Part shown: one piece after another, positions 1 through 40,958 of the stretch
Position numbering within the stretch: position 1 is the first letter of the stretch
Layout of the letters: each line of letters begins with the position of its first letter
Source of the DNA: Pseudodesulfovibrio sp.
Lineage (GTDB): Bacteria; Desulfobacterota; Desulfovibrionia; Desulfovibrionales; Desulfovibrionaceae
DNA: 40,958 nt
Direction: 5' to 3'
NCBI GenBank assembly: GCA_016342345.1
Contig: JAEINO010000029.1
Location: 1-40,958, forward strand
Program-made: the position numbers and the translations under genes
Notes under the pieces: model-generated
The model's database searches: none
What the model was told of the DNA's origin: nothing
Seen by the model: the letters and a program-made list of their open reading frames with translations, nothing else

Positions 1-40
1 AGGCTTTAAACTATTCCCGCAAAAGTCAAACTTTGTTGGT

Positions 41-65
41 CCCCCAGCAAAGCTGGGGGGTTTCT
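41..65 (+). terminator. Rho-independent terminator of a gene left of the window
   Basis: A GC-rich hairpin (CCCCCAGC, loop AAA, GCTGGGGG) is followed by TTTCTC. It would end a rightward transcript entering from outside the window. The 230 bases between it and cheV contain no convincing gene. Confidence 0.75.
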
Positions 66-299
66 CATTGGACTAAAGGTGGTGTGAATGAAAACGTGAA
101 AATATATAAATCCACCGAGTGTCCGTGGCTCGCAACGCTTTGTGTCTTTCCAGCAGCAAAGAATACGGCCTTACTCAGGTTGCCCCAAAAGGTCGGAGTG
201 AGCGGCACAAAAAACGCAAGCCCGCCGTGTACTCTTTGTACGCAAGGATTTGTGTTTTTTTTATAGCAACAAGACAAGCCAACGTTCTTAGGCAATCTG

Positions 300-1256
300 C
301 TAGGCGACTGTTTCAGGATCCCAGTTTTTCACCAGGTTGATCACCTTCTCGGTCAGACCATGGAACTCAGGCTTGGTCACCTGGGCATCGGCCATGACAG
401 CCTTGCCCTTGTGCAAAACGCCATCAGAGATCAATGAGGAAAACAGCGTCACCGGCAACACCTTGAGGACCGGGTCCTCCTTGATGCGACGGGTCAATGT
501 ATAGCCATCCATCTGTGGCATTTCCACATCCGAAACCACTGCGTCAAGATAGTCGAGGGGACTCTTCCCTTCCTTTTGCGCCTTTGCCTTGATCTCCAGA
601 AGTTTGCCCCATGCTTCGGCCCCGTCTCCGACCACGACGACTTCAAAATTGGCATTGGTAAAGTTCGTCTGAAGCAATGCGCGAACCGAAGTGGAATCAT
701 CCACAATCAGGGCACGATATCGTTCCTCGGAAACAACATCGCTCAAATTCACATCAGTTTTACCAGATTCATCAAGATCAGCCAGAACCTGTTCAAGGTC
801 GAGCATCAGGACAAAACGATCATTGATCTTCACTGTGCCTGTGATGCAGTTGGTTTCCATCCCTGCAACATATCTGCTGGGAGGCTCGACATCTTTCCAA
901 TTCACCCGATGGATCTGGGTCACTCCCGAAACAAGGAACCCCGTAATCATGGCATTGAATTCAGTGACTATGATCGTTTCATTGTCGGCCTTGGCCCGTT
1001 CGACATCAAGCCAGACACTCAAGTCAACGACAGGGAGGATGAGGTCGCGCAACGGAATGGTTCCAAGAAAACTCGGATGAACAGCAGCTTCGGAGCCCTC
1101 CAGCCCCATGGGAGCCTCAACAATCTCCAAAACTTTGGCGACATTGACTCCAAAATAATGTATATCCAGTCCTTTATCCGTTTCTTCCTTGACGAAAAAC
1201 TCGATAATTTCGAGTTCATTCGTACCCGTTTCCAGCAAAACATCCGTCTGGCTCAT
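300..1256 (-). CDS. cheV: CheV-type chemotaxis protein (CheW domain plus receiver)
   Basis: Cytoplasmic chemotaxis coupling protein of 318 residues. Residues about 15-165 form a CheW-like domain, which links receptors to the CheA kinase. Residues about 181-312 form a response-regulator receiver. The acidic pair D186-D187 lies in a LIVDDS motif, the likely phosphorylated Asp is D243 in SDVEMPQMDG, a Ser lies in the TLFSSL strand, and the conserved Lys is K295 in VTKPEF. The domain order and length match CheV, which is thought to tune receptor-CheA coupling through phosphorylation. The start is supported by AAGGAGA seven bases upstream. It is a single-gene unit; no other che gene is in the window. 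Confidence 0.93.
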   Translation of the reverse strand: MSQTDVLLETGTNELEIIEFFVKEETDKGLDIHYFGVNVAKVLEIVEAPMGLEGSEAAVHPSFLGTIPLRDLILPVVDLSVWLDVERAKADNETIIVTEFNAMITGFLVSGVTQIHRVNWKDVEPPSRYVAGMETNCITGTVKINDRFVLMLDLEQVLADLDESGKTDVNLSDVVSEERYRALIVDDSTSVRALLQTNFTNANFEVVVVGDGAEAWGKLLEIKAKAQKEGKSPLDYLDAVVSDVEMPQMDGYTLTRRIKEDPVLKVLPVTLFSSLISDGVLHKGKAVMADAQVTKPEFHGLTEKVINLVKNWDPETVA

Positions 1257-1355
1257 AGTATCTCCTTACCTCAATGCATGACGACTCATAGGTGTTTAGC
1301 ATGACTCAGGACGTTAGATGAATGATTATTTTCAGTTCTCAAGAAAATGGAACGC

Positions 1356-1385
1356 CAAAAAAAATGCCGTAATAATACGGCATTT
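1356..1385 (-). terminator. Terminator after the neuB-like gene
   Basis: On the minus strand, AATGCCGTA and TACGGCATT pair around TTAT and run into eight Ts. It lies 21 bases past the stop of the NeuB-like gene. The stem is symmetrical and T-rich on both sides, so it could work both ways. Confidence 0.85.
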
Positions 1386-1406
1386 CAAATACGTTTTTTT
1401 ACAAAA

Positions 1407-2498
1407 TCAGGAAATGGCCGCTCCTGCGCACTCTGTTTCAGGGACACTCAATGTATCCCACTGCACAGGCTCTTCGTGCTTGACGGGACGTTTGATGGCT
1501 GCACCAACGACTTCATCCCAGTGAACAGGAGAAACTCCAACCCGGGGACTGCGAGTGGTGAGGTCCGCCTCTGTAAGAATGTGTCCGGCAGGCAGGTCGC
1601 GTGAAAAAACAATGCATTTTCTCAACTTCTTGGCCGCAGCCTGCTCTTCGGGAAAAACCTTCTTCCCTTTGACCCACATGGCTTTTTCCACTTCACGAAT
1701 CATTTTAACCATCAAGGCCAATTCCTGAGGTTCCAGGGAGGCCTGGTGATCAGTGCCCTTCAGGGATTTGTCCAAAGTGAAATGCCGCTCGACAACGCAT
1801 GCTCCGAGAGCAACCGAGGCAACACTGGGACCAAGCCCCTGTTCGTGGCCGGAATATCCGATAGGCAGGCCATACCGTTCTCGAAGGGCATCCATGACCG
1901 GCAGGCCGATCTGCTCTTCTGGGCACGGGTATGTGGAATTGCAATGCAAGAGCACAACATCATCATGATAAGAACGTATTTCAGCCAGGGCAACATCTAT
2001 GTCTTCAAGACCACTCATGCCGGTTGAAAGAATAACAGGAACATTCGCGGCTGCATACTTGCGAACCAGTGGCACGTTGACCAGATCGGCAGAACAGATC
2101 TTCAACAAATCCACATCCATATCCAGAACCTGTATCAGGCTTGGCTCGTCCCAGGCGGACGCGAAAAAAACCAGCCCAAGGGACTCACTGTACGTCTTGA
2201 GTTCACTCATTTGCTCAATGGACAGCTCCAGAGCGTTGCGATGCTCTCCATAAGTCGGCCCAAAACTGTTGCATCCGACATAAGGAGCTGCACGCCCCTC
2301 GCGAGTCAAGAGCGCTTCCATATCGCGTTTTTGAAATTTGACACCCTGAACACCAGCGGCAGCGGCTTTCTCAACCATCTGCTTGGCAATACTGAACTCT
2401 CCCTGATGATTGTTGCCGATTTCGGCAACGATAAAACAAGGATGACCTTCACCTATGGTGACGCCGGAACGAAGCGTGACAGACTGGATTTGTTTCAT
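1407..2498 (-). CDS. neuB: N-acetylneuraminate synthase family protein (NeuB/SpsE-like)
   Basis: 363 residues, the usual NeuB length. The family condenses phosphoenolpyruvate with an N-acyl-mannosamine-type sugar to give sialic acid or a related nonulosonic acid for surface glycans. The TIM-barrel part carries family signatures: FIVAEIGNNHQG near the N-terminus, VKFQKRD, LLHCNSTYP, GYSGHE and ERHFTLDKS. The C-terminal 60-70 residues (from about LRKCIVFSRDLPAGHILTEADL) form a SAF/antifreeze-like domain. The gene starts 1 bp after the stop of the upstream regulator-like gene, so the two are probably co-transcribed. The exact sugar (sialic, legionaminic or pseudaminic) cannot be read from the sequence, and no neuA or other nonulosonate gene lies nearby. 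Confidence 0.88.
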   Translation of the reverse strand: MKQIQSVTLRSGVTIGEGHPCFIVAEIGNNHQGEFSIAKQMVEKAAAAGVQGVKFQKRDMEALLTREGRAAPYVGCNSFGPTYGEHRNALELSIEQMSELKTYSESLGLVFFASAWDEPSLIQVLDMDVDLLKICSADLVNVPLVRKYAAANVPVILSTGMSGLEDIDVALAEIRSYHDDVVLLHCNSTYPCPEEQIGLPVMDALRERYGLPIGYSGHEQGLGPSVASVALGACVVERHFTLDKSLKGTDHQASLEPQELALMVKMIREVEKAMWVKGKKVFPEEQAAAKKLRKCIVFSRDLPAGHILTEADLTTRSPRVGVSPVHWDEVVGAAIKRPVKHEEPVQWDTLSVPETECAGAAIS

Positions 2499-2499
2499 A

Positions 2500-3147
2500 T
2501 CAAAATCTCACGATTTGAAACCCGCACTTTTGGGAATACGGCTTGAGCTGTTCATAAATTTCGCCCTGTTTGCCGAAAGAGGTAATGACCACGGCATCGC
2601 AGTCCACCTGGTCAAGGACATGCGGCGCGGAAACCACATGACCGTTAAACATTTGCCCCTGTTTTTCGGAGTCATTATCGAGAAGAATCATCACCTGAAA
2701 ATTGCTGTGTCTCAGCGCGGACAGCACCACTTCACACGTTTCGGAAGCACCGAAAAGGGCAAGCTTGCGAATCCCCTTGTCCTCAAGACCCTTGAGTCTG
2801 GCCAACACAAAATCCTTGATGGTCGAATACAGCCGGACCGTTTCGGAAGAGTAATCCGAAAACATTCTCTGACGGGACTTCTGACCTTCGCCAGTCAATG
2901 AATACCTGTAACTCTTTCCGTTGACCGGGAGAAATTCTACCAACCCATCGGCCTGAAGCTGTTTGAGATATTGATTGACCATGGCCCCTGACAAATTGAG
3001 CCGCCTGCCCAATTCGAACTGGGAAAGACTGGAATCCCGGGATACAGCATCGAGAATGGCGAGTATCCGTGAACTCTTGCTCGGCTTGAGATAGAGTCCA
3101 TCGGTTATCAGCATCCCATTAACCACATTTTCAACTTGATCTGGCAT
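2500..3147 (-). CDS. Winged-helix protein with a C-terminal Rossmann-like domain, probable glycan-locus regulator
   Basis: 215 residues from the ATG at 3147; a TTG one codon earlier is also possible. Residues about 25-95 look like a MarR/HTH_24-type winged helix: an FELGRRLNLSGAMVNQYLKQLQADGLV recognition region, shown here as two adjacent segments, then a basic wing (NGKSYRYSLT). Residues about 120-213 resemble a nucleotide-binding Rossmann half: KLALFGASETCEVVL, then MILLDNDSEKQGQMFNG and DAVVITSFG. This is reminiscent of the CoA-binding/PglD N-terminal fold. DNA binding combined with a small-molecule sensor is therefore the inferred role. It sits 1 bp upstream of the NeuB-like gene, which makes that gene the likely target or partner. 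Confidence 0.7.
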   Translation of the reverse strand: MPDQVENVVNGMLITDGLYLKPSKSSRILAILDAVSRDSSLSQFELGRRLNLSGAMVNQYLKQLQADGLVEFLPVNGKSYRYSLTGEGQKSRQRMFSDYSSETVRLYSTIKDFVLARLKGLEDKGIRKLALFGASETCEVVLSALRHSNFQVMILLDNDSEKQGQMFNGHVVSAPHVLDQVDCDAVVITSFGKQGEIYEQLKPYSQKCGFQIVRF

Positions 3148-3150
3148 CAA

Positions 3151-3696
3151 AACCCTCAGTCATTCGTTCGGTCAATGAATCATTTTGCTTATTTGCGAGA
3201 TGCTATCCTAGGTTTTGTACTCTAGTCACGCACCGTCACCCTGTCAACTTGCCGGTCCTTCAACGGTTTTGTCAGATTAAACGCACACAAGCAGTCATCC
3301 GTCCCTGACAATCAATCGTTGGCATATTGAATGATCGGCCCTTTTCATTCGATTCTTTAGTGAACGGGCAATCATTTTCTTTATTGAAACTTCAATTTTT
3401 TTGCAAATACTCTGCCAAATACCAGCAACTACCAGATTATCATGCCAATCTTCCCTGTAAACAGCTACAAACAAGAACTATTATTTTCAACACCCCCAAA
3501 ACGCCAATCTCTTCTTTTGCTCCTTTTTCCATTTTGCAAATCAACCCTTGTCAAAATTCCAACCATGCACTCATGATGAACTGGACAACATAAAAAATGA
3601 TTTCTTCAGACTCTGGCAACATGCCAATTGACCACATGGACGGGCTATTATACTGGTTGCGGATATTTTTTACACAAACCCAAAGGATTCCCTCCC
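3151..3696. other. Divergent intergenic region, 546 bp
   Basis: AT-rich region between the leftward regulator/neuB pair and the rightward acyl-CoA ligase. It holds the leftward promoter listed separately. A small inverted repeat TCATT-N9-AATGA (about 3162-3180) lies just before the regulator start and may be an operator. A possible weak rightward -35/-10 (TTGACC at 3628, TATACT at 3649) has only a 15-base spacer. A perfect TGGCA-ACA-TGCCA palindrome lies near 3613-3625. No gene was recognised. Confidence 0.6.
3219..3247 (-). promoter_or_regulatory. Sigma-70-like promoter for the regulator/neuB pair
   Basis: On the minus strand, TTGACA (3247-3242) and TAGAGT (3224-3219) are separated by exactly 17 bases. 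They lie about 70 bases upstream of the regulator start. The -35 is perfect and the -10 matches 4 of 6. Confidence 0.5.
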
Positions 3697-5415
3697 ATGG
3701 AGCAAATCGACCGCCCCTGGCTCAAGGCATATGATGCGGAAGTCTCTCCCTCTCTGGACTATGAGAAAATACCGCTGCACCATTTTCTTGACAGGACCGC
3801 TCGCAACTGGCCCAAACGAAAAGCCATTGTTTTCAAGAATTGGTCTATAAATTACGCCAATCTCAAAAAACAGAGCGAAGTCTTTGCGGCCAATCTGAAG
3901 GCGGCAGGAATCAGCAAGGGCGACCGCGTTGCCCTGATGCTGCCGAACCTGCCTCAGACCATTATTGCCTTGTGGGGTGTTCTCCGCACAGGGGCCGTGG
4001 GTGTCATGACCAACCCCCTGTACATGGAAACGGAAATCGTCCATCAGTTCAACGATGCTGACGTTCGATTCTGCATCACGCTCGACCTGCTTTGGCCCAA
4101 ATTGGAAAAATTGCGCGATTCCATTCCAGTCGAAAAATTCTTTATCACCTCCATCTCAGAGGGATTGAAGTTCCCCCTGAACATTTTCTACAAACTTCAA
4201 TCCAAAAAAAGTGGCAGCGCTCCAAAAGTTCCCTACGGCCAAAAAAATGTTTTTCCATTCAGCAATCTGACAAAAGGCCGAGACACATACACCAATGACA
4301 CCGTGACTTCGGAAGACACGGCATTCCTCCAATATACTGGCGGCACGACTGGTGTGGCCAAAGGCTGCATTCTCACACACGCAAACCTCGCAGCAAACGT
4401 ACAGCAATGCCAATCCATGATGCACAATCTGGGACAACAGCAGGAAACCTTCCTCGGCATCCTGCCCTATTTCCATATATACGGGTTAACCACGTGCCTG
4501 ACCTGGCCCACCAGCCTGGGCGCGACCATGGCCCCCTTTCCTCGCTACGTTCCCCACGATGTGCTCAAGGGCATCCAAAAGCTCAAGCCCTCGGTCTTCC
4601 CGGGTGCCCCGTCGCTGTATATATCGCTGCTCCAGCAAAAGGACATCGCCAAATACGACCTGTCCAGCATCAAATGCTGTGTCTCGGGTTCAGCCCCCAT
4701 GCCCGTGGAGTACATTGCTATTTTCAAGGAAAAAATAGGCACAGCCATTTCCGAAGGATATGGCCTGACCGAAGCATCGCCCATCACCCACTTCAATCCC
4801 ATCACTGGTCTCCGCAAGAGTGGCTCCATAGGCCTGCCTTTCCCGGACACCGATGCCAAGATAGTTGACATGGACGTTGGAGGCGACCCCCTGCCTCCGG
4901 GCAAACGAGGCGAACTGGTCGTCCGAGGGCCACAGATCATGCGGGGATATTACAACCGCCCTGATGCCACGGCTGACGTCCTCAGAAACGGATGGCTGTA
5001 CACGGGCGACATAGCCTACATGGATGAAGAGGGATATTTCTTCATTGTCGATCGGAAAAAGGATCTGATCATCTCCAGCGGATACAACATATATCCACGT
5101 GAAGTTGATGAAGTTCTGCATACTCATCCAAGCATCTCGGAAGCCGTCACTGTCGGAATTCCCCACAAAACCCGAGGCGAAATCGTCAAGGCATACGTCA
5201 TAGTCCACAAAGACAAGGAACTTTCCAGCAGCGATGTCATTGGCTTCTGTCGAGACAAACTTGCCAATTACAAAGTCCCACGCAAGGTGGAATTCAGAGA
5301 AGAATTGCCAAAAACCATGGTAGGCAAAGTCCTGAGACGCGCCCTCCGCGATGAAGAAGCCGCCAAGGTCAATGCAAAAAAGAAAAACCGCAAAAAAAAC
5401 GACACAGCCAAATGA
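3697..5415 (+). CDS. Long-chain fatty acid-CoA ligase (AMP-forming, FadD-like)
   Basis: 572 residues from the ATG at 3697. An upstream start at 3628 is in frame, but the FadD-like homology begins around EQIDRPWL, so the shorter form is preferred. It is an adenylate-forming enzyme that activates a fatty acid with ATP and CoA. The P-loop is YTGGTTGVAKG near residue 212. The later motifs EGYGLTEASP, the YTGDIAYMDEEGYFFIVDRKKD block, SGYNIYPREVDE and the C-terminal catalytic Lys region PKTMVGKVLRR are all intact. The last 15 residues are a very basic KKKNRKKN tail, which is unusual and might help membrane or nucleic-acid contact. It overlaps the APS kinase gene by 4 bp (ATGA), implying translational coupling. 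Confidence 0.9.
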   Translation: MEQIDRPWLKAYDAEVSPSLDYEKIPLHHFLDRTARNWPKRKAIVFKNWSINYANLKKQSEVFAANLKAAGISKGDRVALMLPNLPQTIIALWGVLRTGAVGVMTNPLYMETEIVHQFNDADVRFCITLDLLWPKLEKLRDSIPVEKFFITSISEGLKFPLNIFYKLQSKKSGSAPKVPYGQKNVFPFSNLTKGRDTYTNDTVTSEDTAFLQYTGGTTGVAKGCILTHANLAANVQQCQSMMHNLGQQQETFLGILPYFHIYGLTTCLTWPTSLGATMAPFPRYVPHDVLKGIQKLKPSVFPGAPSLYISLLQQKDIAKYDLSSIKCCVSGSAPMPVEYIAIFKEKIGTAISEGYGLTEASPITHFNPITGLRKSGSIGLPFPDTDAKIVDMDVGGDPLPPGKRGELVVRGPQIMRGYYNRPDATADVLRNGWLYTGDIAYMDEEGYFFIVDRKKDLIISSGYNIYPREVDEVLHTHPSISEAVTVGIPHKTRGEIVKAYVIVHKDKELSSSDVIGFCRDKLANYKVPRKVEFREELPKTMVGKVLRRALRDEEAAKVNAKKKNRKKNDTAK

Positions 5416-6017
5416 TTGATAATAAATACAACTGCAAATTCCGTGGCGAAATCTGTCGTGGACACAGAGAAGAACGCAACGGTCACAAGGCCAAAACCCT
5501 GTGGTTCACAGGACTTTCCGGATCAGGAAAATCCTCCATTGCTCATGCCGTGGAAAAACGCCTCTTTGACATGAAGGCCATTGCCTACACTTTTGACGGA
5601 GACAACGTCCGGCACGGCCTGTGCGCCGACCTTGGCTTTTCTCAGAAAGACAGGGCAGAGAACATCAGGCGCATCGGTGAAATGACCAAACTGTTCATGG
5701 ACGCAGGAACCATCTGCCTGTGTGCATTCATCACGCCTCAAAATGAAGTACAACAACGTCTTCGCGATGCCCATAAACAAGGAGACTTCTTCCTCGTTCA
5801 CGTGGACTGCCCTGTGGAGGTCTGCGAATCCCGCGATGTAAAAGGATATTACAAACTCGCCAGAGAGGGTAAAATCAAAAACTACACAGGGATCAACGCT
5901 CCATACGAAATCCCCATAAACCCTGACCTGAGCCTTGACTCGGACAAACTTTCCCTTGAAGAATGCGTTGATCAAACCCTTGCTTTTCTGGCAGACAAGA
6001 TAGCAATTCCCTCTTGA
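5412..6017 (+). CDS. cysC: Adenylylsulfate kinase (APS kinase)
   Basis: 201 residues; phosphorylates APS to PAPS with ATP. The Walker A GLSGSGKS lies at residues 34-41. Substrate-binding motifs follow: FDGDNVRHGL, then LGFSQKDRAENIRRIGE. The later KGYYKLAREGKIKNYTGI and APYE segments are typical of CysC. One difference: in the loop where classical CysC reads ISPYR with the phosphorylated Ser, this protein has FITPQ, so Thr may replace Ser. PAPS is not on the dissimilatory sulfate pathway, which uses APS directly. A role in sulfation or assimilation is inferred. The start ATG overlaps the stop of the acyl-CoA ligase. Confidence 0.92.
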   Translation: MIDNKYNCKFRGEICRGHREERNGHKAKTLWFTGLSGSGKSSIAHAVEKRLFDMKAIAYTFDGDNVRHGLCADLGFSQKDRAENIRRIGEMTKLFMDAGTICLCAFITPQNEVQQRLRDAHKQGDFFLVHVDCPVEVCESRDVKGYYKLAREGKIKNYTGINAPYEIPINPDLSLDSDKLSLEECVDQTLAFLADKIAIPS

Positions 6018-6050
6018 TCACTCCACTCGATAAACATGACCTTCGAAGAA

Positions 6051-6086
6051 CCAATTCTCCGACTTCCGGAGGATTGGCTCTTTTTC
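6051..6086 (+). terminator. Terminator of the ligase-cysC operon
   Basis: CCAATTCTCCG pairs with CGGAGGATTGG (one G-T wobble) around ACTTC and is followed by CTCTTTTTC. It lies 33 bases after the cysC stop. Confidence 0.85.
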
Positions 6087-6340
6087 AATAAAATCAGACC
6101 ACATTCCACATAGACCAACGCCCGATATTTATTACAAATATGCAAAACAAAACCGACTCAAATCCATTTCAACGAATCCTGTTCTCTTGAAAACCTGATT
6201 AATGCCAAGTTTATTCAAGCATACTGCACAATTTGCAAAAACGTAGTATGGGAAAAAACTTTAACTCAGACTGTATTTGGTGTATGCACCATACTTGTTC
6301 ACACTACTGATTATTGTAATTCCTATGAGAGGAGGAAATG
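6087..6340 (+). promoter_or_regulatory. Upstream region of the liv operon
   Basis: 254 bases without a gene. A weak promoter candidate is TTGAAA, 17 bases, TTTATT (about 6188-6216). A GGTG-TATG-CACC palindrome near 6279-6290 could be an operator. The region ends in a strong ribosome binding site (AGAGGAGG, 6328-6335). The regulator is not identifiable. Confidence 0.35.
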
Positions 6341-7522
6341 ATGAAAGGTTTTCTTAAAGGTGTAAGCCTGTTGGCGCTCATGCTCATTAGCTGCGCTTTC
6401 CTGCTGGCCGGTTGTGGCGAAGACAAAGCCAATACAATCAAAATCGGTTTCAACCTGCCCCTGACCGGGGACATCCCGGAAGTTGGTGAAGGCTCCAAAA
6501 AGGCAGCCCAGATGTACTTGAAAGACATCAACGATGCCGGTGGACTCGAAGTTGGCGGCCAGAAATACGCACTCGAATTCATCTACATGGATAACGAATC
6601 CAAAGCCGAGTCCGCGACCAATGTCGCACTGAAACTCATCGATCAGGAAAATGTTATCGCCATCATCGGCCCCAACTCCTCCAAGCAGGCCGTTCCTGCC
6701 GGCGGAACATGCAACGACAACCGCGTGCCCATGATTTCCCCATGGTCAACCAACCCCAACACCACACTGGATCGTCCGTGGGTCTTCCGCGCCGCTTTCC
6801 TTGATCCCTTCCAGGGTCCTGTTGTTGCCGACTTTGCTGCAAAGAAATTCAACGCAAAAACAGCTGGCGTCCTTTTTGACGTATCCAACGACTACTCCAA
6901 AGGACTGGCTGAAATATTCAAGGCTTCCTGGGAAGCCAAGGGCCTCGGCCCGGTCGTGGCCTTCGAATCCCACGGCACCAAGGATCAGGATTTTTCCGCA
7001 CAATTGACCACCATCATCGATGCCAATCCTGACTTCATCTTCGTTCCAGACAACTACAATCAGGTTGCCCTGATCGTGCAGCAGGCCCGTGACCTCGGCT
7101 ACAAGGGTCCCTTCATGGGCTCCGATGCATGGGGCACCCCAGACCTGATCAAACTCTGCGGCGAGCAGTGCTACGGCAACTTCTTCTCCACCCATTACGC
7201 CGCTGCAGGTGCCACGGGTGCCACAAAGGTCTTCATTGACCGTTACGAAGAAGCCTACGGGGCCACCCCGGCTGACTATGCGGCTCTGACCTGGGATTCC
7301 ATCGGCATCATGCTTGAAGCCATCAAAAATACTGGCAAGGTCGAAGCCGACCCGGTTGCCATGCGCAAGGCCGTCCGTGAAGGTCTGGCTGCCATCAAGT
7401 CCTTTGACGGCATCACCGGCTCTTCCAAGTTCGATGCACAGGGCGATCCCATCAAATGCGCTGTTGTTGTCAAGATCAGCGACAAGGGCGAATTCGTCTT
7501 TGAAGAATCCGTTTGTCCGTAG
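6341..7522 (+). CDS. livK: Branched-chain amino acid ABC transporter, periplasmic binding lipoprotein
   Basis: 393 residues from the second of two adjacent ATGs (6338 and 6341). The second has the better 5-base gap to the GGAGG ribosome site. A lipoprotein signal peptide ends in LLAGC with C25 as the lipidated residue, so the mature protein is membrane-tethered in the periplasm. The rest is a type-I periplasmic binding fold (Peripla_BP_6): IKIGFNLPLTGDIPEVGEG at the start, AIIGPNSSKQAVPA, VPMISPWSTNP, then the second lobe with PDFIFVPDNYNQVALIVQQA. It binds the ligand, probably Leu/Ile/Val or a related amino acid, and delivers it to LivHM. It is the first gene of livKHMGF. Confidence 0.93.
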   Translation: MKGFLKGVSLLALMLISCAFLLAGCGEDKANTIKIGFNLPLTGDIPEVGEGSKKAAQMYLKDINDAGGLEVGGQKYALEFIYMDNESKAESATNVALKLIDQENVIAIIGPNSSKQAVPAGGTCNDNRVPMISPWSTNPNTTLDRPWVFRAAFLDPFQGPVVADFAAKKFNAKTAGVLFDVSNDYSKGLAEIFKASWEAKGLGPVVAFESHGTKDQDFSAQLTTIIDANPDFIFVPDNYNQVALIVQQARDLGYKGPFMGSDAWGTPDLIKLCGEQCYGNFFSTHYAAAGATGATKVFIDRYEEAYGATPADYAALTWDSIGIMLEAIKNTGKVEADPVAMRKAVREGLAAIKSFDGITGSSKFDAQGDPIKCAVVVKISDKGEFVFEESVCP

Positions 7523-7601
7523 ACACGGTTTCATGAACCTGCCGGGCGGGGGCCAAGCGGCCCCCGCCCTTTTACATTAGATATTTCAAGGAATAACCGC
7601 T

Positions 7602-8513
7602 GTGGATTTCATAATTCAAAATATATTGAACGCCCTGCAGTGGGGAAGTTTCTATGCACTTATCGCCTTGGGCTACACACTAGTCTACGGTGTTTTGACG
7701 CTTATAAACTTTGCCCATGGCGACATCTTTATGGTGGGTGCGTACATTGCCTTTTTCGTGGCCTCGTGGCTTCTCGGTCCGGTCATCGGCCTTGATCCCA
7801 CATGGACATTTGTTTTGGCCATTCCGATAACCATGTTTCTCACCGCAGGAGTGGGTGTCACGCTTGAGCGCATCGCCTACCGCCCTCTTCGACGCAAAGG
7901 AGCACACCGGCTCTACGTTGTCATCACGGCACTCATGTGCGGCCTGATTCTCGAATATGGGAACCTCGCCTGCCTGGGTGCAAGCCGCAAGAAATTCCCT
8001 GATCTCCTGGAAAAAGTTATCTGGCACTTCGGAGACGTCGCAGTGACGAACCTCAAGGTGCTGGTCATCTTTGCGGCCATCGCTGTCTTCATATTCCTCA
8101 ACTTCATCGTCACCAAGACCAAAATCGGCATGGCCATGCGCGGCATCTCCTACGACAAATTTGCCATACCACTCATGGGCATTCCCATTGATGCAATCAT
8201 CGTCTTCACTTTCATACTGGGTTCCAGTTTTGCTGGTCTTGCCGGACTGCTGTTCGCCATGTCCTACCCGGTTCTGGAACCATTCATGGGCGCTCTCATC
8301 GGATGGAAAGCGTTCATAGCAGCGGTAGTCGGAGGCATTGGCGACATTCGAGGAGCCTTTTATGGCGGCTTCCTGCTAGGATTCATTGAAGTGGGCGTGG
8401 TCTCGATTTTCCCGTCCACCTACCGCGACCTGTTTGCGTTCTCGATCCTGCTCATCATTCTCTGGATGAAGCCGACCGGACTGTTCGGCGTCGCCAAGAA
8501 CACAAAAATCTAA
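7602..8513 (+). CDS. livH: Branched-chain amino acid ABC transporter, permease LivH
   Basis: 303 residues with about eight hydrophobic segments. The GTG start at 7602 has AAGGA ten bases upstream. The N-terminus (QWGSFYALIALGYTLVYGVLTLINFAHGD) is the classical LivH signature, shown here in full only as a description of residues 14-42. An EAA-type coupling loop lies near AMRGISYDKFAIPLMGI. It forms the inner-membrane channel together with LivM. It follows livK after 79 bases and precedes livM by 10 bases. Confidence 0.93.
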   Translation: MDFIIQNILNALQWGSFYALIALGYTLVYGVLTLINFAHGDIFMVGAYIAFFVASWLLGPVIGLDPTWTFVLAIPITMFLTAGVGVTLERIAYRPLRRKGAHRLYVVITALMCGLILEYGNLACLGASRKKFPDLLEKVIWHFGDVAVTNLKVLVIFAAIAVFIFLNFIVTKTKIGMAMRGISYDKFAIPLMGIPIDAIIVFTFILGSSFAGLAGLLFAMSYPVLEPFMGALIGWKAFIAAVVGGIGDIRGAFYGGFLLGFIEVGVVSIFPSTYRDLFAFSILLIILWMKPTGLFGVAKNTKI

Positions 8514-8523
8514 GGGCAGGACA

Positions 8524-9594
8524 ATGAAAGACAAAACACTCCAAATAGTCCTCGCACTTTCGTGCATATTCCTGATTGCCATGGCCCAGTTCGGGATGAT
8601 CGGCAACTACATTCAGGCTGTATTCATGTTTGTGGGCATCAACATCATCATGTCCACCAGTCTCAACCTGGTAAACGGCAACATGGGGGAATTCTCCTGC
8701 GGCCACGCAGCCTTCATGTGCGTGGGGGCGTATGTCTCATCCGTCCTGTCAGTGCTCTTTTTCGGAAAAACACTGGGCGACCCGCTGCTCCCCTCATACA
8801 TGGCCGTATTCATATTCCCGATCATCATATTGATCGGAGGCGTTGTCGCGGCCATTGCCGGTATCATCGTGGCCCTGCCTTCATTCAAGACACGTGGCGA
8901 CTACCTCGCCATCATCACCATCGCGGTGAACTACATAATCATCTCGGCCATTGAGAACATGAGTTTCATCGGCGGCTCCCGTGGATTCCAGGGAATGAAG
9001 GATACTGTCTGGGCCATGCTCGACATCTTCAACGGCCCATGGATGCTCATGTGGGTCACAGTCTTCACCATCTTCACGGTCTGGATCATCCGCCGCTTTG
9101 TTTCCTCGACATATGGCAAAGGCATCAACGCCATTTGCCAGGACGAAGTTGCAGCAGAAATAATGAGCGTGAACACGGACAAGATGAAACTTGTCAACTT
9201 CATGCTTTCCAGCGGTCTGGCCGGCATTGCCGGTGGACTATTCGCCCACATTGTCGGCTACGTGAACCCGCAATCCTTCAACATTCTCAAGTCCACAGAA
9301 GCCATGGTCATGGTCTATCTGGGCGGAATGGGCTCACTCTCGGGAGCGGTCCTCGCGGCCATCCTGTTCACGGGCCTGATGGAAGTGCTCAGAAGCCAGG
9401 CACTTATCGAGTTCATCCTTTCCCCGGTGACATTTGTCTTCCCGGAATGGGAACCTTCGGCGGGTGTCATCAAATGGGTGCTCATACCCCTTATTCTGGT
9501 GTTACTCATGCAGTTCAGGCCAGAGGGAATCATGGGCAACAAAGAGCTTTCGGACTGGTTCCCGAAACTCAAGAAATATTACAAGTTCAAGTAA
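8524..9594 (+). CDS. livM: Branched-chain amino acid ABC transporter, permease LivM
   Basis: 356 residues with about nine to ten membrane segments. The family hallmark NLVNGNMGEFSCGHAAFMCV corresponds to the usual 'GQ-SLGHAAF' motif. The cytoplasmic coupling loop is near CQDEVAAEIMSVNTDKMKL, followed by the AGIAGGLFAH and GGMGSLSGAVLAA segments. It is the second permease half. The RBS-like GGGCAGGAC lies just upstream. It lies between livH and livG with gaps of 10 bases each. Confidence 0.93.
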   Translation: MKDKTLQIVLALSCIFLIAMAQFGMIGNYIQAVFMFVGINIIMSTSLNLVNGNMGEFSCGHAAFMCVGAYVSSVLSVLFFGKTLGDPLLPSYMAVFIFPIIILIGGVVAAIAGIIVALPSFKTRGDYLAIITIAVNYIIISAIENMSFIGGSRGFQGMKDTVWAMLDIFNGPWMLMWVTVFTIFTVWIIRRFVSSTYGKGINAICQDEVAAEIMSVNTDKMKLVNFMLSSGLAGIAGGLFAHIVGYVNPQSFNILKSTEAMVMVYLGGMGSLSGAVLAAILFTGLMEVLRSQALIEFILSPVTFVFPEWEPSAGVIKWVLIPLILVLLMQFRPEGIMGNKELSDWFPKLKKYYKFK

Positions 9595-9604
9595 GGAGCC
9601 TGCA

Positions 9605-10372
9605 ATGTCGCTACTCAACATCGACGGACTGACCCAGAGGTTCGGCGGGCTCCAGGCGGTTTCCGAATTCAGCGTGGACATGAAAGGTGGAGAGCTCATG
9701 GGACTGATTGGTCCCAACGGAGCTGGAAAAACCACTATATTCAACCTGATTTCCGGATTCTACCAGCCTACCGAAGGGACTATTTCCCTGAATGGCAAAC
9801 CCACTGCGGGATTGAAGCCACATCAGGTCACCTCCATGGGAGTGGCCCGCACCTTCCAGAATATCCGGCTGTGGCACGACATGACCGTTCTGGACAATAT
9901 CCGCATATCCCAACACTACCGCATGGGGTATTCCGTATGGGATTCCTTTCTGCGCACCAAGAAATACATACGATGCGAAAAGGCAATTGAAACCATTGCC
10001 TATGACTTACTGGAAGCCATGAGCCTCAAGGAATTCGCCGAGGAACTGCCCAAGAACCTCCCCTACGGACTGCAACGCCGGGTGGAAATAGCCCGCGCCA
10101 TGTCCATCAAACCTCATCTGCTTCTGCTTGATGAACCAGCAGCAGGCCTGAACTCGTCGGATGTGGAAGACCTCATCAAACTGATACGCTGGATACACGA
10201 AAACTTCGACATCACCATCTTCATGATCGAACATCAGATGAAAGTTGTCACCTCTCTGTGCCAATGGATCAAGGTCATCGACTTCGGCGCAACCATTGCC
10301 GAAGGAACGGCAGAAGACATTCAGAGCAACCCGGCCGTCATCAAGGCCTATCTTGGAGACGACAACATATGA
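9605..10372 (+). CDS. livG: Branched-chain amino acid ABC transporter, ATPase LivG
   Basis: 255 residues from the ATG at 9605, behind AAGGAG. It is one of the two ATP-hydrolysing subunits on the cytoplasmic face. It has Walker A GPNGAGKTT, a Q-loop in ARTFQNIRLW, a signature region LPYGLQRRVEIARA (degenerate LSGGQ, normal for LivG), Walker B LLLLDEPAAGLN, and the switch His in MIEHQMKVV. Its last codons overlap the livF start (ATGA), so translation is coupled. Confidence 0.94.
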   Translation: MSLLNIDGLTQRFGGLQAVSEFSVDMKGGELMGLIGPNGAGKTTIFNLISGFYQPTEGTISLNGKPTAGLKPHQVTSMGVARTFQNIRLWHDMTVLDNIRISQHYRMGYSVWDSFLRTKKYIRCEKAIETIAYDLLEAMSLKEFAEELPKNLPYGLQRRVEIARAMSIKPHLLLLDEPAAGLNSSDVEDLIKLIRWIHENFDITIFMIEHQMKVVTSLCQWIKVIDFGATIAEGTAEDIQSNPAVIKAYLGDDNI

Positions 10373-11103
10373 GCCAGCTACTCGAAATCGACAACCTTTA
10401 CGTCAAATACGGCAATATCGAAGCCCTGCATGGCATATCCTTTACCGTGGGGCAGGGCGAAATCGTCACGCTTATCGGTGCCAACGGTGCAGGCAAGTCC
10501 ACCACCCTCATGTCCGTGGCGCAACTTCCGCCACCGGAAGCCCCGAAAATCCTCAGTGGGGACATCCGCTTCAAAGGCAAATCCATCGTGGGCATGGCAC
10601 CAGACAAAATTGTCGCAGACCTGCACCTGGCCTTGGTGCCGGAAGGCCGGCATATCTTCGGCAACCTGACCGTTGAGGAAAACCTCAAATTGGCCACATA
10701 CGCCCGCAAGGACGGTATGGACGAGATCAACCGAGACTACAAGCGCGTGTATGAACTCTTTCCCCGCCTGAACGAACGCAGAAAGCAGCGAAGCGAATCC
10801 CTGTCTGGCGGAGAACAGCAGATGCTGGCTGTGGGTCGAGCCCTCATGTCAGCCTGCAAATTCATCATGCTTGATGAACCCTCCATGGGACTGGCCCCGC
10901 TTCTCATGTACGACATGTTCCGTACACTCAAGGAGCTCAATGAGGAAGGCATGACCATCCTGCTGGTTGAACAAAACGCCAACCTTGCTCTCAAGTTTGC
11001 CCACCGTGGCTATGTCATCGATACCGGTGAAATAGTAGCTCAAGGTCCCTGCGAGCAATTGAGAGAAGACCCGGAAGTGAAAAAAGCATATCTTGGCGGG
11101 TAG
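10369..11103 (+). CDS. livF: Branched-chain amino acid ABC transporter, ATPase LivF
   Basis: 244 residues from the ATG at 10369, which overlaps the livG stop by 4 bases. It has Walker A GANGAGKST, Q-loop LVPEGRHIFGNLTV (the typical LivF form), ABC signature LSGGEQQMLAVGRAL, Walker B FIMLDEPSMGLAP and the end motif VKKAYLGG. It pairs with LivG as the heterodimeric ATPase. A small odd insertion (QLPPPEAPKI) lies between Walker A and the Q-loop. It is the last gene of the operon. Confidence 0.94.
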   Translation: MSQLLEIDNLYVKYGNIEALHGISFTVGQGEIVTLIGANGAGKSTTLMSVAQLPPPEAPKILSGDIRFKGKSIVGMAPDKIVADLHLALVPEGRHIFGNLTVEENLKLATYARKDGMDEINRDYKRVYELFPRLNERRKQRSESLSGGEQQMLAVGRALMSACKFIMLDEPSMGLAPLLMYDMFRTLKELNEEGMTILLVEQNANLALKFAHRGYVIDTGEIVAQGPCEQLREDPEVKKAYLGG

Positions 11104-11122
11104 CAACCTTACGCAAATCAAC

Positions 11123-11156
11123 AAGAAAAGGGCTCCTGTGAGGGAGCCCTTTTCTT
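11123..11156. terminator. Bidirectional terminator between livF and the cyclophilin gene
   Basis: AAGAAAAGGGCTCC and GGGAGCCCTTTTCTT form a long, nearly perfect stem around TGTGA. There are Ts after the stem rightward and As before it, so Ts follow it leftward as well. It lies between two convergent genes and probably ends both. Confidence 0.9.
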
Positions 11157-11172
11157 GTTCGAAATAGCTGAT

Positions 11173-11670
11173 CTAGTCTTCGATCACAGAGGCCTTGTTG
11201 ATGAACACCGGTTCGACCGGAACGTCATCATGAAAACCACTACGACCGGTTTCAACACCTCTGATCTCGTCCACGACTTCAGTGCCTTTGACGACTTTGC
11301 CAAAAACAGCATAGCCCCAACCCTGGGGAGTTTCGCTGGAAAAATTGAGAAAGGAGTTGTCCTTGACATTAATGAAGAACTGGGAGGATGCGGAATGGGG
11401 GTCCATTGTCCGGGCCATGGCCAATGTATAACAATCGTTCTTCAGGCCGTTATTGGCCTCGTTCTCAATGGATTCGCGGCTGGCCTTTTCGGTCATGTTT
11501 TCATCCATGCCACCACCCTGAACCATAAAATTACTGATAACACGGTGAAAAATAAGGCCATCATAAAAGCCGTCCTCAACATACTGCTGAAAGTTGGCTG
11601 CGCTTTTGGGGGCTTTTTCGTGCTCAAGTTCGATGACGATGTCACCCATGCTGGTTTCCATTTTAATCAT
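11173..11670 (-). CDS. Cyclophilin-type peptidyl-prolyl cis-trans isomerase
   Basis: 165 residues from the ATG at 11670, which has AAGGAG seven bases upstream; a longer reading to 11706 lacks such a site. It has no signal peptide, so it is cytoplasmic (PpiB-like). Core cyclophilin motifs are present: GDIVIELEHEKAPKSAANF at the start, FHRVISNFMVQGG with the catalytic Arg, SASSQFFIN and WGYAVFGKVVKG. It catalyses isomerisation of X-Pro bonds during protein folding. It is a stand-alone gene. Confidence 0.93.
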   Translation of the reverse strand: MIKMETSMGDIVIELEHEKAPKSAANFQQYVEDGFYDGLIFHRVISNFMVQGGGMDENMTEKASRESIENEANNGLKNDCYTLAMARTMDPHSASSQFFINVKDNSFLNFSSETPQGWGYAVFGKVVKGTEVVDEIRGVETGRSGFHDDVPVEPVFINKASVIED

Positions 11671-11920
11671 TTTCTTGCTCCTTTGTACCGGTATTTTCGC
11701 CGGCATAATATCTATGTAGCCCTCCGTCTAACAAAGGGATGGCCGGCTGGCAAATCCCCTGATTTGCCCCAATCATCCGCTTAAGCTAAAAAACGGATAT
11801 GAATACCAATACGTTTTCATGCATGCAGACCGCCATCACGCCAAGGGCCAACCCTGTTTGACCGAAGCCTCTTCGGACTAGCAGAAAATGCAACGGCAGA
11901 CATCCTGAACAAACGGTTCA

Positions 11921-12295
11921 CTATGGTTCAACCAACTCTTCAACCTCGCCCTTGACCGATGAGGTGGCGTTGTCGGAGACGGTGTCGCCTGCAATCGAAT
12001 CAGTGCCAATTGCATCCGGCTCGGTCGTTTCAAGAACAGACTCGGCCCCATCGACTTCCACTACATCATTCGGCTGGACCGACAAGGGCGATCCCAGCTT
12101 CATGATATTTTTCTCCATGACCATCTTTGCCTGAGGCTCCACAATATCCGCCTGCCTTGCGGCATAAGGATTTTCCGGCTGAAAATGGACGGGGGCGGGT
12201 TTATCCACAAAAGCGGTCACAAAGTAGGCCAAGGCCAAACCGGCGACAAACGGCTTCAAAATCCTGAGTATGGTTGCCCTGCGTCCTGAGGCCAT
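11921..12295 (-). CDS. Small membrane-anchored acidic protein of unknown function
   Basis: 124 residues, not recognised. A basic start (ASGRRATILRILK) is followed by one hydrophobic segment at about residues 15-30 (FVAGLALAYFVTAF). The remainder is hydrophilic and rich in Glu, Asp, Val and Thr, consistent with a single-pass anchor and a periplasmic tail. The ribosome site AGGAG lies seven bases upstream. It is 14 bases downstream of the DegT aminotransferase and probably the last gene of the STT3-DegT unit. Its job in that unit is unknown. Confidence 0.7.
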   Translation of the reverse strand: MASGRRATILRILKPFVAGLALAYFVTAFVDKPAPVHFQPENPYAARQADIVEPQAKMVMEKNIMKLGSPLSVQPNDVVEVDGAESVLETTEPDAIGTDSIAGDTVSDNATSSVKGEVEELVEP

Positions 12296-12309
12296 GAGAT
12301 TCTCCTGCC

Positions 12310-13440
12310 TTACCCCTTCAATACCTGGGCGATGGTCTTCTGACTCTCACCATCAAGATACGGATGCATGGGCAAACTGAATATGCGCTCGGCAATACCC
12401 TCGGCAACCGGGAAATCGCCTTCGGAGTGCTCAAGATTCGCGTATGCCTTCTGAAGATGAAGAGGCTTCGGGTAATAGATGACCGCGGGGATGTCAGCCT
12501 CTGACAACTTGCCCATGAGTTCCGTTCGATGTTCGGTGTCACGAGCCAGAAGCGAATACTGTGCCCAAACAGAAGTACAGCCATCGGCAATGACCGGGGT
12601 GGTCAAACCATCAATACCGGACAGAAGCTCATTGTATCGCTCTGCTGCCTGCTGCCGCTTCTCTATCTCGCCGGGGAATATCTCGAATTTGGCCAGCACC
12701 ACTGCAGCCTGGATGGAGTCCAGACGACCATTGATGCCCAAACGAACATTCTCGTACTTGTTGTCCCCCATGCCATGAACACGAATGGAAACAAGCAGTT
12801 TATGCAATTCATCATTGTGGGCAAAAACCATACCACCATCGCCATAACAGCCAAGGGGCTTTGCCGGGAAAAATGAAGTGCAGGCTATATCGCCCAAAGA
12901 ACACACAGGCCTTCCCTTGTATGTTGCACCAAAGGATTGAGCGGCATCCACGATGAGGAAGAGTCCGTTATTGTGAACCAATGGCTCAATGCGATCATAG
13001 TCGGCTGGCTGGCCGAAAAGATCCACAGCAATGACGCCCTTGGGCGTAAGATCAGTCCTGTTGTCCTTGACGTCTGCGATCTTGCGTTTGAGATCGCCCG
13101 GATCAATATTGAAAGTGACTGGATCGATATCAACGAAAACCGGAGTCGCACCCAAGAGTGCGATAGCCTCAGCTGTGGCCATGAAGGTAAAGGGCGTGGT
13201 AAACACCGCATCTCCTGGCCCAATGTCGAATGCCATGAGGGCCATGACCAGGGCATCGGTCCCCGAGCCGCATCCCACCGCATGACGAACAGCGGAGAAA
13301 CTGGAAAGACGTTCTTCCAGATCAGCTATTTCAGGCCCCATTACATATGCCCCACGCTCAAGGACACCATCAATGCCCTTCTTCACTGCAATCTCAATTT
13401 CTCTATACTGCGCTTTCAGATCGATAAAAGGAATGCTCAT
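12310..13440 (-). CDS. DegT/DnrJ/EryC1/StrS-family sugar aminotransferase
   Basis: 376 residues, full length for the family. It is a PLP-dependent transaminase that puts an amino group on a nucleotide-linked keto-sugar. The start IPFIDLKAQYREIE is the WbpE/PglE-like opening. Other markers are GSGTDAL (phosphate cup), TPFTFMATAEAI, D165 in IVDAAQS, and the PLP-binding Lys K194 in FFPAKPLGCYGDGG. It lies 27 bases downstream of the STT3 glycosyltransferase gene and is likely co-transcribed with it. That suggests it supplies an amino-sugar for the transferred glycan; this link is an inference. Confidence 0.9.
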   Translation of the reverse strand: MSIPFIDLKAQYREIEIAVKKGIDGVLERGAYVMGPEIADLEERLSSFSAVRHAVGCGSGTDALVMALMAFDIGPGDAVFTTPFTFMATAEAIALLGATPVFVDIDPVTFNIDPGDLKRKIADVKDNRTDLTPKGVIAVDLFGQPADYDRIEPLVHNNGLFLIVDAAQSFGATYKGRPVCSLGDIACTSFFPAKPLGCYGDGGMVFAHNDELHKLLVSIRVHGMGDNKYENVRLGINGRLDSIQAAVVLAKFEIFPGEIEKRQQAAERYNELLSGIDGLTTPVIADGCTSVWAQYSLLARDTEHRTELMGKLSEADIPAVIYYPKPLHLQKAYANLEHSEGDFPVAEGIAERIFSLPMHPYLDGESQKTIAQVLKG

Positions 13441-13467
13441 TGCTCTCTCACTTGTCTATTCAATGTG

Positions 13468-15756
13468 TTAATCCTGCACGACTTCGTAAATACGCACGAA
13501 GGGCAGTCTCTCTACAACCAATTTGAAATTCTTGCTTATTTCCGCATCTTCGGGATTGCCAGTCAGCAATCTGAACAACATGCTATTATATCCCATTCTG
13601 TCAGGCATGACACTCTGACGCGTGACCTTGTTGATTACCATGTACGGGGTCTCTGGAACCAGTTTCATTGACACCGCGTTCATGGCGTAATGTCTGTTCG
13701 TGACTTTGCCCCAATCCAGAATATCTATGTCACAAACCAAACCACCCTGCCCGAACTTGTTTTGAACAGCTCCGCGCTGGATATTGAAACCGATTTCACC
13801 AGGATCATACAATCGGACTGTGGCCGCCCGTGTTTTCCCGGTTTCAAGATTCCAATTGCCATAGTATGTTATCCATTTGGAAATAGTGAGGTCCTTCCAG
13901 GAAACAACAAGATATTGTGGCGTAGCCGATTTCTTCGAATATTGAAGGGTTCGCAAATCAGAAATAGTGGACATGACCTCATTAGAGGGCATGGTATCCC
14001 ACGTATCGGCAAGGGCGTATCCGAAGATATATTTTCTTTTTGCCTTGTACTGTGAAGCCAGTCTGACAATCTGATTGGATTGCCGAGGGGAATCCGTGGA
14101 AAGAGCCAGGGCAAGAGGATAAATATCCCGCCCGGCATGTTTTCCTCCATCCGCAACGGTTTCCATACCCGCATAATACTGGGAAGCGTAGCCCCAATCC
14201 CACCATGTCCAGATCATCGAATCAAGGGGAGCTTTTTCTCCAAGCTCCACAAGTCCTTCCGCATGTGCTTTTGTCACAACCGGAGTCAAGGGGATTTTTG
14301 AATACTGCGCATAACAAAAGACAAGAAAAGAGGCTCCCAGAAAGGCTTGAACACCAATTCCGATCCATTGCCTTTGTGTGTATCGACGGGCGACGATATC
14401 CACCAGCCAAAAAACACCCACCCCCAAATACACGAACAATGCCGCGCCACCAAACATGGAAAATCTGATCCCGAGCTTCACACTGACAAGGTGCAAAGCG
14501 ACCAAAGGCAGCAGAAACACCGCTACAGGTCGTAAAAAAACAACCACAACCGAACACATCAAAGCAAGCCACCCCAACCATGAAGCGAAAGCTCCACGCT
14601 CCAGAATCTGGGACAGAGCCACATGCTTTGCTTCAATGATACTCTGCAATATTGAAGGATATATGACGCTCAAGTGAGCACCATTAGCATTAACAGAACT
14701 CTTCAAAGCAGGGTTGAAATAGCCTGACAACTTAAGCACGACATTGGACATGGATGCCTGTCCAATATTCGTAGCAGCCACAACCAACAGGAAAAGACAG
14801 GCACACACCCAGGCATTTCCCAGGAAAGAGGAGCCACGTCTGGCGAGACAGCCAAGAAGAAAGACAAATAAAGCAGTAAAAGTAATTACTAAAAAAGTGT
14901 GGGATATTCCTACTAAACCTACCGGAATCAAGGACAAAGGCCAGAACGCAAAAGATCCCCAAGTAGACCCCGGGAATGCAGCCAGAAGATATATGATCAG
15001 GCCGTAAAAGGCCCAGATTCTTTTGCCGGGTTCCCCGTTGATAAATATCACGACCACGGTCATGAAGAAATACAGAATGCTGATATTTATGATGTCGTAG
15101 TGCCACATGATTGCAAAACGAGTCACCAGACCAAATGCAAATGCAAGCCAGAGGGACGGCACCCCGGATTTTTCCCTCTCGGACTTCTCATCTAAAGAGA
15201 AGAACCAGCCATCCTTCGTGTGTTTTAGGGCCCAATAGGCCAGCATCCAGGCAACCAGCATAGGCATGAGCAGGGTAAACAAATCGGTATCAAAATATCC
15301 AAGCCTCGAACGGAAATAAAAACCTGGAGTCAATGCCCCGGCCAAACCGGCCAGTATCCCGGCATTGCGACCTGCGATCAACCATCCCCACAAATAACAA
15401 ATGATGGCCACAAAAGAAGCCATGAATGCCGGGGCCCAAAAACCGATTGTCCCAAGCCCCATTCCCGTAAATTGATGAAGATAACTCGCGGCCTCAGCAA
15501 GAGGATACCCTTTCAAGACCCCAATGCCCTTGGCCTTTGCCAGCCAGAAATAGGCATCGTGGGTCGCAAGAATGCGCTCACCGTTCACCCACAACTCAGG
15601 ATTATCCCACCTCCCGGCAAAACTGAGACGGAATGCAAGCACGACCAGATACACTGCAAGGCTCCAAACACCAATCCAGCGCCAGTCGCGCACCCAGAAA
15701 GGTACATCGCCAACATTCTGAACACTTTTCTTATATAACTGCTTAAATGATTCCAT
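13468..15756 (-). CDS. STT3/PglB-family oligosaccharyltransferase
   Basis: 762 residues with about 12-13 N-terminal membrane segments and a soluble C-terminal domain from about residue 490. STT3 family markers are visible. The first is an early acidic motif THDAYFW with D67. Next is FDTD (156-159) in the second loop, then SIIE (372-375) in the position of the TIxE motif. Last is the acceptor-binding WWDWGY at 518-523. Such enzymes transfer a lipid-linked oligosaccharide to Asn in N-X-S/T sequons on the outer face of the inner membrane. This fits known PglB homologues in Desulfovibrio. It lies upstream of the DegT gene. No ribosome site is obvious at the start. Confidence 0.9.
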   Translation of the reverse strand: MESFKQLYKKSVQNVGDVPFWVRDWRWIGVWSLAVYLVVLAFRLSFAGRWDNPELWVNGERILATHDAYFWLAKAKGIGVLKGYPLAEAASYLHQFTGMGLGTIGFWAPAFMASFVAIICYLWGWLIAGRNAGILAGLAGALTPGFYFRSRLGYFDTDLFTLLMPMLVAWMLAYWALKHTKDGWFFSLDEKSEREKSGVPSLWLAFAFGLVTRFAIMWHYDIINISILYFFMTVVVIFINGEPGKRIWAFYGLIIYLLAAFPGSTWGSFAFWPLSLIPVGLVGISHTFLVITFTALFVFLLGCLARRGSSFLGNAWVCACLFLLVVAATNIGQASMSNVVLKLSGYFNPALKSSVNANGAHLSVIYPSILQSIIEAKHVALSQILERGAFASWLGWLALMCSVVVVFLRPVAVFLLPLVALHLVSVKLGIRFSMFGGAALFVYLGVGVFWLVDIVARRYTQRQWIGIGVQAFLGASFLVFCYAQYSKIPLTPVVTKAHAEGLVELGEKAPLDSMIWTWWDWGYASQYYAGMETVADGGKHAGRDIYPLALALSTDSPRQSNQIVRLASQYKAKRKYIFGYALADTWDTMPSNEVMSTISDLRTLQYSKKSATPQYLVVSWKDLTISKWITYYGNWNLETGKTRAATVRLYDPGEIGFNIQRGAVQNKFGQGGLVCDIDILDWGKVTNRHYAMNAVSMKLVPETPYMVINKVTRQSVMPDRMGYNSMLFRLLTGNPEDAEISKNFKLVVERLPFVRIYEVVQD

Positions 15757-15909
15757 GTTGTTCTAGGTAGGTAAAATGATTCTGCGTCCTCTCATCAATA
15801 AGGAAAAGGACCGCCTTGTTCATCGATGCTGAAAGTACCTTTTTTTATCTGGGAATGCAATTTTGAGATTGAACAAAGACTCTGTAAAAACCCAAATAAA
15901 TACAAATAC

Positions 15910-17307
15910 CTATCGCCTAAAGGCTGAAGCAGATGCGACTAATCTGGGTGCCCACTCCGGCACTGCAAGGGCATGTATGTGATTGTAACCCGCAACAGTA
16001 CGATTCCTCGTCAATCCCTCCAGGCCATTCAGCAACCCTACGCCGCGCTTCATACGCAAGGAAAAATCAAGACTATCGGTTCCCTCAATCAGACATGTGG
16101 AATAATGAAATTCATGACCAAGAATAGTTTCTCCCGTCAGAAAAAACGGATTATCCGCAATCACCTCGGCTTCAGTGTATCCCAACCCCTGGGGTTTCGG
16201 ACAGAACCCGGTTCCAACAGGGAACACGTCTGCCATGGGATACCGTATCCCATCACATTCAAGAAACTTGCACAGTACCATGAACCCGCCACATTCAGCA
16301 TATATAGGCATACCAAGGTCTGACATTCCGCGAATATGTGCGAGGATGGTCGTATTATTTGCAATACGCTCGGCAAAAACCTCGGGGAACCCCCCTCCGA
16401 GATACAGCCCATCAATCTCGGGCCACGGGTCATCGGACAGTATGCTTAAACGGACCAACTCGGCACCGGCATGCTCCAAGGCCTCAAGACTTTCCGGGTA
16501 GTAAAACCACAAGGCCGCATCATGCACGTAGCCGATACGTACTTTTTTCGTAACCGGTTCACCAAGAAAAACAGGAGCGGGTTCCCGGCCAAAATCGGGT
16601 GCGGATTCGGCAACAGACAGGATTGCATCAAGGTCCAGCCACTCGGAAGCCATATCAGCCAAGGCATCCAAGGCCTGTTGTCCCTTACCTCCCTCGCTTC
16701 CATCGAACTCCTGGTCGGACATAAGCCCCATGTGACGTTCGGGAATGGGATTGCGTTTGATCTTCGGCAGCATCCCAAGAACTGGAATATCCGTATGCAT
16801 TTCAATACTTTTTCTGAGTATGGAGCGATGCCGTTCGCCTGCCGTTCGATTAAGAATAACGCCAGCCAGATTCAACCCCGGCTCGAACGTAGCGCATCCA
16901 TGAACAATGGCCGCCACAGTCCTGGTCATCTTTGTGCAATCAATGGCCAGAATGACTGGTGCTCCGAGTATGCGCGCCAATTCCGCAGTCGAGCAAGAGC
17001 CCTGTTCGTCCTTACCATCAAACAAACCACGATTGCCTTCCACCACGCTCAAATCCATTCCTCTGGATTTGTGCCAGAAAACAGATCGAATTATCTCTTC
17101 TGAATGAAAAAAAGGATCAAGATTGGAACACGTGCGGCCAGCAGCCACACCGAGCCATTGGGCATCAATATAATCGGGCCCTTTCTTGAAGGGAGCAACG
17201 TTTTTCCCGACACGACTGAAATAACGAGTCAAGGCCAAGGAAACAATAGTTTTCCCTGTACCGCCGGAAAGTCCGGCCAGAACAAAACGTGGAATTAGAT
17301 TTTGCAC
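15910..17307 (-). CDS. cbiA: Cobyrinate a,c-diamide synthase (CbiA/CobB)
   Basis: 465 residues. It amidates side chains a and c of (hydrogeno)cobyrinate with glutamine and ATP. The same family is often placed behind dsrD in sulfate reducers, where sirohydrochlorin-derived cofactor modification has been proposed. The N-terminal ATPase has GLSGGTGKT (residues 12-20), then KKGPDYID and the VVEGNRGLFDG motif. The C-terminal glutamine amidotransferase has YLGGGFPE and the nucleophile C339 in YAECGGFM. The end motif HEFHYS is also present. It lies about 90 bases beyond dsrD, after a terminator, so it is probably only partly co-transcribed with dsrABD. Confidence 0.92.
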   Translation of the reverse strand: MQNLIPRFVLAGLSGGTGKTIVSLALTRYFSRVGKNVAPFKKGPDYIDAQWLGVAAGRTCSNLDPFFHSEEIIRSVFWHKSRGMDLSVVEGNRGLFDGKDEQGSCSTAELARILGAPVILAIDCTKMTRTVAAIVHGCATFEPGLNLAGVILNRTAGERHRSILRKSIEMHTDIPVLGMLPKIKRNPIPERHMGLMSDQEFDGSEGGKGQQALDALADMASEWLDLDAILSVAESAPDFGREPAPVFLGEPVTKKVRIGYVHDAALWFYYPESLEALEHAGAELVRLSILSDDPWPEIDGLYLGGGFPEVFAERIANNTTILAHIRGMSDLGMPIYAECGGFMVLCKFLECDGIRYPMADVFPVGTGFCPKPQGLGYTEAEVIADNPFFLTGETILGHEFHYSTCLIEGTDSLDFSLRMKRGVGLLNGLEGLTRNRTVAGYNHIHALAVPEWAPRLVASASAFRR

Positions 17308-17337
17308 ATTTCTACCAGAGTAATAGTCCTTATAAAC

Positions 17338-17375
17338 TGAGAAAAGCCTTGCCCACCGTTATGATGAGCAAGGCC
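17338..17375 (-). terminator. Terminator after dsrD
   Basis: On the minus strand, GCCTTGC and GCAAGGC form a stem around a 15-base loop, followed by TTTTC. It lies 25 bases beyond the dsrD stop and 31 bases before cbiA. Confidence 0.65.
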
Positions 17376-17398
17376 TTGATAGCCAGATCGAAGAAAGA

Positions 17399-17647
17399 CT
17401 AGTCTTCGCCCTCGGAAGCGGCCTGCTTACCAGCACCGGCAACGCCGTACATGGTCGTGGAACCGGAGGACCAGAATACCAGTTTCTCTTCCTGGATCAG
17501 CATGGTCAATATCTTTTTGACGGCTCGAGCCTTCTCTTCCGGAAAAAGTTTGGTGAAATCATTGAAATAAAACTTGGTCTTGCTCTTGGACTTCGCCTCG
17601 CAAAAATCAAGTATAACTACCTTGGCAGCTTCAGGATCGAGTGCCAT
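17399..17647 (-). CDS. dsrD: Dissimilatory sulfite reductase-associated protein DsrD
   Basis: 82 residues; a small winged-helix protein always found with DsrAB in sulfate reducers and described as an activator of the reductase. The conserved core is seen from VVILDFCEAKSKSKTKFYF to KLVFWSSGSTTMYG. The ribosome site AAGGAG lies seven bases upstream of the ATG. It follows dsrB after 67 bases that hold a strong hairpin. The acidic Ser/Glu/Asp end (ASEGED) is typical. Confidence 0.96.
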   Translation of the reverse strand: MALDPEAAKVVILDFCEAKSKSKTKFYFNDFTKLFPEEKARAVKKILTMLIQEEKLVFWSSGSTTMYGVAGAGKQAASEGED

Positions 17648-17664
17648 GATGGACTCCTTATGTT

Positions 17665-17701
17665 AAAAAACAAACGGGGTACGGCAGTGAGCCGTACCCC
17701 G
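17665..17701 (-). terminator. Terminator-like hairpin between dsrB and dsrD
   Basis: On the minus strand, an 11-bp perfect stem (CGGGGTACGGC / GCCGTACCCCG, loop TCACT) is followed by TTTGTTTTTT. It begins 13 bases beyond the dsrB stop and ends 18 bases before the dsrD start. It has the form of a strong intrinsic terminator inside the operon. It may lower dsrD transcription relative to dsrAB or protect the 3' end of a dsrAB message. Confidence 0.85.
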
Positions 17702-17714
17702 ACACTTTACTAGT

Positions 17715-18860
17715 CTACCACTTGAACTGAGAGGTCTGACGCCAAGTGTAGTAAGCCGGATCACGGAAATCATCAATCAGATGAGAGCTGAATTCCAGAT
17801 CGCATTTCTCGAAGAAACGTTCCCAACCAATACGATTGGCCCAGTCGCCCAGACGTTCGTACTTTTTGGCATCCGCGGAGTAGGTGTCCAGGATTTTCTT
17901 GATAACCTTGGTCATCGTAGGCCAACGGGGAGGCTCGTTCGGAATGAAAGGAACAACAACCTTGGAGAAGGCAGGCTTCGTCATGCGGTTGGAGATCTTT
18001 CCACCGACCATGAGGGCGATACCATCACCTTCGGAGTCAGCTAGGGGCAGAGAGGGGCACATGGTGTAGCAGTTACCACAGAACATGCAACGCTCTTCCT
18101 TGATTGCAACGGTCTTGTAAGTCTCACCGTCGATCTCAATCTTCGTCGGGCGAACAGCGCCAGTCGGGCACGCAGCAACGGCCAACGGGATTTCGCACAA
18201 GTTGTTAAGGTACTGATGATCAATAAGAGGCGGCTTGCGATGGATACCCAGAATTGCGATATCGGAACAGTGGACAGCGCCGCACATGTTCAGACAGCAA
18301 GCCATGGAGATACGCACCGGAGCAGGCAACTTCATGCTCTGGAAATTGTCGAAGACTACATCCATGGTAGCCTTGACAGTACCGGAAGCATCGGTCGCGG
18401 GGGTGTGACAATGGACCCAACCCTGAGTGTGAACGATGTTGGTCACACCGGCGCCAGTGCCGCCAACGGGGAACTTGTGGGATCCACCGTCGAATTTTTG
18501 GTCATTCAGGAAGACCTTCAGGTCCAGGGCAGCCTTTTTGTCATCCAGAATGAACTCGACATTGTTACGAGTGGTAAAGCGCAGGTGTCCACCACAATAT
18601 TTATCTGCGATATCACATATCTCACGAATGTGAGTTACGGACATCAGGCGTGCGGTAGCACAACGGATTGTGTATACCTTGTCGCCAGATTTAGCGGTGT
18701 GGCACAGGACGCCCGACTCAAGAATCTCATGGTAATCCCAGTCGCCAAAGTTCTTTGCAATGATCGGGGGCAGGTACTCGCTGAAGTGGCGAGGACCGAT
18801 GTCCGAGATCCGATTTTCCATCGGTTTGCTGGGATTGTATCCGGAAGAAATGAAAGCCAT
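17715..18860 (-). CDS. dsrB: Dissimilatory sulfite reductase beta subunit DsrB
   Basis: 381 residues from the ATG at 18860, behind GGAGG nine bases upstream; a TTG at 18875 lies before the ribosome site and is rejected. It is part of the cytoplasmic alpha2beta2 enzyme that reduces sulfite, with DsrC, to the trisulfide in dissimilatory sulfate respiration. The catalytic siroheme-[4Fe-4S] cysteines are at C151, C188, C189 and C193 (ACCLNMC). A ferredoxin-like insert has C258, C261 and C264 (CMFCGNC) plus C231 (ACPTGA). All match the positions known for Desulfovibrio DsrB. It is 18 bases downstream of dsrA. Confidence 0.98.
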
Positions 18861-18878
18861 ATTAGTTTCCTCCAATAT

Positions 18879-20198
18879 TTAGCGCTGGTGGCGTTCACGG
18901 AAAGCAGCAAGATCGCGTTCCCAACCGCCCTGGACATCTTCAGCTTTCCAGAAGATGTAAGGGTTGTGGCGGGGTTCCTGGACATGACGAGGATCGGCAG
19001 CGATTCCAGCGGCATTGGCCAAAGCAGCAAAGCCGAGACGTTTCATGGTCTCACCAATACGCTCACGGTTCTTGCCTTCTTCCATCCACCAGTCCCATAT
19101 GTTCTCAATCAGGTCCTTGATGCTCTGATAATCGTCGTCCTTGTTGACTTCCATGAAGGGAACCAACAGGGAGCCCATCTGGGGGCCATCAAGGATCGGA
19201 GCTTTAGCACCACAGAAAATGGAAACACCGCGCTCGTCGCCGATCTTCAGCGCCTGAGGCATGGTGTTGATGCAATGCATGCAACGTACACATTCTTTGT
19301 GGTCGATGTTCAGCTTGCCACCCTCGTAGCTCATGCACTGAGACGGGCAACGATCAACAACTTCAGTCTGGATGTTGAATGCACCCCAATCACGATCAGC
19401 GTGAGCACCAGCGTTCGGGGCAATCTCACCACCGACATACGCGGCAACAGTTTCCTGATTGACCTTGATCGGATCCTTGAAAGTACCGAGGAAGCCAAGG
19501 TCGGAACGTGCGATGGCGGCAACACAACCGTTCGGGCAGCCATCAAATTTGAACTTGAACTTGTAAGGGAATGCCGGACGATGCAATTCGTCCTGGTATT
19601 CCATGGTCAGGTTGTAGCAAAGCTCCTGAGTGTCGTAGCAGGCGTACTCACAACGAGACATACCCATGCAGGAAGCAGGAGTACGCAGGTTGGAGCCGGA
19701 ACCACCAAGGTCGACATCCATATTGTGGGTCATTTCCCAGAAGATTTCTTCAAGCTGCGGGGTCGAAGTACCGAGCAGAACGATGTCACCGGTTGCACCA
19801 TGCATGTTGGTCAAGCCGGAACCACGGAGGTCCCAGATGTCCATCAGATTGCGCAGGAATTCGGTGCTGTACCACATGCCCATGGGCTGAGCCACGCGCA
19901 TTGTGTGGAAGTGAGCCACGCCGGGGAACATTTCGGGCTGGTCACAGTAACGACCAATAACGCCGCCGCCATAACCGAAAACGCCGACGATGCCGCCGTG
20001 CTTCCAGTGAGTCTCACCGTCAGTGTAAGACATTTCAAGAACACCGAGCAGATCTTCAGGGCAATCAGCAGCGACCTGATAGTCAAGACCTTTTTCGTTC
20101 TTGGCGCGAGATGCTGCCTCCTGCTTGATGTCGGATACGAAGCTGGGCCACGGGCCAGTTTCCAGCTGATCCAACAGAGGAGTTTTGTGTTTCGCCAT
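18879..20198 (-). CDS. dsrA: Dissimilatory sulfite reductase alpha subunit DsrA
   Basis: 439 residues from the ATG at 20198, behind GGAGG; a longer reading to 20213 starts before that site. It is the partner of DsrB. Siroheme-side cysteines are C177, C183, C221 and C225 (SCMGMSRC and DGCPNGC). The ferredoxin domain has C284, C303, C306 and C309 (CVRCMHC). Numbering agrees with Desulfovibrio vulgaris DsrA. In that structure the alpha-subunit siroheme site is non-catalytic or holds sirohydrochlorin. It is the first gene of dsrABD, with a long leader of about 160-170 bases. Confidence 0.98.
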   Translation of the reverse strand: MAKHKTPLLDQLETGPWPSFVSDIKQEAASRAKNEKGLDYQVAADCPEDLLGVLEMSYTDGETHWKHGGIVGVFGYGGGVIGRYCDQPEMFPGVAHFHTMRVAQPMGMWYSTEFLRNLMDIWDLRGSGLTNMHGATGDIVLLGTSTPQLEEIFWEMTHNMDVDLGGSGSNLRTPASCMGMSRCEYACYDTQELCYNLTMEYQDELHRPAFPYKFKFKFDGCPNGCVAAIARSDLGFLGTFKDPIKVNQETVAAYVGGEIAPNAGAHADRDWGAFNIQTEVVDRCPSQCMSYEGGKLNIDHKECVRCMHCINTMPQALKIGDERGVSIFCGAKAPILDGPQMGSLLVPFMEVNKDDDYQSIKDLIENIWDWWMEEGKNRERIGETMKRLGFAALANAAGIAADPRHVQEPRHNPYIFWKAEDVQGGWERDLAAFRERHQR

Positions 20199-20575
20199 TC
20201 CCTTAACCTCCATTGTTTGATTAAGATGTTGCCATCAACCATTGTGGCACCCAAATCGACTAGCGATGATGAGGATCATCTGGAGCCATGGTGCCTTTCC
20301 TACGTAACTCAAATACCCGGAATTCTGACCATTGAGCCTTTATTCACAAGGTATGCAGGGCCGCCATATTACTAGACGTAACGGTTTTCTGTCAACCGAA
20401 ATATATGATAAAGCATTGTCTAGCCTAATTTTGCCAACGATTTCCCGCCCCGCGTCAAGCTACTCCTCTCTTGCCAGGACTTGCCATTGACGGCAAGGCA
20501 GAGTATCGACCTCAAGACGCAGATTATGGATCGAAATAATGGATACCCGAAAAGAAATTGAGGAGCAACACAAAC
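20199..20575. other. dsr leader and divergent intergenic region, 377 bp
   Basis: Contains the dsr promoter (listed separately) and a leader of roughly 160 bases. CTAGAC (20372-20377) and GTCTAG (20418-20423) form an inverted repeat flanking the promoter. CGGTT-N7-AACCG (20382-20398) overlaps the -35. Both are candidate operators. No gene was recognised; an ATG at 20539 opens a short out-of-frame reading only. Confidence 0.55.
20366..20395 (-). promoter_or_regulatory. Sigma-70-like dsrABD promoter
   Basis: On the minus strand, TTGACA (20395-20390) and TAATAT (20371-20366) are 18 bases apart, about 168 bases before the dsrA start. The -35 is perfect and the -10 matches 5 of 6. Strong expression is expected for the central respiratory enzyme. 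Confidence 0.6.
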
Positions 20576-21244
20576 TTGCAAAATCAAGAAGCCAACACAC
20601 AACGTTGCAGCCGCTGCGGAGATTGCTGCCGAAATGGTGGCCCCGCCTTGCACGACGAGGATCTTCCTCTCATCCAGGACGGCACCATCCCCTTGACCAG
20701 CATCGTCACGCTTCGGCCCGGCGAACGCGCGTACGACCAACCCGCACAAAAAATAATGCCACTCGATTCCGAGATTCTCAAGATTAAAGGGCGCGATGGC
20801 AAATGGACCTGTATCTTCTACAGTCCCGAAGGCCACGCCTGTGGAGTGTACAACACCCGGCCCATCGAATGCAAAGTACTCTTCTGTCGCGACATCGAAC
20901 CTCTCGCCAACATGTACAACAAAGGCAGATTGACCCGCGCGGACCTGTTGCCTGAAGGGCACCCCCTGCTTGAACTCATCGCAGAGCACGATGAAAAATG
21001 CGGACCTATGCGAATGGAAGAACTCGGCATGGCAGCTCGCCAGGGTGATGCCGAGGCAGGCAAAGCTCTTCAGGAGATGGTGATCTTTGATATGGAAATT
21101 CGCCGTCTGGTTCCGGAAAAGGCTGGAATGCCCCCAGAGATGACAGACTTTCTTTTCGGCAGACCCCTTCGAGTCCTGCTTCGGGCAATGAATATCAATA
21201 CATATGAAGTCGGCGGCAGCATCCGTTTCGGCTTCCAGGCCTGA
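20576..21244 (+). CDS. YkgJ-family cysteine cluster protein
   Basis: 222 residues if started at the TTG at 20576, which has GAGGAG ten bases upstream; an earlier TTG at 20558 lacks a good site, and no in-frame ATG exists upstream of the Cys cluster. The family signature CSRCGDCCRNGG lies near the N-terminus, followed by CIFY and then the CGVYNTRPIECKVLFCRD block. These cysteines probably bind zinc or an Fe-S cluster. The molecular function of this family is not settled. It is divergent from dsrABD. Confidence 0.82.
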   Translation: MQNQEANTQRCSRCGDCCRNGGPALHDEDLPLIQDGTIPLTSIVTLRPGERAYDQPAQKIMPLDSEILKIKGRDGKWTCIFYSPEGHACGVYNTRPIECKVLFCRDIEPLANMYNKGRLTRADLLPEGHPLLELIAEHDEKCGPMRMEELGMAARQGDAEAGKALQEMVIFDMEIRRLVPEKAGMPPEMTDFLFGRPLRVLLRAMNINTYEVGGSIRFGFQA

Positions 21245-21403
21245 CATCTGATAAAAAGAACGGACTGCATTGCTGCCGGCACAACGGTCAAGTTTCAACC
21301 ATAATGACACACTCAGCCCCAGGCTTTGCATCGCGCCTTGCACCAGAGACTTTTTTTAGACAGCCCATCAAGCGAATTTTCGCTGCCACCGAGGAGAACA
21401 CTC

Positions 21404-21661
21404 ATGAAAGATGAACGCGGATATTATTACACCCCTTCCCTGCAACACCCCGAAGTGCGCATGTATGTGCGCAAGACCAACGATGAAATAGAGTTCCGCC
21501 TCTACAACCCGAACGAGCCTGTCATCTGGGAAAAGCACCAATGGATGCCATACAATATCATCAAGACCGCCGCCGAGCAGTACAAAGAACGCGAAACAGG
21601 CCGCAACCCAATGGGCTTGTATGATGTTGATATTGCGAAATCGTTGTTGAAAGAAGGATAG
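21404..21661 (+). CDS. Small conserved-looking protein of unknown function
   Basis: 85 residues from the ATG at 21404, behind GAGGAG. It is not recognised. The composition is that of a soluble protein, rich in Tyr, Glu and Pro (YYYTPSLQHPEVRMYVRK, then VIWEKHQWMPYNIIKTAAEQYK). It has no Cys, no signal and no membrane segment. The strong ribosome site and codon use like its neighbours support a real gene. Confidence 0.72.
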   Translation: MKDERGYYYTPSLQHPEVRMYVRKTNDEIEFRLYNPNEPVIWEKHQWMPYNIIKTAAEQYKERETGRNPMGLYDVDIAKSLLKEG

Positions 21662-22074
21662 TCCCAACCGATTGATACAAAGAACCTGCTCTGCCTTTTC
21701 AAAAAAAGGTGAGCAACAAAACGCATCGTCTCAATCCGGTCAGGTTGCTGCACAGCCCGGTGAGTTTTATCCCCGGACCATTTCCCGACTATAGGTATAC
21801 CGTTTCACGATAACGAAGCCCTCGAATCAACACGCTCAAAAGGTCTGAATACAAAATTTCACCTGAGCCGATTCCTGGGCTTCGCTCTCGTGGTTCACTC
21901 AGAAGCGGGACATGGCTATTCGTCAGAATTTTTCCCGAACGAACACGATCATCGGCAGTCTCTTCCTGTGATTCAACTCAGGGGCAAAAAAATATTTTTC
22001 ATTTTTATTGTGACCAGACAGCAACAGAAAACGTATTTGTTTATGGAATCACCAAAACTTCAACCCCATACTCA
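21662..22074. other. Intergenic region, 413 bp, no gene seen
   Basis: No gene is supported. Weak inverted repeats occur (GCTC...GAGC around 21688-21714), without a T-run. The last 100 bases before the response regulator are AT-rich (near 21985-22050), where its promoter probably lies. Confidence 0.5.
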
Positions 22075-22485
22075 ATGCCACATACCTTCCCACTAAGAAT
22101 CCTTGTCGCTGAAGACGACCGTGTCAGTGCAATTTACCTATGCAAACTACTGGAAAAAAATGGACATCTGCCCAAGCATGCCAAAAACGGCAACCAGGTC
22201 CTCAAGGCTCTTGAAAACGAATATTTCGACATTGTGCTCATGGACATCCAAATGCCGGAGGTGGACGGATTGGAAGCAACCCGCAGAATCCGAAATTCCG
22301 AGGATGTTTTTTCGAGCATCCCGATCATAGGCGTCAGCGCAAATCAGGACCCTCCCGCTCGCGACATCTGCAAGGACTCAGGCATGAACTATTTCATACC
22401 CAAACCGATCTCCATGTCTCTGTTTGAAGAGGCCCTATGGCAAATACGAAACAAAAGCGCATTCGCCGGCCCTCACTCGCATTGA
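22075..22485 (+). CDS. Single-domain response regulator (CheY-like)
   Basis: 136 residues, essentially one receiver domain. It has acidic residues in VAEDDR, the likely phosphorylated D57 in VLMDIQMPEVDG, a Ser in IGVSANQ, and Lys in FIPKPIS. There is no output domain, so it acts through protein contact, as in phosphorelays or motility control. The sequence resembles receiver domains of hybrid kinases. The partner kinase is not in the window. The ribosome site is weak. The next gene (GT9) is 32 bases downstream. Confidence 0.88.
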   Translation: MPHTFPLRILVAEDDRVSAIYLCKLLEKNGHLPKHAKNGNQVLKALENEYFDIVLMDIQMPEVDGLEATRRIRNSEDVFSSIPIIGVSANQDPPARDICKDSGMNYFIPKPISMSLFEEALWQIRNKSAFAGPHSH

Positions 22486-22517
22486 CAACCGCCCCCCACC
22501 GCCGATAGCGTGCCTCC

Positions 22518-23480
22518 ATGCAAATTGGCACACCAAAAAAAATACTGATTATCCGCATTGACCGCATCGGCGACATGTTCTCGGCAACACCGACCATCCG
22601 GGCCCTGCGCGAGGCGTACCCTGATGCACGCATCGACCTCATGGCAAGCGACGGCAACGCCATCGTGGCACGGAACAACCCGCACATCGACAATCTCTAC
22701 GTTTTTCCCCTGAAAAAATTCTGGGTGTGGCCAATGCATTTCATAAGACTCCGGCTAACCGGGTATGACTGGGTTGTCGAACTCAACGGCATTTCCGGCA
22801 CCGCCCTTCGTCTGGCCAATGCAACAGGCGCAAAGATAAAGGCATCGCCAGCCCACCTCAAACGCAGGGACGCATATAACGTCACCATCACGCCAAGTGA
22901 CACGGAACACATGGTCAAGCAGCAACTCCAACTTGCCGCAAGGCTCGGTGCACCAAGCACCAACACCACCATGGTTTTTCCTGTTGATCAAGCCCTCATT
23001 GACCGTGCCCGTGCGACATATCCCATCAAGGCAGGAACCCGCCGCATCGGAGTCTTCATTGGCAATGCCAAGAAGACCGAAACTCGCTGGCCTGAAGACA
23101 AATTCGTTGCTTTGACAGATGAATTGCTCAAAGACAAACAAAACGAGATATACATCATAGCCGGTCCCGGCGATGAACCGCTGCTTGACGGATTCACCTT
23201 TTCGGACAGACGCATCCTCTATCCCGGCGGCACACTGGAAGCACTGGGCGCATTTCTCAAGACCTGCGACCTCTTCGTGACCAGTTCCACCGGCCCCATG
23301 CATCTGGCCGCAGCCTGCGACATCCCCATGGTGGCAATCCTGGCCCGATACACCTTCAATTGCTGGAGACCTCTGGGCGACATCCACCACATCATCAACT
23401 CCGGCCATCCGGGCGTGGACGTGACAGCGATAAAGATGGACGAAGTTCTTCAGGCGGTTAAGGAAAGGCTTGGAGATTAG
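22518..23480 (+). CDS. Glycosyltransferase family 9 (heptosyltransferase-like)
   Basis: 320 residues with the GT-B fold of ADP-heptose:LPS heptosyltransferases. The N-terminal KILIIRIDRIGDMFSATPTIRALRE is the family opening (residues 8-32). The donor-binding half has IGVFIGNAKKTETRWPEDKFV, IIAGPGDEP and the diagnostic TSSTGPMHLAAA. It probably adds a sugar to LPS core on the cytoplasmic face of the inner membrane. The donor and acceptor cannot be read from the sequence. Confidence 0.9.
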   Translation: MQIGTPKKILIIRIDRIGDMFSATPTIRALREAYPDARIDLMASDGNAIVARNNPHIDNLYVFPLKKFWVWPMHFIRLRLTGYDWVVELNGISGTALRLANATGAKIKASPAHLKRRDAYNVTITPSDTEHMVKQQLQLAARLGAPSTNTTMVFPVDQALIDRARATYPIKAGTRRIGVFIGNAKKTETRWPEDKFVALTDELLKDKQNEIYIIAGPGDEPLLDGFTFSDRRILYPGGTLEALGAFLKTCDLFVTSSTGPMHLAAACDIPMVAILARYTFNCWRPLGDIHHIINSGHPGVDVTAIKMDEVLQAVKERLGD

Positions 23481-23485
23481 AAAAA

Positions 23486-23524
23486 CATTCAGGGCCAAGG
23501 ACGCACGCCCTGACCCTGAATGAA
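23486..23524 (-). terminator. Terminator after the RTX gene
   Basis: On the minus strand, CATTCAGGG and CCCTGAATG pair around a GC-rich loop and are followed by TTTTTC. It lies in the 53-base gap between the convergent GT9 and RTX genes. Confidence 0.75.
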
Positions 23525-23533
23525 TTGATTGAA

Positions 23534-24832
23534 TTAGAACAGGGTTATTGCTTCCACACCGGTAAATGTCAGGACATCACCGCTGGCACCTGTAACAGAG
23601 CCGGAGACACCTTCGGGCAGGACAAGGTTGCCGTCGGCATCAAACATTTCAGCACTGACAGGGACTTCGTTGCCATCTACATCAGTCAAAGTAACGGAAA
23701 TCAACCCGCCATCCACGGCTGCCATCACCGTCTGATCCCCACTCACTCCAGAAAAATCAAGGTCGAGTTCGATAACATCGTCACCTGATCCACCGTTGAA
23801 AGAGTCGCTACCGTCGCCACTTGTACCCCAGACGAAAACATCATTACCATCGCCGCCCATGGCCACATCGTTGGCATTATCACCAACTCCGCCATCAATG
23901 TAATCATCCCCTTCGCCTCCGACCATGGTATCTGCACCGTCACCACCGAACAACCCGTCATCACCGGCACCGCCAAGCAGGGTGTCATCACCTTCACCGC
24001 CGTCCAGGAGATCATCACCATCCCCACCGGCCAGGATGTCTGTACCAATGCCACCTTCAAGATAGTCTCCGCCCTCAGTTCCGACGCCCACAGACAGGAT
24101 GTCATCACCAGTAACTTCGACACCTTCAACGGTAATGGAACCACCCGCATACTCAATGAGGGAGTTGCCACTCTCAGCATCGTAGGTCACCGTGTAGCCA
24201 CCCGCATCTATACCAGCGAGAACAATATGGTCATCTCCATGGGTAAAATCAGTAATTGTATCATCGCCGTCACCAGCTCTGTATATAAAGGCATCCTCGC
24301 CAGCACCACCGGTCAGGACATCGTCGCCGGTACCACCAAGAATGATGTCATCGCCGCGACCACCGTCGATGTAATCATCGCCGGAACCACCCTTGATCGC
24401 GTCATCGCCTCGCCCACCCGAAATGTCATCGTCCCCGGAACCGCCTTCAAGATAATCGTTGCCGCGTCCACCTTCGATATCATCATCACCAGAACCGCCA
24501 GCAACATGGTCGTCACCAGATCCACCGCTCAGGTTGTCATCACCAGAACCGCCGAACACACCGTCATCACCAGAACCGCCATCCATATCGTCTGCACCGC
24601 CGACACCGTACATGGCGTCATTTCCGATTGTCCCAGACATGGTGTCATTGCCATCAGTACCTCGCATGTAGTTCGCGGTACCTGCCGCAGCGATCCCTTC
24701 AAGCTCCTCCACCGACATTTCTTCATTCAATGCGACCGCTATTTCAGCACGCATGTCAGGATTCTTCTCGGCGAGTGCGCGCAACTCGGTTCTGGTCATT
24801 TCTCCTCTATTGAATTTGCCTATGATACTCAT
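23534..24832 (-). CDS. RTX calcium-binding repeat protein, probably type I-secreted
   Basis: 432 residues, very acidic. An N-terminal segment of about 55 residues (IIGKFNRGEMTRTELRALAEK ... MSVEELEGIAA) has no Sec signal. Two blocks of GGxGxDxhx nonapeptide repeats follow, at about residues 58-190 and 255-350. Each builds a calcium-binding beta-roll. A non-repeat strand region lies between them, and a C-terminal region of about 70 residues ends in VEAITLF. That ending is hydrophobic and resembles the uncleaved C-terminal signals of type I substrates. No enzyme domain is seen, so a surface or matrix role is inferred. AGGAG precedes the start. No transporter gene is adjacent. Confidence 0.88.
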   Translation of the reverse strand: MSIIGKFNRGEMTRTELRALAEKNPDMRAEIAVALNEEMSVEELEGIAAAGTANYMRGTDGNDTMSGTIGNDAMYGVGGADDMDGGSGDDGVFGGSGDDNLSGGSGDDHVAGGSGDDDIEGGRGNDYLEGGSGDDDISGGRGDDAIKGGSGDDYIDGGRGDDIILGGTGDDVLTGGAGEDAFIYRAGDGDDTITDFTHGDDHIVLAGIDAGGYTVTYDAESGNSLIEYAGGSITVEGVEVTGDDILSVGVGTEGGDYLEGGIGTDILAGGDGDDLLDGGEGDDTLLGGAGDDGLFGGDGADTMVGGEGDDYIDGGVGDNANDVAMGGDGNDVFVWGTSGDGSDSFNGGSGDDVIELDLDFSGVSGDQTVMAAVDGGLISVTLTDVDGNEVPVSAEMFDADGNLVLPEGVSGSVTGASGDVLTFTGVEAITLF

Positions 24833-25150
24833 GGATTCTCCTCTGCTAGGTTGTTAGTCGGTACGTACTTCATAGATGCATCCAGTGCGAAAAAAGTTTC
24901 ACACTCAACATAAAAGTATTCCTTACCTCTATCTCAAAACACAAACCGGCAATATTAAAGTGAAATCTGGCGACCCGTTGTTCCGTTTTCAATAAATGTC
25001 CAGCATGACATTTCGTACTTCAGCCAAAGTCTTTCTGTCCAGAGACAAGAGCATTCAATCTTTATTGTAATGCCTGAAATGCCAATCAAAACGCCTGTAA
25101 AGACCCAAAACTCCTAGACGCTCCTTCAGGCAAAACACACCGCTACGCCA

Positions 25151-25190
25151 TAAAACAAAAAAGCGGCTTACGATTTTCATCGTAAGCCGC
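25151..25190 (-). terminator. Orphan terminator, probably the original tRNA-Leu terminator
   Basis: On the minus strand, AGCGGCTTACGA and TCGTAAGCCGCT form a perfect 12-bp stem followed by TTTTTTGTTTT. It sits just left of the left att copy, exactly where the 3' side of the leftward tRNA-Leu would lie without the island. The only leftward gene nearby (RTX) starts further left, so it has no other obvious client. Confidence 0.8.
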
Positions 25191-25201
25191 TAATTTCATT
25201 C

Positions 25202-25223
25202 TGGTACAAGGCGGGGCCTTGAA
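25202..25223. repeat. Left attachment site (attL), degenerate tRNA-Leu 3' end
   Basis: TGGTACAAGGCGGGGCCTTG plus AA matches the right copy at 38356-38378 except for one missing C and one A-to-C change. It is the displaced 3' end of the tRNA-Leu gene. Confidence 0.8.
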
Positions 25224-25276
25224 TAAACAAACTAAATGCTAGTTTTTATTAATAAATTAAAATTCGATTTCAATAT

Positions 25277-25297
25277 CTACGCACAAATCTACTCACA
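25277..25297 (+). repeat. Left arm-type repeats, CTAC(G/T)CACA x2
   Basis: CTACGCACA (25277-25285) and CTACTCACA (25289-25297) lie 12 bases apart. The same 9-mer, at the same 12-base spacing, occurs at the right end (38221 and 38233). They are candidate integrase arm-binding sites. Confidence 0.6.
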
Positions 25298-25354
25298 TCA
25301 GCAGTTTTTTTCATATTTCTTCACCCTTTTTAAGGACTCCGAAAACCCCTCACA

Positions 25355-25508
25355 CATACGCACGCATAGTATTTGGTAACGAAGCTCTTTTTATAGAGTC
25401 AAAAAACTCTCCACTTCCGCACCTCTTCATCGTTGCCATTCCCTTTCATTTGCGCCATACCCATATCAATTAATGTATACACGGCACCATGCCATTACAT
25501 ACGCACGC
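25355..25508 (+). repeat. CATACGCACGC direct repeats near the left end
   Basis: The 11-mer CATACGCACGC occurs at 25355-25365 and 25498-25508. A 9-base match CATACGCAC occurs on the minus strand at 38255-38247, just upstream of the integrase. They are candidate binding sites for integrase, excisionase or the AlpA-like protein. Confidence 0.5.
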
Positions 25509-25526
25509 TGAAAATGGAGCCATCCA

Positions 25527-28500
25527 ATGACCGCCCTTCAAAAACTCCTCGATACCTACCGCGAAGCCGCTGCCTCTGAACGTGAGAAAGGGACTTACTT
25601 TGAAGAACTAACTATCTGCTATCTTCGCAACGAGGCCACCTACAAAGACTTGTATAGTGACGTGTGGACATATTCCGAATGGGCAAAGCTTCAAGGGCTG
25701 GATAAGCAGGACACCGGCATTGATCTTGTGGCGAAGACACGCGGCACGGACGAATTTCATGCTATCCAGTGTAAACTCTATGCCGAGGACCACACGCTGC
25801 AAAAGAGCGACATAGACAGTTTTTTTACCGCTTCCGGCAAAAAATATTTCACAAATCGTATTATCGTTTGCACCACGAACAAGTGGAGCAAGCCCGCTGA
25901 AGAATCTCTCAGTGACCAGCACCCGCCGGTCAATAAAATTGATCTTCACGATCTTGAGAGTAGTCAAATTGACTGGTCTGCTTACCAACCCAAGGCCGAG
26001 CCGGTCTTTAAGCCGCAAAAGGTATTACGTCCCCACCAGCAGGACGCATACGATGCCGTTAAAAAGGGATTGAGAACCGCCGACCGTGGCAAGCTCATTA
26101 TGGCTTGCGGAACTGGTAAGACATTCACCAGTCTGAAAATTGCCGAAGGGCTGGCAGGCAAAGGCAAGCGTGTCTTGTTCATGGTGCCGAGCCTTGCCCT
26201 GCTTTCCCAAACCCTCACGGAATGGACGCAGGAAAGCGCAACGCCGCTACATAGCTTTGCCGTATGTTCGGATAGTGACGTGGGCAAAAAACGCAAAAAG
26301 GACGACGACAGCGTACAGGTGTTTACCCATGAATTGCGCTACCCCGCCACCACGCAACCGGACAAGCTGGCAAAGGAAATGGACAAACGCCACGACAGCC
26401 AGCACATGAGCGTGGTGTTTTCCACCTATCACTCCATCGACGTACTGAACGCGGCCCAGTATGAATACGACTTGCCGGAATTCGACCTGATTATTTGCGA
26501 TGAAGCGCATAGAACCACAGGCGCGACCTTTGCCGAAGATGATGAAAGCGCGTTCGTCAAGGTCCATGAAAACCGTTTCGTCAAAGCTACAAAGCGTGTC
26601 TACATGACCGCTACCCCACGCCTCTATGGGGATACGGCAAAAGCCACCGCCGAACGCGACGACATTGTGCTTTGCTCCATGGACGACGAAAAGCAATACG
26701 GCAACGACCTTTACGTCATTAACTTTTCCGAAGCCGTCAAACGCGGCCTGTTGTGCGATTACAAGGTGCTGGTTCTGGCTGTGGATGAAAACCATGTCAG
26801 CCGCCGTATTCAAGATTTGCTTTCGGACGACAACAATCAACTCAAGGTTGACGATGCTGCCAAAATCATTGGTTGCTGGAAGGCTCTTTCAAAGCAGGAT
26901 GTGGCCGACGACCTTGTGGACGATGCCGACCCAATGAAACGGGCCGTTGCCTTTTGCCAGGTTATCGAGATTGCGAAAAATACACGCAAGCACAAAGTCA
27001 GCTCGAAAAACATTGCGGGCATGTTTGAAGAGGTTGTCAACGCCTACCAAAAGACTGAGGAGAATGAAGTTGCTTCCTCTCTCATCTGCAAGGCCGAACA
27101 TGTAGATGGCTCCATGAACGCCAGCCAGAAGGGAGCAAAGCTCGACTGGCTTCGGGCTGAAATGCCGGAAAACACCTGCCGAATATTAAGCAACGTCCGT
27201 TGCCTTTCCGAAGGCGTGGACGTTCCCGCGTTGGATGCCGTCTTGTTTCTCACTCCCCGCAATTCACAGGTTGACGTGGTTCAGTCCGTGGGGCGTGTCA
27301 TGCGAAACGCTCCGGGTAAGCAGCGCGGCTATGTCATTCTCCCCGTGGTCATTCCGGCGGGCAAGGAAGCCCATGAAGCCCTGAATGACAACGTGACTTA
27401 TAAAGTCGTCTGGCAGGTATTGCAGGCCTTGCGTTCGCACGATGACCGCTTTGATGCGGGTGTAAACCAAATCGACATCAACGGCCCCAATAAAAAACAA
27501 ATTGAAATTATCTCCATTACCGACAAGATCAACGCAAAGACCGCCGCAAAGCAGGCAGACACCGGAAGAGGTTCTTGTACTATTGGTGAAGCTGAAACGT
27601 CCCGGCCCGACCCCATAGAAAAACAGCTCACCTTTGAAATAAGCGACTTTGAACGCGCCATTTATGCCAAACTGGTTCAGAAGTGCGGCAACCGCCACCA
27701 CTGGGAAGACTGGGCAAATGACATTGCCAAGATTGCCCAGACCCATATTGCCCGGATTCACACGATTCTCGATGACGAAAGCCACGTAAAGGAACGCAAG
27801 GCGTTTCACGACTTTGCCGAAGAGTTGCGGGACGATCTCAATGACTCAATCAGTGACGACGAGGTTATTGAAATGCTGGCTCAGCATCTCATTACAAAGC
27901 CGGTCTTTGATGCCTTGTTTGAAGGCTACAGTTTTGCCCAGAGCAACCCCATTTCACAGGCCATGCAAGGGGTTCTGGATTCCTTGCAAGAGCATAGGCT
28001 GGACAAGGAAGCCGACACACTGGAACGGTTCTATGACAGCGTAAAATTGCGAGCTTCGGGCATTGACAATGCCGAAGGCAAACAGAAAATCGTGGTCGAA
28101 CTCTATGACAAATTTTTCCGCAACGCCTTTCCGAGAATGACCGAACGCCTCGGCATCGTGTACACGCCGGTCGAGGTGGTGGATTTCATCATTCACAGCG
28201 TCAATGACGTGCTGAAAAGCGAATTCGGCCAGACGCTGGGCAGCGAGGGCGTGCATATCATCGACCCGTTTACTGGCACCGGCACGTTTATCACCCGTCT
28301 TATGCAAAGCGGTTTGATCTCACTGGATCAACTCCCGCACAAGTACAAGCATGAGATTCACGCCAATGAAATTGTCTTGCTGGCCTACTACATAGCGGCC
28401 ATCAACATTGAGGCGGTCTACCACACCCTCATGGGCGGCAAGGGCGAATATGAACCGTTCGAGGGCATTTGCCTGACTGACACTTTTCAGTTGTATGAAA

Positions 28501-30425
28501 AGGACGACCTTATAAGCGTGGCTCTTGAAGACAACAGCGAGCGAAGGAAGAGACAAAAAGAATTGGATATTCGGGTTATTATGGGAAACCCGCCGTATTC
28601 GGCTGGGCAAACGAGTGCCAATGATAATAATCAAAATGTTAGTTATCCATCTTTAGATGGCAACATCCGTAACACTTATGCAGATAAATCAACCGCAACT
28701 AACAAGAATGCGCTTTATAATAGCTATATAAGGGCTATTCGCTGGGCTTCGGACCGCCTTGGGGATGATGGTGTTATAGGTTTTGTTTCCGGTTCAGGGT
28801 TTATTGAAAAGCCAGCTATGGATGGCATGAGAAAATGTCTTTGCCATGAATTCAGCAGTATTCACGTGCTAAACTTGCGCGGCGACATACGAAAAAACAT
28901 GTTGAGCAAAGGTCGGGCAAAAGAGGGACAAAACATTTTTGGTAGTGGCAGCATGACCGGAATTGCCGTGACTTTATTTATCAAAAATTCTCATGCAAAT
29001 AAACGTGGACAGATTTTTTATCACAACATTGGCGACGATTTAAGCGAGTCTGAAAAGTTAGAAAAACTCAGTATTTTTAAAAGTATGCAAGGCGTAACAG
29101 ATGCCAATAGCTGGGAAAGAATTACGCCTGACGAGCATGGTGATTGGCTAAATCTGCGAGATGATAGCTTTACTGACAGTCTCATTTTAGGAGACAAAAA
29201 AAATGATAATTTCAAGATGTTTGATAATTACTCAAGAGGGGTTGCAACAGGACGTGATGCTTGGTGCTGTAATGCTTCAAAGGGGAATTTAGCTATAAAC
29301 ATTAGTAGTATGATTGCGTTTTACAATAATGAAGTTGAACGTTTTAACCAGCTTCATACTGGTTTGAGTAGGAAGGATCGAGAAAAGATAATTAATGATT
29401 TTACTGATAATGACCCCACTCAAATAAGTTGGAACCGATCTTTGAAGCAGGAGCTTGCAAAGAACTCGTTTTTTGAATTTGACAAGAAAAGTTTAACAAC
29501 TAGTTTGTACCGTCCATTTACAAAACAATGGTTGTATTTTAATCGCCGTTTTAACGATATGATTTACCAAATGCCTCGAATTTTTCCAGATTTATCGGTA
29601 GATAATCAAGTGATTTGTATCTCTGGAAAGGGGAGCAGAAACGGCATGTCTGTTCTCATAAGCAACACTATTGTAGATTTAAATTCTCTTGAGGCTGGCT
29701 CCCAGTGCTTCCCTCTCTACCTCTATGAAGAGGAAAAACCCGCCAAAAACCAAAAGCAAGCCAGCCTCTTTGACGAACCGAAAGCCAAAGAAGCTAAGCA
29801 CATCAAACGCGATGCCATAACCGACGAGGGTTTGCAGGAATTTCAGCAAGCCTATCCCGGCGAATCCATCAGCAAGGAAGATATTTTCTATTACGTGTAC
29901 GGCTTGCTCCATTCCCAGGATTACCGGGAGCGGTTCAAGAATAACCTGACCAAAGAGCTGCCGCGTATTCCATGCGTGAAAACCGCTGCCGATTTCCACG
30001 CATTCAGCAAGGCTGGCCGTGATCTGGCCGAACTGCACCTGAACTATGAGACGGTCGAGCAATACCCGCTGACCATCGAGACGAGCGGCAAGGAACTGAC
30101 CGACGAACACTACCGCGTAATCAAGATGAAGTACGGCAAGGGCAAGGACAAAACCACGCTCATATACAATGCCCACATAACGCTGAAAGGCATCCCGCTG
30201 GAAGCCTATGAATACGTTGTGAACGGCAAACCGGCCCTCGACTGGGTTGTGGAACGCCAATGCGTCAAGACGGACCCCAAAAGCGGCATAACCAACGACG
30301 CCAACGACTGGGCAATCGACACAATGAATAACCCACGCTACCCGCTGGAACTCTTCATGCGCGTGGTAACGGTCAGCCTCGAAACAATGAAGATAGTGAA
30401 CGCGCTTCCGGCGTTGGATATTTAA
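25527..30425 (+). CDS. Single-chain Type ISP restriction-modification enzyme
   Basis: 1632 residues, one polypeptide with nuclease, translocase and methyltransferase. Residues about 20-115 form an Mrr-like PD-(D/E)XK nuclease (E27, D66 in GIDLVAK, Q81-C-K83). The SF2 helicase follows: Walker A ACGTGKT at 193-199, DEAH at 325-328, TATPRLYG, then SEGVDVPALD and QSVGRVMR. A coupler reaches about residue 840. The N6-adenine methyltransferase has motif I DPFTGTGT (913-920) and motif IV NPPY (1021-1024). A target-recognition region follows. The order matches LlaGI/LlaBIII-type enzymes, which methylate one strand and cut after head-to-head collision of translocating enzymes. GGAG lies seven bases before the ATG. 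All motifs are intact, so it is probably active. Codon use becomes AT-rich from about 28560 to 29690. Confidence 0.93.
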   Translation: MTALQKLLDTYREAAASEREKGTYFEELTICYLRNEATYKDLYSDVWTYSEWAKLQGLDKQDTGIDLVAKTRGTDEFHAIQCKLYAEDHTLQKSDIDSFFTASGKKYFTNRIIVCTTNKWSKPAEESLSDQHPPVNKIDLHDLESSQIDWSAYQPKAEPVFKPQKVLRPHQQDAYDAVKKGLRTADRGKLIMACGTGKTFTSLKIAEGLAGKGKRVLFMVPSLALLSQTLTEWTQESATPLHSFAVCSDSDVGKKRKKDDDSVQVFTHELRYPATTQPDKLAKEMDKRHDSQHMSVVFSTYHSIDVLNAAQYEYDLPEFDLIICDEAHRTTGATFAEDDESAFVKVHENRFVKATKRVYMTATPRLYGDTAKATAERDDIVLCSMDDEKQYGNDLYVINFSEAVKRGLLCDYKVLVLAVDENHVSRRIQDLLSDDNNQLKVDDAAKIIGCWKALSKQDVADDLVDDADPMKRAVAFCQVIEIAKNTRKHKVSSKNIAGMFEEVVNAYQKTEENEVASSLICKAEHVDGSMNASQKGAKLDWLRAEMPENTCRILSNVRCLSEGVDVPALDAVLFLTPRNSQVDVVQSVGRVMRNAPGKQRGYVILPVVIPAGKEAHEALNDNVTYKVVWQVLQALRSHDDRFDAGVNQIDINGPNKKQIEIISITDKINAKTAAKQADTGRGSCTIGEAETSRPDPIEKQLTFEISDFERAIYAKLVQKCGNRHHWEDWANDIAKIAQTHIARIHTILDDESHVKERKAFHDFAEELRDDLNDSISDDEVIEMLAQHLITKPVFDALFEGYSFAQSNPISQAMQGVLDSLQEHRLDKEADTLERFYDSVKLRASGIDNAEGKQKIVVELYDKFFRNAFPRMTERLGIVYTPVEVVDFIIHSVNDVLKSEFGQTLGSEGVHIIDPFTGTGTFITRLMQSGLISLDQLPHKYKHEIHANEIVLLAYYIAAINIEAVYHTLMGGKGEYEPFEGICLTDTFQLYEKDDLISVALEDNSERRKRQKELDIRVIMGNPPYSAGQTSANDNNQNVSYPSLDGNIRNTYADKSTATNKNALYNSYIRAIRWASDRLGDDGVIGFVSGSGFIEKPAMDGMRKCLCHEFSSIHVLNLRGDIRKNMLSKGRAKEGQNIFGSGSMTGIAVTLFIKNSHANKRGQIFYHNIGDDLSESEKLEKLSIFKSMQGVTDANSWERITPDEHGDWLNLRDDSFTDSLILGDKKNDNFKMFDNYSRGVATGRDAWCCNASKGNLAINISSMIAFYNNEVERFNQLHTGLSRKDREKIINDFTDNDPTQISWNRSLKQELAKNSFFEFDKKSLTTSLYRPFTKQWLYFNRRFNDMIYQMPRIFPDLSVDNQVICISGKGSRNGMSVLISNTIVDLNSLEAGSQCFPLYLYEEEKPAKNQKQASLFDEPKAKEAKHIKRDAITDEGLQEFQQAYPGESISKEDIFYYVYGLLHSQDYRERFKNNLTKELPRIPCVKTAADFHAFSKAGRDLAELHLNYETVEQYPLTIETSGKELTDEHYRVIKMKYGKGKDKTTLIYNAHITLKGIPLEAYEYVVNGKPALDWVVERQCVKTDPKSGITNDANDWAIDTMNNPRYPLELFMRVVTVSLETMKIVNALPALDI

Positions 30426-30429
30426 TTGA

Positions 30430-30606
30430 TATGCAATTCGTATTACCCAACGGCCCGACATCCCCGAATCTGTCCTTGAGGCTCAGCGTACAGGGGATCT
30501 CGTGTTTTTCTGTGGGGCAGGCTTTTCCAACTATATGGGGCTTCCAAATTTTCGTAATCTAGTAATATCAACAGACAAGGAAATGGAGGCCCCCTCCCTG
30601 AATTAG
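30430..30606 (+). pseudogene. SIR2-family protein remnant (N-terminal fragment)
   Basis: About 58 codons without a start; a TGA lies directly upstream in frame. They read PDIPESVLEAQRTGDLVFFC, then GAGFSNYMGLPNFRNLV, and stop at TAG 30604-30606. This is the NAD-binding opening of SIR2-like proteins found in anti-phage systems (GAGxS...GLPxFxxLV). The catalytic His and the whole remainder are missing. It starts 4 bases after the restriction gene stop, so a former two-gene unit is likely. Confidence 0.75.
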
Positions 30607-30711
30607 ATAGCCTAGATCCCTCGGTTGCTAAACGAGTACGCTCAGAAACAGGGCGAGCTTGTCCAGATGAGATTGGAAAAACCCGTGAAGCATGATCAAA
30701 GGAGGCTGCCC

Positions 30712-31440
30712 ATGAACTACAAACACATTCCCCAAGATCCCAAGGACAACCTGCTGCCTGGCATCAAGTTCAAGACTAAAGCCCGCAAGAAATACGAGCG
30801 CGCAATGTGGCCAACCATGCGCCAGGACCAGCACACACTCATACCAGTTGAAGATATCGCTCCGCCTCAGGATTACTGCAAAGTGGGAGGCCGGGTGTTT
30901 AACGTTTCTCGCATGGGAAGATGGAACAACGAGACGATATGGGCTTTCTATCGTGCCGTGTGGAAAGAGAAGAGGATTGTCGGGAAGCCGTGGTTAGAAG
31001 ATGCATTGCTTCAGTGGCAATTCATGGCTTCTGATCTTTGGCGCGAACTCTTTGCCGAAGAAAAGAAAGTTAAACTCTCAAAGCGCTTTGAGGCTTTCAA
31101 AACAAAATTTGTGGAATGGGCCAACAACCTCACGCCAGAGAAAGAAGCCGCTCTCCTGAAAGAAATCAAACAACTTGATGAAGACCGCCAGTGGCGATTG
31201 ATCCGTAGTCTTATAGAAGCCAAACGCTATAGGAGAAGGACGCGCAATGAATACCCCAAACGCCCGGTTGCAGACGATGATCCTTTCTGGCCTGCAATAC
31301 GAGATCAGTTGAAAGATTGGTGTGACAATATGACTGATGAACAAGATGGCGACGATTTTTGCCAATTCGCGCTCAAGCTACTCGGCTCGAACGGGATGCG
31401 GTACTACAAGCATTTCAATGACGGGGCGTACTGGAGGTAA
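30712..31440 (+). CDS. Unknown island protein, 242 residues
   Basis: Not recognised. The start ATG at 30712 has AAGGAGG seven bases upstream; a reading from 30664 or 30625 is possible but less likely. The protein is soluble and rich in Lys, Arg, Trp and Glu. It has a Trp-rich central part (RMGRWNNETIWAFYRAVWKE ... LLQWQFMASDLWRELFAEEKK) and a basic segment (EAKRYRRRTRNEYPKR), so nucleic-acid contact is possible. No catalytic motif is seen. It follows the Type ISP gene and the SIR2 remnant and may be cargo. Confidence 0.7.
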   Translation: MNYKHIPQDPKDNLLPGIKFKTKARKKYERAMWPTMRQDQHTLIPVEDIAPPQDYCKVGGRVFNVSRMGRWNNETIWAFYRAVWKEKRIVGKPWLEDALLQWQFMASDLWRELFAEEKKVKLSKRFEAFKTKFVEWANNLTPEKEAALLKEIKQLDEDRQWRLIRSLIEAKRYRRRTRNEYPKRPVADDDPFWPAIRDQLKDWCDNMTDEQDGDDFCQFALKLLGSNGMRYYKHFNDGAYWR

Positions 31441-31588
31441 AAACGAAAGCCCTGCGGATTCAGGGACCTCAGTGGGCTGCAATTGCCCACAGGTATGAAT
31501 CAACAGGACTAAAAAAGTGATACGCTAGAACCACAAATCCTCCCAAGGTGACCATGACAAGGCAAGAAGCCTTGTGGCCCGTCCCAAA

Positions 31589-31615
31589 CGCAATTTAAGG
31601 ATTGCGCACTCTTTT
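31589..31615 (+). terminator. Possible terminator after the unknown 242-residue gene
   Basis: CGCAAT and ATTGCG pair around TTAAGG and are followed by CACTCTTTT. A second strong hairpin, ACAAGGC-AAGAA-GCCTTGT (31557-31575), lies just before it without a T-run. Both are between convergent genes. Confidence 0.45.
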
Positions 31616-31627
31616 AGAAAACGTCAA

Positions 31628-32071
31628 TCAAGATAATTTCCTTTCCGGCTTAGGCTCATCCCACGGCACACCAGAGACTTCAACCAATTCCGCGGTCGTT
31701 ACAAACCAGGGAGACTGTTCGTCACTGATACGAGCAAACACCTTCCCTTGAGTAAAGGCCCCACCGTTGACCACATACCAGAGGCAGAAATACGGCTCAC
31801 TCAGTCCCTTTAGCTCAAAGCCATATGAACTACCTCGACCAAGGTCTTCACTTGTTAAAGGACGGGTTCTGTAAAGTTCTGAACCTGCAAACATTCCATC
31901 GTCACAGTCCGAAAGCAAAACTATCTCCATTGTGGCATCGCCCTTGAAGCTCTCTTCGACTTCAACACCGATTACCAATCGCTTCCGCTCTTCACGGACC
32001 TCGACATATCCTGAAAAACATGTCTCCCGTATGGGCTGATATAGACTCAATCCAATTTCTGACGTTTTCAT
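31628..32071 (-). CDS. Unknown protein, 147 residues, paired with an ankyrin protein
   Basis: Not recognised. It is a soluble, mostly beta-rich acidic protein with no signal or membrane segment (GYVEVREERKRLVIGVEVEE ... FCLWYVVNGGAFTQGKVFARI). Its start overlaps the ankyrin-gene stop by 4 bases (ATGA), so the two are translated together. Small soluble proteins paired this way are often immunity or antitoxin proteins, but nothing in the sequence proves it. Confidence 0.7.
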   Translation of the reverse strand: MKTSEIGLSLYQPIRETCFSGYVEVREERKRLVIGVEVEESFKGDATMEIVLLSDCDDGMFAGSELYRTRPLTSEDLGRGSSYGFELKGLSEPYFCLWYVVNGGAFTQGKVFARISDEQSPWFVTTAELVEVSGVPWDEPKPERKLS

Positions 32072-32538
32072 TCTTTAGCCTCCGGGATAGTCGCTCCGGC
32101 CCCTACAAGCAAGTCATAAACATCATCATATTCGTTCCGTACTGAACTTTCTGCCATTGAGTCCAGAGCGGCATGGTCAAGAGCATCAGACCCATCGGCT
32201 TCAGCAGAAAGGTTTGGATCTCCTCCATGGTCAAGGATCAACCGCATACCTTCAACCCCTTCATGTACTGCATAGTACATAGCATGCTCACCTTCGGGAT
32301 CGATTATGTTGGGGTCAGCCCCATGCTCTAACAGCCACCTTGCCCATCGTATACTCGTCTTCCGAGATATGCCTTGCCGAAAAGCCATAATCAAAGCAGT
32401 GCCCCCGACCTCTTTACCTACGGCATTAATATCTGCACCTTCCGCAAATAGCTGCTCGGCTTTTTTGTAGTCGAATTTTTCTGAAGCTTCCAGAAAATCC
32501 AAATCAATTTGTCTTGTCGTCCATGGTGTTCTTCTCAT
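32068..32538 (-). CDS. Ankyrin-repeat protein
   Basis: 156 residues from the ATG at 32538, which has GAAGG four bases upstream; a start at 32559 is also possible. About three ankyrin repeats are seen: FDYKKAEQLFAEGADINAVG, the WARWLLEHGADPNIIDPEGE and HAMYYAVHEG part, and GMRLILDHGGDPNLSAEADG with SDALDHAAL. Ankyrin repeats bind proteins. There is no enzymatic domain. It is the first gene of a two-gene unit inside the island; its partner lies downstream. Confidence 0.85.
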   Translation of the reverse strand: MRRTPWTTRQIDLDFLEASEKFDYKKAEQLFAEGADINAVGKEVGGTALIMAFRQGISRKTSIRWARWLLEHGADPNIIDPEGEHAMYYAVHEGVEGMRLILDHGGDPNLSAEADGSDALDHAALDSMAESSVRNEYDDVYDLLVGAGATIPEAKE

Positions 32539-32601
32539 AAGACCTTCTCCATATTCCAACCAACTCCCCCCCCAAGCCGTTAAGCAACACGAGGGCTAAG
32601 T

Positions 32602-32631
32602 CTTATATCTTAATGACAACACGACTGTCTA
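32602..32631 (-). promoter_or_regulatory. Possible promoter of the ankyrin two-gene unit
   Basis: On the minus strand, TAGACA (32631-32626) and TATAAG (32607-32602) are 18 bases apart, some 65 bases before the ankyrin start. The match is moderate. Confidence 0.4.
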
Positions 32632-32743
32632 TTTGATTGCCCCACCTCTGCCAGATCAGACTTCAGACGAAGGGCTTCTTTCTGCTTGAAGTCCTCCAGT
32701 GCCACCCAACTGTTCCCGTCGCTTTTTCCCAAAGCAGTATCAA

Positions 32744-32947
32744 ATGCCAGATCAGGAGGTCCAGCACATTGGCCTCGCCGCCGACTCTGGGGTCTCGCAG
32801 CGAACTATTCAAAAGGCCCGAGATTACCGAATCGAGTCCTGTACGCTACGAACTCTGTCAAAAATTGCTGAAGTCCTTGACTGGCCCGTCAAAGATTTGT
32901 TTAAAGAAAAAAGAACAATACAGAAACGGGGTAAAAAAAGTGATTAG
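32744..32947 (+). CDS. Short XRE-type helix-turn-helix protein
   Basis: 67 residues from the ATG at 32744; a longer in-frame ATG is at 32699. The core IGLAADSGVSQRTIQKARDY followed by TLRTLSKIAEVLDWPVKDLF is a Cro/CI-type DNA-binding domain, with the first helix short. The end is basic (RTIQKRGKKSD). No good ribosome site precedes 32744; a strong AGGAGGT lies just inside the frame, 7 bases before an ATT codon. It could be the island's repressor. It is the only rightward gene between two leftward units. Confidence 0.65.
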   Translation: MPDQEVQHIGLAADSGVSQRTIQKARDYRIESCTLRTLSKIAEVLDWPVKDLFKEKRTIQKRGKKSD

Positions 32948-32970
32948 AATTATTAGATCCTGAGCCCCCC

Positions 32971-33480
32971 CTACTCCTTTATCTTCTCCTCCTCGTTCTC
33001 TCTCCAAATACGATCTATGACGGAGTTCATGACTTCGATCGGTCCGCCATCCTTGCCGGTTATTTCATGTTTGGTGGTGAACAGACCTAGATGCTTGCCT
33101 ATCAATTCACAGCCTCGAAGAGCTCCATTGCTATTAAAAATATAAGCCGGGACCATTTCACCATCTAGATTCTCAACAAGCACATGGCGCCCGCTACGGT
33201 CTTTCACAGGCTCGGACTGCATACATCTGTCAATAACCGTTGAGATGTCCTTAAGAACTTGATCTTGCGAGATTCTTGTACGCTCTTGTCTTTCTTTCTT
33301 CGCCATCTCAAGAACTTCTTGGATGTAAACATTTGACAACAGCCTTGTGGCTTGCTGCCTGGCAGTTTGATAAGAGTACCCGGCTCGAATTGCGGCCTGG
33401 GTTGCATTCAAATCAACCAGGTACTCTTGAACGAAAACCTGCTGCTTCGCATTCAATTTGCACTTTTGATTATGACTCAT
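32971..33480 (-). CDS. terS: Phage terminase small subunit
   Basis: 169 residues from the ATG at 33480, which overlaps the stop of the upstream gene (ATGA). The N-terminal Terminase_2-type DNA-binding region is clear: LNAKQQVFVQEYLVDLNATQ, then AAIRAGYSYQTARQQATRLL and VYIQEVLEMAKKER. It recognises the packaging site and delivers DNA to the large subunit. No large subunit is in the island, so packaging would depend on a helper phage's motor. It is the last gene of the leftward replication unit. Confidence 0.85.
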   Translation of the reverse strand: MSHNQKCKLNAKQQVFVQEYLVDLNATQAAIRAGYSYQTARQQATRLLSNVYIQEVLEMAKKERQERTRISQDQVLKDISTVIDRCMQSEPVKDRSGRHVLVENLDGEMVPAYIFNSNGALRGCELIGKHLGLFTTKHEITGKDGGPIEVMNSVIDRIWRENEEEKIKE

Positions 33481-33893
33481 CAATACTCTCCTTCTACTAT
33501 GTTCCATGCTTCGTCTTGCTTACATCCCTCACAAACCGGCAAGATCTCAATTCTAAATGTTACCCCGATGGTCTTCTCAATATACACATCACTAGCCGTC
33601 GAATCACAAAAACAACATTTGCTTCTGATCTTCTTCCCCCAAAGTAACTTTCGCCCGCGGTGGATCAGCTCCATGCCTTGAGCATCCACGAGATCAAGTG
33701 CTATTGTAATTTTCCCATCTTCATCACCAAGCTGATGAGCCTCAGTCACATCTTGAGACTCTCTTCCTGTAACGAAGGTCTCCGGTGGTGAAGTGGCTGT
33801 TTTAAGAGTTGTAGACCCTCGCTTCATCTCATTGACAAACTTACGGACGTCCACGGATTCATACGTTCCTGTTTCTTGATTATAAGCGCGCAT
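33480..33893 (-). CDS. Zinc-ribbon-like island protein of unknown function
   Basis: 137 residues, not recognised. The C-terminal half has SKCCFCDSTASDVY and then LPVCEGCKQDEAW, so two CxxC pairs form a probable zinc ribbon. The start is 2 bases after the stop of the ATPase gene, and its stop overlaps the terS start. Position suggests a role in replication or packaging control. Confidence 0.7.
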   Translation of the reverse strand: MRAYNQETGTYESVDVRKFVNEMKRGSTTLKTATSPPETFVTGRESQDVTEAHQLGDEDGKITIALDLVDAQGMELIHRGRKLLWGKKIRSKCCFCDSTASDVYIEKTIGVTFRIEILPVCEGCKQDEAWNIVEGEY

Positions 33894-33895
33894 AG

Positions 33896-34876
33896 TTACC
33901 CCCCATATCCAGTGTTTCTGTTACTCATCTGACGAAGACGAGCTTCACTACACCGCGATCGAGTGCGGGCTGCTCTTTGCTCTTTGGTCACGAAAGCCCA
34001 ACCACATCCTTCGATGGGCACAAGCGTTGCACCAGTCTGGATTTTAAAGTCGATCTCTTGGCCTTGCGGGTTCGGATATGAAACTGGAAATTTGCATTTC
34101 GTAATGCGAATGTAGTTGGCATGCCCGTCATAAAACAGAGAAAGAGCAAGGCGGGCCTTTTCAAGAGTAAAATCACCGCCACGGGCTAGATCTTCCCCTT
34201 TCTTTTTCTGCAAACAAATGACAGCAATGCCATCTTGAAGCTCGTTGTGTATGGCTTCTATCTTCTTCCCAATAAGCCAAAAGTCGTCGAGATTTTCCAT
34301 AAAGTCGATCACGTTAAACCCATTGGCATCGATCACCAGATGAAAGTCACGAGAGCGTGAATATGGTTCTAGGCCGGTCCACGTTTTCGCTCGGCCATCG
34401 ATGGACAATAGCCGTCCACGCATTTCGGCGGGATGCATTTCGGAATTGAACAGCTTGATGCATTTATGTGCACCGCCTTGCATCTGGAGATTCCGATAGA
34501 TCATGTTCATGACGAAGGCCGTTTTTCCCGCGTTGGACTCCCCTGCCAGAATAATAATATTTCCAGGAGAAACGTAGCTCTTCTCATGTAGATCCAAGGG
34601 AAGCCATATGGGATAGGTCTGAGCTTGAGCGTTAATCCAATCCATCGGCTCAAGGTTAGTATCAATCCGATGATACCAACCGTTGCGCTTTTCATCCCGC
34701 GCTATGGTGCGCTGCTTGACGAGTTCATCAAGAATCTGATCACGTAATTGAACATTCCCGAGACATGTCTCTTTTGCGAACACAAATGCAGAGAATTGTC
34801 CTTGCGCTCTATTAATCCACTGTTTGCCAATCTCAATAGCCCGCACCAATTCGTCACCTTCATAATCAGGCTGCAT
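33896..34876 (-). CDS. DnaB-like helicase ATPase domain protein (RecA fold)
   Basis: 326 residues from the ATG at 34876; a start at 34906 lies inside the preceding gene. Residues about 15-70 may be a small helical or winged-helix part. A RecA-type ATPase follows: SPGNIIILAGESNAGKTAFV (Walker A GESNAGKT), FNSEMHPAEMRGRLL (equivalent to the DnaB SLEM segment), AVICLQKKKGEDLARGGDF (Gln-containing motif), and DFKIQTGATLVP. This is the C-terminal half of a DnaB-type replicative helicase in shape. The missing DnaB N-terminal domain appears to be encoded by the preceding overlapping gene. Confidence 0.75.
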   Translation of the reverse strand: MQPDYEGDELVRAIEIGKQWINRAQGQFSAFVFAKETCLGNVQLRDQILDELVKQRTIARDEKRNGWYHRIDTNLEPMDWINAQAQTYPIWLPLDLHEKSYVSPGNIIILAGESNAGKTAFVMNMIYRNLQMQGGAHKCIKLFNSEMHPAEMRGRLLSIDGRAKTWTGLEPYSRSRDFHLVIDANGFNVIDFMENLDDFWLIGKKIEAIHNELQDGIAVICLQKKKGEDLARGGDFTLEKARLALSLFYDGHANYIRITKCKFPVSYPNPQGQEIDFKIQTGATLVPIEGCGWAFVTKEQRAARTRSRCSEARLRQMSNRNTGYGG

Positions 34877-35207
34877 ACTCGGCCTCCTGCTCAGACCTGA
34901 CGGCAAGTTTATCTAGATAGATTTGTGCCATACGCGCATCGATATTCGCACCATGGAAAAATACATCCACAAGGCCTCGCAGACATGGACTGTCATACCC
35001 AAGGTACTGAGCTACAATTGTAGGGATCATCTTCTCGCCAGATTCTACAACAGAACGCATAGCGGTAAAGATTTGATACCCACACTCGCCAGGCAGAAAT
35101 AAAGTTCCGTCTGCGGAAGATATGAAGGTTTCGTTTTGAACAAGGGCGCGAAGAGCCCACAAGCGCAACTCAGGAAAATCCATAACGTCAAAAATGCTAC
35201 TGCGCAT
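34866..35207 (-). CDS. DnaB N-terminal-domain-like protein
   Basis: 113 residues from the ATG at 35207; the larger frame to 35414 is a shadow inside the upstream replication gene. The pattern ELRLWALRALVQNETF ... CGYQIFTAMRSVVESGEKM ... LRGLVDVFFHGANIDARMAQ ... LAVRSEQEAE resembles the helical N-terminal domain of DnaB, which makes the hexamer collar and binds primase. It overlaps the previous gene by 11 bases and the ATPase gene by 11 bases. Recognition rests on a visual pattern only. Confidence 0.6.
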   Translation of the reverse strand: MRSSIFDVMDFPELRLWALRALVQNETFISSADGTLFLPGECGYQIFTAMRSVVESGEKMIPTIVAQYLGYDSPCLRGLVDVFFHGANIDARMAQIYLDKLAVRSEQEAEYAA

Positions 35208-35961
35208 ATTTTCCCTCGACGGTCTTGATGAAGTTTTGTGGACGAACAAGCCATTCAAGATCAGCCTGAAATAGTTTACTTTCTTTCCCGTTATCGGCCG
35301 TACCCATGAGCCAAGGGCATGTGCGGACGTATTCGAAAAAACCTTTCCACCAATCGAGGTTCTGCCGTGCAGGGTCTTCCCTCCAACGAGAACGCAGATA
35401 AGATTGGCGAACACTATTCCAAATGCGCACTCTTCTAAGCTCAGGCAGTATATGATGATAAAGTTGGACTATTTCCTGATGAGGGCAAGAACTAGGCTGA
35501 TTATTGCCGTCGGCAATATCATTGTCGCCAGATACTACGATAGTAGTATCCTTCTTACTTCTTAACTTCTTAACTTCTTGGATGTGGTTAGAACGCTGGT
35601 TAAATAGCTGGTTAATTGGCTGGTTGTCTGGCTGGTTACCAAATACTTTTTCACTTTGATAAAGTGAGTAATTGCAAACAGTAACGACCGAAAATCTGTT
35701 GGTTGGCTCAATCTCTATTTCACCTGTCGATTCAAGATGCCTTAAACTGGTGCGTATAGATTGTTCTGAAATACCAGTTTCAGCAGAGAGCTGTTTACGG
35801 CCTGTAATAAATTGACCAGGACGAAGAGCATGACCACGCCACTTGCTCGGCCTATAGTTGGCCTTGAGAAGTAAATGGATAAACAAGTGCAGTGTTTTCG
35901 AATCTCTATACCACTCCCAACCACAGAGTTTTTTGTGCAGTTTGATCCAACCGTTCGACAT
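35197..35961 (-). CDS. Phage replication initiator (O/DnaD-like helix-turn-helix protein)
   Basis: 254 residues. The N-terminus GWIKLHKKLCGWEWYRDSKT, LHLFIHLLLKANYRPSKWRG, PGQFITGRKQLSAETGISEQ and SIRTSLRHLESTGEIEIEPT form the winged-helix block common in phage replisome organisers. The middle is Asn/Gln-rich and low-complexity (GNQPDNQPINQLFNQRSNHIQ). The C-terminal part (IWNSVRQSYLRSRWREDPAR ... FKTVEGKYAQ-like end) resembles a helicase-loader contact region. It probably binds the island origin and recruits the helicase encoded next. It starts 8 bases after alpA. Confidence 0.82.
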   Translation of the reverse strand: MSNGWIKLHKKLCGWEWYRDSKTLHLFIHLLLKANYRPSKWRGHALRPGQFITGRKQLSAETGISEQSIRTSLRHLESTGEIEIEPTNRFSVVTVCNYSLYQSEKVFGNQPDNQPINQLFNQRSNHIQEVKKLRSKKDTTIVVSGDNDIADGNNQPSSCPHQEIVQLYHHILPELRRVRIWNSVRQSYLRSRWREDPARQNLDWWKGFFEYVRTCPWLMGTADNGKESKLFQADLEWLVRPQNFIKTVEGKYAQ

Positions 35962-35969
35962 GGCGCCCT

Positions 35970-36170
35970 CTACTGCTCACTGCCAAGGCGCTCGATCAGA
36001 TCTCGTATGTCTTCAGATTTCCAAGCAGTTGTCCTAGGCCCCAGTTTTACTGGTTTTGGATAACGACCTTCGGCTACGCCAGCCCACCATGAGGACTTGC
36101 CGATAGGGATCACCTTCAACACTTGGGGAAGCCGGAGAAATCCGGTAGCAGGAAGATATGTAGCTTGCAT
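35970..36170 (-). CDS. alpA: AlpA-family regulator/excisionase-like protein
   Basis: 66 residues, a small MerR-like winged helix. FLRLPQVLKVIPIGKSSWWA, then EGRYPKPVKLGPRTTAWKSE and DIRDLIERL are the standard AlpA features. Such proteins activate int or excision and mark P4/PICI-like elements. TAGGAG lies six bases before the ATG. It heads the leftward replication unit alpA-rep-dnaB-like-terS. Confidence 0.92.
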   Translation of the reverse strand: MQATYLPATGFLRLPQVLKVIPIGKSSWWAGVAEGRYPKPVKLGPRTTAWKSEDIRDLIERLGSEQ

Positions 36171-36280
36171 GCTATACTCCTAGGCTTGTGACAGTCGGGG
36201 AAGTCCCAACCCATCCGTCTACACCTAAGAACAGAAACAGCTTGCTTTGGTAAAAGGGGGATAATAGCTTTTTTTGAAAG

Positions 36281-36952
36281 TTATTTTCCCTTCTTATAAT
36301 TCTTTATTATATAATCAGCTAAAGTTGCTCTTTTAATTCCAGCTGATGTGTACTCCAAAAGAGTATATGTAAAATCAAGAAATTTACCCTCATAACCATC
36401 AGCAGCATATGCAGAGCGACAGCAACCAGACCCAATACCTCCGGCTGATAAATACACCTCATGTAGAGATCCCAAAAAAAGCAACCTTGCTATATTACGG
36501 TGGCGCCCGGGTTTCCCCTTAACCAACTTAGCGGCTTCTGCATTGTCTTTCCATCGATTGAGATATCCGGCCACATCAAAATCATCGGGAAATCGATCCA
36601 CCTCAAGATCTCCACCCGCCCAAAGAGAATTCGGCGCAGAACATGTCCAAACAGCTTGTTTTACAGACTCTAAATGGCTTTCCTCACGATTTTCCAAGTG
36701 GGTAGGCAATATAGATGTAAGCAAATCGCAAGCGTCAATAACTCTTCCTAACTCATCCCTGACATCCTCTGCAGGAATATTCTGAAATACTTCTAGATCA
36801 AATTCGTACCTAGAAAGGTAATAGCGAATGTCCTTTTTCAACTCCTCATTGAACTCTAAACCAGTTAAGGATTCCAAATTTTCAAAGTCAACATGAGCAA
36901 ACTCATCCAATTGGGCATCTTTAATTACTACATTTCTCGAATACTGACTCAT
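36281..36952 (-). CDS. Unknown protein coupled to the integrase
   Basis: 223 residues, not recognised. The N-terminus is acidic and helical (DAQLDEFAHVDFENLESLTG ... LKKDIRYYLSRYEFDLEVF). The C-terminus has GSGCCRSAYAADGYEGKF and a basic end (DYIIKNYKKGK). There is no signal or membrane segment. Its ATG overlaps the integrase stop (ATGA), so it is translated with the integrase and may help excision or control it. Confidence 0.7.
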   Translation of the reverse strand: MSQYSRNVVIKDAQLDEFAHVDFENLESLTGLEFNEELKKDIRYYLSRYEFDLEVFQNIPAEDVRDELGRVIDACDLLTSILPTHLENREESHLESVKQAVWTCSAPNSLWAGGDLEVDRFPDDFDVAGYLNRWKDNAEAAKLVKGKPGRHRNIARLLFLGSLHEVYLSAGGIGSGCCRSAYAADGYEGKFLDFTYTLLEYTSAGIKRATLADYIIKNYKKGK

Positions 36953-38172
36953 GCTTCTTCCCCAACTATACTTGCTAATAACGGAATCACCTTTCCTCCA
37001 GCCTTGAGACTATCCAAATAGTTCGCCCAAGCTTGCATCATCATTTTACGCTCAGGCAAATGCTCAGCGTAGTTATAGGCTGCTCTGACCTTATTCTCTT
37101 CGACATGGGCAAGTTGGCGTTCAATGTGGTCCGAATTGAAACCCATTTCATTGAGGTTCGTACTCGCCATGGAACGAAAACCGTGGCCTGACATTTCTTC
37201 CTTAGTATAGCCCATGCGCCGAAGTGCAGAAAGAACGGTATTGTTGCTCATGGCTCTTGCTGAGGACCGCTCTGAAGGGAACACATACTTGCCATGCCCA
37301 GTCACTAACCCAATTTCTCTTAGGACCTCGACACTTTGATGAGAGAGAGGGACAATGTGGGGCCGCTTCATTTTCATTTTCTCGGCAGGGATTCGCCACT
37401 CTTTGGCTTCAAGATTGATCTCCGACCATTCAGCATGGCGTAATTCACCAGGGCGAACAAATGTCAAAGACGCCAACTTCAATGCACATCGAGTAACCGG
37501 GCTACCTTGGTACTCATCGATAGAGCGAAGAAGGCCACCAATACCTTTGGGGTCGGTAATGCTGGCTCTGTGTTGTTCCTGTACAGGGGGAAGGATTCCG
37601 GCAAGATCAGGGACGGGGTTGTGGGTGATTAAGCCCATGGCAACAGCATAGCGCATAATTTCGCTAATTATGTTTTTAACTCGATGCCCTGTATGCAGTA
37701 TACCTAAGCTATCAAGACGAAGCAGGACTCGCCTCACTTGCGGAGCATCGACTTCACTTATCTGGATTGCTCCAATAAGAGGGAAAACGTGACTATCCAA
37801 ACGGCGTATTTTCCGAGATGCAGTTTCGTCGGACCATTTATGCCGAAACCTATCAAACCATTCACGCGCAACAACCTCAAAACGCCCCGCGCCCTCTGAA
37901 CTTGCACTTTGCGCCTTTCGAATGACTGCAGGGTCGACACCTCGCCTGAGATGCCGCTTCATCTCTTGGCAAGTAACCCTTGCATCCTGCAAGCTCTCAT
38001 CAGGCCAAGAACCTAGAGCCATCATCTTTGCCTTACCATCACAACGATACCGCAATCGCCACAGCTTTGACCCTGAGGGCGTGATCTCAATGCATAAGCC
38101 GTGAGCATCAGCCACGCGGTACAGCTTATCCTTGGGCTTTAGGGATTCGATAGATTTGACCGTCAGGGGCAT
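36949..38172 (-). CDS. int: Tyrosine recombinase (P4-type integrase)
   Basis: 407 residues from the ATG at 38172, which has GGAGG five bases upstream; the ATG at 38184 contains that ribosome site and is rejected. Residues about 1-85 form the DUF4102 arm-binding domain (LTVKSIESLKPKDKLYRVAD). A core-binding domain follows, at about 95-180. The catalytic set is R240 (RPGELR), a Lys in KMKMKRPH, H330 and R333 (HGFRS), H356 (LAHVE) and the nucleophile Y366 (AAYNYAEHL). It inserts the island into the tRNA-Leu 3' end 184 bases to the right. All key residues are present, so it is probably active. Confidence 0.95.
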   Translation of the reverse strand: MPLTVKSIESLKPKDKLYRVADAHGLCIEITPSGSKLWRLRYRCDGKAKMMALGSWPDESLQDARVTCQEMKRHLRRGVDPAVIRKAQSASSEGAGRFEVVAREWFDRFRHKWSDETASRKIRRLDSHVFPLIGAIQISEVDAPQVRRVLLRLDSLGILHTGHRVKNIISEIMRYAVAMGLITHNPVPDLAGILPPVQEQHRASITDPKGIGGLLRSIDEYQGSPVTRCALKLASLTFVRPGELRHAEWSEINLEAKEWRIPAEKMKMKRPHIVPLSHQSVEVLREIGLVTGHGKYVFPSERSSARAMSNNTVLSALRRMGYTKEEMSGHGFRSMASTNLNEMGFNSDHIERQLAHVEENKVRAAYNYAEHLPERKMMMQAWANYLDSLKAGGKVIPLLASIVGEEA

Positions 38173-38191
38173 GAAAACCTCCATTGGCAGA

Positions 38192-38255
38192 TGTGAGTAG
38201 AAAGAATCAGAAAGACTTCTCTACTCACAGACCTACTCACAGAAGTGTGCGTATG
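38192..38255 (-). repeat. Right arm-type repeats and integrase upstream region
   Basis: CTACTCACA occurs at 38221-38229 and 38233-38241 in plus orientation, 12 bases apart. It occurs once inverted at 38192-38200. GTGCGTATG (38247-38255) is the reverse of CATACGCAC seen at the left end. A TTGACA -35-like hexamer on the minus strand overlaps this element. The sites may serve both as arm sites and as operators of int. Confidence 0.6.
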
Positions 38256-38290
38256 TCAACGGACCGCTTTGGATGACTACGGACTACAAG

Positions 38291-38320
38291 AAACAAGAAA
38301 ACCCCCGTTATTCGGGGGCC
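38291..38320 (-). terminator. Terminator behind tRNA-Leu, island-supplied
   Basis: On the minus strand, CCCCCG-AATAA-CGGGGG is followed by TTTTCTTGTT. It lies 36 bases after the tRNA 3' end, inside the island, and replaces the displaced original terminator at 25151-25190. Confidence 0.8.
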
Positions 38321-38355
38321 TTCTGGACAATCTCGGACGAGTCCGGATATAAATA

Positions 38356-38378
38356 TGGTACCAAGGCGGGGACTTGAA
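38356..38378. repeat. Right attachment site (attR) within tRNA-Leu 3' end
   Basis: The last 23 bases of the tRNA gene, with CCA. The near-copy is at 25202-25223. The island brought or retained the sequence that keeps the tRNA intact. Confidence 0.8.
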
Positions 38379-38442
38379 CCCCGACGGGATTGCTCCCGGC
38401 GGATTTTGAATCCGCTGCGTCTACCAATTCCGCCACCCTGGC
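38356..38442 (-). tRNA. tRNA-Leu (anticodon CAA)
   Basis: 87 bases including an encoded CCA. It starts GCCAGGGTGGCGGAATTGGT on the minus strand. The anticodon stem-loop is GCGGA-TTCAAAA-TCCGC, so the anticodon is CAA (codon UUG). The long variable arm and the TTCAAGT T-loop are those of class II tRNA-Leu. It is the island's integration site. Confidence 0.95.
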
Positions 38443-38559
38443 ACGGGAGACGTTTACATAGAGCAGGTGGGGGCCTGCTGTCAATAATCTTGTCACATTA
38501 TCCGCTTGGTGATAGCACGAGCCTGCGGTTTGAATTTATTGCAGGGTTTAGGGTAAAAC

Positions 38560-39243
38560 ATGATTCCCATTGGTTCCATCGTCAACGCGCTCGCCATTAT
38601 CGGAGGCAGCCTCATAGGTTGTTGGCTGCAATCGCGCTTCCCAGAACGCATCAGGGCTATTGTTTTTCAAGGGCTGGGATTGTGCGTTTTGCTTATCGGC
38701 ATCCAAATGGCACTCAAGGTCGAGAATATTCTGATCGTCATTTTTTCCATATTGCTGGGGGGAATTACAGGCGAACTGGCAAGACTCGACACTCTGTTTG
38801 AGCGACTGGGCAACCGCTTCAAGAAAATCATCGGCTCAAAAAATGCCAAATTTACCGACGGACTAATCACCGCCTCGCTCATATACTGCATCGGGGCCAT
38901 GGCCATCATCGGCGCGCTTGAGGAAGGCATACGCGGCGACACCACCGTGCTCCTCACAAAATCAATTCTCGATGGATTCGCATCCGTGGCCCTGGCCGCT
39001 TCCTACGGGTCCGGGGTACTCTTCTCGTTCATTCCCGTACTGATATATCAAGGAGCCATGACCTTCGGAGCAGGATACTTCCAACAATATTTCTCGGAGC
39101 TCATGATAAGCCAAGTCACGGCCTGTGGCGGACTGCTCATCATCGGCATCGCCATCAACCTCCTGGAACTCAAGGAAATCAAACTGGCAAACCTGCTCCC
39201 GGCCCTCGGCTACGTGGTTGTCCTGACCCTTTGCTTCGGATAA
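38560..39243 (+). CDS. DUF554 (YqgA-like) inner-membrane protein
   Basis: 227 residues with about six to seven hydrophobic segments. IPIGSIVNALAIIGGSLIGC at the start, GLGLCVLLIGIQMAL, ILLGGITGEL and the ITASLIYCIGAMAIIGALEEG and SILDGFASVALAASYG parts are the family's typical run. Function is unknown; a transporter role has been guessed for the family. It is the first chromosomal gene right of the tRNA, transcribed away from it. Confidence 0.88.
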   Translation: MIPIGSIVNALAIIGGSLIGCWLQSRFPERIRAIVFQGLGLCVLLIGIQMALKVENILIVIFSILLGGITGELARLDTLFERLGNRFKKIIGSKNAKFTDGLITASLIYCIGAMAIIGALEEGIRGDTTVLLTKSILDGFASVALAASYGSGVLFSFIPVLIYQGAMTFGAGYFQQYFSELMISQVTACGGLLIIGIAINLLELKEIKLANLLPALGYVVVLTLCFG

Positions 39244-39278
39244 CCAAACAGCCTCACAATTCCTGCACTGAAATTGAA

Positions 39279-39314
39279 AAAGTCCGCTCTCCGAGGAGAA
39301 CGGACTTTCTTTAA
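39279..39314. terminator. Terminator between convergent DUF554 and unknown gene
   Basis: AAAGTCCG and CGGACTTT form a stem around CTCTCCGAGGAGAA, which can itself fold. TCTTTA follows rightward and TTTTTC leftward, so it may serve both genes. Confidence 0.8.
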
Positions 39315-39327
39315 TCATCTGGCAAAA

Positions 39328-39822
39328 CTATTCGGCTTTCGCTTTTTCGGGCTTCTCAGCGGTTTTCTTTCCGCCACATCCGCCGCAACGGCTGGACTTC
39401 TTCAACTCTTCATCAGGCTCGACCGTGCGAATATCGTCTTCGGAATCGATCTGTTTCTTTAACAAGGCATATTCGATGACATCTTCAAGAATTTGTTGGC
39501 AATGCTTTGTCGGAATGAATTCACCAAGCATGGCCCTCTGAAAATCCGGCTTGTCAAAAGGCTTGGCCCAATAATTATGCTTGAGATAATGCCAAGCTCC
39601 TACATTAGGCACGTCAATGGCCGGGGTGACTTGACGCAGGGATACTTCCCATTTGGAATACTGATAGATATCATCCAAAGTCTCTTCGGGATAGCTCGAA
39701 TGCACATTACTCGCCTGAAACGAAACAACAACCTTGAAACCTACAGCTATTTCCTTGAACACTCTCCCGAACTCGTCGTGGCGGGAAGCTTCCACAAGCA
39801 ACTCTCTAAAATCCTTGGCCAT
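39328..39822 (-). CDS. Unknown protein with a Cys-Gly cluster near the C-terminus
   Basis: 164 residues, not recognised. It is soluble. AAGGAG lies seven bases before the ATG. The middle has DVPNVGAWHYLKHNYWAKPF and the C-terminal tail has SSRCGGCGGKKTAEKPEKAK, with two Cys in CGGCGG followed by a Lys/Ala/Glu/Pro tail. The CGGCGG could bind metal. No partner gene is obvious. Confidence 0.72.
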   Translation of the reverse strand: MAKDFRELLVEASRHDEFGRVFKEIAVGFKVVVSFQASNVHSSYPEETLDDIYQYSKWEVSLRQVTPAIDVPNVGAWHYLKHNYWAKPFDKPDFQRAMLGEFIPTKHCQQILEDVIEYALLKKQIDSEDDIRTVEPDEELKKSSRCGGCGGKKTAEKPEKAKAE

Positions 39823-39903
39823 TATACACTCCTTTCAATATTTTATATCAAAGTAGCGGCATAATCACTTAAATCCTACCCAACTTCAAGGGGTTTTCCG
39901 AAC

Positions 39904-40815
39904 TCACCCGCCAAGAATCCCTAGCACCAGCGGCAGCGTCACTGCAGACAACACGGTCTGAAGCGTGATGATAAGTGCCATGACCCGATGATCCCCGCCC
40001 ATCTGACGAGCCAGGATAAAGGCTGACACCGACACGGGAATGGCTGTGAAAATGAGCAATGCATCCCTGGCTACACCGTCCACGCCAAGTAATCGAGCGC
40101 ACCCATAGGCAACCAAGGGCAGGACCACGAGATGCGCCAGTGACGCGAGAACCACAGGCACCATTTTCTCGTTCAATCCCTTGAACTGCAATCCTGCGCC
40201 CACAGCCAGCAAACCTAGCGGCAGAGCCGCCTTGCCCAGAATGACCAGCAATTCCAGAAGGACTTCGGGCAGTACGACGGAAAATCCGTTCAACACGAAT
40301 CCTGCCACGCACGCCAGTATAAGCGGATTTCGGGAAAGTTCCAAAGCAATACGTCCTGGTCCCCCACCGTTCTTTCCGTGGCGAGAGAGCACCAGCACGC
40401 ACAGCACGTTGACCAATGGAATCAGTGTCAACATGGCAACAGCAGACAAGGCCATCCAGTCCGGTCCAAGCAATGCAGCGGCAGCCGACAACCCCACATA
40501 GGTGTTGGGTCGAATGGCTCCCTGAAATACTGAAGTAAAGGCAGGGCCGTCCATTCCGAGCAGCGGTCTGATCACCATCAGCAGAACCGCGACAAGACAT
40601 ACGGCAAGAAACAAGGCCACGGCCAGACCTGTGGCGGATTCGTCAAAACTGCGGCCAGCCAGACCACTGATGAGCAAGGCCGGGAACAACACGTAATAGG
40701 TCAGCCGCTCGGACACCGGCCAGAATCCTGGACCGGGAAACTCGATGCGACGCAGGATAAAGCCGATGAGGATCAGGCCAAAGATGGGCGCGACAGCAAA
40801 AATGACAGGGGACAT
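39904..40815 (-). CDS. AEC-family (auxin efflux carrier-like) transporter
   Basis: 303 residues with about ten hydrophobic segments in two halves. The start (PVIFAVAPIFGLILIGFILRRIEF) and the segment KAALPLGLLAVGAGLQFKGL are typical AEC features. The C-terminal half has FTAIPVSVSAFILARQMGGD. It is an inner-membrane secondary transporter, usually for organic acids such as malate or malonate in bacteria. The substrate is not predictable. The ribosome site is weak. Confidence 0.9.
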   Translation of the reverse strand: MSPVIFAVAPIFGLILIGFILRRIEFPGPGFWPVSERLTYYVLFPALLISGLAGRSFDESATGLAVALFLAVCLVAVLLMVIRPLLGMDGPAFTSVFQGAIRPNTYVGLSAAAALLGPDWMALSAVAMLTLIPLVNVLCVLVLSRHGKNGGGPGRIALELSRNPLILACVAGFVLNGFSVVLPEVLLELLVILGKAALPLGLLAVGAGLQFKGLNEKMVPVVLASLAHLVVLPLVAYGCARLLGVDGVARDALLIFTAIPVSVSAFILARQMGGDHRVMALIITLQTVLSAVTLPLVLGILGG

Positions 40816-40850
40816 GGAGTTAACAGGACTCCCGGATATAAAAAGGTGAC

Positions 40851-40889
40851 AAAAAGATAGGGGAGCCTCCTTGCGAAAGCTCCCCTATC
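40851..40889 (-). terminator. Terminator of the partial gene at the right edge
   Basis: On the minus strand, GATAGGGGAGC and GCTCCCCTATC form an 11-bp stem around a 12-base loop, followed by TTTTTG. It lies just beyond the stop at 40896. Confidence 0.85.
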
Positions 40890-40895
40890 CCGAAT

Positions 40896-40958
40896 TTACT
40901 CAGGAACAGTATCCATGCTTGCCCATTTGGGCTCATGAAGCGGCAGGATATGGTCAGC
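40896..40958 (-). CDS. C-terminal end of a gene cut by the window edge
   Basis: The last 20 codons of a leftward gene, ending ...HEPKWASMDTVPE then TAA. The strong terminator 6 bases beyond the stop supports it. It is too short to identify. Confidence 0.5.
   Translation of the reverse strand, partial: ADHILPLHEPKWASMDTVPE

Follow-up and report, generated by a model that had tools for sequence, protein, structure and literature searches.

What kind of element is the ~13 kb insertion at a tRNA-Leu gene in this genome, which carries phage-like integration, replication and packaging genes together with a large restriction enzyme? The window analysed is the whole of contig JAEINO010000029.1 (40,958 bases), one of 149 contigs in a 4.15 Mb assembly; since it contains both dsrA and dsrB, the host is a sulfate reducer. 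An earlier note on this DNA had called the island a satellite of a Desulfovibrio phage. We find that a PICI-like phage satellite is the best reading, with a probability of about 0.7, but that naming a Desulfovibrio phage is too specific. We write PICI-like rather than PICI because the helper-dependent induction and packaging that complete the definition are predictions here. Most likely, the island parasitises viruses and at the same time shields the bacterium that carries it.

Boundaries and gene content of the island

The single tRNA gene that ARAGORN predicts across the window is tRNA-Leu(CAA), on the minus strand (38356-38442). Its 3' end provides the proximal attachment site (38356-38378), and a copy at 25202-25223 provides the distal one: the two agree at 16 of 17 bases without gaps, or over 23 nt with one mismatch and one gap, and in a scan the distal copy scores 34, whereas the next-best position, which is unrelated, reaches 21. 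In the island-free relatives G003 and G015 the tRNA-Leu(CAA) site is empty and both flanks adjoin with a 10-base overlap: window positions 25153-25211 and 38356-39899 align with positions 14011-14069 and 14060-15583 of locus L158, and the flanks of L159 agree, the right-flank alignments ending at window 39899/39901. The distal junction matches the empty site in both loci. Because the flanks are contiguous in G003 and G015, the island is a clean insertion of ~13.15 kb, spanning ~25,202-38,378 with a coding fraction of 91%; this bears out the 13.2 kb island in tRNA-Leu that the earlier note had described.

Reading inward from the tRNA, the minus strand encodes a tyrosine integrase (36949-38184; PF00589, E 3.6e-24, with PF22022 and PF13356), orf223 (36281-36952), an AlpA regulator/excisionase (35970-36170; PF05930, E 9e-9), an O-like replication initiator (35197-35961; phrog_345, E 3e-30), a short ORF of ~113 aa (34866-35207; a longer listed ORF reaches 35414), the C-terminal piece of a DnaB-like helicase (33896-34906; PF03796, E 5e-6; phrog_243, E 1e-6), the Cys-containing orf137 (33480-33893; no confident family in Pfam or PHROGs) and TerS, a terminase small subunit of the Terminase_2 family (32971-33507; PF03592, E 2.3e-27; phrog_51, E 5e-36). 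Beyond TerS lie a small HTH regulator on the opposite, plus strand (32699-32947; PF13443; 65% identical over 55 aa to an ORF behind TerS in sibling island L008) and then, back on the minus strand, a gene for a 163-aa ankyrin-repeat protein (32068-32559; PF12796, E 6.5e-17) that overlaps orf147 by 4 bases; orf147 itself (31628-32071) is a candidate divergent relative of the gene for Bbp16, a phage head cement protein. The distal end, on the plus strand, is occupied by a Type ISP restriction-modification enzyme of 1632 aa, a defence cargo (25527-30425; PF18135, E 5e-117; PF22240, E 2e-52; Mrr_cat_2; 2407 bits to the PADLOC IIG model), and then by orf271 (30625-31440), which has no assigned family: its best PHROGs match has E 0.95, and searches of Pfam, PADLOC, NCBIfam and plasmids gave no match. 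Between integrase and AlpA, orf223 recurs in several sibling islands (tblastn matches at 22-29% identity in L022, L148, L149, L151 and L153).

The replication module offers a candidate origin within the initiator gene (35551-35637, minus strand), where five 12-bp iterons (AACCAGCCANNN and variants) are followed by a purine-rich, AT-rich tract. The iteron period scores 21, against a maximum of 11.5 in 100 shuffles that preserve composition only, and eight of nine initiator genes examined in this way exceed their own 100 shuffles, the exception being the sibling from G002. Iterons inside the initiator gene are a lambda-type origin arrangement. The DnaB_C match of the helicase piece (26.5 bits) is slightly below the Pfam cut-off of 27, and the protein contains GESNAGKT, which we take to be a Walker A-like motif. 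From its position and size we guess that the ~113-aa ORF, which matched no family, could be the N-terminal piece of DnaB; counterparts of 112 aa in L008 and 106 aa in L009 have the same location. An alignment of the DnaB-like protein found no relative among the contigs of GTDB genomes. Prophage locus L009 encodes a DnaB-like protein 44% identical to that of the island, with TerL ~8 kb further along; the module is therefore common to prophages and not satellite-specific. This accords with the main rival reading, which we judge unlikely: that the island is a decayed prophage, in which deletion stripped a BPP-1-like temperate phage of the genes from TerL to the major capsid protein and of all those for tail and lysis, so that TerS, the early region and a cement gene stayed behind, and the Type ISP enzyme was acquired at the locus. 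Against decay, the genes are open and no partial head or tail ORF was matched among the ORFs scanned.

Pfam and PHROGs matches agree with the earlier note on the integrase, AlpA, initiator, DnaB-like piece and TerS, with the qualification on DnaB_C given above. Its statement that structural genes are missing held in part: no gene for TerL, portal, major capsid, tail or lysis was matched among the island ORFs scanned against Pfam and PHROGs, and phrog_2 (TerL) has no match anywhere on the contig, but orf147 passes the cut-off of the Bbp16 family and had been overlooked. How does this set compare with known satellites? Capsid-forming PICIs combine AlpA, integrase and TerS with TerL, portal, protease and major capsid genes of their own; the island shares the first three, but a search of its ORFs turned up none of the other four. 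P4-like satellites encode the P4 alpha primase, Psu, Sid and Delta, and no such family name appears among the island's Pfam and PHROGs matches. We know of no TerS in P4, unlike the island, which carries one. Shared with P4-like satellites (PMC9122126) are integration, a regulator of the AlpA type (Vis in P4) and defence cargo that varies. Closest are the Gram-negative PICIs, characterised in PMC6092414 by a specific attachment site, an integrase, AlpA, a replication module and an optional TerS: the island has each of these, its attachment site being attested by the tRNA-Leu(CAA) repeat and the empty site, and no TerL, portal, capsid or tail gene was found in it, the Bbp16-like orf147 being a candidate exception. 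It departs from that description in two respects: firstly, it has an O-like initiator with iterons and a DnaB-like piece, and neither Pfam nor PHROGs matched a Pri-Rep homologue like those published; secondly, it carries a cement-protein-like gene and a large Type ISP cargo. Among the literature matches listed, none described satellites in Desulfovibrio or other sulfate reducers, which does not establish their absence from print; if the island is a satellite, TerS-carrying phage satellites would extend to sulfate-reducing bacteria.

A family of islands at two tRNA genes

At E ≤ 1e-40, 14 of the 36 genomes of the genus contain matches to the integrase, 19 in total. Six copies, 71-100% identical, sit at tRNA-Leu(CAA) (the window, G002, G022, G027, G030 and G018; in the last, additional copies of the tRNA 3' end enclose the copy, whose island comes second counted from the tRNA), and seven, 51-54% identical, sit at tRNA-Ser(TGA) (G001, G011, G018, G022, G028, G029 and G030). 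ORF lists were examined for all 13 of these islands, over the first 20 kb or less in the siblings, G029 being cut by its 8.5 kb contig; islands on contig C3 of G006, C22 of G033 and C12 of G027 were compared by tblastn only, and G008, G031 and a second G002 copy through short search loci only. A distal attachment copy was seen for both islands of G018, for G011, for the tRNA-Ser island of G022 and for G028, and was not found for G002, for the tRNA-Leu islands of G022 and G027, for either island of G030 or for G001.

Reading of the ORFs revealed no recognisable head or tail gene in the first 20 kb or less of the sibling islands, and phrog_2 detected no TerL within the 12 siblings (9 of 13 genomes searched), a profile that misses some TerL proteins, such as the TerL-like gene of host contig C147. 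For the five relatives with an island at the same locus (G002, G018, G022, G027 and G030, ≤20 kb each), this speaks against the possibility raised in the earlier note that close relatives might carry head or tail genes there. It also weighs against prophage decay, since the integrase and AlpA come from an island family without TerL matches.

The expectation that the Type ISP enzyme is island cargo fits its recurrence in two of the five sibling tRNA-Leu islands, at 80% identity in G030 (L140) and 79% in G018 (L146), and the sharing of the ISP end with two sibling islands again counts against decay of a prophage. G030 shares with the window both the ISP end and the distal flank; from the alignment with the window its island would end near L140:9350 and measure ~8.9 kb. 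An attachment-like match at L140:13368 lies inside a large ORF and was dropped as a chance hit. As further cargo, G018 has Zorya ZorA/ZorB together with a restriction-model match, G002 a Type IIG enzyme with a cytosine methylase, G028 an Avs2-like protein and G022, judged by eye, CRISPR-Cas-like genes with an array. These recurring islands suggest where the genus stores part of its phage defence. A scan of the contigs of GTDB genomes with the integrase gave 57 loci, of which 11 had an AlpA match and one a TerS match in the fetched stretch.

Could the island be an integrative defence island that does without phage-borne transfer, its TerS and orf147 being passengers or anti-phage factors (TerS, for example, as a packaging inhibitor) and its movement following other routes? 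Consistent with this proposal, which we consider improbable, most of the islands have an integrase, AlpA, a replication-like gene and defence-like cargo, and TerS was found in just two of the 13 islands read, those of the window and G028 (two families searched). Against it stands the position of TerS in the window, directly after the helicase and orf137: its likely start, the ATG at 33480, overlaps the orf137 stop codon by one base. The second TerS-bearing island argues in the same direction, as two TerS proteins that show no detectable resemblance occur behind the helicase in two islands.

That second island, in G028, covers ~14.45 kb, has an exact 25-nt copy of the 3' end of tRNA-Ser on either side and encodes, in order, an integrase, an ORF, AlpA, a small ORF, an initiator, a 112-aa ORF, a DnaB-like protein, TerS, an ORF and an HTH protein. 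Its core order, int-orf-AlpA-rep-orf-DnaB-TerS-HTH with the HTH gene on the opposite strand, is that of the window, where orf137 additionally separates DnaB from TerS, a place it does not occupy in G028. Identities are 51% for the integrase, 54% for AlpA, 44% for the DnaB-like protein, 65% for the HTH protein and 24% for the initiators, which are weakly alike and both match phrog_2514. The G028 TerS (152 aa; phrog_4102, E 1.6e-16; phrog_309, E 7e-10; no Pfam match) has no detectable relation to that of the window and is unique to G028 among 297 genomes of the order (E ≤ 1e-5). That this core layout recurs with a different, unrelated TerS counts against a decayed prophage; we infer that unrelated small subunits behind the helicase in two islands point to packaging being under selection, not to prophages having decayed twice. 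The earlier note had proposed comparing gene order in related genomes: the core order is kept in G028, with other cargo and a TerS of another family, and phrog_2 has no match within the 12 siblings.

TerS relatives and a candidate helper

Matches to the window TerS occur in 47 of the 297 genomes of the order, host included. The closest, both from the same genus, are in G014 (58% identity over 138 aa) and G024 (52% over 139 aa), where TerS adjoins TerL in prophage-like loci; the G024 locus further matches a head-tail adaptor/portal and an SU10-type adaptor, and additional head and tail genes were recognised in it by eye. As a rule, TerS relatives lie upstream of TerL. Across order loci with ~1.3-1.5 kb downstream, profiles detected TerL in 21 of 30, the nine without it including the window. 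An alignment query against IMG/VR gave relatives from which the best 80 loci among the matches listed were taken: iterated profiles placed TerL downstream in 60 of the 75 with at least 1.5 kb of room, and of the 15 without a profile TerL, 10 were read, 9 showing a TerL-like ORF by eye and 1 being unjudgeable. The ten loci read are phage-like. Single-sequence patterns of TerS retrieved nothing from IMG/VR, and the window TerS was not seen in another genome's island in the order sample, best-ranked loci.

Within the host genome there is no second TerS match at E ≤ 1e-6, which speaks against the possibility, raised in the earlier note, that TerS was split by rearrangement from a prophage elsewhere. 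The note had also proposed looking for a host prophage with a large terminase but a different TerS, and such a prophage exists on contig C43, with a TerS of phrog_309, TerL, a head-tail adaptor, a major head protein and tail proteins. Its TerS has no detectable relation to that of the window, while the TerL proteins of C43 and G024 share 47% identity over 476 aa, G024 being a relative in which a TerS like the island's adjoins TerL. The C43 TerL, which belongs to the G024 clade and is paired with a different TerS, shows that the cell contains a terminase of that clade alongside another small subunit, and it offers a concrete candidate for the terminase of a helper. The island's TerS may work with it, 47% TerL identity being no proof of this. 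Partial matches to the G024-type TerL clade (39-50%) also occur on host contigs C134 and C112; C147 holds another prophage, judged by eye, whose TerL-like gene falls outside that clade.

A candidate head cement gene without a capsid gene

Bbp16 of Bordetella phage BPP-1 is a jelly-roll head protein required for infectious particles (PMC3863775). Does the island encode a relative? orf147 scores 28.7 bits to PF21190 (Bbp16), slightly above the curated cut-off of 27.1, and 17.2 bits (E 9e-4 for that set) to a Bbp16 profile built from 23 of 30 order loci, seven being omitted because no ORF was found in the expected frame; the best of 4,000 shuffled copies, preserving composition only, reaches 4.4 bits. 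With the same alignment hhalign gives a probability of just 18% at E 0.0013. Among PDB sequences, searched up to E 10, the BPP-1 cementing protein (3j4u, chain H) was the sole match, at E 0.88, which is weak alone. There is no PHROGs match, direct BLASTP against the Bbp16 member of L084 gave nothing, and no relatives were found in IMG/VR or among named phages. A single-sequence AlphaFold2 model consists mostly of strands, with a mean pLDDT of 47 that is too poor for a fold search. On these weak to moderate matches to family and profile we consider it likely, though by no means secure, that orf147 is a very divergent cement protein related to Bbp16.

In the order, Bbp16 matches at E ≤ 0.001 occur in 41 of 297 genomes, host included, 35 of them over the cut-off; within the genus they occur in 1 of 36, the host. 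A relative of the major-capsid-like gene of L084 adjoins Bbp16 in 29 of the 30 fetched order loci (window excluded, L084 itself included), whereas orf147 has no adjoining major capsid gene. The prophage loci searched in the host genome and the genus revealed no head gene of the BPP-1 type. The C43 prophage was considered as the source of the cement gene and dropped, the host genome having no other Bbp16 match.

TerS followed by the cement-like gene on one strand speaks for prophage decay: phage head modules such as that of L084 (TerS, TerL, portal-like ORF, major capsid protein, Bbp16) show this succession, and a deletion would preserve it. An opposite-strand HTH gene and the ankyrin gene between TerS and orf147 count against such a remnant.

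For the PICI-like satellite, which we prefer, the gene set would work as follows. A helper phage would trigger excision, and the initiator and helicase would multiply the island; the island TerS would replace the helper's on a compatible TerL, directing island DNA into helper-made heads, which the cement-like product of orf147 may bind or stabilise; and the Type ISP enzyme would guard the host, hence the island, against other phages. Tentatively, and with considerable doubt, this may be extended to a family of satellites in sulfate reducers whose islands swap the TerS slot behind the helicase, each tracking a different helper terminase, and in which one member has added its own capsid cement protein, so that it would commandeer both the helper's choice of DNA and the surface of its shell, the defence cargo (Type ISP here, Avs2-like in G028) striking competing phages. 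If orf147 does serve as a cement protein, the island, as a satellite, would possess a gene for head cement while lacking one for the capsid. SaPIs and P4 use size-redirection proteins for capsid piracy, and a cement protein would be a handle unlike these. Candidates for phage interference genes in the island are orf147, the ankyrin gene, orf137 and orf271.

Loci and an island with terminase or terminase-like genes

A 5.1-kb IMG/VR contig (L036) carries AlpA and a DnaB-like fusion, together with a TerS-like and a TerL-like (terminase large subunit) ORF, both recognized by eye, and may be a fragment of either a phage or a capsid-forming satellite. In two loci from a sister genus, L194 (genome G157; 5000-11,900) and L190 (G276; 1-3500), a DnaB-like fusion protein adjoins a TerL-like ORF, and L194 also has a prohead-protease-like ORF (ORFs recognized by eye); these loci may be capsid-forming satellites or prophages.

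The ~14.45-kb island of the genus relative G028, at tRNA-Ser(TGA) (L008 5488 to L030 60), encodes both a TerS unrelated to that of the window and an Avs2-like protein (PADLOC match, 2.9e-123). Because Avs2 is reported to sense TerL, a TerS and a TerL sensor in one island make an odd pair.

Other tRNA-associated elements

In the genus relative G018, the island second from tRNA-Leu (L146, ~697-19,788) carries genes for an ISP enzyme, for ZorA and ZorB of the Zorya type and for a large primase-like protein (DUF927). A small element of ~5.5 kb in genome G006 (L010, ~7,063-12,597), bounded by nearly identical 55-nt repeats of the end of tRNA-Phe, comprises an integrase, a DnaB-like protein and four other ORFs; Type I restriction-modification-like genes (by eye) lie outside it.

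Iterons and flanking genes

Iteron arrays with 11-12 bp units were found within the O-like initiator genes of three different phage-like loci, L031, L026 (host contig C147) and L025 (host contig C118); their repeat units are distinct from the island's.

The genes flanking the island occupy 15910-20213 and 23534-24832 of the window: on the left flank, dsrA, dsrB, a gene for cobyrinic acid a,c-diamide synthase and an ORF that resembles dsrD by eye but matches no NCBIfam model; and, close to the distal att site (25202-25223), a gene for an RTX-repeat protein.
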